A stretch of 64,000 bases of DNA, taken from the NCBI RefSeq assembly GCF_000292915.1, contig NC_018514.1, positions 1,302,001 through 1,366,000 on the forward strand. Direction: 5' to 3'. This DNA comes from Burkholderia cepacia GG4. Its GTDB lineage: Bacteria > Pseudomonadota > Gammaproteobacteria > Burkholderiales > Burkholderiaceae. Positions within the stretch are counted from its first letter, which is position 1. The number at the start of each line of letters is the position of its first letter. The position numbers and the translations under genes were made by a program. The notes under the pieces are model-generated. The model saw only the letters and a program-made list of their open reading frames with translations. It was not told the DNA's origin and did no database searches. This document shows, in pieces, positions 1 to 64,000 of this stretch.

Positions 1-746
1 TCGGCCTGCAGGTGTTCGAGCAATGCCGGGCGATCCTGCGCGAAGTCGACGCGCTGCGCGAGCTGACGGCCGGCGAGCGGCCGCCCGCCGGCGAATTCCG
101 CGTCGGCCTCACGCAGGGGCTCGGCGAGTTGATGCTGCCCGGCCTGATCGCGCAGCTCGCCGCGCAATGGCCCGCGCTTACCACACAGGTCACGACCGCC
201 TGGGGCGGCATGCTCGTCGAGCGCGTCGCGCGCCGCGAGCTCGACGCGGCGCTCGTGTTTCTCGCCCGCGAGATGGTGCTGCCGCCGCAGGTCGAGGGCG
301 AGCGGCTGCTGGCCACCCGGCTCGTCGCGGTCGGCCGCAAGGGCGACTGGCCGCGCCGCAGCTACCGGCTCGCCGACTGCCATGCGCGCGGCTGGGTGCT
401 CAATCCCGACGGCTGCGGCTTTCGCGCGGGCCTGCGCCGCGCGCTCGACGCGCAGGGGCTGCCGATGCCGGTCACGCTCGACACCTACGGCCGCGACCTG
501 CAATTGCAGAGCGTCGCGAACGGCTTCGGCATCGGGCTGATGCCGCTGCCGCTCGTCGAAGGCAGCCCGCTGCGCGACGCGGTCGACATCGTGCCGCTCG
601 CCGATTTCAAGCCGCAGATCGATCTGTGGTTGCTGCACCGGCAGGATGCGGCGCGCTTCGCGGCGCCGCTCGCAGCCGTGGGCGCGCATGCGCGCACCGC
701 GTTCGCGCTGCCTGCGGATGCTGCCGCGCACGACGAAGCCGCGTGA
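1..746 (+). CDS. LysR-family transcriptional regulator, C-terminal part (5' end outside window)
   Basis: The reading frame is already open at base 3 and runs to a TGA at 744-746, so the DNA-binding N-terminus lies upstream of the window. The roughly 247 visible residues are the linker and the periplasmic-binding-protein-like effector domain of a LysR regulator: the pattern 'GEFRVGLTQGLGELMLPGLI' is the usual first strand and helix of that domain, followed later by 'VANGFGIGLMPLPLV'. It precedes an SfnB-like dehydrogenase and a sulfonate transporter locus, so it may control organosulfur use in the manner of Cbl/SsuR. That role is inferred from position only; the effector cannot be read from the sequence. 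Confidence 0.85.
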   Translation, partial: GLQVFEQCRAILREVDALRELTAGERPPAGEFRVGLTQGLGELMLPGLIAQLAAQWPALTTQVTTAWGGMLVERVARRELDAALVFLAREMVLPPQVEGERLLATRLVAVGRKGDWPRRSYRLADCHARGWVLNPDGCGFRAGLRRALDAQGLPMPVTLDTYGRDLQLQSVANGFGIGLMPLPLVEGSPLRDAVDIVPLADFKPQIDLWLLHRQDAARFAAPLAAVGAHARTAFALPADAAAHDEAA

Positions 747-813
747 GTGCGACCGGCGGCGCCGGCAACGCGTCGCCCCGCTCGCGTTCGTATCGACCGT
801 CATCCCGCACCGC

Positions 814-2127
814 TCACGCATCGTTTCGACCGGAACCGGGCGCATCGCGCGCCTCCGCCTGCGCGGTCGCGCTGCGCGCCGCCGCCTCGAGCGCCGCTCG
901 CCCGGCGGCGACAGCGATCGCATCGTCCTGCGGCGTATGCACGCGGCTGCACAGCACGTCGCGATAGTGGCGTTCGAGCGGATTGCGGCGGCTCAGCCCG
1001 TGATTGCCGGACAGCTTCAGCGCGTGCTCGACGGTACGGATCGCGTGCTCCGTCACGGTTCGCTTGACGAGGCCGCTCGTCGTCACCGTCGGCGCGTCGC
1101 CCGCATCGGTGCGCGCGATGTGCTCGTCGAGCAGCACGCGGTTCGCGTGCAGCCAGCCTTCGATCTCGCCGACGGCCTCCTGCACGCGCGGCAGCGTCGC
1201 GAGCGGCGCGCCGAGCCCGCTCGGCGCGCGCGTCGTCGCGAACTCGAGCAGCCAGTCGCGCGACGCGCGCGCCACCGCATCGTAAAGACTGCCGAGCAGC
1301 GCGACCATCCACGCCTGCTGGTCGGCCTGTGCGTCGACATCCGCATGACTCGCGGCCGACATGGCCCATGCATCGGGCGCGCGCACGTCCACCGCATGAT
1401 CGGCGGGCAGCGGCACATCGTCGAACACGACCTCGTGGCTGCCCGATGCGCGCAGGCCGAGGTGATCCCAGCTTTCGATCACGAGGATGCGCGCATCGTC
1501 GTCCGTATCACGCTCGCGCCGCACGAGGAACACGCCGACGCGCGGCTCGGGCTCGTCGGTGCGGGCCCACACGGCCAGCCAGCGCAACGCCGGAATGCCG
1601 GTGCTATACAGCTTGTGGCCGGACAGCCGCCAACCGTCGCCGTCGCGACGCGCAATCGTTTCGGGCAGGCCGCCGCGCGACGGCGAACCGAGCGCCGGCT
1701 CGACGCGCAGCGCATTGATCAGCGCACCTTCTGCAACGGCGCTGTCGAACACGGCACGCCGCACACGCGCGGGCCAGCGATTGTCCGCGCGGCCGAGCGC
1801 ACGATGCTGCAGATACGTCATCGTCAGCACCAGCGCGGTCGCGGGATCGGCGCGCGCGACCGACGCCACGATCCGGCTCGCCTGGGCGAGCGTCGCCCCT
1901 GCGCCGCCCTGCTCGCGCGGCACGACCTGCGCGATCAGCCCCGCGCGCTGCAGCCGTGCGAAGTTCTCGTGCGGGAAACGGCCGTCGACGTCGTTGCGGG
2001 CCGCGTCGGCGGCGAGTTCGGGCGCGAGACGCTCGAGCAGCGCGGCGACGCGTGCATCGTCGGCAGGCAGGTGGCGCAGCGACGACTGCGGCGGGAGCGG
2101 CGAGGAAGCAGCAAGGCTGGCGGACAT
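814..2127 (-). CDS. Acyl-CoA dehydrogenase family protein, SfnB/DszC-like
   Basis: A 437-residue flavoprotein of the acyl-CoA dehydrogenase fold. The N-terminal helical domain (about 20-130) leads into 'GWRLSGHKLYSTG' near residue 165, which is characteristic of the SfnB/DszC branch that acts in sulfone and sulfonate metabolism with FMNH2, rather than of fatty-acid beta-oxidation. The C-terminal helical domain includes 'ALKLSGNHGLSRRNPLERHYRD'-type sequence. The start is placed at the ATG at 2127, where family similarity begins; the same frame stays open far upstream without meaning. It diverges from the LLM monooxygenase at 2515, sharing a 387-bp control region. Likely role: oxidation of an organosulfur compound (inferred). 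Confidence 0.85.
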   Translation of the reverse strand: MSASLAASSPLPPQSSLRHLPADDARVAALLERLAPELAADAARNDVDGRFPHENFARLQRAGLIAQVVPREQGGAGATLAQASRIVASVARADPATALVLTMTYLQHRALGRADNRWPARVRRAVFDSAVAEGALINALRVEPALGSPSRGGLPETIARRDGDGWRLSGHKLYSTGIPALRWLAVWARTDEPEPRVGVFLVRRERDTDDDARILVIESWDHLGLRASGSHEVVFDDVPLPADHAVDVRAPDAWAMSAASHADVDAQADQQAWMVALLGSLYDAVARASRDWLLEFATTRAPSGLGAPLATLPRVQEAVGEIEGWLHANRVLLDEHIARTDAGDAPTVTTSGLVKRTVTEHAIRTVEHALKLSGNHGLSRRNPLERHYRDVLCSRVHTPQDDAIAVAAGRAALEAAARSATAQAEARDAPGSGRNDA

Positions 2128-2514
2128 CGGTGCGGATTTCCTGGATGACTGGGTAACGAGTATCGGGTAAGGCCGACACGGCGATCGATCGGCGACGGGC
2201 GCGGCGCCACGTGAAGCCGGCGACGATCGGCTGCGGATTCGCGGGCTCGCGTCGCCGCCAATGCCGGACCGCATGCCGCTTCGGTTTCTGCCCGGCGCCG
2301 AAGCCCCGTACGACACGCAGCCGGCGCCGTCCCGATTCGATCGGAAGCGCACAGCGTATGCGCAACGCATAGCGGTCCAAACCATGCAAATCTGATATTC
2401 AAATCGGGATTGATTATTTCCGTTCCGCATGATCCCGGCGGTAATCTGCGCTCCATTCCCGTCCCCGCCGGCCGTCTCTGGCCGCGCCGGGCCGCCCCTG
2501 TACCGGAGACCCAG
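2128..2514. promoter_or_regulatory. Divergent control region of the organosulfur locus
   Basis: This 387-bp gap separates the divergent dehydrogenase and monooxygenase genes. It contains no convincing coding sequence. Around 2380-2415 the composition shifts to AT, with an imperfect dyad of TCAA half-sites at 2399-2413 (TCAAATC-G-GGATTGA) that could be part of a LysR-type site. The exact promoter elements cannot be assigned by eye. Confidence 0.35.
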
Positions 2515-3600
2515 ATGAGCGTCGAATTCATCGGCATGATCCAGAGCCAGAAGCAGTCGGAAATCCATCCGCCTGTCGGCCCCGTCGTCGATCCCGACTA
2601 TGTGCGTGACTTCGCCCGCGCACACGAAACGGCCGGTTTCGACCGGATCCTCGTGCCGCATCACTCGACCGGCGCGTCGGCGACGCTGACGATCGCGTTC
2701 GCCGCCGCCGCGACCGAGCGCATCCATTTCATGCTCGCGCATCGTCCGGGCTTCACCGCGCCGACGCTCGCCGCGCGGCAGATCGCGACGCTCGACCAGT
2801 TCAGCCGTGGCCGCCTTGCCGTCCACTTCATCTCCGGCGGCTCGGACAGCGAACAACAGCGCGACGGCGATTTCCTCGATCACGATGCGCGCTATGCCCG
2901 CACCGACGAATACCTCGGCATCCTGCGGCGCATCTGGACCGAAGCGCAGCCGTTCGATCACGATGGCGCGCACTACCGCTTCACGCAGGGCTTTTCGGAG
3001 GTGAAGCCGTTCCAGCGGCCGCACGTGCCGATCTACTTCGGCGGCGCCTCGGAAGCGGCGCTGGAAGTCGCCGGCAAGCACGCGGACGTCTATGCGCTGT
3101 GGGGCGAATCGCTCGACCAGGTGCGCGACCTGACGACGCGCGTGCGTGCCGAAGCCGCGAAGCACGGCCGGCAGGTGCGCTTCTCGGTATCGTTCCGGCC
3201 GATCCTCGCGGCGACCGAGGACGAAGCGTGGGCGCGCGCGCACCGGATCCTCGACGACACGCGCCGGCTGCGCGAAGCGGCCGGCCTCGGCACCGGCGGC
3301 CCGCAGCAGAGCGAAGGCGCGCGGCGCCTGCTCGCCGCGGCCGAGCGCGGCGCGCGGGTCGACAAGCGGCTGTGGACCGAGATCGCAACGCTCACGGGGG
3401 CGCGCTCGAATTCGACCGCGCTGGTCGGCACGCCCGAACAGGTCGCCGATGCGCTGCTCGACTACTACGACCTCGGCGTGACGACGTTCCTGATCCGCGG
3501 CTTCGATCCGCTCGAAGACGCGATCGACTTCGGCCGCGAACTGATTCCGCGCGTGCGTAGCGCCGTCGCGGCACGCGACGCGGCGCGCCGCGCAGCCTGA
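2515..3600 (+). CDS. LLM-class FMNH2-dependent monooxygenase, alkanesulfonate monooxygenase (SsuD) type
   Basis: A 361-residue luciferase-like TIM-barrel enzyme. Typical SsuD-branch features are the N-terminal 'FIGMIQSQ', 'LAHRPGFTAPTLAARQIATLDQFSRGR' around residues 77-105 and 'FISGGSDSEQQRDGD' around 110-125. The family uses reduced flavin and O2 to desulfonate alkanesulfonates to an aldehyde and sulfite in the cytoplasm. Start chosen at ATG 2515, preceded by CGGAGAC; an in-frame ATG at 2410 is too far upstream and its translation is unlike the family. It heads a co-directional run with aldolase and ABC transporter genes. No flavin reductase (SsuE) gene is visible in the window, so the partner must lie elsewhere. 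Confidence 0.88.
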   Translation: MSVEFIGMIQSQKQSEIHPPVGPVVDPDYVRDFARAHETAGFDRILVPHHSTGASATLTIAFAAAATERIHFMLAHRPGFTAPTLAARQIATLDQFSRGRLAVHFISGGSDSEQQRDGDFLDHDARYARTDEYLGILRRIWTEAQPFDHDGAHYRFTQGFSEVKPFQRPHVPIYFGGASEAALEVAGKHADVYALWGESLDQVRDLTTRVRAEAAKHGRQVRFSVSFRPILAATEDEAWARAHRILDDTRRLREAAGLGTGGPQQSEGARRLLAAAERGARVDKRLWTEIATLTGARSNSTALVGTPEQVADALLDYYDLGVTTFLIRGFDPLEDAIDFGRELIPRVRSAVAARDAARRAA

Positions 3601-3620
3601 CGCCAACGGAGACGCATGCC

Positions 3621-4466
3621 ATGTCCGCCGTCCTGTCTTCTGCGTCGCCCACGCGCACCGCGTCGGGCCTCGCGCTCGCCGACACGCCGCGCCAGCATTT
3701 CTGGTTCGATCCGCCCGCGCCGCGCTTCGACGTCGCCGTCGAACGCCGCCACCGGCAGGAGCGCCTCGCGGCCGCGTTTCGCCTGTTCGCGCGCTTCGGC
3801 TTCGCGTCGGGGCTCGCCGGCCACATCACCGCGCGCGATCCGGAGCTGCCCGACCACTTCTGGGTGAATCCGCTCGGCGTGCATTTCTCGCAGATCAAGG
3901 TGTCCGACCTGCTGCTCGTCAACGCGCGCGGCGAAACCGCGATCGGCAGCCGGCCGCTGAACAAGGCCGCATTCGCGATCCATGCGGCGATCCACGACGC
4001 GCATCCGCACGTCGTCGCCGCCGCGCATACGCATTCGACCTACGGCAAGGCGTGGTCGACGCTCGGCCGCCCGCTCGACCCGCTGACGCAGGACGCATGC
4101 GTGTTCTACGAGGACCATGCACTGTTCGACGACTTCACCGGGATGGTCGTCGATACGAGCGAAGGTGCGCGGATCGCACACACGCTCGCGAAGCCCGACG
4201 GCAGCACGCACAAGGGCGTGATCCTGAAGAACCACGGGATCCTGACAGCCGGCCCGACGGTCGAGGCCGCCGCGTGGTGGTACATCGCGCTCGACAACGT
4301 CGCGCACACGCAGTTGCTGGCCGAAGCGGCCGGCACGCCGCAACCGATCGATCACGCGACCGCGCAACACACGCACGGTCAGATCGGCGGCCCCGACGGC
4401 GCGTTGCATGCGTTCGACAGCCTGTTCGCACGCGTCGTCGCCGACGAACCCGACCTGCTCGACTGA
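3621..4466 (+). CDS. Class II aldolase/adducin family protein
   Basis: 281 residues with the class II aldolase fold: 'AAAHTHSTYGKAWSTLG' around residues 133-150 carries the metal-binding histidines and 'GVILKNHGILTAG' around 200-215 the third. Such proteins are often found beside sulfonate or organosulfur monooxygenases and may handle the carbon product of desulfonation, but the substrate cannot be deduced. The start is at 3621 with GGAGACG upstream; it follows the monooxygenase by 20 bases, so they are probably co-transcribed. Confidence 0.85.
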   Translation: MSAVLSSASPTRTASGLALADTPRQHFWFDPPAPRFDVAVERRHRQERLAAAFRLFARFGFASGLAGHITARDPELPDHFWVNPLGVHFSQIKVSDLLLVNARGETAIGSRPLNKAAFAIHAAIHDAHPHVVAAAHTHSTYGKAWSTLGRPLDPLTQDACVFYEDHALFDDFTGMVVDTSEGARIAHTLAKPDGSTHKGVILKNHGILTAGPTVEAAAWWYIALDNVAHTQLLAEAAGTPQPIDHATAQHTHGQIGGPDGALHAFDSLFARVVADEPDLLD

Positions 4467-4502
4467 GCGCCCTTCCGCACGACCGGAACCGGAGACCACC
4501 GC

Positions 4503-5537
4503 ATGACCGATACCACCGCACCCGCGCCGACCGGCGCGCAAGACCCCACACGCCGCCGGCTGCTGCGCGCGGCCGGCGCCGCCGCGCTCGCCGCGCCGGC
4601 GATCACGCTCGGCCGCAAGGCCTGGTCCGCGCCACCGCTGAAGAAGCTGACGTTCGCGTGGAACCAGAACGCGTTCTGCCTGACGCCGATCGTCGTCGCG
4701 CAGGAGCACGGCTTCTTCGAGAAGAACGGGCTGAAGGTCGAGCTGATCAACTACAGCGGGTCGACCGACCAGCTGCTCGAATCGATCGCGACCGGCAAGG
4801 CCGACGCGGCGGTCGGGATGATCCACCGCTGGCTGAAGCCGCTCGAAGCCGGCTTCGACGTGAAGATCATCGGCAGCTCGCACGGCGGCTGCGTGCGGCT
4901 GCTCGGCTCGAAGACGGCCGGCGTCACGACGCTGCAGGCGCTGAAGGGCAAGACGGTCGGCGTCAGCGACCTCGCCGCGCCCGGCAAGCATTTCTTCTCG
5001 ATCCTGCTCGCGAAGAACGGCATCGATCCCGAGCGCGACATCACGTGGCGGCAGTATCCGGCCGACCTGCTCGGCGTCGCGGTCGACAAGGGCGAGATCC
5101 AGGCCATCGCCGATGGCGACCCGAACCTCTACCTGCTCGAGAAACGCAGCAACGGCGCGTATACGGAACTCGCGACGAACCTGTCCGGCGAATACGCGCG
5201 CAAGGTGTGCTGCGTGATCGGCGCGCGCGGCGAGCTCGTGCGCAACGACCGGCCGGCCGCCGCCGCGCTCGCGCGCTCGATCGTGCAGGCCACCGAGTAC
5301 ACGCACGACAACCCGAACGAAGCCGCGAAGGCGTTCGCGAAGTATTCGCCGAAGATCAGCCCGGAAGACCTGCGCAAGCTGTACGCGACGCTGACCTACA
5401 CGCACCACCCGACCAACGTCGACCTGCAGCAGGAAATCGCGTTCTATGCGGACGATTTCCGCCGCATCAGCGTGCTGAAGAAGAGCACCGACCCGCAGCG
5501 CTTCGCGCAGCAGGTCTATGCGAACGTGCTGGGGTGA
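4503..5537 (+). CDS. ABC transporter substrate-binding protein, aliphatic sulfonate/taurine type (SsuA/TauA-like)
   Basis: 344 residues, beginning with a twin-arginine leader ('TRRRLLRAAG' at about 17-26, then a hydrophobic stretch), so it is probably exported folded through Tat. The mature part is an NMT1/SsuA-like periplasmic binding protein ('FAWNQNAFCLTPIVVAQEHGFFEKNGL', 'GKADAAVGMIHRW'). It binds the substrate of the importer encoded by the two following genes. ATG 4503 has CCGGAGAC upstream. The genetic setting with SsuD-like and SfnB-like genes suggests a sulfonate ligand. Confidence 0.88.
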   Translation: MTDTTAPAPTGAQDPTRRRLLRAAGAAALAAPAITLGRKAWSAPPLKKLTFAWNQNAFCLTPIVVAQEHGFFEKNGLKVELINYSGSTDQLLESIATGKADAAVGMIHRWLKPLEAGFDVKIIGSSHGGCVRLLGSKTAGVTTLQALKGKTVGVSDLAAPGKHFFSILLAKNGIDPERDITWRQYPADLLGVAVDKGEIQAIADGDPNLYLLEKRSNGAYTELATNLSGEYARKVCCVIGARGELVRNDRPAAAALARSIVQATEYTHDNPNEAAKAFAKYSPKISPEDLRKLYATLTYTHHPTNVDLQQEIAFYADDFRRISVLKKSTDPQRFAQQVYANVLG

Positions 5538-5541
5538 CGCG

Positions 5542-6639
5542 ATGTCGACGCTCGAACACGTGTCCCCCACGCGCACCGCACCGGTCGCAGCCGGCACCGG
5601 AACCGCCACGGCTTCGTCGCCCCGCATCGCGTGCACGGCCTGCGACGCGACGCTAGCTGCCGAAGCCCGCCGCGCACGCACCTGGCCCACCGGCGTCGTT
5701 GCCGCGCTCGCATGGGCCGCACTCGGCGCGGTCACGCACCTGTGGCCGAACCGCGTCGTCGGCTTCACCGACTGGGCGTACACCGACACGTTCGGCACCG
5801 CCGCATGGGCGATCGCCGCGCTGCTGCTGGCCGCCGCGACGCTCGGCCATCGCGTGCCGGCCACCCGCGCGCGGCTCGCCCGCGTGCGGCCGGCCGGCCC
5901 ATGGCTCGTCGCGCTGCCGCTCGTGCTGGCCGTGTGGGAAATCGTCACCGCCAAGACCGGCTGGCTGCCGACGCCGTTCTTCGCGCCGCCGCAGGCGCTG
6001 ATCGAGGTCTACGTCGACGACTGGCCGCGCCTCGTCGGCAGCGCCGGCAATACGCTGAAGCTGCTCGCGCTCGGGTTCGCATACGGCGTCGCGGTCGGGT
6101 TCGCGGTCGGCGTATCGATCGGCTGGTCGCGCCGCATCGGCTACTGGGTGCATCCGGTGCTGCGCGTGCTCGGCCCCGTGCCGGCCACCGCGCTGCTGCC
6201 GCTCACCTTCTATTTCTTCCCGACCAGCTACTCGGCCGCCGCGTTCCTGATCGCGCTGTCGACCGGCTTCCCGGTCGCGGTGCTGACGTGGTCGGGCGTC
6301 GCGAGCGTGAACCGGCAGTACTACGACGTCGCACGCACGCTCGGCGCGAACGCGCGCTTCCTCGTGTTGCGCGTCGCCATTCCGGCCGCGCTGCCGCACG
6401 TGTTCGTCGGCATCTTCATGGGGCTGAGCGCGTCGTTCACGGTGCTCGTCGTCGCCGAGATGATGGGCGTCAAGTCGGGGCTCGGCTGGTACCTGAGCTG
6501 GGCGCAGGGCTGGGCATCGTACGTGAACATGTATGCGGCGCTGATCGTGATGGCGCTGCTGTTTTCCGGGCTGATCGCGCTGCTGTTCGCGGTGCGCGAC
6601 CGTGTGCTCGCCTGGCAGAAAGGAACCGTCAAATGGTAA
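5542..6639 (+). CDS. ABC transporter permease, SsuC/TauC-like, with long N-terminal extension
   Basis: 365-residue inner-membrane permease. The C-terminal ~250 residues are the BPD_transp_1 domain with about six membrane helices; the coupling (EAA-like) segment is near 'DVARTLGANARFLVLRVAIPAALPHVFVGI'. The first ~120 residues are unusual for SsuC: a small CxxC ('CTAC', about residues 32-35) followed by two or three extra hydrophobic segments. The start at ATG 5542 lies 4 bases after the binding-protein stop. It overlaps the ATPase gene by 7 bases, so the two are translationally coupled. Confidence 0.88.
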   Translation: MSTLEHVSPTRTAPVAAGTGTATASSPRIACTACDATLAAEARRARTWPTGVVAALAWAALGAVTHLWPNRVVGFTDWAYTDTFGTAAWAIAALLLAAATLGHRVPATRARLARVRPAGPWLVALPLVLAVWEIVTAKTGWLPTPFFAPPQALIEVYVDDWPRLVGSAGNTLKLLALGFAYGVAVGFAVGVSIGWSRRIGYWVHPVLRVLGPVPATALLPLTFYFFPTSYSAAAFLIALSTGFPVAVLTWSGVASVNRQYYDVARTLGANARFLVLRVAIPAALPHVFVGIFMGLSASFTVLVVAEMMGVKSGLGWYLSWAQGWASYVNMYAALIVMALLFSGLIALLFAVRDRVLAWQKGTVKW

Positions 6640-7457
6640 GCGCCGCCGTTCTCGAACCGTCCGTCGCCACGCCGCCCGCCGCGCCCAACGCGGCGGCGCC
6701 GCGCGGCGCGCGCATCGACATTCGTCGCGTGAGCCATGCGTTCGACGGCCCCGGCGGCCCGCTGCCGGTGCTCGACGACGTCACGCTGTCGGTCGCGGCC
6801 GGCGAATTCGTCGCGCTGCTCGGCCCGAGCGGCTGCGGAAAATCGACGCTGCTGCGGCTCGTTGCCGGCCTCGAAGCCGCGTCGCAGGGCACGATCGCGC
6901 AGGACGGCGCGCCGATCGAGCGGCCCGATCCGTCACGCATCGTCGTGTTCCAGGATCCGACGCTCTATCCGTGGCGCCGCGTGCGCGCGAACGTCGCACT
7001 CGGCCTCGAAGCACGCGGCGTGGCGCGCACCGCGCAGCATCGCGTCGACGATGCGCTCGCGCGCGTCGGGCTGCAGGAATTCGCAAACGTGTTTCCGCAT
7101 CAGTTGTCGGGCGGGATGGCGCAGCGTGTCGCACTCGCCCGCGCGCTGGTCAACGATCCGCGCCTCCTGATCCTCGACGAGCCGCTCGGCAAGCTCGATT
7201 CGCTGACGCGGCTCACGATGCAGGCCGAACTGACCGCGCTGTGGCAGCGCGACGGGTTTTCATCGCTGCTCGTCACGCACGATGTCGAGGAAGCGCTGTT
7301 TCTCGCGCAGCGCGTAATCGTGTTCGGGCCGCGTCCCGCACGCATCGTCGCGGAACTGCACGTCGACCTGCCCTATCCGCGCCATCGCGGCGACCCGCGT
7401 CTCGCCGAGCTGCGCCATGAAGCGCTGCGGCATCTCGGACTCGATGCGAGCTGGTAG
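6633..7457 (+). CDS. ABC transporter ATP-binding protein, SsuB/TauB-like
   Basis: 274 residues. Walker A 'GPSGCGKST' at 64-72, Q-loop 'VFQDPTLYPWRRV', signature 'LSGGMAQRVALARAL', Walker B 'LLILDEPLGKLD' and a switch histidine in 'LLVTHDVEEAL'. It energises the sulfonate-type importer. The ATG at 6633 lies inside the permease end (7-base overlap); the first ~28 residues before the nucleotide-binding domain are Ala/Pro-rich and without known function. Confidence 0.9.
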   Translation: MVSAAVLEPSVATPPAAPNAAAPRGARIDIRRVSHAFDGPGGPLPVLDDVTLSVAAGEFVALLGPSGCGKSTLLRLVAGLEAASQGTIAQDGAPIERPDPSRIVVFQDPTLYPWRRVRANVALGLEARGVARTAQHRVDDALARVGLQEFANVFPHQLSGGMAQRVALARALVNDPRLLILDEPLGKLDSLTRLTMQAELTALWQRDGFSSLLVTHDVEEALFLAQRVIVFGPRPARIVAELHVDLPYPRHRGDPRLAELRHEALRHLGLDASW

Positions 7458-7507
7458 ATGCGTGGTGTCGTTCACGGGATTGCCGGTTCGCGGCAACGGC
7501 CGAGTCG

Positions 7508-8689
7508 ATGAACGCGCCGCCGTTCGCCGACTGGGCGCTGCTGTTCCTGCAACTTCTGTATCGCGCGCAGGTCGCGCTGGCGCGCGTGCTGCATGCGGCC
7601 GGCCTGACCGGCGACGCGGACGGGCAGGCCGCGTGGCCGTGGGCGCACCGGATCGCGCTCGAAACGCTGCGCATCGACGCGGGGCTCACGCGACAGCTCG
7701 CGGTCGCGGTGGCCGCGACCGCGCTCGCCGTGGCGCTGGGCTGCGTCGCGATCGCTTCGCGCAAGTGGCGTGCGGTGTCGGCGATCGCCGCGCTGGCCGC
7801 TGCGTGGTTCGCGCCGTGGCCGCCGGCATCGCAGTGGCTCGCGCCGGCGGTGCCGACGAGTTTCCAGCGCAGTCCCGCGCCGTTTGCCGTGGCGAACGTG
7901 ATGCATGGCGCGCACCTGTATGCGCAGCATTGCGCGGCCTGTCATGGCGCGGATGGCCGCGGCGAAGGGCCGCTCGCGGCGACGCTCGCGCATTGGCCGC
8001 CGACCTTCGCGGGCGCGCTGCTCGCCCGCCGGCTCGACGGCGAGCTGTACTGGCGCGTGCAGCACGGCACGCGCGACGCGCACGGGGCGCCGTCGATGCC
8101 AGGCTATGCAGCGACGCTCGACACCGCCGACACCTGGGCCGTGCTCGACTACCTGAAAGCGTTGTCGGCCGGCAGCGGCGCGCAGGCCGAAGGCGCGTGG
8201 CCCGTGCCCGTCCCGCTGCCGGCGCTCGACGTGCGCTGCGGCAGCGCCGCGCCGCAACCGCTCGCCCGCTGGCGCGAAGGCCAGCGCGTGCGCATCGTCG
8301 CGCTCGCGCCGGGCGGCACGCCGCCGCAAGAAGACCCGCGCTGGCAGACGCTGCTCGTCACCGCGGGCGCGACGACCGCGCCACCGGCAACCGGCACACG
8401 CGCGAACTGCGTCGCATCGACGCCCGATGCCTGGCAAGCGTTCGCGACGATCGCGGGCGTGCCGCCCGACGCGTTCGGCGGCACGCAACTGCTCGCCGAC
8501 CGGCGCGGCTGGCTGCGGGCACGGGCGTTGCCGGGCAGCGCGGGCTGGTCGGCCGACGACCTGCTGTGCCGCGCGGATGCTGTCGCGCGACCGTCGGCTG
8601 CCGCCGCGAACGTCGATCCGCTGACCGCGCTGCTGCTGCGTGTGGACGCCGAACCCGTGCGCGACGTGCAGGCCGGACTGCCGCACTGA
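7508..8689 (+). CDS. Membrane-anchored c-type cytochrome of unknown role in a sulfonate locus
   Basis: 393 residues. Two hydrophobic segments (about 62-84 and 89-104) precede a single cytochrome c domain with haem motif CAACH at 142-146 and a probable Met ligand in 'GAPSMPGY' near 198. The C-terminal ~160 residues, after the cytochrome domain, contain further cysteines and do not match a family I recognise. It lies 50 bases after the ABC ATPase and 37 bases before a second substrate-binding protein, all on one strand. A haem protein between transporter genes is unusual; it may take electrons from periplasmic oxidation of an organosulfur compound, but this is only a guess. Confidence 0.75.
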   Translation: MNAPPFADWALLFLQLLYRAQVALARVLHAAGLTGDADGQAAWPWAHRIALETLRIDAGLTRQLAVAVAATALAVALGCVAIASRKWRAVSAIAALAAAWFAPWPPASQWLAPAVPTSFQRSPAPFAVANVMHGAHLYAQHCAACHGADGRGEGPLAATLAHWPPTFAGALLARRLDGELYWRVQHGTRDAHGAPSMPGYAATLDTADTWAVLDYLKALSAGSGAQAEGAWPVPVPLPALDVRCGSAAPQPLARWREGQRVRIVALAPGGTPPQEDPRWQTLLVTAGATTAPPATGTRANCVASTPDAWQAFATIAGVPPDAFGGTQLLADRRGWLRARALPGSAGWSADDLLCRADAVARPSAAAANVDPLTALLLRVDAEPVRDVQAGLPH

Positions 8690-8726
8690 ATTCCCGAACC
8701 CATTTTCCGACCGAACCCACTTCACG

Positions 8727-9680
8727 ATGAATCCGACCCGACGCCACTTCCTCGCGCAGGCCAGCGCCCTCGCCGCCGTCACCCTGGCGCCGGCCGCGCT
8801 GCACGCGCAAGCGGGCGCGCGCCCGCTGCTGCGTGCCGGCGACCAGAAAGGCGGGCTGCGCGCGCTGCTCGAAGCCGCCGGCGAACTGAACGGCCTCGCG
8901 TACGACATCGCGTGGACCGAGTTCCCGGCCGCCGCGCCGCTGGCCGAAGCGCTGAACGCGGCAGCTGTCGATTGCGGGCCGATCGGCGACGCGCCGGTGA
9001 TCTTCGCGCTCGCGTCGGGCGCCCGCATCAAGGTGATCGGCGCGAACCGTTCCGACCCGTACGGCACCGCCGTGCTCGTGCGGCCCGACGCGACGCTGAA
9101 AGACGCGACCGACCTGAAAGGCAAGCGCATCGGCACCACGCGCGGCTCGATCGGCCATTTCGTCACGCTGAAGGCACTCGACGCGGCCGGCCTGCCGCCG
9201 GACGCCGTGTCGTTCCGCTTCCTGCCGCCGGCCGACACGATGCTTGCGCTCGCAACCGGATCGATCGACGCATGGGCGACGTGGGAACCCTATACCGCAC
9301 TCGCGGAAACGAGCGGCCGCGCGCGCGTGCTGGTCAACGGCCGCGGCCTGTGGTCGGGCCTCAGCTACGTCGCGGCGACCGACGCCGCGCTCGCATCGAA
9401 GCGCGACGTGCTGCACGACTTCCTGCAACGTGTCGTGCGCGCGCAGGTCTGGTCGTACCGGCACGCCGACGCATATTCCGCGGCGCTCGCGCGCATCATC
9501 GGCATCCCGCCAGCGGCCGCGAAGCTGCAGTTCGAGCGCCGCAACACGCGCTGGCAACCGATCGACGCGGCCGTGATCGCCGGGCAGCAGCGCACCGCAG
9601 ACTTCTACCTGAAGGCCGGGCTGCTGCGCCAGCCGCTCGACGTGCGCACGACCTTCGACCTGGGCTTTCCGCTGGCGTGA
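8727..9680 (+). CDS. Second ABC substrate-binding protein, aliphatic sulfonate type
   Basis: 317 residues with a Tat-like leader ('NPTRRHFLAQASALAAVTLAPAALHAQA'-type start). The mature protein is an SsuA-like binding protein: 'DCGPIGDAPVIFALASGARIKVIGANRSD' and 'LKGKRIGTTRGSIGHFVTLKALDAAGL' are typical. It has no permease or ATPase of its own nearby and probably feeds the importer at 5542-7457, giving that transporter two ligands. The start at 8727 is the first residue before the leader; a frame extension upstream to 8640 overlaps the cytochrome gene and lacks a leader. Confidence 0.87.
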   Translation: MNPTRRHFLAQASALAAVTLAPAALHAQAGARPLLRAGDQKGGLRALLEAAGELNGLAYDIAWTEFPAAAPLAEALNAAAVDCGPIGDAPVIFALASGARIKVIGANRSDPYGTAVLVRPDATLKDATDLKGKRIGTTRGSIGHFVTLKALDAAGLPPDAVSFRFLPPADTMLALATGSIDAWATWEPYTALAETSGRARVLVNGRGLWSGLSYVAATDAALASKRDVLHDFLQRVVRAQVWSYRHADAYSAALARIIGIPPAAAKLQFERRNTRWQPIDAAVIAGQQRTADFYLKAGLLRQPLDVRTTFDLGFPLA

Positions 9681-9769
9681 CCGACCGCGCGGCGGCGCGC
9701 AACCGCCCAAACGGCTTGCGCATGATCTGGCACAATCGCGGTTCGTCCATCCCGCCTGCAGCCAGCGTC

Positions 9770-10636
9770 ATGCCAGCCATCTCCGAACTCTTCGTCTACC
9801 CGATCAAGTCCTGCGCCGGCATCGCGCTGTCGCGCGCGCAGCTGCTCGAAACGGGCCTCGCGTACGATCGCCACTGGCTGATCACCACCCCCGACGGGAT
9901 GATGATCACGCAGCGCACGCACCCGCGCCTCGCGCTGATCCGCACCGCGCTCGACAGCGACGCGCTCGTGCTGAACGCGCCGGGCATGCGCGAGCTCCGT
10001 ACCCCGCTCGACGGCGACGCGACGCCCGCTACGCCGAAGATGGCCGCGACCGTCTGGCGCGACACCGTCGACGCGATCGACACGGGCGCCGAAACGGCCG
10101 CATGGCTCACCGAATTCCTCGGCACGCCCACGAAGCTCGCGCGCTTCGGCGCGGATGCGCGCCGCGGCTGCAACCGCAAGTGGACCGGCGACATCGACAC
10201 GCACACGCAGTTCGCGGACGGCTATCCGTTGCTCGTGATCGGCCAGTCGTCGCTCGACGACCTGAATGCGAAGCTCGTCGCGAAAGGCGCGCCGGCGATC
10301 CCGATGAACCGCTTCCGCCCGAACATCGTCGTGTCGGATCTCGAGGCGTACGAAGAGGATTTCGTCGAACATCTCGACGCCGAAGGCGCGACGCCCGTGC
10401 GGCTGCGCCTCGTGAAGCTGTGCACGCGCTGCCCGATGCCGACGATCGACCAGGTGACCGGCGCGCCGAACCCGGACTGGCCGCACGAGCCGACCGACAC
10501 GATGCAGACCTATCGTGCGAACCCGAACTACGAAGACGCGCTGACGTTCGGCATCAACGCGATCGTCGTCGAAGGGGCGGGCGCGTGGCTCGAGGTCGGG
10601 CAAGCGGTCGAAGCGGAGATCGGATTCGGCGATTGA
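9770..10636 (+). CDS. MOSC domain protein, YcbX-like (molybdenum-cofactor-dependent reductase family)
   Basis: 288 residues. The N-terminal beta-barrel ('ISELFVYPIKSCAGIALSRAQ') and the C-terminal MOSC domain with 'CTRCPMPTIDQVTG' (around 223-236) match the YcbX/mARC branch, whose cysteine binds the molybdenum cofactor and which reduces N-hydroxylated compounds. E. coli YcbX also has a ferredoxin-like domain, which is absent here, so a separate electron donor is required. Start placed at ATG 9770; it ends convergently with the sensor kinase gene. Confidence 0.87.
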   Translation: MPAISELFVYPIKSCAGIALSRAQLLETGLAYDRHWLITTPDGMMITQRTHPRLALIRTALDSDALVLNAPGMRELRTPLDGDATPATPKMAATVWRDTVDAIDTGAETAAWLTEFLGTPTKLARFGADARRGCNRKWTGDIDTHTQFADGYPLLVIGQSSLDDLNAKLVAKGAPAIPMNRFRPNIVVSDLEAYEEDFVEHLDAEGATPVRLRLVKLCTRCPMPTIDQVTGAPNPDWPHEPTDTMQTYRANPNYEDALTFGINAIVVEGAGAWLEVGQAVEAEIGFGD

Positions 10637-10688
10637 ACGACGCGGCGGGCGCGGCGCCTGCCGCGCTTGCCGCCACCGCGAGCGAGCG

Positions 10689-12086
10689 CTACTGCGCCAC
10701 CCGCACGGTCGGCAGCGTCACCGTCACGATCAACCCGCCGCCCGCCGCATCGGCGAGCACCACGCTGCCCAGATGCACGCGCGCGATCTCGCGCACGATC
10801 GACAGCCCGAGCCCGGTGCCTTCGACCGTCTGCGTCTTGCTGCCGCGATGGAAGCGCTCGAACACCGCGTCGCGCTCGCCGGCCGGAATGCCCGGCCCGT
10901 TGTCGATCACGTCGAGCCGCGCATGCTCACCGTCGCGCGACACGCGCACCGTGATCACCGCGCGGTCGCCCGCGTAGCGGATCGCGTTGTCGACCAGGTT
11001 GCCGATCATTTCGCCGAGCAGGTCCGCCTGCCCGAGCACGTCGACATCGGCCTCGTGCTCGAATCCCAGGTCGATGTCGCGCGAGCGCGCGACCGGCGAC
11101 CAGTCGAGCGTCACGCTGCGCGCGAGCCGGTGCAGCGCGACCGGCTGGTGCGCGACCGCATGGCCGCTGTCCGAATCGAGCCGCGACAGCGACAGCAGCT
11201 GCTGGACGATCTTCGCGGCCTGCCGCACTGCGCCGTTCACGCGCCGCAGATGCACGTTCACGCGCGGCTGCTCGTCGGGCCGCAATGCCAGCTCGACGCC
11301 GGCCTGCACGGCAGCGAGCGGCGTCTTCAGCTGATGGGCCGCATCCGCGAAGAAGCGCCGCCGCGCGACCTGCATCCGCTGCGTGCGGCCAATGTACTGA
11401 TTGATCGACTCGACGAGCGGCGCAAGCTCGCTCGGCATGCCGCCGGTGTCGAGCGGCGTCGGATCGCCGTCGCTGCGCGCGGCGACCGTCGCCGACAGCC
11501 GGTTCAGCGGCCGCAGCCCGCGCCCGACGCCGAGCCACACGATCCCGAGCGCGAGCACGACCAGCAGCCCCTCCTGCAGCAGCGAGCCCATCAGGATCTC
11601 GCGCGCGAGCGCCTGGCGCGCCTCGATCGTCTCGCCAACCATGACCCACACGATGCGCGTCTGCGCGGTCGGCACGTCGTGCACCGGCACGCGCAGCGCG
11701 GCCATGCGCAGTTGCTCGCCGCGATAGACGACGTCGTAGTAGCGCGTGGCGAATAGCGCGCCGTCGCCCTGCGGCAGCGGCAGGTCCGGATAGCCCGTGA
11801 TCGTGTGACCGTTGTCCTCGCGGATCAGGTAGTAGATCTTGCCGCCGTCGCCCGACTCGAACATCTCGAGCGCGAGATACGGCAGGTCGATCTCGATCTC
11901 GCCCTCGTTGAGCCGCACGCCTTCGCGGATCGACTTCAGCGACGACGACAGCGTGCGGTCGAACGCGACGTGCGCGGCGCTCATCGCGCGCTGGTACGTG
12001 AGCCACGAGTCGAGCGCGAGCAGGCCGAGCAGCGGCAGCAGCAGCCACAGCGCGACTTGCGTGCGCAGGTTCGGGCGGCAGGTCAT
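10689..12086 (-). CDS. Two-component sensor histidine kinase, TctE-like
   Basis: 465 residues. Membrane segments at about 11-28 and 168-186 enclose a periplasmic sensor region; a HAMP-like linker follows. The H-box 'FFADAAHQLKTPLAAVQAG' has the phospho-accepting His at 251; N-box 'GNLVDNAIRYAGD', G1 'VIDNGPGIP' and G2 'EGTGLGLSIV' complete the catalytic domain. It overlaps the response regulator gene by 4 bases (ATGA), and the pair is divergent from an ABC importer, so it probably senses that importer's substrate, as TctDE does for tricarboxylates. Confidence 0.9.
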   Translation of the reverse strand: MTCRPNLRTQVALWLLLPLLGLLALDSWLTYQRAMSAAHVAFDRTLSSSLKSIREGVRLNEGEIEIDLPYLALEMFESGDGGKIYYLIREDNGHTITGYPDLPLPQGDGALFATRYYDVVYRGEQLRMAALRVPVHDVPTAQTRIVWVMVGETIEARQALAREILMGSLLQEGLLVVLALGIVWLGVGRGLRPLNRLSATVAARSDGDPTPLDTGGMPSELAPLVESINQYIGRTQRMQVARRRFFADAAHQLKTPLAAVQAGVELALRPDEQPRVNVHLRRVNGAVRQAAKIVQQLLSLSRLDSDSGHAVAHQPVALHRLARSVTLDWSPVARSRDIDLGFEHEADVDVLGQADLLGEMIGNLVDNAIRYAGDRAVITVRVSRDGEHARLDVIDNGPGIPAGERDAVFERFHRGSKTQTVEGTGLGLSIVREIARVHLGSVVLADAAGGGLIVTVTLPTVRVAQ

Positions 12087-12757
12087 GCCAGCGCCTTCGC
12101 TTCGAGCAGATACCCGAGCCCCCGCAGCGTGACGATCGCGATGCCGGTGTTCTCCAGCTTCTTGCGCAGCCGGTACACGTAGATCTCGATCGCATCGGCG
12201 TTGACCGACTCGTCGAGCCCGAAGATCTTCTCCGACAGCGTCTCCTTGTTGATCGCGCGGCCATTGCGCAGGATCAGCACCTCCAGCACCGAACGCTCGC
12301 GCGGCGTGAGCGACAGCGGTTCGCCGGCGAGACGGAAGCTGCGGTCGACGCTGTCGTACGACAGCGGCCCGCATTCGACCAGCGAATGCTCGTGGCCGAG
12401 GCTGCGCCGGATCAGCGCACGGGCGCGCGCCTCCAGCTCGGTCAGCTCGAACGGCTTCGCGAGATAATCGTCGGCCCCGAGATCGAGCCCCTTCACGCGG
12501 TCCTCCACCGAGCCGTGCGCGGTGAGGATCAGCACCGGCACCGGATTGCGGCGCGCGCGCAGCCGCCGCAGCACCTCGAGCCCGTCGAGCTTCGGCAACC
12601 CGAGATCGAGGATCACCAGCGCGTAGTCCTGCGTGCGCAGCACGTGATCCGCCGCCTCCCCGTCCGCCATGTGATCGACCGCGAAGCGCGCGGCGCTCAG
12701 CGCGTCGTTCAGCGACTGCGCCAGGTTCGGGTTGTCTTCTACGAGCAGCACACGCAT
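12083..12757 (-). CDS. Two-component response regulator, OmpR/TctD family
   Basis: 224 residues. Receiver domain 1-120 with acidic pocket 'VEDN', phospho-acceptor Asp51 in 'VILDLGLP' and Lys in 'YLAKPFEL'; winged-helix DNA-binding domain from about 130 ('LTPRERSVLEVLILRNGRAINKETL'). ATG 12757 is chosen because the receiver fold begins immediately; an in-frame ATG further upstream adds nine unrelated residues. The divergent intergenic region carries spaced TGAA direct repeats that fit an OmpR-family binding site. Confidence 0.92.
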   Translation of the reverse strand: MRVLLVEDNPNLAQSLNDALSAARFAVDHMADGEAADHVLRTQDYALVILDLGLPKLDGLEVLRRLRARRNPVPVLILTAHGSVEDRVKGLDLGADDYLAKPFELTELEARARALIRRSLGHEHSLVECGPLSYDSVDRSFRLAGEPLSLTPRERSVLEVLILRNGRAINKETLSEKIFGLDESVNADAIEIYVYRLRKKLENTGIAIVTLRGLGYLLEAKALA

Positions 12758-12794
12758 GGGGACCTCGGGAAATCCATGACACAAAGGACGCTAT

Positions 12795-12825
12795 TGTGAA
12801 CCGAAATGAAAGCAGGCTGAAAGTG
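12795..12825. promoter_or_regulatory. Likely response-regulator binding site: TGAA direct repeats
   Basis: TGAA begins at 12797, 12807 and 12818, giving spacings of 10 and 11 bases, about one DNA turn; the last two copies are the fuller TGAAAG. Direct repeats of this periodicity are the usual target of OmpR/PhoB-type regulators. They lie in the 125-bp gap between the regulator gene and the divergent binding-protein gene at 12883, so one site could control both. Confidence 0.5.
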
Positions 12826-12882
12826 CTTCGCAATTAACATCCGCGTCACTCGAACAACACAGAAGCGTAACTGGAGGAAGAC

Positions 12883-13983
12883 ATGCCGTTTGCACCGAAG
12901 CACCTCGCCGCCGCGCTGGCGATCGTCCTGGGCACCGCAGCCGGCGGCGCCGCCGCGCAGGTTCCGGCCGGGTATCCGGGTAACTACCAGGGTGTGGTGG
13001 ACGCCGCGAAGCAGGAAGGCAAGCTGATCGTCTACTCGACGACCGACACGGGCCTCGTGCGCCCGCTGATCAAGGACTTCGAAAGCCTGTACGGCGTGAA
13101 GGTCGAGTACAACGATATGAACAGCACCGAGCTGTACAACCGCTACATCAGCGAGAACGCGGCCAGCAGCACCAGCGCCGACGTGCTGTGGAGCTCGGCG
13201 ATGGACCTGCAGGTCAAGCTCGTCAACGACGGCTTGATGGCATCGTACGATTCGCCCGAAAGCGCCAACGTGCCGCACTGGGCGCAATACCAGAAGCAGG
13301 CGTACGGCACGACGTTCGAGCCGCTCGCGATCGTCTACAACAAGCGCCTGATCCCCGAGAACGAGGTGCCGAAGACGCGCGCCGACCTGATCAAGCTGCT
13401 CACGACGCAGGCCGACAAGTTCAAGGGCAAGGTCACGACCTACGACATCGAGAAATCGGGTGTCGGCTTCAACTACCTGACGCAGGACGCGCACGTGAAC
13501 GAGAAGGTCACGTGGGAGCTCGTGAAGGCGATCGGCGCGACCGGCCCGAAGCTGCAGTCGAGCACCGGCGCGATGATGGAGCGGATCTCGTCGGGCGAGA
13601 ACCTGATCGGCTACAACATCATCGGTTCGTATGCGTACGCAAAGGCCAAGAAGGACAAGTCCATCGGCTACGTGTTTCCGAAGGACTACACGCAGGTCGT
13701 GAGCCGCCTCGCCACCGTGTCGAAGAAGGCGAAGAACCCGAACGCCGCGAAGCTGTGGGTCGACTACCTGCTGTCGAAGCGCGGCCAGACGCTGATCGCG
13801 AACCAGGCGAACCTGTACGCGATCCGCGCGGACGTGACGGGCGAAACGTCGGCCGCGAGCCTCACGAAGGAACTGGGCGATTCGCTGAAGCCGATCCAGA
13901 TCGGCACCGGCCTGCTCGTCTATCTCGACCAGCAGAAGCGCCTCGCTTTCCTGAAGCAATGGCAGCAGTCGATCAAGCGCTGA
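12883..13983 (+). CDS. ABC transporter substrate-binding protein (Fe3+/2-aminoethylphosphonate/phosphoglycerate-type family 1)
   Basis: 366 residues with a Sec signal peptide ending near 'AAGGAAA-Q' (about residue 25). The mature protein is an SBP_bac family-1 receptor ('GKLIVYSTTDTGLVRPLIKDFESLYGVKVEYNDMNSTELYNRY'), the group that includes ferric-ion, phosphonate and phosphoglycerate receptors. The ligand cannot be fixed: no conserved FbpA tyrosine pair is obvious, and the TctDE-like two-component system next door argues for an organic acid or phosphate ester. Strong Shine-Dalgarno GGAGGAAG precedes the ATG. A pair of stem-loops separates it from the permease gene. Confidence 0.85.
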   Translation: MPFAPKHLAAALAIVLGTAAGGAAAQVPAGYPGNYQGVVDAAKQEGKLIVYSTTDTGLVRPLIKDFESLYGVKVEYNDMNSTELYNRYISENAASSTSADVLWSSAMDLQVKLVNDGLMASYDSPESANVPHWAQYQKQAYGTTFEPLAIVYNKRLIPENEVPKTRADLIKLLTTQADKFKGKVTTYDIEKSGVGFNYLTQDAHVNEKVTWELVKAIGATGPKLQSSTGAMMERISSGENLIGYNIIGSYAYAKAKKDKSIGYVFPKDYTQVVSRLATVSKKAKNPNAAKLWVDYLLSKRGQTLIANQANLYAIRADVTGETSAASLTKELGDSLKPIQIGTGLLVYLDQQKRLAFLKQWQQSIKR

Positions 13984-14012
13984 GCCGCTGAGTCGCTGAT
14001 CGGCTGACCATA

Positions 14013-14042
14013 GGCCGCCCGCCGCACGTCGCGCGGGCGGCC
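14013..14042 (+). terminator. Stem-loop after the binding-protein gene (partial terminator or mRNA-stabilising hairpin)
   Basis: GGCCGCCCGC at 14013-14022 is the exact reverse complement of GCGGGCGGCC at 14033-14042, giving a 10-bp stem with a 10-base loop. The following tract is only CCTTCCCCTT, so termination is probably partial. Position between receptor and permease genes fits the common pattern of making more receptor than membrane parts. Confidence 0.6.
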
Positions 14043-14067
14043 CCTTCCCCTTACCGACTTCCTAGAG

Positions 14068-14087
14068 GCGGCCATCCGGATGGCCGC
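14068..14087. repeat. 20-bp perfect palindrome immediately before the permease ribosome-binding site
   Basis: Bases 14068-14087 (GCGGCCATCC followed by GGATGGCCGC) form a perfect palindrome with no spacer. It ends one base before AGGGGTG, the Shine-Dalgarno sequence of the permease ATG at 14100. As DNA it could be an operator; as RNA, intrastrand pairing would sit beside the ribosome-binding site and might limit permease translation. Confidence 0.55.
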
Positions 14088-14099
14088 AGGGGTGAACTC

Positions 14100-15872
14100 A
14101 TGCTTTCAACCAGCACACGCGGAACGGCGCCGGCCGTTCCGCCCACCACCGGCCAAGGCGGCGCGATTCCCGCGCTGCCGGCCAACGGCCTGCAGCCGCT
14201 CGCCGGCATGCTGCGCTGGATCGTCGTCGCGGTGCTCACCGTCGCGGTCGCGCTGCCGCTCGGCTTCATCCTGTTCCAGAGCCTGCTGTCCGCGCCGTTC
14301 TTCGACGCGAACAAGACGCTCGGCATCGAGGGCTTCCGCTTCGTCTTCACCGACCCGGACTTCTGGGCGGCCGTGAAGAACTCGTTCATCATCGCCGGCG
14401 GGATGCTGTTCATTTCGATCCCGCTCGGCGGCATCCTCGCGTTCCTGATGGTGCGCACCGACCTGCCCGGCCGCCGCTGGCTCGAGCCGCTGCTGCTCAC
14501 GCCCGTGTTCGTGTCGCCGATGGTGCTCGCGTTCGGCTACGTGGTCGCGGCCGGCCCGGTCGGTTTCTACTCGGTGTGGTTCAAGGGACTGTTCGGGGTG
14601 CAGAACGTACCCTGGAACGTCTACTCGATCTTCGCGATCACGCTGATCGTCGGCCTCACGCACGTGCCTCACGTGTACCTGTACTCGTCGGCCGCGCTGC
14701 GCAACCTCGGCTCGGACGTCGAGGAAGCCGCCCGCGTGACGGGGGCCCGGCCGTTCCGAGTCGCGCTCGACGTGAGCCTGCCGATGACGATGCCCGCGCT
14801 GCTGTTCGCCGGCGTGCTCGTGTTCTTCCTCGGCTTCGAGGTGTTCGGGCTGCCGCTCGTGCTCGGCGATCCGGAAGGCCATCTCGTGCTCGCGACCTAC
14901 CTGTACAAGCTGACCAACAAGCTCGGCGTGCCGTCATACCACCTGATGGCCGCGGTCGCGGTGTGCATCGTCGCGATCACGTTCCCGCTCGTGCTGCTGC
15001 AGCGGCGTCTGCTGAAGACCGCGAACCGCTTCGTCACCGTGAAGGGCAAGGCCGGCCGCGCGACGGTGCTGCCGCTCGGCGTGTGGCGCTGGGTCGCGCT
15101 CGCGATCGTCGGGCTGTGGCTGATGCTGACCGTGATCGTGCCGATCTCGGGCATCGTGCTGCGCGCGTTCGTGACCAACTGGGGCGAAGGCGTGGCGCTC
15201 GCCGAAGTACTGACGCTGTCGAACTTCATCGAGCTGTTCGAGCAGGACAACCTGGTGCGCGCGATCGTCAACACGCTCGGCATCGGCGTGATCGGCGGCG
15301 CGCTCGCGATCGGCTTCTACTCGCTCGTCGCGTTCGCCGGCCATCGCCGCCACGACTGGGCGACCAGGCTGCTCGACTACCTCGTGCTGCTGCCGCGCGC
15401 GGTGCCGGGCCTGCTCGCCGGTCTCGCGTTCCTGTGGATCTTCCTGTTCGTGCCGGGCCTGCGCGAGCTGAAGAACTCGATGTGGAGCATCTGGATCGCG
15501 TACACGGTCGTGTGGCTCGCGTACGGGATGCGGCTGATCCAGAGCGCGCTGCTGCAGGTCGGCCCGGAGCTCGAGGAAGCCGGCCGCAGCGTCGGCGCGA
15601 CGCGCAGCCGCGTGTCGCTCGACGTGACGCTGCCGCTCGTGCGCTTCGGCCTGCTCGCCGCGTGGCTCCTGATCTTCATGATCTTCGAGCGCGAATACTC
15701 GACCGCCGTCTATCTGCTGTCGCCCGGCACCGAAGTGATCGGCGCGCTGCTCGTGTCGCTGTGGGCGACCGGCGCCGTCGACCAGGTCGCCGCGCTCTCT
15801 GTCATCAACATCGCGATGGTCGGCGCCGGTCTCGGCGTGGCCCTGCGCTTCGGAGTGAAACTTCATGGATAA
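14100..15872 (+). CDS. ABC transporter permease, fused double-domain (FbpB/ThiP-type)
   Basis: 590 residues with about 12 membrane helices and two BPD_transp_1 domains in one chain, each with an EAA-like coupling motif: 'DVEEAARVTGARPFRVALDVSLPM' near 206-229 and 'LEEAGRSVGATRSRVSLDVTLPL' near 492-514. Such fused permeases work with a single receptor and an ATPase dimer. The ATPase gene overlaps its end by 8 bases. Confidence 0.9.
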   Translation: MLSTSTRGTAPAVPPTTGQGGAIPALPANGLQPLAGMLRWIVVAVLTVAVALPLGFILFQSLLSAPFFDANKTLGIEGFRFVFTDPDFWAAVKNSFIIAGGMLFISIPLGGILAFLMVRTDLPGRRWLEPLLLTPVFVSPMVLAFGYVVAAGPVGFYSVWFKGLFGVQNVPWNVYSIFAITLIVGLTHVPHVYLYSSAALRNLGSDVEEAARVTGARPFRVALDVSLPMTMPALLFAGVLVFFLGFEVFGLPLVLGDPEGHLVLATYLYKLTNKLGVPSYHLMAAVAVCIVAITFPLVLLQRRLLKTANRFVTVKGKAGRATVLPLGVWRWVALAIVGLWLMLTVIVPISGIVLRAFVTNWGEGVALAEVLTLSNFIELFEQDNLVRAIVNTLGIGVIGGALAIGFYSLVAFAGHRRHDWATRLLDYLVLLPRAVPGLLAGLAFLWIFLFVPGLRELKNSMWSIWIAYTVVWLAYGMRLIQSALLQVGPELEEAGRSVGATRSRVSLDVTLPLVRFGLLAAWLLIFMIFEREYSTAVYLLSPGTEVIGALLVSLWATGAVDQVAALSVINIAMVGAGLGVALRFGVKLHG

Positions 15873-16932
15873 GCTCATCGTCGACGACCTGCATCTCAGC
15901 TACGGCGCCAACCCGATCCTCAAGGGCGTGTCGTTCGAACTGAAGGCCGGCGAAGTCGTGTGCCTGCTCGGCGCGTCGGGCAGCGGCAAGACCACGCTGC
16001 TGCGCGCGGTGGCCGGCCTCGAGCAGCCGTCCGACGGGCGCATCCAGCTCGACGACCGCGTGTTCTTCGACGGCGCGCAGCGCGTCGACCTGCCCGTCGA
16101 ACAGCGTTCGCTCGGCCTCGTGTTCCAGTCGTACGCGCTGTGGCCGCACCGCACCGTCGCCGACAACGTCGGTTACGGGCTGAAGCTGCGCCGCGTCGCG
16201 CCGGCCGAACAGAAGCGCCGCGTGCAGACCGCGCTCGACCAGCTCGGCCTCGGCCACCTCGCCGAACGCTTTCCGCACCAGCTGTCGGGCGGCCAGCAGC
16301 AGCGTGTCGCGATCGCGCGCGCGCTCGTCTACAACCCGCCGGTGATCCTCCTCGACGAGCCGCTGTCGAACCTCGACGCGAAGCTGCGCGAGGAAGCGCG
16401 TGCGTGGCTGCGCGAGCTGATCGTGTCGCTCGGGCTGTCGGCCCTGTGCGTGACACATGACCAGACCGAGGCGATGGCGATGTCCGACCGCATCCTGCTG
16501 CTGCGCAACGGCCGCATCGAGCAGGAAGGCACGCCGGCCGAGCTGTACGGTGCACCGCGCTCGCTGTACACGGCCGAGTTCATGGGCAGCAACAACCGCA
16601 TCGACGCGCGCGTCGCGGCCGTCGACGGCGAGCGCGTGACGCTTGCCGGCGACGGCTGGGAACTGCAGGCGCTGGCCCGCGACACGTTCGCGCCGGGGCA
16701 GGATGCGCAGGCCGTGATCCGCCTCGAACGCGTACAGGTCGCCGACGGCCCTGGCGCGAACCGGCTGCAGGCCGACCTCGTCACGTCGATGTATCTCGGC
16801 GACCGCTGGGAATACCTGTTCCATTGCGGCGAGATGCGCCTGCGCGCGTTCGGCCACGTGCCGCGTGCGGCCGGCAAGCACTGGATCGAATTCCCGACCA
16901 TCGACTGCTGGGCGTTCGCGAAAGCGGGCTGA
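15865..16932 (+). CDS. ABC transporter ATP-binding protein (FbpC/PotA-type)
   Basis: 355 residues. Walker A 'GASGSGKTT' at 36-44, Q-loop '[13 protein letters not shown]', signature '[15 protein letters not shown]', Walker B '[12 protein letters not shown]', H-switch '[10 protein letters not shown]', and a C-terminal TOBE-like domain from about residue 240. It drives the importer with the fused permease. The start overlaps the permease end by 8 bases. Confidence 0.9.
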
Positions 16933-16937
16933 CCCGG

Positions 16938-16963
16938 GCGCGGCGGCCCACGCGCCGCCGCGC
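16938..16963 (+). terminator. GC-rich stem-loop between the ABC ATPase and the porin gene
   Basis: GCGCGGCGGC (16938-16947) pairs perfectly with GCCGCCGCGC (16954-16963) around a 6-base loop, five bases after the ATPase stop. No T-run follows, so it may be a Rho-assisted or partial terminator, leaving the porin at 17114 either weakly co-transcribed or under its own promoter in the following 150 bases. Confidence 0.5.
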
Positions 16964-17113
16964 ATGCATCCAGCGCGTAGTTCGCGCCTGTCCCGCGCAC
17001 ATCCCGTTCCGACCCACGGTCGGCAGGCGCTTCCCGGCGCCCGCCGCGGGCTGCTGCGCGCCGCGTATCCGTATCCGTTTCACCCATCCACAAAAACCAT
17101 GGAGACACCGTCA

Positions 17114-18205
17114 ATGAAGTCACGCGCAGAACGTTCCCTTCGCACCGCCGTCCTGACCGGATCGGCCGCCGTCGCCAGCCTTGCGGCAGGCGCCGCGCAC
17201 GCGCAGTCGTCGGTCACGATGTACGGGATCATGGATGCCGGCATCGAATACACGAACCATGCGGCGCCGCAGGGTGGCGATTCGTTCAAGCTGAAATCCG
17301 GCAACAAGAACACGTCGCGCTGGGGCTTGCGCGGCGTCGAGGATCTCGGCGGCGGGCTGAAGGCCGTGTTCCGTCTCGAAAGCGGGATCGATCTCGCGAA
17401 CGGCGCGTCCGACGACGGTCCCGATTCGATCTTCGCGCGCCGCGCGACGATCGGCCTGAAAGGCAAATGGGGCGAGCTGTCGCTCGGCCGCAACTTCACC
17501 GTCACGTACGACTACATGCTGCCGTTCGACCCGATGGGTTACGCGCAGAACTACTCGTGGGCAACGTCGTCGATGGCGACCGGCGGCCGCAAGGACGGCC
17601 TCTTCACGCGTTCGTCGAACGCCGTGCGCTACGACGGCGAGTTCGGCGGCTTCAAGTTCGGCGCGCTGTACGGCTTCGGCAACGTGCCGGGCAGCGTCAA
17701 GACCAGCTCGAAGTACGACTTCGCGCTCGGCTACGAGAAAGGCCCGTTCGCGGCGGTTGTCACGTTCGACCGGCAAAACGGCGCGGCCGACAGCGTCACG
17801 CCGGCCGATACCGTCAACTATATCCAGGGCATCCACGCGGGCCTGAGCTACGACTTCGGCAACCTGAAGACGATGGCCGGCTATCGCAACTATCGACGCA
17901 CGTATCACACGAGCGCCGCGAACCAGTTGAGCGACATGGTCTGGCTCGGCGGGTCGTACCAGTTCACGCCGACGTTCTCGATGATCGCGGCCGTCTATCA
18001 CCAGAACATCAAGGGCGGCAGCGATGCCGATCCGACGCTGGTGTCGGTGCGCGCGAACTACGCGCTGTCGAAGCGCACGGTGCTGTACGCGGCCGGTGCG
18101 TTCGCAATCGCGAAGCACGACCAGAAGGTCGGCGTGTCGCGCGATTTCGCGGGCTACGGCACGACGCAGGTCGGTGTCACGGCGGGGATTCAGCAGCGGT
18201 TCTGA
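17114..18205 (+). CDS. Gram-negative trimeric porin (OmpC/Opc-type of Burkholderia)
   Basis: 363 residues with a signal peptide ending near 'AAGAAHAQ-SSVTMYGIMDAG' (cut about residue 31) and the typical start of betaproteobacterial porins ('SSVTLYG' type). Middle repeats of 'GLRGVEDLGGGLKAVFRLESG' and 'RRATIGLKGKWGELSLGRNFT' and the C-terminal 'QVGVTAGIQQRF' with terminal Phe identify an outer-membrane 16-strand barrel. Start taken at ATG 17114 because GGAGAC lies at 17101-17106; an in-frame ATG at 17099 would add five residues. It follows the importer and may pass the same substrate through the outer membrane. Confidence 0.92.
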   Translation: MKSRAERSLRTAVLTGSAAVASLAAGAAHAQSSVTMYGIMDAGIEYTNHAAPQGGDSFKLKSGNKNTSRWGLRGVEDLGGGLKAVFRLESGIDLANGASDDGPDSIFARRATIGLKGKWGELSLGRNFTVTYDYMLPFDPMGYAQNYSWATSSMATGGRKDGLFTRSSNAVRYDGEFGGFKFGALYGFGNVPGSVKTSSKYDFALGYEKGPFAAVVTFDRQNGAADSVTPADTVNYIQGIHAGLSYDFGNLKTMAGYRNYRRTYHTSAANQLSDMVWLGGSYQFTPTFSMIAAVYHQNIKGGSDADPTLVSVRANYALSKRTVLYAAGAFAIAKHDQKVGVSRDFAGYGTTQVGVTAGIQQRF

Positions 18206-18216
18206 TGCCCGAGCCC

Positions 18217-18250
18217 GCGGGCGGCAGCGGTCGGTCGACCGCCCGCCCTC
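18217..18250 (+). terminator. Probable terminator hairpin of the porin gene
   Basis: GCGGGCGG (18217-18224) pairs with CCGCCCGC (18239-18246); an inner CGGTCGACCG palindrome lies in and beside the loop. The stem is followed by CCTCCTTTCC, a weak pyrimidine tail. It lies 11 bases after the porin stop and before the convergent oxidoreductase gene. Confidence 0.5.
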
Positions 18251-18351
18251 CTTTCCACGCCACGTGCGGCGGCATGACGGCAGACATGCCAACCGCCGCC
18301 GCGCAGTTCAACCGTCACGCCGCATCCGGCCCGCCGTATTGCGATCGCCGC

Positions 18352-19314
18352 TCACGCGCCGTGCATCGTGAACACCGGACGCACGAGACTGTTCGCATCG
18401 CTCCAGTGTTCACCGACGTTCGACAACGGCACCGTGCGCGTGTCGATCGAAAGACCCGCCGGCCCGGCCGCGTCGAACACGCCTCGCACCGACGCCAGCA
18501 AGCGCGGCAGCGACACGCTGCCGATGCCGCTACCCATCAGTTCAATTGCAGTCGCCCGCAGCACGGCCCCCGGCAACAGCACGTCCGCGCCGCCGATCGA
18601 GCCGATCTGCACGAAACGCAGCCGACGGCCATCGGGGGTCGCCTTCGCGGCTGCCACCAGCAGCGTCTGCGCGCTGGCGCCCCACAGATAATCGAGCACG
18701 ACGTCCACGCCCGCGCGGAAATGCGGTTCGAGCGCACGCGCCAGATGCTCATCGTCCTGCTGCAACGACACGACGGCATCCGCACCGGCATTCAGCAAAG
18801 CCTGCAGCGCAGCCGCGTTGCGGCCTGTCGCGATCACCTTCGCGGCGCCGAGATGCTTCGCGATCTGCACCGCCAGCCGCCCCGACGTACCCGTCGCGCC
18901 ATTGACGAGCACCGTCTCGCCCGCGACGAGCCGCGCGCGTTCGCTCAGCGCCGCCCACGACGACATCCCGGGAATCGCGATCGCCGCGGCCGTGACGTCG
19001 TCGAGCGTATCCGGCAGCGGCACGCATTGCGTATCGGGCGCGATCGTGCGTTCGGCCATCGCGCCGAACGGCGCAGGCGCACCGAAGAAGTAGACACGTT
19101 GACCATCGTCGAGGCGGCCAACGCCGTCGACGCCGACGACGAACGGATAGCGTGCGTCCGACGAGTAGTGCTTGCCGGACGCACGTGCCTGTGCGATCCG
19201 GCTCAGTGCGGACGCCGTCACGTCGATCAGGCTGTGGCCCGGCATTGCGCGCGGCGCATCGAATTCCATATGAACGGGACGCTCGCCGGCGCCCGTCACG
19301 ACTGCTGCTTTCAT
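18352..19314 (-). CDS. Zinc-independent medium-chain alcohol dehydrogenase/quinone oxidoreductase family protein
   Basis: 320 residues of the MDR superfamily: GroES-like N-terminal half and a nucleotide-binding half with 'ETVLVNGATGTSGRLAVQIAKHLGA' (about 136-160), the AxxGxxG-type NADPH-binding motif of quinone oxidoreductases. The structural-zinc cysteine cluster of true alcohol dehydrogenases is absent. It follows the 83-residue gene by 46 bases on the same strand, and both are divergent from an AraC regulator that probably controls them. Confidence 0.87.
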   Translation of the reverse strand: MKAAVVTGAGERPVHMEFDAPRAMPGHSLIDVTASALSRIAQARASGKHYSSDARYPFVVGVDGVGRLDDGQRVYFFGAPAPFGAMAERTIAPDTQCVPLPDTLDDVTAAAIAIPGMSSWAALSERARLVAGETVLVNGATGTSGRLAVQIAKHLGAAKVIATGRNAAALQALLNAGADAVVSLQQDDEHLARALEPHFRAGVDVVLDYLWGASAQTLLVAAAKATPDGRRLRFVQIGSIGGADVLLPGAVLRATAIELMGSGIGSVSLPRLLASVRGVFDAAGPAGLSIDTRTVPLSNVGEHWSDANSLVRPVFTMHGA

Positions 19315-19360
19315 GGTGACTCCTTGATTCGGGGATCTCGATCGACGGTTCCGGTGCGCA

Positions 19361-19612
19361 TCAGCGTGCGTCGAGCCACGCGCGCAGTGCCGGATCGCGC
19401 ACTTCCAGTACGTCGAACAGGCCGAGCGCCCGCAGCGCGGGCAACGCGTCGATCGCGTCGGCCTCCGCGCGCGCCCGGTCGGCGGATATTGCGTTCGGGT
19501 CTGTCAGCACCCGTGCGTTGACCAGGAACGCGCCGACGGTGCCCTTGCGGATCGTCGTTCCGTCGGCTTCAATCCGGTCGGCATGGTCGGGAAGCATCTG
19601 TTCAGCTCGCAT
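19361..19612 (-). CDS. Small hypothetical protein (83 aa) in operon with the MDR oxidoreductase
   Basis: 83 residues, acidic, without signal or membrane segment. The sequence 'GTTIRKGTVGAFLVNARVLTDP' is not a family I can name. GGAG lies about ten bases upstream of the ATG, codon use is normal for the window, and the gene sits between the AraC regulator (divergent) and the oxidoreductase (same strand), which supports it as real. Confidence 0.7.
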   Translation of the reverse strand: MRAEQMLPDHADRIEADGTTIRKGTVGAFLVNARVLTDPNAISADRARAEADAIDALPALRALGLFDVLEVRDPALRAWLDAR

Positions 19613-19664
19613 CGCGTCGTACTCCGGTTGTCATCGATAGACGCAGTGTAGGCGTACGAAGTCG

Positions 19665-19707
19665 GCCGATATCCGGTATAACTGCCATTCGATACCGATA
19701 TCCGGCC
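19665..19707. promoter_or_regulatory. Repeated site CGATATCCGG at the AraC regulator start
   Basis: CGATATCCGG occurs at 19667-19676 and again at 19696-19705, 29 bases apart. The flanks make the two blocks near inverted copies of one another (GGCCGATATCCGGTAT and ATACCGATATCCGGCC). The second copy ends two bases before the ATG of the AraC gene, so binding there would block its translation start or promoter: a likely autoregulatory site that also faces the divergent operon. Confidence 0.5.
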
Positions 19708-20508
19708 ATGTCCGATCCGCTCCTGCCCACCCGATTCATTACGTCCGACGATGGCCCGTTCGTGGTCGCCGCCGTGCTGTCGCAACGCGACCCGCGCATC
19801 ACGCCGCCGCATGCGCATGCACGCGGCCAACTCGTCGGCGCGCTGAGCGGGTTGCTGACGATCGGCCTCGACGACCAGGACTGGGTCGTGCCGGCGATCC
19901 ATGCGATCTGGATTCCGCCACATTGCCGGCATTCGTTGCATTCGTTCGGGCCGATTTCCGGTTGGTCGGCGTTCGTCGCCGAAGCGCGCTGCGCGGCGCT
20001 GCCGGATACCCCGCGCGCGATCCGCACAACGCCGCTGCTGCGCGAAGCCGTGCAGCGCGCGGCCAGCTGGGGCGATTCGGAACTGGATGCCGCGCAGACG
20101 CGGATCGTCGACGTGATCCTCGATGAAATCGCGGCATCGGAGGTCGAGGCGCTGGGGCTGGTCCGGCCGCAGGACCCGCGGCTCGTGAAGATCACCGATG
20201 CGCTAGCCGCGGATCTCGCGGACAACCGGCGGCTGGAGGAATGGGCCGAATGGGCCGGCATCAGTGCGCGGACGATGAGCCGCCGCTTCGTCGCCGAGAC
20301 GGGGCGGACGTTCGCGCAGTGGCGTCAGCAGGCCAGGCTGTTACGGGCGCTGGAGAGAATTGCCGATGACGTACCGGTGACGACGATCGCGCTCGATCTC
20401 GGGTACGACAACGTGAGCGCGTTCATCGACATGTTTCGGCGAGCGTTGGGGACGACGCCGGGGAAATATATGGAAGACGGGAGCAAATCGAAGAACGATG
20501 CGCGGTGA
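19708..20508 (+). CDS. AraC-family transcriptional regulator with cupin sensor domain
   Basis: 266 residues. The N-terminal ~110 residues form a cupin-like effector domain ('ITPPHAHARGQLVGALSGLLTIGL' carrying His-x-His; 'IHAIWIPPHCRHSLHSFG'). Two AraC helix-turn-helix motifs occupy the C-terminal 100 residues ('WAEWAGISARTMSRRFVAETG' and 'TTIALDLGYDNVSAFIDMFRRALG'). It probably controls the divergent 19612-18352 operon. Confidence 0.9.
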   Translation: MSDPLLPTRFITSDDGPFVVAAVLSQRDPRITPPHAHARGQLVGALSGLLTIGLDDQDWVVPAIHAIWIPPHCRHSLHSFGPISGWSAFVAEARCAALPDTPRAIRTTPLLREAVQRAASWGDSELDAAQTRIVDVILDEIAASEVEALGLVRPQDPRLVKITDALAADLADNRRLEEWAEWAGISARTMSRRFVAETGRTFAQWRQQARLLRALERIADDVPVTTIALDLGYDNVSAFIDMFRRALGTTPGKYMEDGSKSKNDAR

Positions 20509-20559
20509 CAACCTGCGCCGGGCAAGAAACTCGAACCGGCTTGCCGTATCCAGGGCAAA

Positions 20560-21135
20560 TCAGATGATCGTCCGATAGGCTTCGAGGGCCTTGCAGGTCT
20601 GAACCATGCCCAGACGCTGCAGGATCTCGAGATAATGATCCACCAACATTGGCGGATACTTCAGTGTTTCGCGCTGTCGTCGGGCTGCAGTGACAACCGC
20701 GGCCGGCTCGAGATCGAAAAGATTATCGGCAAACACATCCGGGTGCTGTGCTTCGACACCATAGATCGACAACACCTCGTCGGGAAAATCTTTTTGATTG
20801 AACGTTACGATCACACTGGCGTTGCAGCGGATCGCAGCAGCAAGCACGTGTCGATCACCCGGATCCGGCAGCGTCAGCCCGTCGATCAACGTTTCGTATC
20901 CGGTCACTAGCGCATCGGGTATTGCACGATCCATCAGGCTTGCTGTCCAGTCGAGTTGCGCAGCGGTCAGGTCGGCCCGGTTTCGCAGCAGATTCCGCTT
21001 CCACTCGTCATGAATCCGGCTGCTCCAGCGGGCCCTGAAGCAGCCGCTCAACGCAAGCCACATCAGGAAATCGCGTAGCGGAGCGGGATAAAGCACGCAC
21101 GCATCATAGACCGCCGTGAATGGCGAACTCGTCAT
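20560..21135 (-). CDS. PIN-domain ribonuclease toxin of a type II toxin-antitoxin pair
   Basis: 191 residues. The PIN fold is shown by 'AVYDACVLYPAPLRDFLMWLA' with Asp11 in the first strand, 'LPDPGDRHVLAAAIRCNASVIVTFNQKDFP' in the middle with the later acidic residues, and acidic residues in between. PIN toxins cut RNA with Mg2+. It overlaps the upstream helix-turn-helix gene by 4 bases (ATGA), the normal arrangement of antitoxin then toxin. GC content is lower than in the neighbours, which suggests lateral arrival. Confidence 0.85.
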   Translation of the reverse strand: MTSSPFTAVYDACVLYPAPLRDFLMWLALSGCFRARWSSRIHDEWKRNLLRNRADLTAAQLDWTASLMDRAIPDALVTGYETLIDGLTLPDPGDRHVLAAAIRCNASVIVTFNQKDFPDEVLSIYGVEAQHPDVFADNLFDLEPAAVVTAARRQRETLKYPPMLVDHYLEILQRLGMVQTCKALEAYRTII

Positions 21136-21599
21136 TCGTAGCCCATCCCAAGCTTCTGCGCCTGCCGGCTCAATTCTTCCATTGCGTCTGCGCTCGCCTG
21201 ATCGCGTTCCGTCTTGTAGCGCATCAGATCGGAAAATCGTATGCGGCGATGCTTGCCAGTCTTGTGGTGAGGCAATGCATTCGATTCCAGCAGCTTAATC
21301 AGGTGCGGACGAGAGACATTGAGCAGATCGGCTGCTTCCTGCGTCGTCAGTTCCGCATGGACCGGCACGACCTTGACCGCATTGCCATCGGCCAGCTCGG
21401 CGAGGATATCGACCAGCAGACGCAGCGCGGAGGTCGGAAGTTCGACCTGATGCGCGCGATTTTCGTCGTCGAAGATCTGGATACGCTGTATATCCGTTCG
21501 CGTTGCCAGGTACGCAGCAAGCGCACGCTGCCCTTCGACAGCCGCCCGCATCTCGCGCTCGACGGGCAAGATCGTTTCGGTCATCGTGGTGTGAGGCAT
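21132..21599 (-). CDS. Helix-turn-helix (excisionase-type) antitoxin
   Basis: 155 residues with an excisionase-type helix-turn-helix at about 87-135 ('LTTQEAADLLNVSRPHLIKLLESNALPHHKTGKHRRI'). Such proteins neutralise a partner PIN toxin and repress their own promoter. The start is taken at ATG 21599, with GGAG about nine bases upstream; the in-frame ATG at 21584 lacks a site and the one at 21647 lies upstream of the predicted promoter -10 box, so it would not be transcribed. Confidence 0.82.
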   Translation of the reverse strand: MPHTTMTETILPVEREMRAAVEGQRALAAYLATRTDIQRIQIFDDENRAHQVELPTSALRLLVDILAELADGNAVKVVPVHAELTTQEAADLLNVSRPHLIKLLESNALPHHKTGKHRRIRFSDLMRYKTERDQASADAMEELSRQAQKLGMGYE

Positions 21600-21629
21600 C
21601 GCGCGCTCCAAACGGGGTTCTGGATGACG

Positions 21630-21670
21630 CGATTTTATTCGAAACAAACGAAAATCGCAATAAACGAAAT
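21630..21670 (-). promoter_or_regulatory. Promoter and probable autoregulatory operator of the toxin-antitoxin pair
   Basis: Read on the minus strand, TTGCGA (21660-21655) and TAAAAT (21637-21632) are separated by exactly 17 bases, a good sigma-70 promoter leading to the antitoxin ATG at 21599. CGAAA is repeated on the plus strand at 21640, 21649 and 21665, and AAACGAAA occurs at 21646-21653 and 21662-21669, so repeats sit within and beside the -35/-10 spacer. That is the expected position for antitoxin repression. Confidence 0.6.
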
Positions 21671-21703
21671 TTGATATCGCCCTTTATATAGCGGTCCGTT
21701 CGT

Positions 21704-22510
21704 TCAATACGTCCCATCCCCCTTCTTCACCACCTCACCGCCCTTCCCCTTGAACTGCGCCGCCAGCCGCTCCGCACTTCTCGCGAGCAGCGTCGTATCG
21801 ACCCCGACCGCGACGAACAGCGCGCCCGCTTCCAGATAGCGCCGCGCGGCCGCTTCGTCCGCGCTCAGAATCCCCGGCGCCTTCCCCGCCGCCTTGATCG
21901 AGCGGATCGCACCATCGATCGCAGCCTGCACGTCCGGATGCCCGGGGTTGCCGAGATGCCCGAGATCGGCGGCCAGGTCAGCCGGCCCGATGAATACACC
22001 ATCAACACCTTCCACGCGCGCAATCGCATCGATCGCATCGAGCCCGGCCCGTGTCTCGACCTGCACGAGCACGGCCATCTCGTCGTTCGCACGATGCAGG
22101 TAGTCGCCCACCCGATTCCACCGTGATGCACGCGCCAGCGCACTGCCAACGCCGCGCATCCCGTGCGGCGGATAACGCGTCGCAGCCACCGCCGCGCGCG
22201 CTTCGTCGGCGCTCTGCACCATCGGCACGAGCAGCGTCTGCACGCCGAGATCGAGCACCTGCTTGACGATCACCGCGTCGTTCCACGGCACGCGCACGAC
22301 CGGATGCGACGGATACGGCGCGATCGCCTGCAACTGCGCGAGGATCGTCGGCACCGTGTTCGGCGCATGTTCGCCGTCGATCAGCAGCCAGTCGAAACCG
22401 GCGCCTGCAACGACTTCGGCGCTATACGGATTCGCCAGACCGAGCCACAGCCCGACCTGCGCGTCGCCGCGCGCGAGCGCGGCCTTGAACACATTCGACG
22501 GAATCTGCAT
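21704..22510 (-). CDS. hpaI: 4-hydroxy-2-oxo-heptane-1,7-dioate aldolase
   Basis: 268 residues, an HpcH/HpaI class II aldolase. Family signatures include '[32 protein letters not shown]' at 21-50 and '[17 protein letters not shown]' near 175, with the catalytic His and metal-binding Glu/Asp in place. It splits 4-hydroxy-2-oxo-heptanedioate into pyruvate and succinic semialdehyde, the last step of the homoprotocatechuate meta-cleavage pathway. It is the last gene of the hpa operon in the window. Confidence 0.94.
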
Positions 22511-22522
22511 TGTTCACTCACC

Positions 22523-23326
22523 TCACTCGAAGTAGCACTGGATCGTCCCGAGCGGGCCGTAATCCACGCTGAACGTGTCGCCCGGCCGCGCCGCGCACGG
22601 CCGCGTAAACGAGCCGCCGAGCACGATCTGTCCCGGTTCCAGCGCGACGTCGAAACGCGCCAGCCGGTTGGCGAGCCACGCGACGCCATTGGCCGGATGG
22701 TTCAGCACGCCGGCCGCGACGCCCGTTTCCTCGACCACGCCGTTGCGCGACATGATCGCCGCGACCCAGCGCAGGTCGACGTCCTGCGGCCGCACCGGCC
22801 GCCCGCCGATCACGACGCCCGCGTTCGCCGCGTTGTCGGCGATCGTGTCGAACACCTTGCGCGGCCGTTTCGTATCGGGGTCGATCGACTGGCTGCGCGC
22901 GTCGATGATCTCGAGCGCCGGCACGACGTAATCGACCGCGTCGTACACGTCGAAGATCGTGCAGTTCGGGCCCGAGAGCCGCTTGCCGAGCACGAACGCG
23001 AGTTCGACCTCGACGCGCGGCACGATGAAGCGCCCGGTCGGGATCGTGCCGCCGTCGGCAAAGAACATGTCGTCGAGCAGCGCGCCGTAATCGGGCTCGT
23101 CGATCTGCGACGTGTTCTGCATCGCCTTCGACGTGAGGCCGATCTTGTGCCCCTTCAGCGTGCGGCCTTCCGCGAGCTTGAGGGTCACCCACGCGCGCTG
23201 GATCGCATACGCGTCGTCGATCGTGATGTCGGGATGGTCGAGCGAGATCTGGCGGATCTGCTTGCGCTCGCGTTCGGCGTCGTGCAGACGCTGCGCGAGC
23301 TGGTCGATGAGAGCGGGTTCGAGCAT
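22523..23326 (-). CDS. hpaH: 2-oxo-hept-4-ene-1,7-dioate hydratase
   Basis: 267 residues, the length of E. coli HpaH. It belongs to the hydratase/decarboxylase family: '[31 protein letters not shown]' around 60-90 and '[17 protein letters not shown]' carry the Glu ligands for Mg2+. It hydrates 2-oxo-hept-4-ene-1,7-dioate before aldol cleavage by HpaI. Start at ATG 23326, where the family N-terminus ('[14 protein letters not shown]') begins. Confidence 0.94.
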
Positions 23327-23346
23327 GGTCGGATCGGGAATGGGGT

Positions 23347-23739
23347 TCAGCCGGCCCGCTTGTAGCGGGCGTGAATGTTGTTGTGCTTGTACGAGCCGCT
23401 TTCGCTGAACTCGGTCAGCTCCATCGACAGCGCAAGGTAGCGTTTCGCATAAAGCTCGGCGAAATGCGCCTTGATCGCGTCGAACAGCGCGTCGCACGCG
23501 GCCTTCTTCTGCGCATCGGTGCGGCCCGAGCCGATCTTCAGCGTCACGTGGACGAATGCGTCGTCCTCCGTGCCGTCGGCGACGCAGTAATCCTGCAGCT
23601 CGATCGCGCGCGAGCGGATGCCGCCCGTCGGAAACACGCCGCCCTGCGCGATCAGCGTCGCGTTGATGGTGCGCAGCAGCGCGGGAATGCGCGCGTCGTC
23701 GCGGATGTTCGCGGTGTATTCGACGACGATGTGTGGCAT
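23347..23739 (-). CDS. hpaF: 5-carboxymethyl-2-hydroxymuconate Delta-isomerase
   Basis: 130 residues, a tautomerase-superfamily isomerase whose mature N-terminus is the catalytic Pro2 in '[12 protein letters not shown]'. The C-terminal '[27 protein letters not shown]' is diagnostic of CHMI/HpaF. It isomerises 5-carboxymethyl-2-hydroxymuconate in the homoprotocatechuate pathway. The start is fixed by Pro2. Confidence 0.93.
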
Positions 23740-23768
23740 GGCAACGCTCCGGATAGTTGATGCGACGC

Positions 23769-24617
23769 TCAGGCGAGCGGGAAGATCGCGTTGATCTGCC
23801 CGGTGCCCGAGCTCGCGAAATAATCGGTGACGATCTCGACCGGCTTGTTGTAGCGATCCCAGCCGAGCAGGCCGAGCAGCATCGCCGTGTCGTGCATGCC
23901 GCCTTCGCCGTGACAATGCGTGTTGTACTCGGGCAGCATCGCGCAGAAGGTCTTGAAATCGCCCTGCTTCCACAGCTCGACCACGCGCAGGTCGACCTGC
24001 CGGAAGAATTCGCGGCTGATCTGGTGGATCGATTCCTCGGGGCTGCCGTTGTCGTTGAAGCGGTGCGACAGCGAACCGCTCGCGAGAAACGCGACGTTCG
24101 AATCGCTTTTTTCGATCGCTTCGAGCAGCGCTTCGCCGAAGCGCCGGCTCTCGTCGAGCGTGTGCCACATGCACCAGCCCGCGATCGACACGACCTTGAA
24201 GTGCTGGTCGCCGTTCATGTAGCGCATCGGCACGAGCGTGCCGTATTCGAGTTCCAGGCTGTCGATCTCGTGCGCGCGCGTCGCAATGCCGCGTTCGCTG
24301 GCCGTCTCGGCGATCAGCCTGCCGAGCGCCGGGTTGCCCGGATACGCGTACTCCATGTCGCGGATGAAATGCGGCAGCTCGTTGCTCGTGTAGGTGCCCG
24401 CGAACCGCGCATTGCAGTTCACGTGATAGCCGGCATTGACGAGCCAGTGCACGTCCGACACGACGATCGTGTCGACGCCGAGCGCGCGGCAGCGCTCGCC
24501 GATCAGCTGATGGCCGCGGATCGCCGCTTCACGGCAGCCGTGATGCCTGCCGGGCAATTCCGACAGGTACATCGACGGCACGTGCGTGATCTTCGCGGCG
24601 AGGGACAGTTTGCCCAT
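23769..24617 (-). CDS. hpaD: 3,4-dihydroxyphenylacetate 2,3-dioxygenase (class III extradiol)
   Basis: 282 residues of the LigB superfamily: '[31 protein letters not shown]' at the N-terminus supplies the iron-binding His, and '[19 protein letters not shown]' near 195-212 the catalytic His. It opens the ring of homoprotocatechuate between carbons 2 and 3 with Fe2+ and O2. It follows hpaE by 52 bases. Confidence 0.94.
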
Positions 24618-24669
24618 CGTTCAAGTCTCCGTATCGTTCGTTCTTGCTGGCGGCGAAGCGACCCGCCCG

Positions 24670-26133
24670 TTACACGCCCCAGCGGGGAATGTGATGCGAA
24701 CCCATCGAGATGCACACGTTCTTGATCTCCGCGAACACCTCGAAGCTGTATTCGCCGCCTTCGCGTCCGGTGCCCGACTCCTTCACGCCGCCGAACGGCT
24801 GGCGCAGGTCGCGCACGTTCTGGCTGTTCACGAACACCATTCCGGCCTCGATGCCGCGTGCCAGACGATGCACCTTGCCGACGTCCTGCGTCCAGATGTA
24901 CGACGCGAGCCCGTAGGACGTGTCGTTCGCGAGCCGCAGCCCTTCTTCCTCGTCCTCGAACGGAATCAGGCACGCGACCGGCCCGAAAATCTCTTCCTGC
25001 GCGATGCGCATCCGGTTGTCGACGTCGGCAAACACGGTCGGGCGCACGAAGTTGCCGTTGCGCAGATGGTCTGGCAGCCCTGCCGGCTTGTCCGCGCCAC
25101 CCGCGACCACGCGCGCGCCCTCCTGCTCGCCGATGCGGATATAGCCCGTCACCTTCTCCCAGTGCTGGCGCGTGATCATCGCGCCGAGATTCGTGCCCGG
25201 ATCGGCCGGATCGCCGACCACCAGGTTGTTCGCGCGGCGCGCGAATTCCTGCACGAAGCGATCGTAGATCGTGCGCTGCACGAAGATCCGCGAGCCCGCG
25301 GTACAACGCTCGCCGTTGATCGAGAAGATCGTGAACAGCGACGCGTCGAGCGCGCGGTCGAAATCGGCATCGTCGAAAATCAGCACCGGCGACTTGCCGC
25401 CGAGCTCCATCGAATACTTCTTCAGGCCAGCGCGTTCCATGATCCGCTTGCCCGTGACCGTGCCGCCCGTGAACGACACCGCGCGCACGTCCGGATGGCG
25501 CACGAGCGCGTCGCCGGCGGTCGCGCCGTAGCCCTGCACGACGTTCAGCACGCCCGGCGGGATGCCGGCTTCGAGTGCGAGCCGGCCGAGCTGGTCGGCC
25601 GTCAGCGGCGACAGCTCCGACATCTTCAGCACGGCCGTGTTGCCGAGCGCGAGACACGGCGCGGTCTTCCACGTCGCGGTCATGAACGGCACGTTCCACG
25701 GCGACACCAGCGCGCACACGCCGACCGGCTGGTACAGCGTGTAGTTCAGCATCTGGTCGTCGACCGGATAGGTGCGGCCGTTCATCTGCACGCACACTTC
25801 CGCGAAGAAATTGAAGTTCTCGGACGCGCGCGGAATCAGCTGCTTGCTCGTCTGTGCGATCGGCAAGCCGGTGTCCTGCGTCTCGAGCGCGGCGAGCATC
25901 GGCACGTTCTTCTCGATCAGCTCGCCGAGCTTGCGCATCAGCTTCGCGCGCTCCTTCGCGGGCGTGTTCGCCCATTTCGGGAACGCTTCCTTCGCCGCAC
26001 GCACGGCCGCGTCGACTTCGGCCTCGCCGGCCGACGCGACGTCGGTGATCACGTCGCCCGTCGCGGGGTTCAGCGTCGTGAAGGTCTCGCGGCTCTCGAC
26101 TTCGCGGCCGTCGATCCAGTGCTTGATGGTCAT
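24670..26133 (-). CDS. hpaE: 5-carboxymethyl-2-hydroxymuconate semialdehyde dehydrogenase
   Basis: 487 residues, an NAD-dependent aldehyde dehydrogenase with 'SMELGGKSPVLIFDDADFDRAL' (catalytic Glu) and 'FSINGERCTAGSRIFVQ' (catalytic Cys). Length and operon position identify HpaE, which oxidises the ring-cleavage product. Start at ATG 26133 with GGAGAG upstream; it begins 26 bases after hpaG2 ends. Confidence 0.94.
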   Translation of the reverse strand: MTIKHWIDGREVESRETFTTLNPATGDVITDVASAGEAEVDAAVRAAKEAFPKWANTPAKERAKLMRKLGELIEKNVPMLAALETQDTGLPIAQTSKQLIPRASENFNFFAEVCVQMNGRTYPVDDQMLNYTLYQPVGVCALVSPWNVPFMTATWKTAPCLALGNTAVLKMSELSPLTADQLGRLALEAGIPPGVLNVVQGYGATAGDALVRHPDVRAVSFTGGTVTGKRIMERAGLKKYSMELGGKSPVLIFDDADFDRALDASLFTIFSINGERCTAGSRIFVQRTIYDRFVQEFARRANNLVVGDPADPGTNLGAMITRQHWEKVTGYIRIGEQEGARVVAGGADKPAGLPDHLRNGNFVRPTVFADVDNRMRIAQEEIFGPVACLIPFEDEEEGLRLANDTSYGLASYIWTQDVGKVHRLARGIEAGMVFVNSQNVRDLRQPFGGVKESGTGREGGEYSFEVFAEIKNVCISMGSHHIPRWGV

Positions 26134-26159
26134 GTGCTCTCCTTCCTTGGGCGACGGGC

Positions 26160-26924
26160 TTAGCCGGCGCGATAGTAGTCTGCTTCGCCGACGATCGTGT
26201 TCACGAGCCGGCCGATCCCTTCGATTTCGGTCACGACCTCGTCGCCCGGCTTCGTGTCCGCCAGCCCTTCGGGCGTGCCGGTCAAGATCAGGTCGCCCGG
26301 CGACAGCGTCATGAAGCTGCTGATGTGCTCGATCAGCGCCGGCACGTCGAAGATCATGTCGCGCGTGCTGCCGCGCTGCGTCTCCTGGCCGTTCACCGTC
26401 GTGCGCAGCGTCAGGTCGCCTGCGTCGCCGATCTCGTCGCGGCTCACGAACCACGGCCCGAGCGGCGTGCAGGTGTCGCGATTCTTCACGCGCAGGTTCG
26501 GGCGGTAGTAGTTCTCGAGATAGTCGCGGATCGCGTAGTCGTTCGCGACCGTATAGCCGGCCACGTGGTCGAGCGCCTGCGCACGGCTCACGTTGCGCGC
26601 GGGGCGGCCGATCACGACGGCCAGCTCGCACTCGTAGTGCATGTGCGTCGCATCCGCCGGGCGCACGGTGCGCGACCGGTGGCCGATGAACGTGTTCGGC
26701 CCCTTCAGGAAGATCAGCGGCTCGCTCGGCGCCTTGAACGCGAGTTCCTTCGCGTGGTCCGCGTAGTTGAGGCCGAGCGCGAACGTCGTGCGCGGCGCGA
26801 CGGGCGGCAGCCAGGTCACCACGTCCTCGGCGACAACCCGCCCCGTATCGAGACGGATCATGCCGTCGCCGGCCGGTTCGGCCGCATGCAGTGCGCCGTT
26901 GTAGATCACGCGCGCCGTCTTCAT
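26160..26924 (-). CDS. hpaG2: HpaG second half: fumarylacetoacetate-hydrolase-family isomerase/decarboxylase (HpaG2)
   Basis: 254 residues of the FAH fold with the metal-binding 'YECELAVVIGRPARNVSRAQALDHVAGYTVANDYAIRDY' block (about 95-133). With HpaG1 it decarboxylates 5-oxopent-3-ene-1,2,5-tricarboxylate and isomerises the product. In E. coli these two halves are one fused protein; here they are separate genes overlapping by 4 bases. Start at ATG 26924. Confidence 0.92.
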   Translation of the reverse strand: MKTARVIYNGALHAAEPAGDGMIRLDTGRVVAEDVVTWLPPVAPRTTFALGLNYADHAKELAFKAPSEPLIFLKGPNTFIGHRSRTVRPADATHMHYECELAVVIGRPARNVSRAQALDHVAGYTVANDYAIRDYLENYYRPNLRVKNRDTCTPLGPWFVSRDEIGDAGDLTLRTTVNGQETQRGSTRDMIFDVPALIEHISSFMTLSPGDLILTGTPEGLADTKPGDEVVTEIEGIGRLVNTIVGEADYYRAG

Positions 26925-27610
26925 CGTGCTTCCTCCGCAATCAGCGTATGCCGCAACGTGCCGATGCCGGCGGCCGAAATCTCGATCGTGCTGCCCGCAC
27001 GGGCGCACGGTGCGCCGCCCGCGACACCGAGCAACAGCACGTCGCCCGCGTCGAACGACATGAAAGCCGTCACGTCGGCGATCAGTTCGCGTACCGGGCG
27101 AATCAGCGTGGCGGTTGACGCGGACACCACCACCTCGCCGTCGATCCGCACGGTCAGGCCGATCGTGTCGGCATCGCCAAGCGCGGCGGCCGGCACGATG
27201 GCCGGGCCCAGCGGGCAGAAACCATCGCGGCACTTGCAGCGCACGGCCGGACGGTAGTAATCGGGATGCGGCACCGACACGTCGCTCGCGAGCGTGAAGC
27301 CGTGCACGTAGTCGAGCGCCTGCGCGGCCGGCACGCGGGTCGCGCGCCGGGCGAACACGACGGCCACCGATGCGCCGATCTCCAGCGCGTCGACGCCCGC
27401 CGGCACCACGACGGCGGCGCCGTCGGCCGCATGCGTGTTGGCCGGCTTGATATAAAGGATCGGCGCCTGCGGCGGCCGGCCATAAGGCGGTGCGTTCACG
27501 GCATCGCCGAGCGCGTCGAGCGCCGCACGCTCGTTGAGCAGCGCACCGTACACGGTACCGATGGCGACCGGCAACGGCGGCGCCGCGGCGGTCATGCAAG
27601 ACAGCTCCAT
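26921..27610 (-). CDS. hpaG1: HpaG first half: fumarylacetoacetate-hydrolase-family subunit (HpaG1)
   Basis: 229 residues, FAH fold: 'APILYIKPANTHAADGAAVVVP' and 'EIGASVAVVFARRATRVPAAQALDYVHGFTLASDVSVPH'. It is the partner of HpaG2 and the first gene of the hpa operon. The start could be ATG 27610 (AGGGGA upstream) or ATG 27595; 27610 is reported because of the better ribosome-binding site. Confidence 0.9.
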   Translation of the reverse strand: MELSCMTAAAPPLPVAIGTVYGALLNERAALDALGDAVNAPPYGRPPQAPILYIKPANTHAADGAAVVVPAGVDALEIGASVAVVFARRATRVPAAQALDYVHGFTLASDVSVPHPDYYRPAVRCKCRDGFCPLGPAIVPAAALGDADTIGLTVRIDGEVVVSASTATLIRPVRELIADVTAFMSFDAGDVLLLGVAGGAPCARAGSTIEISAAGIGTLRHTLIAEEAR

Positions 27611-27735
27611 GCGTCATTCCCCTGCCGCGCGTCGCGGCGCATCGTCAATAGTTAACATCTTAAGTAAACAATCGGACGCTCGCAACCTCGATTACCCTGA
27701 TACACGAAATTCATCACCATCGGCTGTTAAGATTG
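27611..27735. promoter_or_regulatory. Divergent hpaG1/hpaR control region with probable HpaR sites
   Basis: An AT-rich pocket within GC-rich surroundings. ATAGTTAACATCTTAAG (27648-27664) contains GTTAAC and CTTAAG palindromes, and an inverted relative of its core (CTGTTAAGATTGATG, 27724-27738) lies at the hpaR start. MarR-type HpaR proteins repress hpa operons by binding such dyads; assignment here is by position and sequence appearance only. Confidence 0.4.
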
Positions 27736-28203
27736 ATGCGTCCCCGTCCATTCCCCACCCCGATGAACCGTACGCTCGACCATCGCAACCTGGCCATGCT
27801 GCTGCTCGAGGCCCGCGAAACGCTGATGGGCCTGTTCCGCCCCATTCTCAAGGAATTCGCGCTGACCGAACAGCAATGGCGGATCATCCGCGTGCTCGAC
27901 GGCGAGCCGGCGCAGGCGCTCGAAGCGGGCCAGATCGCGCGCCGCTGCTGCATCCTGAGCCCGAGTCTCACGGGCGTGCTGGAACGGATGGAACGCGACG
28001 GCCTGATCACGCGCACGCGCGCGCAGGAGGATCAGCGCCGGCTGCTGGTGAGCCTGACGCCGCAAAGCAAGAAGCTGGTGACGGAAATCGGCCCGCGCAT
28101 CGACGAGCAGTACCGCCAGCTCGAAGCGCGTTTCGGCCAGGACGGCCTGGACGACATCTACCGCGCGCTCGATCGGCTGATCGAGCTCGGCAGCGCGTCC
28201 TAG
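27736..28203 (+). CDS. hpaR: Homoprotocatechuate operon regulator, MarR family
   Basis: 155 residues if started at ATG 27736; ATG 27763 would give 146 and is equally possible since neither has a clear ribosome-binding site. 'MLLLEARETLMGLFRPILKEFALTEQQWRIIRVL' and 'RRCCILSPSLTGVLERMERDGLITRTRAQEDQRRLLVSLT' closely follow the HpaR pattern (winged helix with the 'DQRR' wing). It represses the divergent hpa operon until the aromatic substrate is present. Confidence 0.92.
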   Translation: MRPRPFPTPMNRTLDHRNLAMLLLEARETLMGLFRPILKEFALTEQQWRIIRVLDGEPAQALEAGQIARRCCILSPSLTGVLERMERDGLITRTRAQEDQRRLLVSLTPQSKKLVTEIGPRIDEQYRQLEARFGQDGLDDIYRALDRLIELGSAS

Positions 28204-28210
28204 CGCCTGC

Positions 28211-28228
28211 CGCCGCCGGACGGCGGCG
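28211..28228. terminator. Weak GC hairpin between hpaR and the convergent reductase-like gene
   Basis: CGCCGCCG (28211-28218) and CGGCGGCG (28221-28228) pair around a two-base centre. No T-run follows on either strand; it may serve as a modest bidirectional terminator in this 70-bp convergent gap. Confidence 0.3.
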
Positions 28229-28273
28229 AGCGGCGGCGAACCTGAACCGGCAGGCCCCGGATCGCGCGGGCGG

Positions 28274-29485
28274 TCAGTGCAGCGCGCCGCGCATCAGCTC
28301 GGTCACTGCGACGCCGCGCGAGGTACGCATGCATTCCTCGACGTAATCGACGAACGGCAGCGGCTCGAAATCGATTTCGTCGCGCACGCGGCGGTTGTCG
28401 AACACGCGATCGACCGTCGCGAACTCCGCGCAACGCTGCAGCGCCCGGCCGATCACACGTTCGAGCGCCGGGTCGGGCCGCCCGAGCACGTCACGCACCA
28501 CGAGCGGCAGTTCGGCCGGCGCACATGCCGCGTAACGCGGTGCGCCCGTCATGCCGGCCGCATCGTCCATCGCGCGCACGATCTGCGCGACCTGCGGCGC
28601 CTCGTCGCCCGCCGACACGTGGTACACGTCGTGCATCAGCGTCGGCTTCACGGCCAGCAGCATCGTCGCGCGCGCGACGTCGTCGACCGACACGATGTCG
28701 ATGCGCGTCATCGGCCGCGCAGTGAAGCGGCGCGCCGCGTGCGCAAGGCGGAACATCCAGAACGAGTTCGGCGCGGGCCGCGTGCCGAGCACAGTGTGAC
28801 CGACGACGTGCGACGGACGCACGACGACGAGCGGCAGCCCGAGTCCGCGCAGGCGCTGTTCCGTTTCCGCCTTCGCGTGCAGGTAGCCCGCCGCAAGCAC
28901 CGCGCCGGGCAGCCCGTCATCGTCATGTGCCGCCGCGCTCGCCGCCACCCCGGCCGCCTCTTCCTGCACGATCCCGCCGCGGCCCGCATGCGCATACGCG
29001 GTGCCGACGTACACGAAACGTTGCAGCCGCAGCGCGTGCGCGAACCGCTCGGCAAAGCGCAGCGAATCGGCGATGTCCGCCTGCAGGTGCGCACCGTCGG
29101 CCGGCGACGCATGGCCCGCGCAGTGGATCACGTGCGTCGCGCCGGCGAGACGCGGCGCCTCGGCGCCCTGCCACACGTCGCCGAGCGCGCCGACGATCAC
29201 GTTCGCGTCGCCGAGGCGCGACGCCCAGTACGGCGCAAGCCCGGCACGCAGTGCCGCTTCGCGCAGCCGCGCGACGGCGTGGCCGCGATTCTCGGCACGC
29301 ACGACACACACGATGCGCTCGAGCAATCCTGCGTTGACGAGCGCCGTCAGCACGGTGCTGCCGATGAAGCCGGTGGCACCGGTCAGCACCAGCCGCCCGA
29401 CGTTGGCCGCCGCGACGGGTGCGCTGGCCGGCGACACGAGGCTCGTGCGCCAGTTCAGCGACAACGCGGTTTTCCAGATCAGCAC
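28274..29485 (-). CDS. NAD(P)-dependent thioester-reductase-like / extended SDR protein
   Basis: 403 residues. A Rossmann nucleotide-binding motif 'GATGFIGS' sits at 36-43, and 'VAAGYLHAKAETEQ'-type YxxxK catalytic residues lie near 197-203. The pattern 'LVLTGATGFIGSTVLTALVNAGLLERIVCVVRAENRGHAVARLREA' is that of the thioester-reductase domain (male-sterility/NAD_binding_4) of carboxylic acid reductases and NRPSs, but here it stands alone without adenylation or carrier domains. The substrate is unknown; a reductive release from a carrier protein or CoA is one possibility. Confidence 0.8.
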   Translation of the reverse strand: MLIWKTALSLNWRTSLVSPASAPVAAANVGRLVLTGATGFIGSTVLTALVNAGLLERIVCVVRAENRGHAVARLREAALRAGLAPYWASRLGDANVIVGALGDVWQGAEAPRLAGATHVIHCAGHASPADGAHLQADIADSLRFAERFAHALRLQRFVYVGTAYAHAGRGGIVQEEAAGVAASAAAHDDDGLPGAVLAAGYLHAKAETEQRLRGLGLPLVVVRPSHVVGHTVLGTRPAPNSFWMFRLAHAARRFTARPMTRIDIVSVDDVARATMLLAVKPTLMHDVYHVSAGDEAPQVAQIVRAMDDAAGMTGAPRYAACAPAELPLVVRDVLGRPDPALERVIGRALQRCAEFATVDRVFDNRRVRDEIDFEPLPFVDYVEECMRTSRGVAVTELMRGALH

Positions 29486-30133
29486 GATAGTCTCCTTCGA
29501 AGAATCGGCCGGACGGCGCGACTGCCGCGGTTGCGGGGCTGCGCACGGCTATCGGCCGGGCCGGGGCCGACGCTGGCCCCGGCGGTCCCGATCGGGCTTG
29601 CGGCCCGCGATCGCGTCGATCGCGTCGCTCGCACGAGGCGGCGGCAGCCCGCCACGGACGGGCGTCCGCGGCGCAGGATCGGGAAATTCCCAGTGTGGGG
29701 CCCGATCGCCCGCAAGTCTGTCCCGAAAGTTTCGTGAAAGTGTGTGAATTTGTACGCGAATGTCGGAGTGTGTCGTGCGGGCCGCGGTCAAATCGTTGAA
29801 ACATGCGGGCGGCAGCATTCAGCGGGAGCGTGCGTGGCAGGACCGCCGGCGCGCGTCGGGCCGGCGCTTCGGCGCGACAGATCGACGCGCCCTCGGCAAG
29901 TCATCGCATGTCCGGGCCGCGTCGACGCGCGGTCGCGACAAGCGGATCGCGCTGCAGCCTGCGTTTGCGCGCGCCGCCAGAATCGTTACGTATCATCAGA
30001 CGTCGTTTCATCGGAAACGCCAATAGACTCAATCCGGGTTTATTGCGGTTTATCACTTGCGTTTCACACCAGTCTATCTAGACTATTCAAACCAAAACGG
30101 TCGAATGTGTCATTTTCTTCAGGAGACGAGCCA
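29486..30133. other. Intergenic region, no gene recognised; promoter-like palindrome near 30071
   Basis: 648 bases between the divergent reductase-like gene and the small protein at 30134. The left half is GC-rich with short repeats of GATCGCGTC near 29610 and no supported coding potential. The right half (29980-30130) is AT-rich and carries AGTCTA-TC-TAGACT at 30071-30084, a perfect 6-bp-arm dyad about 50 bases before the next start and a candidate operator. Confidence 0.4.
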
Positions 30134-30481
30134 ATGCGCCTCACTATTCGGATTAATGGCAGCGAATCGGCAACCCGCCACGCCTTCGCGGTGCTGTGGG
30201 TCGATACCGACGAGGGGCTGTGGTCACGCGAGGCACACCAGGGCATCGATCTTCCGACCTGGGGCAAGGTCCGGGACGTAGAAGGCGCAATGGCCCTCTG
30301 CGCGGCCGACGGCGGTCGCGCCGTGTGCCAGTTGAAGGGCCTGTCGTTCAACGCGACGCGACGCGAACAGGGCGACGCGGTGCTCGCCGGCGCGCATCCC
30401 GACGGCGCATGGCGGCTTCAGGCGGTCGATGATTGCACGGTGGAGCCGGAATACCACGAATTTATTTCCGTCGATCGATAG
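30134..30481 (+). CDS. Small protein, possibly DUF2866 (Burkholderia-type)
   Basis: 115 residues, no signal peptide or membrane segment. Features are 'AFAVLWVDTDEGLWSREAHQGIDLPTWGKVRDVEGAMALC' and 'LKGLSFNATRREQGDAVLAGAHPDGAWRLQ'. I recall a DUF2866 family of this size in Burkholderia, but the assignment is from memory. A good AGGAGACG ribosome-binding site precedes ATG 30134, and a clear terminator follows 80 bases after the stop, so it is a monocistronic gene. Function unknown. Confidence 0.75.
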   Translation: MRLTIRINGSESATRHAFAVLWVDTDEGLWSREAHQGIDLPTWGKVRDVEGAMALCAADGGRAVCQLKGLSFNATRREQGDAVLAGAHPDGAWRLQAVDDCTVEPEYHEFISVDR

Positions 30482-30561
30482 GTTTTTTTGACGGTAATCC
30501 TCTGCGGTTTTCGGGTTTATTCCAGTTTTAGCGATATTAATTTCGATATTCAGCAATAAGG

Positions 30562-30590
30562 GCGCCTCTCTCGAGGCGCTTTTCATTTTA
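30562..30590 (+). terminator. Rho-independent terminator of the small protein gene
   Basis: GCGCCTC (30562-30568) pairs with GAGGCGC (30573-30579) around a TCTC loop, followed directly by TTTTCATTTTA. It is one of the cleanest intrinsic terminators in the window and isolates the 30134 gene from the ftsI paralogue downstream. Confidence 0.8.
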
Positions 30591-30853
30591 TGGCCCCGAA
30601 AATAATCGGGGTCGGGATAATTACAGCGCGCCGCCGGTGACGCTCCGTCCGGCCATCGCGATGCCGTCGCCGACGGCGAACGACGCCGCACCGCCGTTCC
30701 AGCCCCCTTCCGTTTTTCCGCTCCCGCCCGGTCGAACCTGCGCGTCTTTTACAGGGCCGAAACACACTTTCCCCACATGATGTTTACTCATTTATTACAA
30801 TCACATTATTCAGACTGACTTGCCGCCGTCCGGCGGCCCGACCCGGCCCTTGC

Positions 30854-32746
30854 ATGAGCGTGAAAAAGAAGACCCACCCCGCCGATCCCTACGCCGCCGC
30901 GACCAAGCATCCGATACTCACGTCGCGCCTGCCGATGTGGCGCTCGAAACTGGTCGTGATCATGGTGTCACTCGGCTTCGCCGCGCTGATCGGGCGCGCC
31001 TTCTGGGTGCAGGTCGCGAACCAGGATTTCTATGTCGGGCAAGGCCAGAAACGCTACCAGCGCACGATCGAGCTCGACGCGATGCGCGGGCGCATCGTCG
31101 ATCGCAACGGCGCGATGCTCGCGGTCAGCCTGTCGACCTATGAAATCTGGGCGAACCCGAAACAGGTCGCCGAGATCGACTATCCGCAGCTCGCGAAGCT
31201 GCTCGACATGCCGCTCGTGGAAGTGAAGCGCCGCCTGCGCAACGACCGTACGTTCGTGCTGCTCAAGCGGCAGATCGACGCCGAGACCGCGAGCCGGCTC
31301 GACAAGCTCGAGATCGACGGCATCACGCAGATCGCCGATTCGAAGCGCTTCTATCCGGAAGGCGAATCGGCCGCGCACGTGGTCGGTTTCACCAACGTCG
31401 AGGACAAGGGCCAGGAAGGCGTCGAACTCGCGGCGAACGCGCGGCTGTCGGGCACGTCCGGGCAGCGCGAGGTGATCCGCGACCGGCTCGGGCGCATCGT
31501 GTCCGATACGCGCCCGCTCGTCCCCGCGCAGCACGGCGCGACGATCGAGCTGACGATCGACCGCCGGATCCAGCAGCTCGCGTTCAGCCAGCTCAAGGCC
31601 GCCGTGCTCGAGAACAACGCGCTGGCCGGCAGCGTCGTCGTGCTCGACGCGCAGAACGGCGAGATCCTCGCCCTCGCGAACTACCCGACCTTCGACCCGA
31701 ACGACCGTGCGCGCCTCACCGGCCAGCAGCTGCGCAACCGTGCGGTGATCGACACGTTCGAGCCCGGCTCGACGATCAAGCCGCTCGTCGTCGCGCTGTC
31801 GATCGACGAGCGCAAGGTCACGCCGAACACGATCATCAACACGTCGCCGGGCACCTACAAGATCGGCCCGGCCGTGATCCACGACACGTCGAACCACGGC
31901 TCGCTGACCGTCTCGCAGGCCCTGCAGAAGTCGAGCAACGTCGCGCTCGCGAAGCTGGCACTGAACCTGCCCGCCGAAACGATCTGGAACAAATACCAGG
32001 AGTACGGGATCGGCCGCGCGCCGGAACTGACGTTCCCGGGCGTCGCGTCGGGCCGGCTGCGCGGCTACAAGCGCTGGCGGCCGATCGAGCAGGCGACGAT
32101 GGCGTACGGCTACGGGCTGTCGATGTCGCTGCTGCAGATCGCGCAGACCTACACGGCCTATGCAGGCGACGGCACGTTGCACCCGGTGTCGCTGCTGAAG
32201 AACGGCACCGACCAGCAGACGATCGACGCGCATCGCGGCCACCGCGTGACGTCGCCGCAAACCGCGGCGGCGATCCGCGCGATGCTCGAGTCGGCGGTCG
32301 GGGAAGGCGGCACGGGGCGCCGCGCGCGCGTCGACGGCTACCGGATCGGCGGCAAGACGGGCACGGCGCGCAAGCAGGTCGGCGCAACCTATGCGAAGGG
32401 CAAGTACCGCGCGCTGTTCGCGGGGATGGCGCCGATGAGCAACCCGCGCCTGATCGTCGCGGTGATGATCGACGAGCCGCGCGGCAAGGGCTACTACGGC
32501 GGCACGGTGGCCGGCCCGGTGTTCTCGTCGGTCACGAGCGGCTCGCTGCAGTTGCTCGGCGTGCCGCCCGACGCACCGGTCGAGCCGGCTCAGAATGCGC
32601 CGGTCAAGACGGCGCCGCAGAAGACGGTCGCCGCGCCGAAGGCCGCGGTGCAACCGAAGGCGGCCGCCGCGGAGACGGCCGCGGCACCTGTGAAAACGGC
32701 CGCGCAATCCGGCGCGGCCGTAAAAACGAAGGTGGCGGCAGGCTAA
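30854..32746 (+). CDS. Penicillin-binding protein 3-type transpeptidase (FtsI paralogue)
   Basis: 630 residues, class B PBP. One N-terminal membrane anchor (about 32-50), the pedestal domain with 'MRGRIVDRNGAMLAVS' (77-92), then the transpeptidase domain with active-site motif S306-T-I-K309, second motif S360-S-N362 and K501-T-G503. It cross-links septal peptidoglycan in the periplasm. Unlike the main ftsI it is not in a division/cell-wall gene cluster; it stands alone, so it is probably an accessory PBP3 copy. The last ~55 residues are an Ala/Pro/Lys-rich low-complexity tail ('KTAPQKTVAAPKAA...'). The 260 bases upstream are AT-rich near 30780-30815 and could hold the promoter. Confidence 0.9.
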   Translation: MSVKKKTHPADPYAAATKHPILTSRLPMWRSKLVVIMVSLGFAALIGRAFWVQVANQDFYVGQGQKRYQRTIELDAMRGRIVDRNGAMLAVSLSTYEIWANPKQVAEIDYPQLAKLLDMPLVEVKRRLRNDRTFVLLKRQIDAETASRLDKLEIDGITQIADSKRFYPEGESAAHVVGFTNVEDKGQEGVELAANARLSGTSGQREVIRDRLGRIVSDTRPLVPAQHGATIELTIDRRIQQLAFSQLKAAVLENNALAGSVVVLDAQNGEILALANYPTFDPNDRARLTGQQLRNRAVIDTFEPGSTIKPLVVALSIDERKVTPNTIINTSPGTYKIGPAVIHDTSNHGSLTVSQALQKSSNVALAKLALNLPAETIWNKYQEYGIGRAPELTFPGVASGRLRGYKRWRPIEQATMAYGYGLSMSLLQIAQTYTAYAGDGTLHPVSLLKNGTDQQTIDAHRGHRVTSPQTAAAIRAMLESAVGEGGTGRRARVDGYRIGGKTGTARKQVGATYAKGKYRALFAGMAPMSNPRLIVAVMIDEPRGKGYYGGTVAGPVFSSVTSGSLQLLGVPPDAPVEPAQNAPVKTAPQKTVAAPKAAVQPKAAAAETAAAPVKTAAQSGAAVKTKVAAG

Positions 32747-32875
32747 AGCCGCCGGGGACTACCGCGCACTGCGCGCGACGAACCGGTCGACTATTCGCTA
32801 CATAGCGTTCCTCGCACGCGCCCTTTCGACGGCCGGCGCACTCCCGCTCTCCGCGCGAACCCGGCCGCGCGACCG

Positions 32876-34597
32876 TCAATGCGCGTGCGCAGCCGCCACC
32901 GGCCTCACCATCCTGCCGAGCACGTGCTCGGTCATCCCGCGGGCAAGTTCGCTCTCGCCCATGAACACGGTGCCGACGCCCTCGCTCGACAGCAGCGCGG
33001 CCTCGTCGCCGCTGTTCGTGCACAGCACCACCTCCAGCGCCGGATTCAGCGTGCGCGAAATCTCGACGATCTGCCGCACGTCGAACACGTCCGGCAGCGT
33101 GACGACCAGCATCCCGGCGCGCGCGATATGCGCCTGCACCAGCACGACCGGCTCGATCGCGTCGCCCGACACGGCAGCGATGCCGTCCGCGCGCAGCTTC
33201 TCGACGAGTTCGCGGTTCTGCTCGACGACCACATACGCGATCCCGCGCTCGTCCAGCGCATGCGCGATCCGCGTGCCGACCTTGCCGTAGCCGACGATCA
33301 CAACCTGCCCGGTCAGGTGTGTCTGCGGCGTCGACATCGGCAGCGCGGCGAGCGGATCGTCGCGCGCCTCGAGCTTGCGCGCGAACGCCGAATGCTTGCG
33401 GATCCACACGAGCGCCGGATCGATCATCGCGAACAGCAGCGTGTTCATCGCGATCGAGATCAGCGCGACCGCGAGAATCAGGCTCTGCCCCTCGGCCGAC
33501 AGCAGCCCGAGCGCCCGGCCGAGGCCCGCGAGGATGAACGAGAACTCGCCGATCTGCGCCAGGCCCGCGCCGACCGTCAGCGCGGTATTCAGCGGATATC
33601 GGAACGCGATCACGAGCGCGACCGCGGCGAGCGTCTTGCCGACCAGCACGATCGCCGCGACCTCGATCACGTGCAGCGGCTCGTCGAGCAGCACCTTCGG
33701 GTCGAACAGCATCCCGACCGAGATGAAGAACAGCACCGAGAACGCGTCGCGCAGCGGCAGTGTCTCGTCGGCCGCGCGCCGGCTGAACTCCGACTCGCGC
33801 ATCATCATCCCGGCGAAGAACGCGCCGAGCGCGAACGACACGTCGAACAGCTTCGCCGCACCGAACGCGATGCCGACCGCCGCCGCGATCATGCACAGCG
33901 TGAACAGCTCGCGCGAGCCGGTGCGCGCGACGAGCCACAGGATGCGCGGAAACACGCGCTTGCCGACCACGAGCATCAGCGCGATGAACGCGGCGACCTT
34001 CAGCATCGTGACGCCGAGCGTGCCCCACACGCTGCCGCCGGCCGCGTGCGCGTCGCCGGGCGGCGTGCCGCCGAGCAGCCCCGCGACGGGCGGCAGCAGC
34101 ACCAGCACGAGCACCATCACGAGATCCTCGACGACCAGCCAGCCGACCGCGATGCGCCCGTTGACCGTCTCGACGAGCCCGCGCCCCTCGAGCGCCCGCA
34201 ACAGCACGACCGTGCTCGCGACCGACAGCGCGAGCCCGAACACGAGCGCCGCGCCGAGGCTCCAGCCCCACGTGAGCGCGAGCCCGCCGCCGAGCAGCGT
34301 CGCGACGGTAATCTGGACGATGGCGCCCGGCAGCGCGATCTTGCGCACCGCGAGGAGATCGCCGAGCGAGAAATGCAGGCCGACGCCGAACATCAGTAAC
34401 ATCACGCCGACTTCGGCGAGCTGCTGCGCGAGCGACAGGTCGCCGACGAAACCGGGCGTGCCGGGGCCGATCACGATCCCGGCGAGCAGATAGCCGACGA
34501 GCGGCGGCATTTTCAGCAGCGACGCGAAGTAACCGAAGATCATCGCGAGACCGAAACCGGCCGCGAGCAACGCAATCAGGCTGACGTCATGAGGCAT
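32876..34597 (-). CDS. Cation/proton antiporter of the Kef/YbaL type (CPA2) with RCK/TrkA-N domain
   Basis: 573 residues. About 12-13 membrane helices span residues 5-395 ('LLKMPPLVGYLLAGIVIGPGTPGFVGD', 'LALSVASTVVLLRAL'), followed by a cytosolic Rossmann domain from about 427 ('GQVVIVGYGKVGTRIAHALDERGIAYVVVEQNRE'). YbaL/RosB-type proteins exchange K+ or Na+ for H+ and are gated through the nucleotide-binding domain. The gene is alone, convergent to the ftsI paralogue. Confidence 0.9.
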   Translation of the reverse strand: MPHDVSLIALLAAGFGLAMIFGYFASLLKMPPLVGYLLAGIVIGPGTPGFVGDLSLAQQLAEVGVMLLMFGVGLHFSLGDLLAVRKIALPGAIVQITVATLLGGGLALTWGWSLGAALVFGLALSVASTVVLLRALEGRGLVETVNGRIAVGWLVVEDLVMVLVLVLLPPVAGLLGGTPPGDAHAAGGSVWGTLGVTMLKVAAFIALMLVVGKRVFPRILWLVARTGSRELFTLCMIAAAVGIAFGAAKLFDVSFALGAFFAGMMMRESEFSRRAADETLPLRDAFSVLFFISVGMLFDPKVLLDEPLHVIEVAAIVLVGKTLAAVALVIAFRYPLNTALTVGAGLAQIGEFSFILAGLGRALGLLSAEGQSLILAVALISIAMNTLLFAMIDPALVWIRKHSAFARKLEARDDPLAALPMSTPQTHLTGQVVIVGYGKVGTRIAHALDERGIAYVVVEQNRELVEKLRADGIAAVSGDAIEPVVLVQAHIARAGMLVVTLPDVFDVRQIVEISRTLNPALEVVLCTNSGDEAALLSSEGVGTVFMGESELARGMTEHVLGRMVRPVAAAHAH

Positions 34598-34660
34598 CCC
34601 CCCTCCCGAGTTCTTGTAACGATTTAGTAAGGTTCAAGAATGGAAGGATAAGGGATGAGG

Positions 34661-34710
34661 CGAAAAAATGGCGCGCCACCGCGAAAAATTCACGCGGGTG
34701 GCGCGCCATT
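34661..34710 (-). terminator. Strong intrinsic terminator of the gluconate-dehydrogenase-type operon
   Basis: A 14-bp perfect inverted repeat, AATGGCGCGCCACC at 34667-34680 and its complement at 34697-34710, encloses a 16-base AT-rich loop. On the minus strand it is followed by a run of six T (34668-34663). It lies about 100 bases after the cytochrome gene at the end of the minus-strand operon and prevents read-through into the antiporter gene. Confidence 0.85.
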
Positions 34711-34807
34711 GCGGGGTGCAACCTCGGTCGGGCGGAACGCGCCCCGCGGGCCGACCGGCGCCGCGAGGCGGAGCAGGTGGGCGGGGCCGGATGCCCCGCC
34801 GCGTGGG

Positions 34808-36232
34808 TCAGCGCGACGCTTGCGGGAACCGCGCGCCCGGCGGCGGCTCCGGCCGCGTCGACGGCACGCTCTTGCGCACCTTCGCGACCTGCGCGGCCGT
34901 GATCGCCGCGCCCGTATTGCCCCAGCTCGTGCGCACGAAGTTCGACACGTCCGCGACTTCCTGGTCCGACAGGCGCCAGCCGAACGGCGGCATCGTGAAG
35001 GTCGACGGCGCGGTGTGCGTGCCCTTCAGCGCGCTGCCCGACAGCACGACGTGGATCACCGAAGTCGGATCGTCGCCCTGCAGGACCGGGTTGCCGGCGA
35101 GCGCCGGGAACACCCGCGTGTAGCCGTGGCCGTCGCTACGGTGGCAGGCCATGCAGTTGTCGCGATAGACCGCCGCGCCCGGCTTGCTCGCGTCGCCGGT
35201 CTGCAGCGCGTGCGCGGCCGTCGCGTCGTACGCGTACGGTGTCTCGCCCTGCACCTTTGGCGGCAGCGTCTTCAGGTAGCGTGCGATCGCCGTGAGATCG
35301 TCGTCGCTCATGTGCTGCATGCTGTGGCCGACCACGTCCGTCATCCCGCCGAACGCGGCCGTGCGCAGCGTGCGGCCGGTCTTCAGGAACTGCACGATCT
35401 CGGTTTCGTTCCACGTGCCGAACCCGGTGCGCGGCTCGCCGCGCAGGCTGGTCGGCACCCAGCCGTCGATCGCCGCGCCGCCGGCCAGGAAGTCGAGGCC
35501 GCCCGCGTCGGTCAGCGCGCGCTCCTGCATCGTCACCGCGCGCGGCGTGTGGCACGCGCCGCAATGGCCGAGACCCTGCACGAGATACGCGCCGCGCGCG
35601 ACCACCGGATCGGTGTACGGTGCCGCGTCGAACGGCTTCGGCGACGGTGCGAACAGCATGCGCCAGAACGTCAGCGGCCAGCGCATCGACAGCGGCCACA
35701 CGATGTCCACCTTGCGGTTCTCGTGCTCGACCGGCGCGACGCCGTGCATGAAGTACGCGTACAGCGCCTTCATGTCGTCGTCGGTCAGCCGCGAATACGA
35801 CGGGAACGGCATCGCCGGATACATCGTGTCGCCGTTCTTGCGCACGCCCTCGCGCACCGCGCGGGTGAAGTCCTCATACGTCCAGCCGCCGAGGCCCGTC
35901 TTCGGGTCCGGCGTGATGTTCGTCGAGTAGATGCCGCCGATCGGCGTGTCGAACTTCAGGCCGCCCGCGAACGGCTTGCCGCCGCTCGCGGTGTGGCACG
36001 CGATGCAGTCGCCTGCCCGCGCAAGGTATTCGCCTCGCTTGATCAGGTTCGCGTCGGCGGATTGGGCGACGGGTGCAGCAGCCGCGGCGGACACCGCCGC
36101 GGGCGCTGCCGGTTGCGCGAACGCCGCCGTGCCCGCGAAGCCGAACGCGGCCCATGCCGCACCGGTCGCCAGTGCGCGCCGCAATGGGGAAAGACGGCGC
36201 GCGGCGTTGTGGGGGTTCACTGTCCTCTTCAT
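34808..36232 (-). CDS. Triheme cytochrome c subunit of a membrane gluconate/sugar dehydrogenase
   Basis: 474 residues with a signal peptide and an Ala/Pro-rich stretch up to about residue 55. Three haem sites, CIACH, CGACH and CMACH, are spaced as in the cytochrome subunits of gluconate, alcohol and sorbitol dehydrogenases; they pass electrons to ubiquinone. Near the C-terminus there is no obvious membrane helix. It overlaps the flavoprotein gene by 4 bases. The start at 36232 is the first residue of the leader. Confidence 0.91.
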   Translation of the reverse strand: MKRTVNPHNAARRLSPLRRALATGAAWAAFGFAGTAAFAQPAAPAAVSAAAAAPVAQSADANLIKRGEYLARAGDCIACHTASGGKPFAGGLKFDTPIGGIYSTNITPDPKTGLGGWTYEDFTRAVREGVRKNGDTMYPAMPFPSYSRLTDDDMKALYAYFMHGVAPVEHENRKVDIVWPLSMRWPLTFWRMLFAPSPKPFDAAPYTDPVVARGAYLVQGLGHCGACHTPRAVTMQERALTDAGGLDFLAGGAAIDGWVPTSLRGEPRTGFGTWNETEIVQFLKTGRTLRTAAFGGMTDVVGHSMQHMSDDDLTAIARYLKTLPPKVQGETPYAYDATAAHALQTGDASKPGAAVYRDNCMACHRSDGHGYTRVFPALAGNPVLQGDDPTSVIHVVLSGSALKGTHTAPSTFTMPPFGWRLSDQEVADVSNFVRTSWGNTGAAITAAQVAKVRKSVPSTRPEPPPGARFPQASR

Positions 36233-38007
36233 ACGGTCACCAGCGGGGCGGGATTTTTCAGGTATTGCTCGCGGATCGCACGTGCCGACCAGTAGGCCAG
36301 CGCCGCGATGATCCCGGTCGGGTTGTAGCCGATGCCCTGCGGCAGCGCCGACGCGCCCATCACGAACACGTTGTGCACGTCCCAGCACTGCAGGTAGCGG
36401 TTCAGCACGCTCGTCTTCGGATCGGTGCCCATGATCGCGCCGCCGACCAGGTGAGTCGTCTGGTACGCACGCGAATCGAAGTGCTTGCCGAACTCGCGCG
36501 TCGACACGCCGATCGCCTTCGGCCCCATCGCCTCCGCGATCTTCTTCATCTGCCCGGTCACGTACTGCGCCATCTTGATGTCGTTGTCCTTCCAGTCGAA
36601 CGTCATCCGCAGCAGCGGCTGGCCGTACGAATCGCGATAGGTCGGATCGAGGTCGAGGTATACGTCGCGATATGACATGTTCGTGCCGTGCGCGTCCATC
36701 GAGATCGTGTGCGCGTAGTTGTCCTTCACGGCCTTCTTCCACGCCGAGCCCCACTGCGGTGTGCCCGGCGGCGTCGCGATGCCGCTGATCGGCTTCACGC
36801 CGGCCTGGTTCACCCACAGCGGCGAGCCGCCGACGAAGCCGAGCGGGCCGTGGTCGAAGTTGTCCGCGTTGAAGTCGTCCACCGCGACGCCGTTGCCGCC
36901 CGCGCCGATGAACGGGTTCGTATACGTGTCCTTGTCGAAGAACGCCTTGATCGTCGACAGGTTCTGGTACGCGAAATTGCGGCCCACCACGCCTTCGCCC
37001 GAGATCGGGTCGTAAGGCTTGCCGATGCCCGACAGCAGCAGCAGGTGCACGTTGTGATACTGGAACGCGGCGACGATCACGAGATCGGCCGGCTGGTGCA
37101 CTTCACGGCCGGCCGGGTCGACGTAGGTGACGCCCGTCGCGCGCTTCTTCGTGTCGTCGAGGTCCACGCGCAGCACGTGGCACTTCGAGCGCAGCTCGAA
37201 GTTCGGCACCTGCTTCAGCGCGGGCAGGATGTTCAGGTTCGGCGACGCCTTCGAGTACATGTAGCACGCGTAGCCGCTGCAGTAGCCGCAGAAGTTGCAC
37301 GGCCCCATCTGCACGCCGTACGGGTTCGTGTACGGCCCCGACGTGTTCGCCGACGGCAGCCGGTACGGATGCAGCCCGAGCGACTTCGCGGCATCGGAGA
37401 AGCGCTGCGCCGAATACGTATTGAGCTGCGCGGGCAGCGGGAAGTTGTCGCTGCGGTTCGCCTCGAACACGTTGCCGTCGCCGACCACCTTGCCGCCGAC
37501 CTTGTACGCCTGGCCCGACGTGCCGAACACCTTCTCCGCGAAGTCGAAATACGGCTCGAGCTCGTCGTACGTGACGCCCGTGTCCTGGATCGTCATCCCT
37601 GCGGGGATGAACTTCTTGCCGTAGCGCTCTTCGTAGTGGCTGCGCAGGCGCAGCTCTTCCGGCGTGATCCGGAAGTGCACGCCCGACCAGTGCAGCCCCG
37701 CGCCGCCGACACCCTCGCCCGGCAGGAACGCCGCGAGCTGCCGGTACGGCAGCGCGGTGTCCTGCACGCCGTGGCGGATCGACACGGTCGTCTTCGACAG
37801 GTCGAGGAACAGCTTCTTGCGGATGTTGTAGGTCAGCTCGTCGATCGTGTTCGGATACGCGCCGTCCGGATAGGTGTCGCGATACTCGCCGCGCTCGAGC
37901 GCGACGACGTTCAAGCCCGCTTCGGTCAGTTCCTTCGCGAGAATCGCGCCGGTCCAGCCGAAGCCGACGATTACCGCATCGACATGCGGCTTCTTTTCTG
38001 CGGCCAT
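36229..38007 (-). CDS. GMC-family FAD dehydrogenase, large subunit (gluconate 2-dehydrogenase type)
   Basis: 592 residues. FAD-binding 'AVIVGFGWTGAILAKELTEAGLNVVALERG' at 11-40; the active-site region 'QTTHLVGGAIMGTDP' near 530 and 'GIGYNPTGIIAALAYWSA' near 570. A cysteine cluster, C-x2-C-x2-C-x4-C in 'PCNFCGYCSGYACYM' near residue 235, is like the one that binds a [3Fe-4S] centre in membrane-bound glucose and fructose dehydrogenases. It oxidises a sugar acid or alcohol on the periplasmic face. Its start overlaps the small-subunit stop (TGATG). Confidence 0.91.
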   Translation of the reverse strand: MAAEKKPHVDAVIVGFGWTGAILAKELTEAGLNVVALERGEYRDTYPDGAYPNTIDELTYNIRKKLFLDLSKTTVSIRHGVQDTALPYRQLAAFLPGEGVGGAGLHWSGVHFRITPEELRLRSHYEERYGKKFIPAGMTIQDTGVTYDELEPYFDFAEKVFGTSGQAYKVGGKVVGDGNVFEANRSDNFPLPAQLNTYSAQRFSDAAKSLGLHPYRLPSANTSGPYTNPYGVQMGPCNFCGYCSGYACYMYSKASPNLNILPALKQVPNFELRSKCHVLRVDLDDTKKRATGVTYVDPAGREVHQPADLVIVAAFQYHNVHLLLLSGIGKPYDPISGEGVVGRNFAYQNLSTIKAFFDKDTYTNPFIGAGGNGVAVDDFNADNFDHGPLGFVGGSPLWVNQAGVKPISGIATPPGTPQWGSAWKKAVKDNYAHTISMDAHGTNMSYRDVYLDLDPTYRDSYGQPLLRMTFDWKDNDIKMAQYVTGQMKKIAEAMGPKAIGVSTREFGKHFDSRAYQTTHLVGGAIMGTDPKTSVLNRYLQCWDVHNVFVMGASALPQGIGYNPTGIIAALAYWSARAIREQYLKNPAPLVTV

Positions 38008-38747
38008 CAGGTGCGCTCCCCGTTGATCGAGACGGGGCCATACGGATAGGGCTTGCCGTTCTGGTTGACGAAATCCATGAAGTCGGCGCGCGCGCCCGGA
38101 AAGCCGATCATCTTCCACGCGGCCATGTCGTGATTGCCGCCATGCACCGGATCGCAGAAATAGCCTTCGCGCGTGTTCTGCAGCAACTGGCCGAAGAACA
38201 CGCCGTCCGGCACGTCGTCGATCTGCGCGGCGCCTTTCTCCAGCGCGCCGAGCACGGTGTCGCGGGTCGGCGCGTCGAGATCGGCGAATGCCTTGCCGTG
38301 GGCCTTTTCGCAATAGCGGTTGACCGCCGCGATGCCGAGCCGGTAGATGTCGCGCGGCACCAGCTTGAGCTGGTAGCCCAGCTCGGGCACGCCCTGCTGG
38401 AACGGCCCCTGCATGTACCACGTCGCGCCATGCGCGTACGGGGTTTCCATCTGGCGGTCGATGAATTCGGGCACGCCGGATTCGAGCGCGCCGGGGCCTT
38501 CGGCGTCGGCCGGGATCAACCGGTCGACGGCGGCCTGGACGAACGCCCACTCCTTCGCATCGAAGAAGGTCGGCTTGTACGGCGCGCGTTCGGCGCCGGC
38601 CGACGCGGTGGAGGCATTGCCGGCCGTGGTGGCGGACGATGACGACGAGCGCAGGTCGCAACCGGCGACCGTCGCGATCGGCACGAGCGCGACCGACGTG
38701 CGCAGGAAGCGGCGACGCGAATTGGGTTTGTCGGGTGGCGTGGACAT
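38007..38747 (-). CDS. Gluconate 2-dehydrogenase subunit 3-type small subunit (Tat-exported)
   Basis: 246 residues with a twin-arginine leader ('NSRRRFLRTSVALVPIATVAGC') ending in a lipobox-like Cys near residue 30. The mature part ('FFDAKEWAFVQAAVDRLIPADAEGPGALESGVPEFIDRQM') is typical of subunit 3, which escorts the cofactor-loaded large subunit through Tat. It is the first gene of the three-gene operon. ATG 38747 is chosen at the leader; the upstream in-frame extension has no such feature. Confidence 0.9.
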   Translation of the reverse strand: MSTPPDKPNSRRRFLRTSVALVPIATVAGCDLRSSSSSATTAGNASTASAGAERAPYKPTFFDAKEWAFVQAAVDRLIPADAEGPGALESGVPEFIDRQMETPYAHGATWYMQGPFQQGVPELGYQLKLVPRDIYRLGIAAVNRYCEKAHGKAFADLDAPTRDTVLGALEKGAAQIDDVPDGVFFGQLLQNTREGYFCDPVHGGNHDMAAWKMIGFPGARADFMDFVNQNGKPYPYGPVSINGERT

Positions 38748-39113
38748 GGTCGGATGTTGATCGTTGGGGAGCGTGATCGGGCACGCGCATTCCGGACGCG
38801 GCGTGGCCGGCACGATAGCCATGCCGCACGCGGCCGGCCGTCCTGTTCTAGCGGTATTGCGAGCACTCTCGATGCGGGCGCCGGCCGCGCACTGCGCGCC
38901 GGCGCCGTCATGCAGCCGTGGTCGCGCCGGTTCCGGCGCTGCGCGGCTCAACCTCTTCGCGGGTCTGATCGTCAGACAAATGCAGCCTTTCGGCCCGCAC
39001 CTGCCCAGCACTGCCATGGCCCTGATTCAACTTAGACGCCGCGCCAGCCGACGGCAAGCGCAACGTGCACGACCCTCATTCGGGGGCCTGGCGACGAGTG
39101 CCGCGAATTATAG

Positions 39114-39129
39114 ATGGAACCGGTTCCAT
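39114..39129. promoter_or_regulatory. 16-bp perfect palindromic operator
   Basis: ATGGAACCGGTTCCAT is a perfect palindrome centred on CG, the form usually bound by LacI/GalR-family repressors. It lies in the leader of the dehydrogenase operon about 370 bases before its first start. No LacI-family gene is in the window, so the regulator must be elsewhere. Confidence 0.6.
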
Positions 39130-39143
39130 TTCCAAAGGGTTCA

Positions 39144-39159
39144 ATGCAATTCATTGCAT
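39144..39159. promoter_or_regulatory. Second dyad, ATGCAAT-TC-ATTGCAT
   Basis: A perfect 7-bp-arm inverted repeat with a 2-base spacer. Its centre is exactly 30 bases from that of the neighbouring palindrome at 39114-39129, close to three helical turns, so two proteins could bind the same face. Confidence 0.5.
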
Positions 39160-39384
39160 CGGAAACCGCAATAATCGGAAAAGCGTCACCCCGGAATACG
39201 CAAGAGCCGCGGCGCGTGTGCGTCGTCGGTCCACGGGGCGGCCGCTCGTCCGCCCCGGATTCGCGCTGCCGTCGCGAGCGTCCCGTCCCGCGCGCCGCCC
39301 CGGTCGGGGCTTTACGTCACGGCATCGCGACGCGCGCACCGGAGCCGCTCCCGGCGCTGCGGCTGGCCGGATCCCGCTTGCCGC

Positions 39385-39801
39385 TCAGCCCGGCCACAGC
39401 ATCGAGGCGATCGATATCGCCAGCGCCGCGCACAGTGGCGAGTAGCACAGGCTGTCCATTCGCGCGAAGCGCGACCCGCGAACCCGCTTGAAGAAGCCGA
39501 CGTAGCGGAAATCACCGACCGCCCGCACCGCGAAGATCAATGCGAGCGCAACGACCACGAACGCGATGGCGGCCGGATACAGGTTCGGCCACAGCCAGCC
39601 GGCGCGCGACGCCACCGCACATGCACCGGCCAGCAGTGCCGCGGCGACGCCGAGCGTGCCGCACCTGGTCGGCCGCAACAGCGGCACGCCGTTCTGCTCC
39701 GGAATGGCCGCACGCTTGCCGCGCCGCCCGCCGAACGCCCAGTAGACGTGAACGAGTGCGATCGCGCAAAGCGTCGGCACGCTGAAATACGCGCCGGTCA
39801 T
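39385..39801 (-). CDS. DUF3995-like small membrane protein
   Basis: 138 residues with four hydrophobic segments ('CAIALVHVYWAFGG', 'GTLGVAAALLAGACAVAS', 'LYPAAIAFVVVALALIFAVRAVGDFRYVGFFKRVRGSRFARMD', 'CAALAISIASMLW'). The block 'VGDFRYVGFFKRVR...FARMDSLCYSPLC' is the DUF3995 pattern as I remember it. Inner-membrane protein of unknown function. Start placed at ATG 39801. Confidence 0.78.
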   Translation of the reverse strand: MTGAYFSVPTLCAIALVHVYWAFGGRRGKRAAIPEQNGVPLLRPTRCGTLGVAAALLAGACAVASRAGWLWPNLYPAAIAFVVVALALIFAVRAVGDFRYVGFFKRVRGSRFARMDSLCYSPLCAALAISIASMLWPG

Positions 39802-40152
39802 GTCGGTAAGATTCCTTGTCTCGTTATGTTGTCGTGTCGTGGTCTTGCCGGAACGATTCCGGCGCGCGGCCCCGTTTCGCGCCACGCAAGACGATACCCA
39901 AACCGCGCGCCACATGCATTGCGACGTCCGGTCGCAATGCGCCATCGCGCATGCTGCGGTGCAGTGCCCGCGCCCGTCGCGCGCGGCCGCCGCTTGACTT
40001 CCCTCCGCGCATCGCTACCCTTTTATTCCGATACGGCCATCGATACGTGCACGTGCAACCGGCGCGCACGTGCCGTTCGCCGGCACGCACGGTCGGACGA
40101 TCGCAGCGCGCGCATGCACGACAACGATGACGAATACCCATGGAGACGACTC
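39802..40152. promoter_or_regulatory. Divergent gap before alanine dehydrogenase
   Basis: 351 bases between the DUF3995 gene and ald. No coding feature or terminator is recognisable. It presumably carries both promoters; the only clear element is GGAGACGAC before the ald start. Confidence 0.3.
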
Positions 40153-41268
40153 ATGCTGATCGGTGTGCCGAAGGAGATCAAGAATCACGAATACCGCGTC
40201 GGGCTCACGCCGGCCGGCGCACACGAACTCACGCGGCATGGCCACCGCGTGCTGGTGCAGCGCGGCGCGGGCACCGCGATCGGTCTGCTCGACGACGACT
40301 ACACGGCCGCCGGCGCGGCACTGTGCGACGACGCGAGCGAGATCTTCGCGCGCGCCGACATGATCATCAAGGTCAAGGAGCCGCAGTCGACCGAGTGCGC
40401 GATGCTGCGGCGCGGGCAGATCCTCTATACCTACCTGCACCTCGCGCCCGATCCCGAGCAGGCGGCCGCGCTCGTGAAGTCAGGCGCGGTCTGCATCGCC
40501 TATGAAACCGTGACGGGCGCCGGCGGCGGCTTGCCGCTGCTCGCGCCGATGAGCGAAGTTGCCGGACGCATGTCGATCCAGGTTGCGGCGACGCACCTCG
40601 AAAGCCCGCGCGGCGGCCGCGGCCTGCTGATGGCCGGCGTGCCCGGCGTGCCGGCCGCGCACGTCGTCGTGCTCGGCGCGGGCGTCGTGGGGACCGGCGC
40701 GCTGCAGATGGCGGTCGGTCTCGGCGCGCGCGTCACGGTGCTCGACACCAACGTGGGCCGGCTGCGCCAGCTCGACCTGGTGTTCGCGAACCGGATCGCG
40801 ACCGTCTGCTCGAACGCGCACACGGTCGGCGAAGCCGTGCGCGACGCCGATGTCGTGATCGGCGCCGTGCTCGTGCCCGGCGCGTCGGCGCCGCGGCTCG
40901 TCACGCGCGACATGATCGCGACGATGCGCACGGGCGCCGTCGTCGTCGACGTCGCGATCGACCAGGGTGGCTGCTTCGAGACATCGCATGCGACGACCCA
41001 CGCGCAGCCGACCTTTGTCGTCGACGGCGTCGTGCACTACTGCGTCGCGAACATGCCCGGCGCGGTCGCGCGCACGTCGACGTTCGCATTGAACAACGCG
41101 ACGCTCGGGCATGCGCTCGCGCTCGCCGACAAGGGCTGGAAACGTGCGATGGCCGACGATCCGCATCTGCGCGCGGGGTTGAACGTATGCGACGGGCACA
41201 TCACGTATGAAGCCGTCGCGCTGGCGCTCGGCCTGCCGTACGTACCGGCCGAAGACGTGCTGACCTGA
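40153..41268 (+). CDS. ald: Alanine dehydrogenase
   Basis: 371 residues, standard for the family. 'MLIGVPKEIKNHEYRVGLTPAGAHELTRHGHRV' is the conserved N-terminus; the catalytic Lys is in 'MIIKVKEPQ' (about 71-79) and the catalytic His in 'YTYLHLAP' (about 92-99); NAD-binding 'VVVLGAGVVGTGALQMAVGLGA' begins near 169. It interconverts L-alanine and pyruvate plus ammonia with NAD. Start at ATG 40153 with GGAGACGAC upstream. Confidence 0.94.
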   Translation: MLIGVPKEIKNHEYRVGLTPAGAHELTRHGHRVLVQRGAGTAIGLLDDDYTAAGAALCDDASEIFARADMIIKVKEPQSTECAMLRRGQILYTYLHLAPDPEQAAALVKSGAVCIAYETVTGAGGGLPLLAPMSEVAGRMSIQVAATHLESPRGGRGLLMAGVPGVPAAHVVVLGAGVVGTGALQMAVGLGARVTVLDTNVGRLRQLDLVFANRIATVCSNAHTVGEAVRDADVVIGAVLVPGASAPRLVTRDMIATMRTGAVVVDVAIDQGGCFETSHATTHAQPTFVVDGVVHYCVANMPGAVARTSTFALNNATLGHALALADKGWKRAMADDPHLRAGLNVCDGHITYEAVALALGLPYVPAEDVLT

Positions 41269-41309
41269 CGCCGCCGCACAGCGCCTCGGCAGCGCGTCGC
41301 CGGGTGCCG

Positions 41310-43064
41310 TCACGCCCCCTTCGGTCGGCCGCGCTTCGGCGCGCCGCTCGCGCCCATCGTGCGCGCGAGCAACGGCCGCAGTTGCGCGAGCGTGCGCGTG
41401 TTCAGCACGTCGTGCCGCGTCAGCCAGCCGCGCCGCGCCTGGCCGATGCCGTATGTCAGGTGGTCGAGGTCGCTCGCGCACTGCGCGTCCGAGCCGATCG
41501 CCACCGCGACGCCGGCCTTCGCGGCCGCGCGGCACCAGACGTCCGGCAGGTCGAGCCGTCGCGGGTCGCCGTCGAGTTCGACGAAGCAGTGGCGCGCGGC
41601 GGCCCGGGCAATCACGCGCGGCACGTCGAGTTCGCATGCGTCGCGTGTGCCGAGCAGCCGGCCGGTCGGATGCGCAAGGATCGTGAAATACGGATGGTCC
41701 ATCGCGCGCAGCATCCGTTCGGTCTGCGCATCGCCCGGCAGGTCGAAGCCGTCGCGCACCGCGCCGACGACGAGGTCGAGCCGGCCGAGCACCTCGTCAG
41801 GCACATCGAGGCTGCCGTCCGCGCGAATGCCGGCCTCGACGCCCTTCAGCAGCACGAAATTGTCAAACGATGCATTGATGCGGTCGATCTCGTCGATCTG
41901 CCGCACGAGCCAGTCGGTGCCGCCTGCCTCCGGCATCCGGTCCGTGACGGCCAGGTACGCGAGCCCCCGCGCGCGTGCCGCGTCCACCATCGCGCGCAGG
42001 CTGTCGCGACCGGCCGACGCGTCGGTATGCGCGTGCAGGTCGCCATGAACGTGCTTGCGTTCGACCAGGGCCGGCAGCGTGCCGGCGCGCGACGCGTCGA
42101 TCTCGCCGCGATCCTCGCGCAGTTCGGGCGGCACCCAGTGCAAGCCGATCGCCTCGTAGACGGATGCCTCCGTCGCGCCCGCGATCCGCTCGTCGCCGCG
42201 GAACACGCCGTATTCGTTGATCTTCAGCCCGCCGGCCTGCGCGATCCGGCGCAACGTGATGTTGTGCGCCTTCGAGCCCGTGAAATAGACGAGCGCCGCG
42301 CCGAACGCGTCGGCGTCGACCACCCGCAGGTCGACCTGCAGCCCGTTGCCGAGCACGACGCTCGAGCGCGTCTTGCCGTTCGCGAGCACGCGCGCGACCT
42401 CGTCGTACGCGACGAACGCGTCGGCCACCGCGGCCGGATCCTTCGCGGTGACGAGGATGTCGAGATCGCCCACCGTCTCGCGGCAGCGGCGAAAGCTCCC
42501 GGCCGGCACCGCTTCGCCGACACCAGCGACCTCACGCAGCCGTTCGAGCAACGGCAGCAGCGATCGCGCGGCGTCCGGCAACAGGAAGCGCTGCGGCTCA
42601 CGCTGCAGGCGGTCGTCGATCGCATCGAGCAGATGCGCTTCGGTTCTCGCGCCGAATCCCGGCAGCGCCCGCACGTGCCCACTCTTCGCTTCGGCGCGGA
42701 GCTGCTCGAGCGAATCGACGTGCAGTGCATCGTGCAGCGCCTTCACGCGTTTCGCGCCGAGCCCCGGCACGTCGAGCAGTTCGACGATCGCACCCGGCAA
42801 TGCGTGGCGCAGCGTTTGCTGCAGTTCGCAGGTTCCGGTGGCGGCGATCTCGCGCAGCTTCGACGCGAGATCGGTTCCGATCGACGGAATCTGGCCGGGA
42901 TCGCCGCCGCTCGCGATCATCGCGGGAATATCGCGCCCGTAGTCGGCAATGGTACGGGCGGCGTTGCGATATGCGCGCACCCGGAACGGGTTGGCGCCCT
43001 GGATCTCAAGCATGTCGGCGATTTCGGCGAACACGGCCGCGCACTCGGCATTGTGGATCGGCAT
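41310..43064 (-). CDS. polX: DNA polymerase/3'-5' exonuclease PolX with PHP domain
   Basis: 584 residues. N-terminal helix-hairpin-helix domains ('FAEIADMLEIQGANPFRVRAYRNAARTI', 'LLDVPGLGAKRVKALHDAL'), palm with nucleotidyl-transfer motif 'GSFRRCRETVGDLDILV' (Asp-x-Asp) near 195-212 and third Asp in 'LQVDLRVVD', then a PHP phosphoesterase domain from about 350 ('HGDLHAHTDASAGRDSL'). This gap-filling repair polymerase carries exonuclease activity in the PHP domain. Start at ATG 43064. Confidence 0.92.
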   Translation of the reverse strand: MPIHNAECAAVFAEIADMLEIQGANPFRVRAYRNAARTIADYGRDIPAMIASGGDPGQIPSIGTDLASKLREIAATGTCELQQTLRHALPGAIVELLDVPGLGAKRVKALHDALHVDSLEQLRAEAKSGHVRALPGFGARTEAHLLDAIDDRLQREPQRFLLPDAARSLLPLLERLREVAGVGEAVPAGSFRRCRETVGDLDILVTAKDPAAVADAFVAYDEVARVLANGKTRSSVVLGNGLQVDLRVVDADAFGAALVYFTGSKAHNITLRRIAQAGGLKINEYGVFRGDERIAGATEASVYEAIGLHWVPPELREDRGEIDASRAGTLPALVERKHVHGDLHAHTDASAGRDSLRAMVDAARARGLAYLAVTDRMPEAGGTDWLVRQIDEIDRINASFDNFVLLKGVEAGIRADGSLDVPDEVLGRLDLVVGAVRDGFDLPGDAQTERMLRAMDHPYFTILAHPTGRLLGTRDACELDVPRVIARAAARHCFVELDGDPRRLDLPDVWCRAAAKAGVAVAIGSDAQCASDLDHLTYGIGQARRGWLTRHDVLNTRTLAQLRPLLARTMGASGAPKRGRPKGA

Positions 43065-43230
43065 GATCGGCGTGGCTCCCTTCCACGTGGATGGCGCCGT
43101 GCGCTGGCGCGACGGCGTCTGCCCGCCCGGCACCGCATGTCGACGGCGACAGGCGCCCGTTGGTCATCCTGCGCCGACTACCCGCGTCGCGCTGTCGGGC
43201 CGTGCCGGTGGCGCGGCCCCGGCGCCGACG

Positions 43231-43623
43231 TCAGAGCGATGCGCGCGGCGTCGTTGCGTAGCGACGCTCGTATATCGACTGGCAATGCGTGCAGCGCTCG
43301 GCGCTCGGCCGTGCGAGCAGCCGCTCGTAGCCGACCGGCGCATCGCAATCGATGCACTCGCCGTAGCTGCCGTCGCGCATGCGCTGCTGCGCGCGCCCGA
43401 TCGCCCTCAGTTCGGCCAGCTTCATTCCGATCAATGCGTGATCCATGTCGACGAACAGATCGGCGTTCGCCTCGTCACCCTCGTCCGGCGCGGCGCCGGC
43501 GAGATCGGCATAGGACTCCGACGCGCGCTGGTCCTCGCTCGTGCGGATATCCGCGCGCAGCGCCTGCTCGCTGTCAGTCAGCCGCCGCTGCAGCGTCTGC
43601 CGTTGCTGTTGGTCGAGCGCCAT
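43231..43623 (-). CDS. DksA/TraR-family C4 zinc-finger protein
   Basis: 130 residues: an N-terminal coiled-coil-like helix ('QQRQTLQRRLTDSEQALRADIRTSEDQ') and a C-terminal zinc finger with C-x2-C ('CIDCDAPV') and C-x2-C ('CTHCQSIYE'). Such proteins enter the secondary channel of RNA polymerase, but the DksA tip 'DxxDxA' motif is not obvious here, so it may not replace DksA. Single gene. Confidence 0.87.
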   Translation of the reverse strand: MALDQQQRQTLQRRLTDSEQALRADIRTSEDQRASESYADLAGAAPDEGDEANADLFVDMDHALIGMKLAELRAIGRAQQRMRDGSYGECIDCDAPVGYERLLARPSAERCTHCQSIYERRYATTPRASL

Positions 43624-43968
43624 CGCCGTCTCTCCTGTTCCGGGTTCCCACGCAATGAGGCATGCGGCGCGCGGGTGTCGCGCCGGTGCGTGGCGGGTCG
43701 GCACAGCCGGCCCGCCACGCCCGGATGCTCGCCCGGACGCAAGAAGCGCCGGACGCATTCGACGCAGCATAAACCCATTGAACACGCATGTGTTGACCGG
43801 CTTCAGCGGCCGCACCGGGCGCGCGAAAACGGGGGACGGACGCGAAAGCGCGACGCAGCCGGCTTTCGTCTGACGCAGCCGCCGTTGAGGTCGATCAATC
43901 CCCTGCACAAAGTTGCGTCATAGATTGAAACCATGTGCGGCAGGTTCGCCGCTTTCCGGGAGAACGTC
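43624..43968. other. Intergenic region, no feature recognised
   Basis: 345 bases between the divergent DksA/TraR gene and the small membrane protein. Frames open here in several directions lack ribosome-binding sites and family resemblance. No clear promoter or hairpin is visible. Confidence 0.3.
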
Positions 43969-44142
43969 ATGGTGTTCGGCGTCGTGATCTGGGTGGCCCT
44001 TGCGGCCCTGTTCCCGACGATGGTCGTGCCGACGATCCAGCACGCCGTGCAGCCCTCGAGCGCGCAAGCCGCGCCCGACGTCCACCCCGCCGTCACGCCC
44101 GCTGCGTTGCCGGCGGCCGGACAGCCGCCGGCGGATAGCTGA
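43969..44142 (+). CDS. Small single-span membrane protein (57 aa), hypothetical
   Basis: 57 residues if started at ATG 43969, which follows a good GGGAGAA site at 43958-43964; an upstream in-frame ATG at 43933 lacks one. The N-terminal 'VFGVVIWVALAALFPTMVVPTI' is a membrane helix or uncleaved signal, followed by an Ala/Pro-rich tail. No known family; codon use fits the window. Confidence 0.5.
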   Translation: MVFGVVIWVALAALFPTMVVPTIQHAVQPSSAQAAPDVHPAVTPAALPAAGQPPADS

Positions 44143-44241
44143 AGCACGGTATCGGAACCGTCGTCGCGAATTGCATCGGATTCGTTTCGAGCGTCCGGCT
44201 CCTTTCAAACGCCGGCTCGCCATACTTCGTTTTCCTAATCA

Positions 44242-45663
44242 TTAAAATGCGTTGCGGCCGATGAAGCCACGCACGATCGTCATCAGGATGATCTTCATGT
44301 CGAACCAGAAGCTCCAGTTCTGCATGTAGAACAGGTCGAACTTCACGCGCGCGGCCATCGCCTCGACCTTGCGCGTCTCGCCGCGATAACCGTTCACCTG
44401 CGCCCAGCCCGTGATCCCCGGCCGCACGCGATAGCGATACATGTAGCAGTCGATCAGTTGCCGATAGAAGTCGTCATGCTCGATCGCATGGGGACGTGGC
44501 CCGACCACCGACATCTGGCCGAACAGCACGTTGAAGAACTGCGGCAGCTCGTCGAGCGACGTGCGCCGCAGGAACGCACCGACCGGCGTGATGCGCGCAT
44601 CGTTGCGCGAGGCCTGCCGCACGACGCCCGGCTGTGCGCGATGCGCGCGCATCGTCCTGAACTTGAGGATCTGGAACTCGCGCCCGTCGGCGCCCTTGCG
44701 GCGCTGCCTGAACAAGACGGGCCCCGGCGACGACAGCTTCACCGCGATCGCCAGCACCGTCAGCAGCGGCAGCAGCGGGATCAGCACGACGACCGCGAAC
44801 AGCCGGTCGAACGCGAACTTCGCCCATAGCTCCGGCGCGGAGCGCGGCGTGGTCGCGAGGTTGATCGCCGGCATGCCGAGCACGTCGGTCGCCGAACGCT
44901 CGACGACCGCCATCTGCCGCACGTCCGGCAACAGCCGCAGCTCGACGAACTCGTCGCGCAACTCGCGCACGATGCGCTGGATGCGCCACTCGTGCGACAT
45001 CGGCAGCGTGAGCCATACTTCATCGATCTCGCCGCCGCGAATCATGCGCCGCAGCGCGCCCCAATCGTCGATCACCGGCACGCCGCCGATGCCATCCGCC
45101 GCGGCCGCGGCCGGCGCGGCGTCGTCGAATACGCAGGCAGCCGCGAACGCGCCACCCGGCTCGAGCTGCATCCGTTCGATCGCCACGCGTCCGTACGCGG
45201 TCGCGCCGACGACGGCGACCCGCCGCTGCTGCGCGCGCAGGTCGCCGCGCGACAGCGCGAGCGCGCACCACGCCAGCCTGCCGAGCAGCAGCGCCGCATC
45301 GCCGGACAGCACCGTGCGCGCGATCCAGCGCGTCGTGACCGTGCCGCCGCGGTTCATGATCGACATCGTGCCGGCCACCGTCAGCGTGCTCGCGCACATG
45401 ACGGCCACCACCGTGCGCGTCAACGCCGGTCCGCCGCCGTGCGTCGACGCACGGCCACGCACCACGCGCGCGCTGCGCGGCAACAGCGCGACGGTCAGCA
45501 CGCACAGCAATGCGATCGCGCCGCGCTGCGCATCGGACAATTGATGCCACGCGAGCCCCATCGCGGCCTGTGCCGCGAGCGCGCCCGCCAGCACGAGCGC
45601 GGCGTCAGTCGCGGCAAGCGCGGCACGTCGCATCGCATTCGTTCCACCCGACATCGCATGCAT
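44242..45663 (-). CDS. Undecaprenyl-phosphate sugar phosphotransferase (WcaJ/PssY-type initiating transferase)
   Basis: 473 residues. N-terminal membrane helices (about 12-110), a CoA-binding-3-like Rossmann region ('QQRRVAVVGATAYGRVAIERMQL'), a further helix near 280, and the C-terminal sugar-transferase domain with 'KLSSPGPVLFRQRRKGADGREFQILKFRTMRAH', 'SLDELPQFFNVLFGQMSVVGPRP' and 'RYRVRPGITGWAQVNGYRG'. It puts the first sugar-1-phosphate, usually glucose, onto undecaprenyl phosphate for exopolysaccharide assembly. Start taken at ATG 45663 (45654 possible), only 2 bases after the Crp/Fnr gene, so the two are co-transcribed. Confidence 0.9.
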   Translation of the reverse strand: MHAMSGGTNAMRRAALAATDAALVLAGALAAQAAMGLAWHQLSDAQRGAIALLCVLTVALLPRSARVVRGRASTHGGGPALTRTVVAVMCASTLTVAGTMSIMNRGGTVTTRWIARTVLSGDAALLLGRLAWCALALSRGDLRAQQRRVAVVGATAYGRVAIERMQLEPGGAFAAACVFDDAAPAAAAADGIGGVPVIDDWGALRRMIRGGEIDEVWLTLPMSHEWRIQRIVRELRDEFVELRLLPDVRQMAVVERSATDVLGMPAINLATTPRSAPELWAKFAFDRLFAVVVLIPLLPLLTVLAIAVKLSSPGPVLFRQRRKGADGREFQILKFRTMRAHRAQPGVVRQASRNDARITPVGAFLRRTSLDELPQFFNVLFGQMSVVGPRPHAIEHDDFYRQLIDCYMYRYRVRPGITGWAQVNGYRGETRKVEAMAARVKFDLFYMQNWSFWFDMKIILMTIVRGFIGRNAF

Positions 45664-45665
45664 CG

Positions 45666-46448
45666 TCACGCACCGTGCGCGGGGAACCCGCCATGCATCT
45701 CCGGCAGCCGCGGCCGCACCGGCATCGGCCTCGCGACCTCGCGCGAACCGAGCAGCCGGCGATAGTCCGCGCGAATCAGGTCGTAGCATTCGCACGCCTG
45801 CCGTTCGAGACCGTCGCGATCGAGCACGGTGATGCGGCCGCGGCGCTGCCGGATCAACCCGGCGTCCTGCAGATGGCCGGCCGCTTCCGTCACGCCCTCG
45901 CGGCGCACGCCGAGCATGTTGGCGATCGTCTGCTGCGTGACGGCCAGCTCGTCGCCGTCGATCCGGTCATGCGCGAGCAGCAGCCAGCGGCTCAACTGGT
46001 CGCTGACCGAGTGATGCCGGTTGCACAGCGCGCTGCGCGAGATCTGCGCCATGGTCGCCTGGCAGCAGTTCAGCAGCAGCCGGTAAGTCGCGGGCGATCG
46101 TTCGAATTCCGAGCGCATCACGCAGGTCGGTACGCGATAGGCCGTCCCGCCGATGCGGACTTCGACCCGGTTCGACACCGCGGCGCCGCCGACCAGCGTC
46201 GCGAGGCCAACCACGCCTTCGCGGCCGACCACCGCCACCTCGACCATCGCACCATCCTCCATGAGGTGCTGCACCGACATCATGGCGGTCGTCGGGAAGT
46301 GCAGATGACGCATCGGTTCGCCGACCCTGTCGAGCATGCCAGCCTTGATCCTGACCAGCTCGAGGTGCGGTGCGATCGCACGGATGCTGTCCTCCGGGAG
46401 GGCAGCGAGGATGGCATTCGCCGAGTAGCTCGAGTGAAGATGAAGCAT
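45666..46448 (-). CDS. Crp/Fnr-family regulator co-transcribed with the sugar transferase
   Basis: 260 residues: cyclic-nucleotide-binding-like beta roll (about 10-130) and a C-terminal winged helix ('VTQQTIANMLGVRREGVTEAAGHLQDAGLIRQRRGRITV'). The iron-sulphur cysteines of Fnr are absent. Its setting with exopolysaccharide genes, a Crp paralogue and a sigma-54 activator resembles the region of BerA, a c-di-GMP-responsive Crp/Fnr regulator of B. cenocepacia; this or the paralogue at 47336 is the likely counterpart, which I could not decide. Confidence 0.87.
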   Translation of the reverse strand: MLHLHSSYSANAILAALPEDSIRAIAPHLELVRIKAGMLDRVGEPMRHLHFPTTAMMSVQHLMEDGAMVEVAVVGREGVVGLATLVGGAAVSNRVEVRIGGTAYRVPTCVMRSEFERSPATYRLLLNCCQATMAQISRSALCNRHHSVSDQLSRWLLLAHDRIDGDELAVTQQTIANMLGVRREGVTEAAGHLQDAGLIRQRRGRITVLDRDGLERQACECYDLIRADYRRLLGSREVARPMPVRPRLPEMHGGFPAHGA

Positions 46449-47335
46449 GTCTGTATCCCTTTTATCGTCCCTGCCGCGTGCAGCCGCGTCAGCGGAACTC
46501 GTTATCGCGATGCGCATCCGGACGACAACGCGGGTTGCGGCCACAACCCTGAATCCGATCGACCTTCGGCTGCTCGCCGCCGGATCGAATCGGTCGTCCC
46601 GTTTCGACACGCCGGCACGAACAAGCGATTTACGTGCCAATACCCGCTCATCCTTAATATGTGAACCACATCCGATTTAGATCACCGAATAACCGGCCGC
46701 AAAACGGAAAAAAGCGTCTCATTTCCGGACACCCCGGCGCAGCGGTCACAGCGAGGGATTCACCAGATCAATGCCCGCATGCCGCGCAGCACCGTCCACG
46801 CCGACGCGCGCAGTCTTATCGTTCAAATACTTACGACTTGTTTTCAATCGTTTCCGTGACGTCCCACATTACGTCCAGCGCGCGCCCCGCATCCCGAATG
46901 GTCGCTTGGAACTGTCTCAAATCTGAATCGCGAGGTTAATTTTCAGATTTGTAGTCGACCGCACACATCTCATGCAACACATTGATTTTATTGATAAATA
47001 AAAATTCAATATCTCGATTGTCAAATAATGTTCAATGTCTTCTATATTTTTCCGGCACGATGATCAGCGTCGCCCGATTGATTCCCGATCGACGTCCAAT
47101 CATCGCCCCCACAATCCATTCATGGTTCTTAATTCACAAAAAAACCGGAACTTCAAATTCACATAACGTTTTCATTCACACCCGATCGTCAAACTTTGTG
47201 AAGTGACGTAATGCGAGATTATTAAAATTCAATTGCGTGCTAGCCTGTTTCCCGCCATCGGCATACGAATTCCGACGACCACGAATCCGCACGCGCGTCG
47301 CGCGATGTGCGATCGCCACCCTACGAGGATGCGCC
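46449..47335. promoter_or_regulatory. Long AT-rich control region between two divergent Crp/Fnr genes
   Basis: 887 bases. The part from about 46930 to 47230 is far more AT-rich than anything else in the window, with runs such as TTGATTTTATTGATAAATAAAA around 46983. ATTCACA occurs at 47132-47138, 47157-47163 and 47174-47180, and the opposite-facing TTGTGAA at 47196-47202; these half-sites resemble Crp-family targets. No gene is supported here. The low GC suggests a bendable or silencer-bound (H-NS-type) regulatory segment. Confidence 0.5.
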
Positions 47336-48118
47336 GTGACCCACCAGGCCAATGACGCCGTCGCCCACGCGACCGGCATGATCGAGCTTTCCCACAGCTT
47401 CGACGCCAACCGGTTTCTCGCGGCCCTCGACCGCGACCAACGCGCGATGCTGATCGCCAACCTGCAACTCGTTCACCTGAAATCCGGGCAAGTGCTGTGC
47501 GAACCCGGCGAAATGCTGGCCGCCGTCTACCTGCCCGTCACGACCGCGATTTCGCTGCAGTACGTGTCGTCCGCCGGCATGACGCTGGAAGTCGCGCAGA
47601 TCGGCAGCGAGAGCATCGTGTGCGACGACGTGATCGGCGGCAGCGGCCGGATGCCCTGCCGCGCCATCGCATGCCGCGACGGCTTCGTCTATCGGCTCGA
47701 CCGGCGCATATTCGCCACGGCCTTCGACGCGTCACCCGTCATTCGCCATCTGGTGTTCGTCAGCGTGCGGCTGCTGATGGCGCAGGTATCGCAGATCACC
47801 TTCTGCAGTCGTCATCACGTGCTCAAACATCAGTTATGCAGATGGTTCCTGCTCGCGTACGATCGTTCGCGCAGCATCGAGATCCAGGTCACCCACAGCA
47901 TGCTCGCGCAGATGCTCGGCGTACGGCGCGAAACGGTCACGGATGCGGCCGGGGAAATCCAGAAGCTCGGCCTGATCCGCCAGTACCGGAGTTCGATCGA
48001 GCTGGCCGATCTCGGCGGCCTCGAGAAGCTGTCGTGCGGCTGCCGCGCGATCGTGCGCGACGAGATGAAGCGCATCCTGGCGACAGACTCGGGCGTGACG
48101 GCCGCGGCGCGTGCGTGA
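47336..48118 (+). CDS. Second Crp/Fnr-family regulator (paralogue of 45666-46448)
   Basis: 260 residues from a GTG at 47336, preceded by GAGG; this gives the same length as the divergent paralogue. An ATG further upstream (47237) in the same frame has no site. Sensor domain 'MLIANLQLVHLKSGQVLCEPGEMLAAVYLPVTTAISLQY' and helix-turn-helix 'VTHSMLAQMLGVRRETVTDAAGEIQKLGLIRQYRSSIEL' align well with the neighbour. It is the gene just upstream of, and in line with, the aminoacyl-carrier-protein operon, 153 bases away. Confidence 0.87.
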   Translation: MTHQANDAVAHATGMIELSHSFDANRFLAALDRDQRAMLIANLQLVHLKSGQVLCEPGEMLAAVYLPVTTAISLQYVSSAGMTLEVAQIGSESIVCDDVIGGSGRMPCRAIACRDGFVYRLDRRIFATAFDASPVIRHLVFVSVRLLMAQVSQITFCSRHHVLKHQLCRWFLLAYDRSRSIEIQVTHSMLAQMLGVRRETVTDAAGEIQKLGLIRQYRSSIELADLGGLEKLSCGCRAIVRDEMKRILATDSGVTAAARA

Positions 48119-48271
48119 TTCGCGCGGCAGGTCGGCGTGCGCGTGCGACCGGGGTCAGCAGATTGTAGGGTGGCGAACAGAACGCCGTGCCTGCGAATGG
48201 TCTACTGATGCCGGACTGCCGGGGGGACGTCAGCGCGCTGCGCGCGTTCGCCCGAGCGGACGACACCACGC

Positions 48272-48538
48272 ATGCCGGAGCAGCACGTGAAAAACGCAAT
48301 CAGAACCATCCTCAAGCACGTCGCCCATCTCGAAGCAGCGATCGATTCGATCGGTGACGGGGACGACCTTTACGAAGCAGGCCTCTCGTCGCTCGACACG
48401 ATCCAGCTGATGCTCGCGATCGAGAAGCAGTTCAACATCGAGATTCCCGACGAGATGCTGAACCGCAACCTGTTCCGCAGCATCGACGCGCTCGCGGACA
48501 CGATCGCCACCCTGCAACGCGCCGAGCATTCGGCATGA
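48272..48538 (+). CDS. Acyl carrier protein of the amino acid:carrier-protein system
   Basis: 88 residues. 'DDLYEAGLSSLDTIQLMLAIEKQFNIEIPDEML' is a carrier-protein helix II region; Ser40 in 'GLSSLD' is the expected phosphopantetheine site. It is dissimilar from the fatty-acid AcpP, and lies at the head of an operon with a synthetase-like ligase, so its cargo is probably an amino acid. Its stop overlaps the next start by 4 bases. Confidence 0.9.
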   Translation: MPEQHVKNAIRTILKHVAHLEAAIDSIGDGDDLYEAGLSSLDTIQLMLAIEKQFNIEIPDEMLNRNLFRSIDALADTIATLQRAEHSA

Positions 48539-49731
48539 GCACGCTGCTTCCCGAACTCGCGGCCGACGGCGAAGCGCATCGGCTCGACGAGGCCGCGCAC
48601 GCCGTCGCCCAGATCGCCGCGCAGCACGCGGACGCGGTCGATCGCGACGCGCGCTGCCCCGTCGAGGCGATCGAGGCGATGCGGGCACGCCGCCTGCTTG
48701 GCGCGATGGTCCCGACCCCGCTCGGCGGCGCCGGCGCGTCACTCGCGGACGTCGTCTCCGCATGCTCGATCCTCGGCCAGGCCTGTGCGTCGTCGGCAAT
48801 GGTGTTCGCGATGCACCAGATCCAGGTTGCCTGCATCGTCGATCACGCGGCCGACCAGGGCTGGCACCGGCTGTTCCTGCAGCAGCTCGTGCGGCACCAG
48901 TGGCTGCTCGCGTCGGCGACGTCGGAAGACGGCGTCGGCGGCAACCTGCGTGCGAGCCAGTGCGCGCTCGAAAGCAACGGCGGCGAATTCCGGCTGCACA
49001 AGGCCGCACCGACGATCTCGTACGGCGACTACGCGGACGGCATCCTCGCGACCGCGCGCCGCGACGCCGACGCGCCCGCGTCCGAGCAGGTGCTCGTCAC
49101 GCTGCTGCGCGACGGCTATACGCTCACGCGCCGCGGCGAATGGGACACGCTGGGCATGCGCGGCACGTGCAGCAACGGCTTCGTGCTCGACGCGCAGGGC
49201 GCGACCGTGCAATGCCTGCCGGTGCCGTTCGCGCAGATCGCCGAACAGACGATGGTGCCGGTTTCGCACATCCTGTGGGCCGCGGTATGGATCGGGGTCG
49301 CCGGTGACGCATTCCATCGTGCACATCAGTTCTTCCGCGCGCAGGCACGCCAGAGCGATGGTGCGCCGTCGCCGGCGTCGCGACGCATCGCCGAATCGCT
49401 CGCGCTGATGCAGGCGATGCAGGCACGCGTCGACAACGTGCTGCGCCTGTACGCGCGCGCGTCGTCCCGTTCGTGGTCGGCCGGCATGGCCTGGGCCGCC
49501 GAAATCAACACACTGAAGACCTATGTGTCGTCGACGGCGCTCGAGGTCGTGCAGCAGGCGATGATGATCTGCGGGATGGCCGGCTACAAGCACGGCACGC
49601 CGTTCAGCATCGGCCGCCACCTTCGCGACCTGCACGCGGCGCCGCTGATGATCAGCAACGACCGCATCGCCGCCAATACCTCGAGCCTGCTGCTCGCACT
49701 GCGTCCCGCGACGCTGGAGAAACACTCGTGA
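48535..49731 (+). CDS. Acyl-CoA-dehydrogenase-like flavoprotein, probably acting on aminoacyl-carrier protein
   Basis: 398 residues of the acyl-CoA dehydrogenase fold ('RRLLGAMVPTPLGGAGASLADVVSACSILGQACASSAMVFAMHQIQ' near 45-95; 'RLHKAAPTISYGDYADGILATARRD'; 'GMRGTCSNGFVLD'). In this operon the substrate is probably the amino acid held on the carrier protein, as with the flavoproteins that oxidise prolyl carriers in pyrrole biosynthesis. Both ends overlap neighbouring genes by 4 bases. Confidence 0.87.
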   Translation: MSTLLPELAADGEAHRLDEAAHAVAQIAAQHADAVDRDARCPVEAIEAMRARRLLGAMVPTPLGGAGASLADVVSACSILGQACASSAMVFAMHQIQVACIVDHAADQGWHRLFLQQLVRHQWLLASATSEDGVGGNLRASQCALESNGGEFRLHKAAPTISYGDYADGILATARRDADAPASEQVLVTLLRDGYTLTRRGEWDTLGMRGTCSNGFVLDAQGATVQCLPVPFAQIAEQTMVPVSHILWAAVWIGVAGDAFHRAHQFFRAQARQSDGAPSPASRRIAESLALMQAMQARVDNVLRLYARASSRSWSAGMAWAAEINTLKTYVSSTALEVVQQAMMICGMAGYKHGTPFSIGRHLRDLHAAPLMISNDRIAANTSSLLLALRPATLEKHS

Positions 49732-50711
49732 ACGATCGCCTGCCCGTGCCTTCCACCGCTTCCACCGCCCCCGCGCCGTCCGACGCGCCGCTCGACCGCG
49801 CGGGCGTCAATCCGCTGCGCGACGCGCTGATCGATGCGGGCCTGCTGGTGTCGACCGGCATCCAGGGCCTGTTCGGCCGCAGCGAGCGGTTCGAGCGCGT
49901 CGTGGAAGCGCTCGATGCCTTCGTCACGCGGCTCGGTGCCGACCAGCAGGCCGACGTGCTGCGGTTCCCGCCGGCGATGAGCCGGACCGAGTTCGAGCGC
50001 AGCGAATACATGAAGAGCTTCCCGCAGCTCGCGGGCAGCGTGCATGCGTTCGGCGGCGACGAACGGCGCCACCAGCGCCTGCTGCAGTGCCTCGACCGCG
50101 GCGAGGACTGGACCGAGGACCAGAAGCCGACCTACGTCGTGATGACGCCGGCCGCCTGCTATCCGGTCTACCCGGTCGTCGCGCGCGCGGGTGCGCTGCC
50201 CGGCGACGGCCGGATCGTCGACGTGTTCTCGTACTGCTTCCGTCACGAGCCGTCGCTCGACCCGACCCGCATGCAGCTGTTCCGGATGCGCGAGTACGTC
50301 CGGATCGGCACGCCCGAGCAAATCGTCGCGTTCCGCGAGACCTGGATGGAGCGCGGCACGCGGATGATCGACGCGCTGCGCCTGCCGAACACGATCGATC
50401 TCGCGAACGATCCGTTCTTCGGGCGCGGCGGCAAGATCGTCGCGAACAGCCAGCGCGAGCAGAACCTGAAGTTCGAGCTGCTGATCCCGATCGAGCACGA
50501 CGACCGGCAGACCGCGTGCCTGAGCTTCAACTACCACATGGATCACTTCGGGCTGCTGTGGGACATCCGCACCGCGACGGGCGACGTCGCGCACACGGGC
50601 TGCGTCGGCTTCGGCCTCGAACGGCTGACGCTCGCGCTGTTCCGCCACCACGGCCTCGACATCGACGCGTGGCCGCGCGAAGTCCGCGACGTGCTGTGGA
50701 GCACGCGATGA
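49728..50711 (+). CDS. Amino acid:carrier-protein ligase, class II aminoacyl-tRNA-synthetase homologue
   Basis: 327 residues from GTG 49728, which overlaps the preceding stop (GTGA). It is a trimmed class II synthetase core related to atypical SerRS: motif 2 'YCFRHEPSLDPTRMQLFRMREYV' (about 169-191) and motif 3 'VGFGLERLTLALF' (293-305), but no tRNA-binding domain. Cys144, Glu189 and Cys292 are placed like the zinc ligands of the Bradyrhizobium amino acid:carrier-protein ligase as I remember them, a fixed 13-residue offset. That family activates glycine or alanine with ATP and loads a carrier protein; the amino acid used here cannot be read from the sequence. Confidence 0.9.
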   Translation: MNDRLPVPSTASTAPAPSDAPLDRAGVNPLRDALIDAGLLVSTGIQGLFGRSERFERVVEALDAFVTRLGADQQADVLRFPPAMSRTEFERSEYMKSFPQLAGSVHAFGGDERRHQRLLQCLDRGEDWTEDQKPTYVVMTPAACYPVYPVVARAGALPGDGRIVDVFSYCFRHEPSLDPTRMQLFRMREYVRIGTPEQIVAFRETWMERGTRMIDALRLPNTIDLANDPFFGRGGKIVANSQREQNLKFELLIPIEHDDRQTACLSFNYHMDHFGLLWDIRTATGDVAHTGCVGFGLERLTLALFRHHGLDIDAWPREVRDVLWSTR

Positions 50712-51763
50712 ACTTCGTGTCCCGCGACGGCGAGGACGTGTCGTTCGACGACGTGCGCCACCGCGCACGCCACTACCGGCCACACCCGCTGCACAGCCAG
50801 GAAATGGTCTGGAAACAGACCAACTGTTACGTCGACATGTGGCTCGAGGTGCTCAGGTGGTGGGGCCTCAATCCGTATGCGGCGCTGCCGTTTACGATCG
50901 CGCTCGATTTCGAGGGCGACCAGTTCACGTTCTTCAAGTTTCCGCACGACGAACTGGAGCGGCTCTACGGAATCGTCGTGCAGGAACACTCGATCTACGA
51001 ATCGCTCGACCAGCACATCGAGACGCAGGTCGCGCGCGGTCACCTGATGATCGTCGAGGTCGACGCGTGGTACCTGCCCGACACGCGCGGCAGCAGCTAC
51101 CGCACACAACATACGAAGACGACGATCGGCATCGACGCGATCGATCGGGTACGACACCAGATCGGCTACTTCCACAACAGCAGCTATTACGTGGCCGAGG
51201 ATTTCGACTACGACGGCCTCGTCGGCGGCAGCTCGCCGATGCCGCTGCCGCCCTATGTGGAGTGCGCGAAGCGACGTTTCGCGCCGCTCGACGAGCGCGC
51301 GCTGTGCGAAGCGTCGCTCGCCGCGCTGCAGCATCACTTGCGGCGCCTGCCGGTCGTCAATCCGGTCTCGGCGTTCCGGCGCCAGTTGCAGATCGATGCG
51401 AAATCGCTCGCCGATTCACCGCTCGAACGCTTCCACGCGTACTCGTTCAATTCGGTACGGCAACTCGGCGCGAACTTCGAACTGTTCGGCCACTACACGC
51501 GCTGGCTGCAGGCAAGCGGCTGCGTCGGCCCGTTCGCCGAACTCCGCACCGCGTGCGATCGCATTGCGTCCGAGGCGATGGTGCTGGAATTCCGGCTCGC
51601 GCGGGCCTGCGCGCGCGGCAAGGAAGAACGCGGCGACGGGACGCTCGAAGCGATCGAAGCGGCTTATTCCGATCTCGTCGACTGCGCACGGCAGATCACG
51701 TCGTCGCGGCAGCACGCGACCCCCGTTCGCATCGACGCGGCACCCGTGCCGCTGATGCGGTGA
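50708..51763 (+). CDS. DUF1839 protein, possible BtrH-like carrier-protein acyltransferase
   Basis: 351 residues, cytosolic. 'QTNCYVDMWLEVLRWWGLNP' puts Cys40 at the start of a helix; 'VEVDAWYLPDTRGSSYRTQHTKTTIGIDAID' supplies Asp119, His135 and Asp143. This Cys...D-x-W/Y-YLP...H...G-x-D order resembles the N-terminal domain of BtrH, which moves an acyl group from a carrier protein to an aminoglycoside. The family name DUF1839 and the BtrH likeness are from memory and pattern; transfer of the aminoacyl group is inferred. Start ATG 50708 overlaps the ligase stop. Confidence 0.75.
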   Translation: MNFVSRDGEDVSFDDVRHRARHYRPHPLHSQEMVWKQTNCYVDMWLEVLRWWGLNPYAALPFTIALDFEGDQFTFFKFPHDELERLYGIVVQEHSIYESLDQHIETQVARGHLMIVEVDAWYLPDTRGSSYRTQHTKTTIGIDAIDRVRHQIGYFHNSSYYVAEDFDYDGLVGGSSPMPLPPYVECAKRRFAPLDERALCEASLAALQHHLRRLPVVNPVSAFRRQLQIDAKSLADSPLERFHAYSFNSVRQLGANFELFGHYTRWLQASGCVGPFAELRTACDRIASEAMVLEFRLARACARGKEERGDGTLEAIEAAYSDLVDCARQITSSRQHATPVRIDAAPVPLMR

Positions 51764-54237
51764 CGCGCGCGCCCGCGGCGCTCGCGTGGTCGATGCTCGC
51801 AACGGCGGCGGGCGCCGCGCGCGAGCCGCGCGAGCTCCCCGGCGCTGCCGGCTGGATCGCGGCGCCCGTGCCCGGCACGGTCGCGCAGGCGCTCGTGCTG
51901 GCCGGCCGGCCCGACGATACGGCTTCGCTCGACGAGCGCGACCACTGGTATCGCGTCGAACTGCACGGACACGGACCGCGCATGCTGCGGTTTCACGGCC
52001 TCGCGACGCTCGCCGACGCCTGGCTCGACGACACGCCGATCCTGCACTCGGACAGCATGTTCGTCGCGCACGACGTTCCCGTGTCGCTCGACGGCACACA
52101 CCGGTTGACCGTCTGCTTTCGCGCACTCGCGCCGCACCTGCGCGACGCGCGCGCACCGCGCCGCGCCCGCTGGCGCACGCGGCTTGCGGAACCGGCGACG
52201 CTGCGCACCGTGCGCACGTCGCTGCTCGGACACATGCCGGGCTGGTTTCCGCGCTGCGTGCCGACCGGTCCGTGGCGGCCCGTCGACGTGCTCGACCCGG
52301 CCGACGGCCCCGTTCTGGTTCATTGCGACCTGCATGCACGCGTCGACGGCGACACCGGTTGGCTCGACGCGGAACTCGCGTTCGCCGCGCCGCTGTCCGA
52401 CACGTTCGCGGCCCGGCTGTCGTGCGGCGAGCACCACGCGACGCTCGAACGCAGCGGCGCCGATCGCCTGCACGCCACCGTCGCGGTGCCCAACGTGCGC
52501 CGCTGGTGGCCGCACACACACGGCGAGCCGGTGCTCTACGAGATCGCGCTGCACACCGGCGCCGACCGGCGGCCGCTCGGCGTGACGGGTTTCCGCACGA
52601 TCGAGCAGGACACCGGCGCCGACGGTAACGGGTTCGGGCTGCGCGTGAACGGTGTGCCGGTGTTCTCGCGCGGTGCATGCTGGAGCAGTGCCGCGCCGCT
52701 CGCGCTGCACGCGGACGACGCGACCTATGGCCGCCTGCTCGGGCAGGCGCGCGACGCCGGCTTCAACATGATTCGCGTCGGCGGCACGATGACCTACGAG
52801 GCCGACGCATTCCACGCCTGGTGCGACCGGCTCGGGCTGCTGGTCTGGCAGGATTTCATGTTCGCGAACTTCGACTACGCGCTCGACGATCGCGCGTTCG
52901 CGGACGCCGTCGACCGCGAAGCCGAACAGTTCCTCACGCGGCACCGGGCATCGCCGTCGCTCGCGGTGCTGTGCGGCGGCAGCGAGATCGCGCAGCAGGC
53001 GGCGATGTCGGGGCTCGGGCCAAAGCAGCGCTTCCTCGAACTGACGGCAGACCGGCTCGCTGGCCACGCGGCGGCCCGACGGCCGGATGTCCCCTACGTC
53101 CCCGATTCGCCCGGCGGCGGAACGCTGCCGTTCACGCCGCGCGAGCGCGTGTCGCACTACTACGGCGTCGGCGCGTATCTGCGCCCGCTCGGCGACGCGC
53201 GCCGCGCCGACGTGCGTTTCGCGAGCGAATGCCTCGCGTTCGCGAACGTGCCGTGCGATGCAACGCTGGCCGACCTCGGCTGGCCGGGTGTCCACGAGCC
53301 GCGCTGGAAGGCGGCGGTGCCGCGCGACCCCGGCGCGTCGTGGGATTTTGACGACATTCGCGACCACTATCTGCGCACGCTGTACGAGGTGGTGCCCGAG
53401 CACTTGCGGCGCGAAGACCCGTCGCGCTATTTCGAGCTGTCGCGCGCGGCGATTGCCGACCTGATGCGGGACACCCTCTCCGAATGGCGGCGCGCCGGCT
53501 CGCGCTGCGCCGGCGCGCTCGTCTGGCAGTTCCAGGACGTGATGCCGGGCGCCGGATGGGGCTTGATCGATGCGGCGCATCGGCCGAAATCGGCGTGGTA
53601 TGCGCTGCGCCAGGTGCTTCAGCCGGTGCAGGTCCTGGTGGTCGACGAAGGTCTGAACGGGCTCGACGTGCACGTGATCAACGAACGCGCGGTGCCGCTG
53701 TCGGCCGCCGTCGAGCTGCTCGCGCTGCGCGACGGCCGCACGCCGGTCGCGCGGGCCGGCGGTCCGGTCCGGATCGCCGCACACGACGCGGTGCGGCTCG
53801 GCTCGGCCGAATTGCTCGGCCGCTTCTTTGACTGGACCTACGCGTATCGCTTCGGGCCGTGCGAGCACGACACCGTCGTCGCGACGCTGCGCTCCGAGGA
53901 CGGCACGCTGCTGTCACAGGCGTTCTACTTTCCGTCCCGCACGCATCCGGCCGTGTTCGCGCGCCGCGAACCCGGGATCGAGGCATGCGTGTCGCGCACC
54001 GGCGACACCTGGCACGTCGACATCGACACGCGTCATGTCGCGCGTCACGTGCAGATCGACGCGCCGGGCTTCGTGCCGCGCGACGACTGGTTCCATCTCG
54101 CGCCCGGTACGCCCGCACGCGTCGCGCTCGTGCCGCTGGAACACGCGGGCGCACATTCCGGCGCGGGCACGCCGCCGACGGTCGACATCCGCGCGGTCAA
54201 CGCGGCGCGAACCGTGCGCGCGACGCCGGCTGTCTGA
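51760..54237 (+). CDS. Glycoside hydrolase family 2-like protein (beta-mannosidase type)
   Basis: 825 residues from GTG 51760 (overlapping the DUF1839 stop). No signal peptide, so cytosolic. N-terminal sugar-binding-like beta domain (about 40-150), an immunoglobulin-like domain, and a TIM barrel from about 310 ('VNGVPVFSRGACWSSAAPL', 'ARDAGFNMIRVGGTMTYEADAFHAWCDRLGLLVWQDFMFANFDY'). Probable acid/base Glu409 in 'VLCGGSEIAQQ' and nucleophile Glu490 in 'RFASECLAF'. The usual WxGNNE motif is altered to CGGSE, so activity could differ, for example transglycosylation. Confidence 0.82.
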   Translation: MTRAPAALAWSMLATAAGAAREPRELPGAAGWIAAPVPGTVAQALVLAGRPDDTASLDERDHWYRVELHGHGPRMLRFHGLATLADAWLDDTPILHSDSMFVAHDVPVSLDGTHRLTVCFRALAPHLRDARAPRRARWRTRLAEPATLRTVRTSLLGHMPGWFPRCVPTGPWRPVDVLDPADGPVLVHCDLHARVDGDTGWLDAELAFAAPLSDTFAARLSCGEHHATLERSGADRLHATVAVPNVRRWWPHTHGEPVLYEIALHTGADRRPLGVTGFRTIEQDTGADGNGFGLRVNGVPVFSRGACWSSAAPLALHADDATYGRLLGQARDAGFNMIRVGGTMTYEADAFHAWCDRLGLLVWQDFMFANFDYALDDRAFADAVDREAEQFLTRHRASPSLAVLCGGSEIAQQAAMSGLGPKQRFLELTADRLAGHAAARRPDVPYVPDSPGGGTLPFTPRERVSHYYGVGAYLRPLGDARRADVRFASECLAFANVPCDATLADLGWPGVHEPRWKAAVPRDPGASWDFDDIRDHYLRTLYEVVPEHLRREDPSRYFELSRAAIADLMRDTLSEWRRAGSRCAGALVWQFQDVMPGAGWGLIDAAHRPKSAWYALRQVLQPVQVLVVDEGLNGLDVHVINERAVPLSAAVELLALRDGRTPVARAGGPVRIAAHDAVRLGSAELLGRFFDWTYAYRFGPCEHDTVVATLRSEDGTLLSQAFYFPSRTHPAVFARREPGIEACVSRTGDTWHVDIDTRHVARHVQIDAPGFVPRDDWFHLAPGTPARVALVPLEHAGAHSGAGTPPTVDIRAVNAARTVRATPAV

Positions 54238-54276
54238 CGCGGCCGATACGGCACGCACGGCCGCAGGCCGCGCGCG

Positions 54277-55668
54277 TCAGTCGGACGAGCCGGTCCCTCT
54301 CGGCCGCTCGATCCCGTACGCCTCCATCCAGCGATAGAGCGTCGCGCGCGACACGCCGAGCTCGCGCGCGGAAGCCGCGACGCGCCCGCGGGTGCGCAGC
54401 AACGCAGTCTCGATCGCTTCGCGCTCGATCGACTTGCGGATGTCCGCGACAGACGGCGACGCCGCGTCGAGACAATATTCGAGTTCGAGGTCCTGTGCGG
54501 TAATCAGGCGCCCTTCCGTCATCACGACGGCGCGGCGCACACGGTTGATCAGTTCGCGCACATTGCCCGGCCAGTCATGCTTGTAGAGCGCGGTAATCGC
54601 GTCCGTCGAGAAGCCGCGCACGCGATGGCGCGCGTCGCCGCGAAAGCGCTCGAGCATGTGGTCCGCAAGCAGTTCGATGTCCTTGCCGCGCGCGCGCAGC
54701 GGCGGCTGGTCGATGCGCATCACGCAGAGCCGGTGGAACAGATCCGCGCGAAACCGCCCTTCTTCCATCGCTTCGCGCAGGTCGACGTGCGTCGCGGAGA
54801 CGATCCGCACGTCGACCGGCACCGGATTGCTGCCGCCGAGACGATGGATCGCGCGCTCCTGCAGGAAGCGCAGCAGGCTCGCCTGGCTCTCGTGCGGCAG
54901 GTCGCCGATTTCATCGAGCAGCAGCGTGCCGCCGTTCGCGGCCTCGACGTAGCCGATCTTGCGCGCGTTCGCGCCAGTAAACGCGCCGCGCTCGTAGCCG
55001 AACAGTTCCGATTGCAGCAGGTGTGGCGGAATCGCGCCGCAGTTGACCGCGACGAACGGGCCGTTGCGCCGTTCCGAATGACGATGGATCGCGACGGCCG
55101 TCAGCTCCTTGCCGGTTCCCGTCTCGCCGAACACGAACACCGGTGCGTCGGTGCGCGCGAAGCGCCGCACTGTATCGAACAGCCGCAGCATCGCGCTGCA
55201 GGTGCCGACGATGCCGTTCTCCTGCGATTCGAGCCGTTCGCGATCGCGCGCGAACAGGCATTCCATGCCGTACGCGTGGCCGACGGTATCGGCGATCCGC
55301 TGATGCGACGCGGGCAACGTGATGTAGTCGAAGCAATAGTCGCGCAACAGTGCGCGCACGTTCGGGGAGGCAGTCTGGCCGGTCTCGACGAGCGCGACCC
55401 ACACGACATCACGCATCGACGCGCAGGTGGACGCGATGCTGCCGATCGCGTCGGCGTGGCCACCGCTCAGGTCGAGAATGCCGCAGGTGATTTCGCCGGA
55501 GGTGTCGCGCAGCTCGCTGGCGTGCGCGACGATCGCCACTTTCCAGTCGCGTCGCGCGAGTTCCTTGCGAAGCATCACCGACGGCGACTGGGTCCAGTAG
55601 ATCAGAGGACGCTGCCCGCCAGTCCTCCCCCCGCCGGCGCTCTTATCGCGCGCGATTGGCATAGTCAT
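54277..55668 (-). CDS. Sigma-54-dependent activator with degenerate receiver domain (VpsR/BerB-like)
   Basis: 463 residues. The N-terminal ~130 residues are receiver-like but lack the acidic pair at the first strand ('LIYWTQS') and have 'YITLPAS' where receivers have Lys-Pro, so phosphorylation is unlikely. The AAA+ domain has Walker A 'GETGTGKE', 'GAFTGANARKIGY' for sigma-54 contact, Walker B 'GGTLLLDEIGDL' and the R-finger region 'RFRADLFHRL'; a Fis-type helix-turn-helix ends the protein ('VAASARELGVSRATLYRWMEAYGIERP'). Beside exopolysaccharide genes it recalls VpsR and BerB, which respond to c-di-GMP. It diverges from the GNAT-manC operon. Confidence 0.9.
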   Translation of the reverse strand: MTMPIARDKSAGGGRTGGQRPLIYWTQSPSVMLRKELARRDWKVAIVAHASELRDTSGEITCGILDLSGGHADAIGSIASTCASMRDVVWVALVETGQTASPNVRALLRDYCFDYITLPASHQRIADTVGHAYGMECLFARDRERLESQENGIVGTCSAMLRLFDTVRRFARTDAPVFVFGETGTGKELTAVAIHRHSERRNGPFVAVNCGAIPPHLLQSELFGYERGAFTGANARKIGYVEAANGGTLLLDEIGDLPHESQASLLRFLQERAIHRLGGSNPVPVDVRIVSATHVDLREAMEEGRFRADLFHRLCVMRIDQPPLRARGKDIELLADHMLERFRGDARHRVRGFSTDAITALYKHDWPGNVRELINRVRRAVVMTEGRLITAQDLELEYCLDAASPSVADIRKSIEREAIETALLRTRGRVAASARELGVSRATLYRWMEAYGIERPRGTGSSD

Positions 55669-56825
55669 AACGAACCATCACTTTCTCCACTCCGCGACCC
55701 GTTCGCGTGCGCCACGGGCGGCGGCGCATGGCCACCTGTCCGCGCTGCGTTCGCGCAGCTTTGGCGAAGATCGAAACCGCACATGGCGAGAGCCCCCGGA
55801 GGTCGAGCCGAATGTCATCCGGCCTCGTTGTCATCGAACTCGAAGGGAACGCGCGGCCGCGGGAGCCACGGCGTTCCCGCTTTGATGCGACGCGCCGTCA
55901 GGCGACGCACGTCGGCAAACGAACATTCCGTTCGCATTTGCGTCGCGTCGTACCCGACAGTCGCGCCCACTGCTGAACCGGATGACCGCCGACCCGCTGT
56001 CGAGATGGCAACCTCATTTCATCCGCTCCTGAATTTACATCCCGTTTCGAGACCGTCTTGTTACCAAAAGATAAACATCGATTCAGCCGATTACGTCCCC
56101 CCCCGCCCGGGGCGGTGCGCGTTTAGCGACTCAGATTTGATTATTCACGGCCATTCCCGTTCAATCAGTGGCAAATACTACTTTTCCGCAAGATCGGTGC
56201 CGCCCATTGCACGCGATTTTCGCCGGAATCCCGCAGAAACACCGGGCAGCCCGTGTCGTCGGTCGATAATCGTCCGCGTGGCGCGGCGTCAGCATGACAC
56301 ATGCGAGCGCACGCGCGCCGGGCGTTCGTTACAACGCCGTAACGAACTCACGCAACGACACAGCAACTATGCGCGCGTTAACGGTTGCGCCGAAACGATG
56401 GCGTCCGAATGCAGAACGCACGCACCGCACGTGGTCTCGACGATGCGGCACACGTCGGCACGCGAACCGCGGCCGATCGTGCGTGCCCGGCACCGCCCTG
56501 CACGACCCGCCCGTCGTGAACGATCCCGCTCATCAAGTGCTGCTCCCCGTTGTTCAGTCTCATGCGCTGCCGGTGGCCGGCGTTTCACATTTCGCGGCGG
56601 GCCGTCGGGACGTGTCAATTATGGGAATGCCCGGGTGCGGCCGGTGTGTGCTACCGCACATTGCGCCGCTCGCGGCGCGCGAACCACGAGCCGAAACCGG
56701 AGCGTGAGTACGCTTTCGAACAGACCGGCGCGCGACGCATCCGCATCATGATCATCGCCGCACCGCACGAAACGAACGCGTCCGTGTCGCGCGGCATGCT
56801 GAAGGCTTCACACGAGGACCGCATC
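55669..56825. promoter_or_regulatory. Long divergent control region of the exopolysaccharide operon
   Basis: 1157 bases between the sigma-54 activator and the GNAT gene, without a supportable gene. The section 55990-56220 is AT-rich. It holds a 24-bp dyad at 56324-56347, described separately, and two loose GG-N10-GC matches to -24/-12 promoters at 56279-56294 and 56432-56447 that are too weak to call. Confidence 0.5.
56324..56347. promoter_or_regulatory. 24-bp inverted repeat, probable operator or enhancer site
   Basis: GTTCGTTAC at 56324-56332 and its exact complement GTAACGAAC at 56339-56347 flank AACGCC. Nine-bp arms with a 6-bp spacer are well beyond chance in this short region and suit a dimeric activator. 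It lies 480 bases before the GNAT start; an obvious candidate protein is the adjacent sigma-54 activator. Confidence 0.6.
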
Positions 56826-57410
56826 ATGGAATGGCATTGTTGTGAATTCGCACATCTGAGCGCCGTCGATCTCTACGCAATCCTGCGCGCGCGCAACGCC
56901 GTGCTGGTGGTCGAGGATGCGCACACGCATCTCGACATCGACGGCAAGGATGCGCACGCGCTGCACGTGTACGCACGATTGCTCACCGGCGACACCGCGG
57001 AAGTCGTCGCATACGCGCGCGTCCTGCCCGGCGACGACGTCGATCCGGACATCGTGATCGACAAGGTACTGACGAGCGAGGCATGCCGCGACGACCGCAC
57101 CCTCGAGCAGCTGATCGAGCGCGCGCTCACGGCCGCGCAGGCCGCCTGGCCCGACACGTCGGTGCGCACGCACGTTCCCGCGCAGCGGCAGGCCTTCTAC
57201 AAACGCTTTGGATTCCGCAAGGCCTACGGACCGTATCTCGAACAGGGCGCACCGTTCATCGGGCTCGTCCGGCCGACAGACCGTGCCGCCGGCGCGCTCA
57301 GGCAGCTGTTGTCCCGGGCCGTCTCGACGCCCCGGTCGCGAAACGACGACGTACGCGCCGACGGCCGCATGCACACCCGGCTGCCCGCCGATACCGGAGC
57401 CAATCGATGA
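56826..57410 (+). CDS. GNAT-family N-acetyltransferase, ElaA-like
   Basis: 194 residues from ATG 56826, chosen because GAGGA lies 7 bases upstream and because ElaA proteins begin with this 'MEW...LYAILRARNAVLVVEDAHTHLDIDGKD' pattern. The acetyl-CoA region includes 'AYARVLPGDDVDPDIVIDKVLTSEACRDDRTLEQLIERAL' and 'RQAFYKRFGFRKAYGPYLEQGAPFIGLVRP'. The typical Arg-x2-Gly-x-Gly/Ala loop is replaced by 'TSEACRDDRT', so acetyl-CoA binding may be impaired. Overlaps the manC gene by 4 bases; the link to polysaccharide synthesis is by coupling only. Confidence 0.82.
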   Translation: MEWHCCEFAHLSAVDLYAILRARNAVLVVEDAHTHLDIDGKDAHALHVYARLLTGDTAEVVAYARVLPGDDVDPDIVIDKVLTSEACRDDRTLEQLIERALTAAQAAWPDTSVRTHVPAQRQAFYKRFGFRKAYGPYLEQGAPFIGLVRPTDRAAGALRQLLSRAVSTPRSRNDDVRADGRMHTRLPADTGANR

Positions 57411-59005
57411 CCGCCACCCTTCGTCCGGTTCCCGAACCCGACTTGCCCCGCATCCTGCCCGTCATTCTCGCCGGCGGCTCGGGCACGCGGCTCTGGCCGC
57501 TGTCGCGCGAGCAGTATCCGAAGCAGCTGATCGAGCTGACCTCGAACGAATCGCCGCTGTCGGCGACTGCGCGCCGCCTGAACGGCATCGCGAACGCGTC
57601 GCTCGGGGACACGCTGCTGCTGGTATGCGGCGAACAGCATCGAATCATGAGCGCCGCACAAGTGGTCGGCCGCGCAGCACCAGCCCGCATCCTGCTCGAA
57701 CCGGCTGCACGCAATACCGCACCGGCGCTCACACTCGCCGCGCTCGACGCCAGCGCGCTCACCGACGATCCCGTGCTCGCGGTCATGCCGGCCGACCACG
57801 TGATCGGCGACATCGCCGCGTTCCAGGAAGCAATCGGGCGCGCGGCACGCTACGCGCAGGAAGGCGCGATCGTCACGCTCGGCGTGCTGCCGCGCCGCGC
57901 CGAAACCGGCTACGGCTACATTCAAGTCGGCGAACCGCGCGCGGGCCGCCTCGGCGGCCAGGGCGGCTACACGATCGGGCGTTTCGTCGAGAAGCCGAAT
58001 GCCGCGCTCGCCGAGCGCTACCTGCATTCGGGCGACTACTGGTGGAACAGCGGGATCTTCGTCACGCGCGCATCGATCTGGCTGAAGGCGATCCGCGCGC
58101 TCGCGCCCGACATCCATGCCGCCTGCGACACCGCGTGGCGCGCGGGTATCGCCGAGGATCCGTTCTTCCGGGTCGACGCGACGGCCTTCGACGCATGTCC
58201 GTCCGACTCGATCGACTACGCGGTGATGGAGCGCCTCGCACAACACAGCGAACTCGGCATCGAAGGCATCGTGGTGCCGCTGTCTGCCGGCTGGTCGGAC
58301 GTCGGCACCTGGGATGCGATCTGGGAAATCATGCCGAAGGATGACCAGGGCAACGTCGCGCGCGGCCCGATCGTGTTCGAGGATACGCAGGACAGCCTGG
58401 TGCGCTCGGAGGGCCGGCTCATCGCGTGCGTCGGGATGAAGGACGTCGTCGTGATCGAGACGCCCGATGCGGTACTGGTCGCGAACAAGCACGATGTGCA
58501 ACGCGTGAAGAACATCGTCGCGCGGCTGAAAACCGACCGTCGGCCGCAGGCGAGCGAGCACCGCAAGGTGCAGCGGCCGTGGGGGCATTACGACTCGATC
58601 GATCTCGGCGAGCGGTTCCAGGTGAAGCGGATCGTCGTCGAACCCGGCAAGCAGTTGTCTCTGCAGATGCACTATCACCGTGCCGAGCACTGGATCGTCG
58701 TGCGTGGCACCGCGAAGGTCACGCGCGGCCACGAAACGTTCCTGCTCAGCGAGAACGAATCGACCTACATCGCGGTCGGCGAGGTCCATCGTCTCGAGAA
58801 CCCCGGCCGGATTCCGCTCGAGATCATCGAGGTGCAGTCGGGCGACTATCTCGGCGAAGACGATATCGTCCGGTTCGACGATCAATACGGACGTCCGGTC
58901 GTCGAGACGGCGCAAGCGCGACCGCGGCCGTCAGGCGCACCGCTCGCTCCACGCGAACCCGGCGAGCCGCAACAGGAAGCGGCGCAACGCGACGTCGTTC
59001 GATAG
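57407..59005 (+). CDS. Bifunctional mannose-1-phosphate guanylyltransferase/mannose-6-phosphate isomerase (ManC/AlgA-type)
   Basis: 532 residues. N-terminal nucleotidyltransferase with 'ILAGGSGTRLWPLSREQYPKQLIEL' (about 18-42) and 'GRFVEKPN'; C-terminal cupin isomerase domain with 'VQRPWGHYDSIDLGERFQVKRIVVEPGKQLSLQMHYHRAEHWIVV' (about 388-432) holding the metal histidines. It makes GDP-mannose for exopolysaccharide. About 50 residues longer than usual because of a Pro/Arg/Glu-rich tail. Translationally coupled to the GNAT gene. Confidence 0.93.
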   Translation: MTATLRPVPEPDLPRILPVILAGGSGTRLWPLSREQYPKQLIELTSNESPLSATARRLNGIANASLGDTLLLVCGEQHRIMSAAQVVGRAAPARILLEPAARNTAPALTLAALDASALTDDPVLAVMPADHVIGDIAAFQEAIGRAARYAQEGAIVTLGVLPRRAETGYGYIQVGEPRAGRLGGQGGYTIGRFVEKPNAALAERYLHSGDYWWNSGIFVTRASIWLKAIRALAPDIHAACDTAWRAGIAEDPFFRVDATAFDACPSDSIDYAVMERLAQHSELGIEGIVVPLSAGWSDVGTWDAIWEIMPKDDQGNVARGPIVFEDTQDSLVRSEGRLIACVGMKDVVVIETPDAVLVANKHDVQRVKNIVARLKTDRRPQASEHRKVQRPWGHYDSIDLGERFQVKRIVVEPGKQLSLQMHYHRAEHWIVVRGTAKVTRGHETFLLSENESTYIAVGEVHRLENPGRIPLEIIEVQSGDYLGEDDIVRFDDQYGRPVVETAQARPRPSGAPLAPREPGEPQQEAAQRDVVR

Positions 59006-59083
59006 GTGCGCGCCGCTCGCGGCGGTGCGCTCGCCTTGATTCGCAGGCGGCGCGCGGCCCGTGCGACACCGCGTGACACCATT

Positions 59084-60373
59084 TCAATCGATGCCGCGCT
59101 GCGACCAGCGCGCCTGCCTGACGGTCTCGCGCACGCGCGGCAGCAACGACGTATCCGCGCCGACCGCGTCGGGCTCGGTCGACAGCGACTGACGCGCCGC
59201 CGTACACGACGCCCCTTTCAACTGGGCCGCCGATGGCCGCGATGGCCGGCCGCTCGTGCAGTCCTGCCGGGGACCGACCCGCACCGGCATGCCGCCGATG
59301 CCCGACAGCCGGTTGTCCGCGAGCCGCACACCGGACACGTTTCCCCACAAGCGAATGCCGTCGAATCGCGCGTTCGACACGCGGTTGCCGGTCACGGTCA
59401 CGCGCGTCACCGCCCCCGACCAGGTGCTGACCTCGATCGCCGCCTGCTGCGTGACCGGACGCACGTCGGTCCGGCCCGTCGCGGTCTGGATCTCCGCGAT
59501 CACGTTGTGCTCGATGCGGATGTCGGACGCGCCGGATGTCCCGTTGCTGTCCTCCTGCGCGACGAGAATCCCCGAGCTGACCTGCACGTTGCGCACGATG
59601 TTGTTCGCGATGGTGACGTCCGCGCCGCCGACCACCGTGATGCCGCGCCCCCACGGGTTGCCTTCGAGCGAGTTGCCGGTAATCAGCACATTGCGTGTCA
59701 ATACGCGTTCCGACCGGTAGCTCACGACGGCAATCATGTCGTCGCCCGTGCCGCGCACGACATTGCCCTGCACGAGCACGTTGTGCGCACCGTGGGTCAT
59801 GTGAATGCCGTCCGCGAGCGTCGCCAGCACGTCGTTGCCGACGATCGCGACATCCGCGCCGCCGAACACGAAGATGCCGGCGCCGGCGCCGCCGTCGATC
59901 ACGTTGTCGAGCACCTGCACGCCGCGCCCCGTCACCTCGACCTTCGTCGAACCCGGCGTCGTGAGGCGCGCCGTGCCGGTTCCCGTGAGCCGGAACCCGA
60001 CGATCGTCGTGCCGTCGCCGCGCATCTCGATCGTCTGGTCGTCCGGGACGGTCGCGATCAGCGTCGCGCCGTAGCCCGACAGCACGACATGCGGCTGCCG
60101 CACGATCAGCGACCGACCGACGACATACCGGCCCGGCGCGAATACCAGTCGCTGGCCCGGCTGCAGTGCGTCCAGCGTGCGTTGCAGCGCGTCGGCCTGG
60201 TCGGCCGCGTCGGGAGCGGGACGAACGTACGCGTCCGGTACGTTCGCATGCAGCGCGCCCGGTGCCGGCGTGCCGGACGCTGCCACGGCGAACGCCTGCC
60301 ACGACAGCACGCCTGCCATGCACATGCCTGCAATCACCGCGCACGCGCGGAACGGGCGTTGCGATCTACGCAT
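59084..60373 (-). CDS. Secreted right-handed parallel beta-helix protein (polysaccharide-associated)
   Basis: 429 residues with a signal peptide ('CAVIAGMCMAGVLSWQAFAVAA-S'). The body consists of about twelve beta-helix turns ('GVQVLDNVIDGGAGAGIFVFGGADVAIVGNDVLATLADGIHMTHGAHNVLVQGNVV...'), as in pectate lyases and alginate epimerases/lyases of the AlgG/AlgJ kind. No catalytic residues can be assigned. Its position between ManC and glycosyltransferase genes suggests work on the polysaccharide in the periplasm. Confidence 0.83.
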   Translation of the reverse strand: MRRSQRPFRACAVIAGMCMAGVLSWQAFAVAASGTPAPGALHANVPDAYVRPAPDAADQADALQRTLDALQPGQRLVFAPGRYVVGRSLIVRQPHVVLSGYGATLIATVPDDQTIEMRGDGTTIVGFRLTGTGTARLTTPGSTKVEVTGRGVQVLDNVIDGGAGAGIFVFGGADVAIVGNDVLATLADGIHMTHGAHNVLVQGNVVRGTGDDMIAVVSYRSERVLTRNVLITGNSLEGNPWGRGITVVGGADVTIANNIVRNVQVSSGILVAQEDSNGTSGASDIRIEHNVIAEIQTATGRTDVRPVTQQAAIEVSTWSGAVTRVTVTGNRVSNARFDGIRLWGNVSGVRLADNRLSGIGGMPVRVGPRQDCTSGRPSRPSAAQLKGASCTAARQSLSTEPDAVGADTSLLPRVRETVRQARWSQRGID

Positions 60374-60790
60374 CTCGAATCGTTTCCCTGGGATGACATC
60401 ACGCGCGCCAGTCTGCGCACGCCCGCGGCGCGGCCGGAGCGAACGACGCGAACCGTCCGATTAGATCATTCGATCCGGCGGGGCTTCGGTGCGTCAGCAG
60501 ACCAATGCATCGTGCCTGCGCCCCGCGATGCGAGGCGCTGTTCGAGGTGCCGTTCGACGACGCGTCGCACGCCCGCGAGCAAATCGCCGAACGGTACGCT
60601 CGCGAACCGAGTGCCGATTGACGATGCGTATCATCGCCACCATACGACGCGGCCGTGCTCCGGCAGCGGCGCAAGCCAGCGGCGGCGCCCTGTCCAGTGC
60701 CGCGGGCCGACGTGTATCGCACCGGCCGGCGCACCACACGCGACGCCGGTCCTCCGGATCGCCCGCTCTTCGCTCGTCCAGCCCCCGTTC
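60374..60790. promoter_or_regulatory. Divergent gap between beta-helix protein and glycosyltransferase genes
   Basis: 417 bases with no supportable coding sequence. It presumably carries two divergent promoters. No clear palindrome or -24/-12 element is visible. Confidence 0.3.
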
Positions 60791-61852
60791 ATGACCGACC
60801 TGACCATCGCAATCTGCAACTACAACCACGGCGAGTACCTGCGCGACGCGATCGAATCGGCGCTCGCGCAGCGTGCGAACGGCGTGCGGGTCCTGATCGT
60901 CGACGACGGTTCCACCGACGATTCGCGCGACATCATTCGCTCGTACGGCGAGCGCGTGACGGCGGTGTTCCAGGAAAATCGCGGCCAGGTCGCCGCGTAC
61001 AACCGCGCGCTCGAGCATGTCGCGACGCGCTACGTGATCCTGCTCGACGCGGACGACCTGCTCTATGCCGACGCCGCGGCCCGCGTGCTGGCCGCGTTCG
61101 CGTCCGGCGACTTCGTGAAGGTCCATTTCCGGCTCGACGTGATCGCGCGGGACGGTGCGTTGACCGGCGCGAGCGTGCCGCAGTCGGCCGTCGACACCGA
61201 TTGCGGCTGGCTGTTGCGCGCGGGCTGGCTGTACCCGTCTCCGCCCGCATCGGGCAACGCGTATCGGGTCGACGCGCTCAAACGCATCTTTCCGGTGCCC
61301 GTCACGCCGGACAACCTGCATGGTGCCGATTTCTATGCGATCTACGGGATCGCGTTGCTCGGCGCCGTGCACATGATCGACGCAACGCTCGGCGGCTATC
61401 GCGTGCATCAGCAGTTGGATGCGAAAGAGGCCGACGACTCGGCCGGCAACGCGCCGGCCCTCGCGCTCACCAATTCGGAAGACGCGGCCACGGGCGCGCT
61501 TAAGGCCGAACGCCGCTGGTCGATACTGCGCATGCTGGCCGGCACGCGACTGCACGAAGCGCTGCCGATCGCGCCGCTCGACTTCGCGATCGAGAAGGCC
61601 CGCTTCGCAAGCACGCTGTATCACGCGCCGCTCGCACGGCGCTGGCGCTGGTTCCTGTACGAATCCGGACGCTACTGGCATACCGTGCTGCGCAATCCGT
61701 TCTGGCGTCCTGCCAAGAAAGTGGCCGTTGCCGCGCTGTCGCTCGCATGCCTGCTGCCCTCGTCGACGCTCAGCAACCACGCGATTCGCTATCTCTCCAA
61801 TCCGCTCGCGCGCATGCGCAAGTCAGCCGCACAGCGAGCCGGCGCTCGATAG
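60791..61852 (+). CDS. Glycosyltransferase family 2
   Basis: 353 residues from ATG 60791. GT-A fold: 'MTDLTIAICNYNHGEYLRDAIESALAQ' at the N-terminus, 'VRVLIVDDGSTDDSRDIIRSYG' and 'VATRYVILLDADDLLYADAA', in which the second Asp pair is the DxD nucleotide-sugar site (about 82-90). A C-terminal hydrophobic stretch near 310-330 ('VAVAALSLACLLPSS') may hold it to the membrane. It adds a sugar during repeat-unit assembly; the sugar is unknown. Confidence 0.9.
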   Translation: MTDLTIAICNYNHGEYLRDAIESALAQRANGVRVLIVDDGSTDDSRDIIRSYGERVTAVFQENRGQVAAYNRALEHVATRYVILLDADDLLYADAAARVLAAFASGDFVKVHFRLDVIARDGALTGASVPQSAVDTDCGWLLRAGWLYPSPPASGNAYRVDALKRIFPVPVTPDNLHGADFYAIYGIALLGAVHMIDATLGGYRVHQQLDAKEADDSAGNAPALALTNSEDAATGALKAERRWSILRMLAGTRLHEALPIAPLDFAIEKARFASTLYHAPLARRWRWFLYESGRYWHTVLRNPFWRPAKKVAVAALSLACLLPSSTLSNHAIRYLSNPLARMRKSAAQRAGAR

Positions 61853-62268
61853 CCGGTCGCGCCGGGACTTCCGGCGGCTTCGGTAAGCCATCGCACCCAG
61901 TGGATCGGGCGGGCGCTGCACAATGATCCGGACCAGTGGATTCACGCGCACTGACAAGACTTCGCAGTTGCCAGGTCTCCAGTCGTCGTGGTCGGACGCC
62001 GGCATCTGAGGTTCGGTAGCGTCGAACCGGCACGTAGCGCGCGGCGTCGATTCCGGTCGCTGCATCGCGTTCTTCGCCTCTTGCAGAGTCGACCCGATAT
62101 CGCACCGACGGCGACAAACCGGCTGCCTAGCCGGATCGCACGCGCGACCATGACAGCGGGGATCCAATGGTCACGACCGGCATTCATTCATCAATTAGGA
62201 GTGCATAGCTCAATGAACCGGATGTCGCGACCACCCGATTCGCCCGCTACCCATCGTCACGATGGGCG
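61853..62268. other. Intergenic leader with short upstream reading frame and hairpin
   Basis: 416 bases before the next glycosyltransferase gene. No protein family is seen. Near its end lie a small reading frame at 62213-62272 and a hairpin at 62250-62266, described separately. The region just before (62180-62215) is locally AT-rich and may hold a promoter. Confidence 0.4.
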
Positions 62269-62272
62269 ATGA
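62213..62272 (+). CDS. Possible 19-residue leader peptide coupled to the glycosyltransferase gene
   Basis: AGGAG at 62197-62201 precedes ATG 62213; the frame encodes 19 residues, rich in Pro, Arg and His, and stops at TGA 62270-62272, overlapping ATG 62269 by the ATGA pattern. Inside it, CCCATCG (62250-62256) and CGATGGG (62260-62266) form a hairpin three bases before ATG 62269. This could couple or throttle translation of the next gene. Short frames arise by chance, so it is tentative. Confidence 0.3.
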   Translation: MNRMSRPPDSPATHRHDGR

Positions 62273-63450
62273 CAGGCGCGATCGAATCGATAGACCCAAT
62301 GATGACCACGGAAAAGATCGTTCATATTGCCGAAGCGTTTGGCGGCGGCGTGCTTTCGATGCTGACCCCGCTCGCCAACCACGCTGCGGCAACCGGCGTC
62401 GACGTGACGGTCCTGCACTCGATCCGGCCGGAAACCCCGACCGGTTTTTCGACGCTGTTCCGGCCCGACGTGAAACTCGTCTACGTCGACATGGTTCGCG
62501 AGGTCAGCGTCAAACAGGACTTTCGGAGCCTGCTCGCGCTGGTCAGGCACCTGCGCGACTGCGCACCGACCGCGATTCACCTGCATTCGTCGAAGGCGGG
62601 TGTACTGGGACGGATCGCCGCGCGGATCGCCGCCCCGAACGCAACCGTTCTCTACTCGCCGCACGGGTTGTCGTTCCTCCGCTGCGACGTATCGCGCATG
62701 AAGCAGTTCGCCTACCTGATCTTCGAGCGAATCGCGGCGCGCATCGGAGGAACCATCGTAGCGTGCTCGCGCAGCGAACTCGGCGAGATCAACGGCAAGG
62801 TCCGGGCGAGATCGGCGGTACTGGTGGAAAACGGCGTTCATGTGGCCGAGATCCCGCCCCGTCGAACGCGTGACGATCGCAAGGTCGTGATCGGGATGAG
62901 CGCCCGGGCGTCGTTCCAGAAGAACCATGAAGCGTTCGTGCGGCTGGCCGACAAGCTCCATGGCGCCGACATCGAATTCGTGTGGATCGGCGGCAACCCC
63001 GCCGAGATCCTCGATCCCCGCCAGCGTCAGGCCATCGTCTGCAGCGGCTGGGTGACACGCGCACGTGCGCTGACGCTCACGTCGGAACTGGACATCTACG
63101 TCCAGACCTCTCGCTGGGAAGGCATGCCGGTCGCGCTGATCGAAGCGCAGGTTGCCGGCATACCCGCCGTGGTGACGGATGTCGTCGGCAACCGCGACGT
63201 AGTGATTCACGGCGTGACCGGATACGTCGCGTCGAGTGCCGACGAGATGGCCGGCTACCTGACCCTGCTGCGCGACGATCGGCCGCTTCGGGAGCAAATG
63301 GGCGCGGCGGCCCGGCAACTGGCCCTTCAGCGGTTCTCGATGAACGCGATCTTCCGGCAATGGCACGCCCTTTACGGCCTGGATACCGACGATCCGCGCG
63401 CCGACGCGCTCGACTTCGAGCCCGCAACCGCGGATCACGTCAAGGCCTGA
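62269..63450 (+). CDS. Glycosyltransferase family 4 (GT-B fold)
   Basis: 393 residues from ATG 62269, or 383 from ATG 62299 where the family similarity ('KIVHIAEAFGGGVLSML') begins shortly after; 62269 is reported because of the ATGA overlap with the upstream short frame. The retaining GT-B domain contains 'YVQTSRWEGMPVALIEAQVAGIPAVVTDVVGNRDVV' near 285-320 with the E-x7-E sugar-nucleotide motif. Adds a sugar to the lipid-linked repeat unit. Confidence 0.9.
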   Translation: MTGAIESIDPMMTTEKIVHIAEAFGGGVLSMLTPLANHAAATGVDVTVLHSIRPETPTGFSTLFRPDVKLVYVDMVREVSVKQDFRSLLALVRHLRDCAPTAIHLHSSKAGVLGRIAARIAAPNATVLYSPHGLSFLRCDVSRMKQFAYLIFERIAARIGGTIVACSRSELGEINGKVRARSAVLVENGVHVAEIPPRRTRDDRKVVIGMSARASFQKNHEAFVRLADKLHGADIEFVWIGGNPAEILDPRQRQAIVCSGWVTRARALTLTSELDIYVQTSRWEGMPVALIEAQVAGIPAVVTDVVGNRDVVIHGVTGYVASSADEMAGYLTLLRDDRPLREQMGAAARQLALQRFSMNAIFRQWHALYGLDTDDPRADALDFEPATADHVKA

Positions 63451-63479
63451 TTCCGACACCCCGATACTCGATCATTGAC

Positions 63480-64000
63480 ATGCCAGTGTTCAAAAAGCCG
63501 AAAAAACTCGTATACAACGGCCGGTTCACCACCCAGAAAACGACCGGCGTGCAACGCGTCGCGCGCGAGCTGATCGCCGCGCTGATCAAGTGCCGGCCTC
63601 ACGATCCGGTGACCGTCCTCGTGCCGCCGCAGCCCGGCGTTGCGGTGAGCGGCGCGACGACGGTCAAGGTCGGTTTCTACAAGGGCGTGATCTGGGAGCA
63701 GCTGGTGCTCCCGCTGTTCGCCCGGCGCGGCCGCATCGTCAACCTCAGCAATACCGCGTCCATTTTCATCGGCAGCCAGATCGTCTACATGCACGACGCG
63801 GCCGTGTTCGATACGCCCGCCCACTTCTCCCGGCCGTTTCGGGTCTGGTATCGGATCATGTTCTGGATCCTGGCACGAACCTCCGTTTGCGTGCTGACCA
63901 ATTCCTGCTTCTCGCGGGATCGCCTCGCGCACCACTGCGGCGTGTCCCGGGAAAAAATCAGCGTCGTGCCGCTCGGTGCGGATCATCTCGACGCGCTGGA
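63480..64000 (+). CDS. Glycosyltransferase family 1/4, N-terminal part (runs off the window)
   Basis: ATG 63480, 29 bases after the previous stop, opens a frame that remains open to the last base, giving 173 residues. 'LVYNGRFTTQKTTGVQRVARELIAAL' near 10-35 and 'GSQIVYMHDAAVFDTPAHFSRPFRVWYRIMFWILAR' near 102-137 are characteristic of polysaccharide glycosyltransferases whose N-terminus carries 'TGVQR'. 'VSREKISVVPLGADHL' is the start of the second GT-B domain. Truncated by the window end, not by mutation. Confidence 0.85.
   Translation, partial: MPVFKKPKKLVYNGRFTTQKTTGVQRVARELIAALIKCRPHDPVTVLVPPQPGVAVSGATTVKVGFYKGVIWEQLVLPLFARRGRIVNLSNTASIFIGSQIVYMHDAAVFDTPAHFSRPFRVWYRIMFWILARTSVCVLTNSCFSRDRLAHHCGVSREKISVVPLGADHLDAL

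Follow-up and report, generated by a model that had tools for sequence, protein, structure and literature searches.

A five-gene operon for predicted carrier-protein aminoacylation lies between berB and berA in a Burkholderia biofilm polysaccharide locus

Five genes on the plus strand, at positions 48272-54237 of the window (the 64,000-nucleotide stretch of Burkholderia cepacia GG4 DNA analyzed here), code in this order for a carrier protein, a flavoprotein, a ligase, a DUF1839 protein and a GH2-like protein (Table 1). All four junctions are 4-bp overlaps of the ATGA/GTGA type. The initial annotation had described a single-strand operon with this order and these limits, and family matches confirmed each of its genes.

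Table 1. Genes and features of the operon and its surroundings (positions in the window).
Feature	Position	Strand	Family match or remark
WcaJ-type undecaprenyl-phosphate glucose phosphotransferase	44242..45795	-	TIGR03023 471 bits, cut-off 410.75
CRP/FNR regulator, position of BerA (Bcam1349)	45666..46640	-	PF13545
Second CRP/FNR regulator (position of Bcam1348)	47237..48118	+	PF13545
Upstream block, candidate promoter	48119..48271	+	Conserved element about 48160-48225
Aminoacyl carrier protein	48272..48538	+	PF00550 43.9 bits; NF005480 145.5 bits, cut-off 72
Acyl-CoA-dehydrogenase-fold flavoprotein	48535..49731	+	PF02771, PF00441
Amino acid:[carrier protein] ligase, class II synthetase-like	49728..50711	+	NF005479; GTG start in 4-bp overlap
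DUF1839 protein, predicted papain-like aminoacyl transferase (Cys40; His135, Thr139, His156)	50708..51763	+	PF08893
GH2 beta-mannosidase-like protein	51760..54237	+	PF22666, 46 bits
BerB-like sigma-54 activator with VpsR domain (position of Bcam1342)	54277..55668	-	PF00158, PF20161
Mannose-1-phosphate guanylyltransferase, exopolysaccharide cluster (position of Bcam1340)	57083..59005	+	PF01050, PF00483 in 57383-59002

In a survey of the phylum, DUF1839 was found in 16 of 398 genomes, with a ligase gene beside a DUF1839 gene in all 16, and the exact five-gene order was kept in 67/80 named loci; the grouping is therefore not due to chance. The order was found in 13 genera of the phylum and class set, and the gene set was complete in 16 of 17 loci fetched whose operon includes DUF1839 (15 from the phylum, 2 from the class); in the exception, L066, the contig starts inside the operon, which explains the missing carrier protein. 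All five families were found in 87 of 97 loci, including one with DUF1839 apart (L167) and four with two DUF1839 genes each (L148, L155, L159 and L064). Among these 87, the upstream gene ended in an overlap-type xTGA in 81, 33, 67 and 53 loci at junctions 1 to 4, respectively.

Twelve genomes have an above-cut-off ligase without DUF1839. The flavoprotein was retained in all twelve loci and the carrier gene was divergent in ten, whereas the stretches fetched there held no GH2 gene. As both are missing from loci that keep the flavoprotein, DUF1839 and GH2 behave like a single additional module. These twelve loci are taken to be of the Bradyrhizobium type; bll0957 and the acyl-CoA dehydrogenase gene bll0958 are given adjacent locus tags in PMC10888616. 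Conversely, DUF1839 was retained after loss of the ligase in 7/80 named loci; in the six of these genomes that were searched (all except L161), five had no ligase anywhere and one had a ligase elsewhere. We set aside the idea that DUF1839 works without a ligase in those seven loci, as GH2 is broken or gone there and the named loci were sampled by DUF1839.

The phosphopantetheine site of the carrier protein, Ser40, is conserved in at least 97% of 102 relatives and, together with the PF00550 and NF005480 matches, bears out its initial assignment. Its best solved relatives are 4h2w_C and 2jq4 (Atu2571), with E about 1e-17. The ligase scored 554.1 bits against NF005479 (amino acid--[ACP] ligase; curated cut-off, 357), the family of the Bradyrhizobium Bll0957 and Agrobacterium Atu2573 ligases, and the carrier protein beside it is related to Atu2571 of the Agrobacterium system. 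Searches of solved structures returned 4h2w (E 8e-94) and 3mey (Bll0957; E 3.5e-91), Bll0957 being the closest solved relative. C144, E189 and C292 of the ligase, each present in at least 97% of 106 relatives, align, with the same spacing, to the zinc ligands of Bll0957, which we take to be Cys131, Glu176 and Cys279. As both proteins belong to the Bll0957 and Atu2571 families with solved structures, it is well supported that they would load an amino acid.

The ligase matched only positions 308-503 of the SerRS model (518 positions) and thus lacks the N-terminal part that binds tRNA, as had been noticed at the outset. This absence argues against an action on tRNA, and a review states that tRNA aminoacylation was lost in such ligases (PMC9437257). 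Although the title of Mocibob et al. 2010 shows the family as first proposed to be linked to non-ribosomal peptide synthesis, as PMC2922099 also states, the five operon proteins contain no condensation or peptide-synthetase domain. We thus consider it very improbable that the ligase supplies a non-ribosomal peptide pathway or has tRNA as its substrate.

In each of 29 loci fetched whose ligase scores above the cut-off (27 from the phylum, 2 from the class), the flavoprotein gene adjoins the ligase gene; the flavoprotein is predicted to act on the aminoacyl group while this is bound to the carrier. In the ungapped profile alignment to 7p98, Ile373, within M372-I373-x-N375-D376-R377-I378, occupies what is presumably the position of the catalytic Glu in the C-terminal loop of acyl-CoA dehydrogenases; 7p98 itself reads Thr there. 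The canonical dehydrogenase glutamate thus seems to be replaced, and we class the flavoprotein by its fold alone. A single-sequence search (phmmer) placed DnmZ, which we take to be a nitrososynthase, first, and the RD...M stretch aligns without gaps to DnmZ and 3m9v (presumably KijD3). The initial annotation had proposed that the amino acid is loaded, oxidized on the carrier and transferred. Loading is supported by homology and transfer by the DUF1839 prediction, whereas a plain 2-Da oxidation is doubtful because of the Ile at the Glu position and the first rank of DnmZ. The same features count against a true carrier-protein dehydrogenase forming a dehydro- or imino-acyl thioester (-2 Da), an activity compatible with any pathway discussed below. 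Nevertheless, a profile of 23 relatives placed the dehydrogenases 7p98 (E 2.7e-27) and 9w60 (E 4.1e-24) best, with DnmZ behind, and also matched the prolyl-ACP dehydrogenase 4irn (E 3.8e-15). In addition, Acyl-CoA_dh_1 outscored Acyl-CoA_dh_2 in Pfam, and a FadE3 alignment with a three-residue gap would bring the conserved Asp376 near the Glu position. Such a dehydrogenase is a serious possibility, even if we lean against it.

The DUF1839 protein scored 418.2 bits against PF08893 (cut-off, 22.5). C40 is present in 95 and H135 and H156 in all 101 of its relatives. Five genomes were seen to carry two DUF1839 genes; in each of them the operon copy has other residues in place of both C40 and T139, and the second copy keeps the Cys. 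Profile comparison with BtrH gave a weak similarity (probability 5.6%; 1 of 150 shuffles scored as high), and a profile search of solved structures for a relative yielded one cysteine protease chain at a nonsignificant E of 0.73. BtrH, which forms an amide, would share with the DUF1839 protein a proposed papain-like fold and the delivery of a carrier-bound group to an acceptor that contains a sugar; the sequence similarity of the two is weak. The papain-like prediction for DUF1839 has been published, in a paper that describes BtrH as a carrier protein:aminoglycoside acyltransferase (PMC10318531). The coupled loss of two predicted catalytic residues and the weak similarity to BtrH are additions to it, and from the three together we infer that the DUF1839 protein is a transferase.

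The closest solved relative of the GH2-like protein is the beta-mannosidase 5n6u (E 4.6e-41). In the GH2-like protein, the catalytic Glu409 and Glu490, present in at least 97% of 88 relatives, align with those of the beta-mannosidase 2vjx. Ser408 stands where 2vjx has the Asn that precedes the acid/base Glu, a hallmark of GH2 glycosidases, which suggests an unusual substrate. The protein has no evident secretion signal and is probably cytosolic.

The surroundings of the operon, missed by the initial annotation, place it in a c-di-GMP-controlled exopolysaccharide locus. In Burkholderia it sits between berB and berA, which code for c-di-GMP regulators of Bep, a biofilm polysaccharide; ManC and export genes lie beyond this interval. 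Six genes separate the berB- and berA-position genes in the window, the same number as the locus tags between berB and berA in H111 (I35_5193, I35_5200; PMC9684580). The listed TTG start of the BerA-position regulator is probably too far upstream, and the ORF limits of the mannose-1-phosphate guanylyltransferase take in extra 5' sequence. A B. cenocepacia locus (L095) is collinear with the window, with pieces 79-87% identical. Within the genus, BerB (at least 77% identity) was found in 54 of 56 DUF1839-positive genomes, in 53 of them within 8 kb, as opposed to none of nine negative genomes, where the best matches reach 60%. WcaJ- or ManC-like genes lie within about 10 kb in 65/80 named loci, and none of five window marker families was nearby in 9/80. 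Outside Burkholderiales the link is thinner, with a WcaJ-like gene in 3/17 phylum and class loci and other polysaccharide genes seen there in ten hand-chosen proteins only. Of 54 BerB-positive genomes, only 24 have the neighboring glycosyltransferase (62269-63450 in the window) close to BerB. The polymer thus varies while the operon stays, which rules out one same polymer in every Burkholderia carrier of the operon.

The alignment of the upstream block comprises 22 rows, the window plus 21 loci. Across the 78 kb scanned, the next best match to the 20 fixed bases of its element differs at 7 of them, and this local scan found no second copy shared with polysaccharide genes. Sigma-54 sites in the window were at chance level (32 found, 35 expected), with none for the operon beyond that.

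A tandem alpha/beta-hydrolase was found near the operon in 10/17 phylum and class loci and 19/80 named loci, but in none of the 12 loci without DUF1839 and none of 8 with a weak ligase. It lies 11-18 kb from BerB in all five Burkholderia stretches fetched there, and in L053 one open frame joins it to a polysaccharide-flippase-type domain. The tandem hydrolases of two loci (L056 and L061) match both exosortase A (XrtA)-associated hydrolase models 1 and 2, below cut-offs; unlike in that system, both domains are in one protein near the operon.

With these surroundings a polysaccharide is the likeliest acceptor. The best reading, to which we give a probability of about 0.5, is a line of unrelated parts that aminoacylates exopolysaccharide units in a Dlt/Alm-like manner. 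By analogy with its family, the ligase would use ATP to activate a small amino acid, either glycine or alanine, and load the carrier protein with it. The flavoprotein may then alter the bound aminoacyl group by oxygenation or dehydrogenation, and the papain-like DUF1839 protein would pass it, on the cytosolic side, to a sugar hydroxyl of an exopolysaccharide unit, so that an ester is formed. The GH2-like protein might trim or check the aminoacylated glycan, the weakest step, and the tandem hydrolase encoded at another place in the locus may cleave or relocate ester groups. DltA has another ligase fold and AlmE is not synthetase-like; the operon ligase is synthetase-like and thus not of the DltA/AlmE adenylation type. 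Dlt also differs in that DltB and DltD are membrane proteins and in having no flavoprotein or glycosidase. The operon may therefore work like the Dlt/Alm pathway but is not a member of it. What the DltA-DltC-DltB-DltD pathway, described as putting D-alanyl esters on teichoic acids (PMC3783018), has in common with the operon is ATP-dependent carrier loading followed by an ester on an envelope polymer, both predicted here. AlmEFG, which makes glycyl esters on Vibrio lipid A, has a Gram-negative host and a carrier protein in common with the operon and would also share glycine and a transferase (PMC12930378); it differs in its lipid A acceptor and in the lysophospholipid acyltransferase domain of AlmG (PMC3783018).

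The load-modify-transfer logic had already been put forward in 2010, in a prediction that includes a redox step and assigns bond formation to Atu2574 (PMC2922099 section 17); the addition here is the placement between berB and berA. Gene order and the 2010 note suggest that Atu2571-2575 is of the five-gene type. That prediction has the amino acid joined as an amide to an amino group of a cell-surface sugar such as a lipopolysaccharide sugar, with an amide-forming DUF1839 protein and a monooxygenase flavoprotein; the suggested relative BtrH with its aminoglycoside acceptor (PMC10318531) would fit this. The published Bep repeat of the adjoining B. cenocepacia locus, Gal-Glc-Gal-Man, has no amino sugar (PMC7084887), so that we hold an amide to be unlikely, other amino-sugar acceptors being possible. 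Moreover, Bep was taken out with 0.3 M NaOH and its structure solved in NaOD (PMC7084887), under which ester-linked amino acids would have been lost; both points favor an ester, and perhaps the product has gone unseen because the polymer was purified in alkali. A diffusible small molecule, such as a glycosylated or N-oxidized, mycothiol-like amino acid, would reduce the position of the operon to shared regulation. The GH2-like protein without evident secretion signal and the first match to DnmZ fit a sugar-amino acid metabolite, as does an operon that stays while the adjoining glycosyltransferase changes. We nonetheless find it improbable, as the five genes include no exporter or resistance gene and polysaccharide genes recur next to the operon in several genera.

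For aminoacylation of exopolysaccharide, we advance a more detailed version that is tentative and rather doubtful: Bep-type and related polymers of Proteobacteria would carry ester-linked glycine or alanine, oxygenated by the flavoprotein at N or the alpha carbon, transferred before export by the papain-like protein and lost in alkali. In a screen of about 6000 transposon mutants for loss of wrinkling, ten insertions were described, all in six bep genes, and section 18 of PMC3584217 names none in the operon; the operon is thus dispensable for wrinkling, or the screen was unsaturated.

According to a 2022 review, it was not yet known what synthetase-like carrier-protein ligases do (PMC9437257). 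Linking such ligases to a biofilm polysaccharide under c-di-GMP control provides a named candidate acceptor. If this is true, Gram-negative bacteria would modify biofilm sugars much as Gram-positive bacteria D-alanylate teichoic acids, using enzymes drawn in part from the translation apparatus.

The five genes proposed in the initial annotation, with their identities and order, are confirmed at 48272-54237. The host genome comprises 6.47 Mb in two contigs, the window being C2:1302001-1366000. Successive genes overlap by 4 bases at every junction, a mark of predicted translational coupling. A strongly conserved block (approximately 48160-48225) is present 5′ of the carrier gene; it has no second copy in the 78 kb scanned and is partly retained in B. 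singularis and Paraburkholderia ginsengisoli. An alanine dehydrogenase/transhydrogenase-type protein is encoded 7 kb from the operon (39748-41268, plus strand), but any connection with the supply of alanine would be speculative.

Genes of the operon and their positions in the window
Gene product	Position	Strand	Place in operon
Carrier protein	48272-48538	+	first of five genes
Flavoprotein	48535-49731	+	second of five genes
Amino acid:[carrier protein] ligase	49728-50711	+	third of five genes
DUF1839 protein	50708-51763	+	fourth of five genes
GH2-like protein	51760-54237	+	fifth of five genes

DUF1839 was present in 16 of the 398 genomes of the phylum sample, and a ligase above the cut-off in 28. 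In all 16 DUF1839-positive genomes a ligase gene was found immediately 5′ of a DUF1839 gene, indicating that the association exceeds chance. The class sample contained DUF1839 in 3/274 genomes, that of the window included. We fetched the ligase surroundings from 27 of the 28 phylum genomes, the 28th being the window's own, and from two of the class sample. The order flavoprotein-ligase-DUF1839-GH2 was found in 17 loci (15 phylum, 2 class), with a carrier protein gene leading the operon in all except L066, whose contig starts inside the operon. The remaining 12 ligase loci had the flavoprotein and the ligase; 10 of them also had a divergent carrier gene, and no DUF1839 or GH2 gene was found in the stretches fetched from these 12. 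Scanning a named genome collection with the DUF1839 profile yielded at least 560 relatives, and we took the best 80 loci among them. Among these best 80, 67 had the exact five-gene order, 3 had it plus an extra DUF1839 gene, 1 had lost the operon DUF1839 copy and retained a separate one, 2 were interrupted by contig ends, and 7 had lost the ligase. Paraburkholderia xenovorans LB400 (L126) and Azospirillum brasilense (L160) are among the carriers of the complete gene set. GH2 was broken or missing in all seven ligase-less loci, and six also lacked the flavoprotein; six of their genomes were searchable, five being devoid of any ligase and one having a ligase elsewhere. The window DUF1839 protein is 82 to 91% identical to its counterparts in many Burkholderia species, most of which presumably belong to the cepacia complex.

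Ligase relatives below the cut-off (101 to 175 bits) occurred in 16/398 phylum genomes. They appear to be a ligase subgroup of their own, and neither flavoprotein nor DUF1839 was found in the eight stretches fetched around them (L081-L088). The 3.3 Mb genome of Mycetohabitans endofungorum (L111, G665) has two above-cut-off ligase genes. Four loci of two genera encode a radical-SAM protein together with a class II LysRS-like protein near the operon (L052 11651-13761, the one locus where Pfam domains were checked; relatives in L053, L057, and L059), a pair that we take to be of the EF-P-modifying EpmB/EpmA type.

The solved structures nearest to the ligase are 4h2w (E 8e-94), titled amino acid--[acyl-carrier-protein] ligase 1, and 3mey (E 3.5e-91), titled Bll0957; those nearest to the carrier protein are chain C of 4h2w and 2jq4 (Atu2571). 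Where 4h2w and 3mey differ, presumably by a swapped carrier-recognition helix, the window ligase is closer to 4h2w. Its C144, E189, and C292 align with the three zinc ligands. According to a 2022 review, ligases of this kind no longer charge tRNA, and the amino acids loaded include glycine, alanine, and serine; their role is termed unknown there (PMC9437257). In Bradyrhizobium, Bll0957 and bll0958 are by tag a ligase and acyl-CoA dehydrogenase pair, as in the DUF1839-less loci, and both are raised when phaR is mutated (PMC10888616).

The initial annotation proposed that the amino acid is loaded, oxidized on the carrier, and then transferred. For the oxidation step, the fold family of the flavoprotein is sure, but dehydrogenation is in doubt. 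A single-sequence search of solved structures placed DnmZ, which we take to be a nitrososynthase, at the top (E 3.6e-14), followed by dehydrogenases and oxygenases at similar scores. A profile of 23 relatives instead ranked the dehydrogenases 7p98 and 9w60 first, then 3m9v and 4kcf, presumably KijD3, and DnmZ. When the profile is aligned to 7p98 without gaps, Ile373 occupies what we assume to be the position of the canonical acyl-CoA dehydrogenase glutamate, a position at which 7p98 has Thr. Ile373 sits inside a conserved motif, M-I-x-N-D-R-I (103 sequences), and one gapped alignment would bring Asp376 near the glutamate position. Given Ile373 and the conflicting matches, we assign the flavoprotein to neither the dehydrogenases nor the oxygenases. 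Monooxygenation was the guess of a 2010 study (PMC2922099, section 17).

A 2023 survey described DUF1839 as papain-like, its triad being C-(T/S)-H, and guessed that it serves acyl-CoA-dependent glycan processing (PMC10318531). Cys40 is present in 95 of 101 relatives, and His135 and His156 in all of them. In five operon copies, from three named Cupriavidus loci (L148, L155, L159) and two genomes of one genus (L055, L064), Cys40 is replaced by Arg or Gln and Thr139 by Cys. This joint change supports the predicted active site. Every genome with such a changed copy (5/5) has a second DUF1839 with Cys40. The sixth copy without Cys40 belongs to a decayed operon (L161), and other Cupriavidus operon copies (L113, L119, L123) retain this residue. 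Profile comparison with BtrH_N (nine proteins) placed a YLP...H stretch in register with DUF1839 at a score of 23.7; shuffles averaged 13.7 (s.d. 2.4), reaching as high in 1/150, and 15 windows from other operon proteins scored 10.7 to 20.5. This is only suggestive of a relationship to BtrH, and by this alignment the catalytic His would be His135, at odds with the triad of PMC10318531. Comparing the DUF1839 profile with solved structures found no relative.

The GH2-like protein has both catalytic glutamates (E409 and E490), with Ser408 at the Asn position of the aligned beta-mannosidase 2vjx. Its conserved region starts at residue 10, which would argue against a cleaved signal.

Judging by its genes, the operon neighbourhood is the Bep biofilm polysaccharide locus of B. 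cenocepacia. One flank encodes a sigma-54 activator that carries a VpsR domain, a Pfam-less protein at the Bcam1341 place, and a mannose-1-phosphate guanylyltransferase, and further out, past the window end, an acyltransferase-3 protein, a Wzc-type kinase, a Wza-type exporter, and a tandem alpha/beta-hydrolase. The opposite flank encodes two CRP/FNR regulators and a WcaJ-type transferase. Bcam1330-1341 are reported as bepA-L, 1340 being ManC and 1341 a COG2153 acyltransferase, and BerA as Bcam1349 (PMC3584217); BerB is Bcam1342 (PMC5552954), and the two regulators share a response to c-di-GMP (PMC3584217, PMC5552954). Six genes separate the BerB and BerA positions in the window, the same number as by H111 tags (PMC9684580), and a B. 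cenocepacia locus (L095) is collinear with the window, with pieces 79 to 87% identical. Within the genus, 56 of 65 genomes have DUF1839, and 54 of these 56 have BerB (at least 77% identical), 53 of them within 8 kb; the two exceptions (G714, G721) are assemblies of 830 and 1100 contigs. BerB was found in none of the nine DUF1839-negative genomes, where its best relatives are at most 60% identical. Only 24 of the 54 BerB-positive genomes have the neighbouring glycosyltransferase close to BerB, so the polymer differs among species.

The tandem alpha/beta-hydrolase family, a sixth partner of the operon, has a weak relationship with exosortase A associated hydrolases 1 and 2. It was found near the operon in 10/17 phylum and class loci and in at least 19 of the best 80 named loci, a lower bound because the flanks are about 10 kb, as well as 11 to 18 kb from BerB in all five Burkholderia stretches fetched there. 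It was found in none of the 12 DUF1839-less loci and none of the eight weak-ligase loci. In L053, a PF13440 polysaccharide-flippase-type domain and the tandem hydrolase share one open frame (15372-18698), and a 1103-aa frame of about that length is present in L052 (956-4267).

The two CRP/FNR regulators (45666-46640, minus strand; 47237-48118, plus strand) are divergent paralogues, and a search by tag found no publication on the second, at the Bcam1348 position. A sigma-54-like site with one mismatch (46625-46639, minus strand) lies just 5′ of where the BerA-like gene probably starts, at the place reported to hold an RpoN site for berA (PMC5552954); sites of such quality occur at chance level across the window. 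A right-handed beta-helix protein (59087-60373, minus strand; L169:1087-2373) lies opposite a 948-aa frame (59006-61852, plus strand) with a C-terminal glycosyltransferase 2 as its sole domain; the front part of this frame is probably noncoding.

Alkali destroys aminoacyl esters. Bep, with a Gal-Glc-Gal-Man repeat without amino sugar, was taken out with 0.3 M NaOH and its structure solved in NaOD (PMC7084887). Because of this alkaline extraction and the lability of esters, the published structure is evidence neither for nor against aminoacyl esters. Its authors put the insolubility of Bep down to a rigid chain (PMC7084887); a candidate alternative cause would be that charged groups were lost.

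The gene neighbourhood was already seen in section 17 of the 2010 study, in which Atu2574 is predicted to join an amino acid to the amine of a surface sugar, with a redox step (PMC2922099). Searching the literature by tag for Bcam1343 to Bcam1348, two H111 genes, and four Atu genes found this paper only, and no later report of the pathway product was found in the open-licence literature. What is new here is the placement with Bep, BerA, and BerB and the genus-wide co-occurrence, the case for an ester linkage and its removal by alkali, the tandem hydrolase link, the coupled change in the DUF1839 active site, and the doubt over dehydrogenation. The operon is a real, conserved, and probably functional line for carrier-bound aminoacyl transfer, with a glycan as the most likely acceptor. 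It would act like the Dlt and Alm systems, although with a ligase, a transferase, and a flavoprotein from other families.
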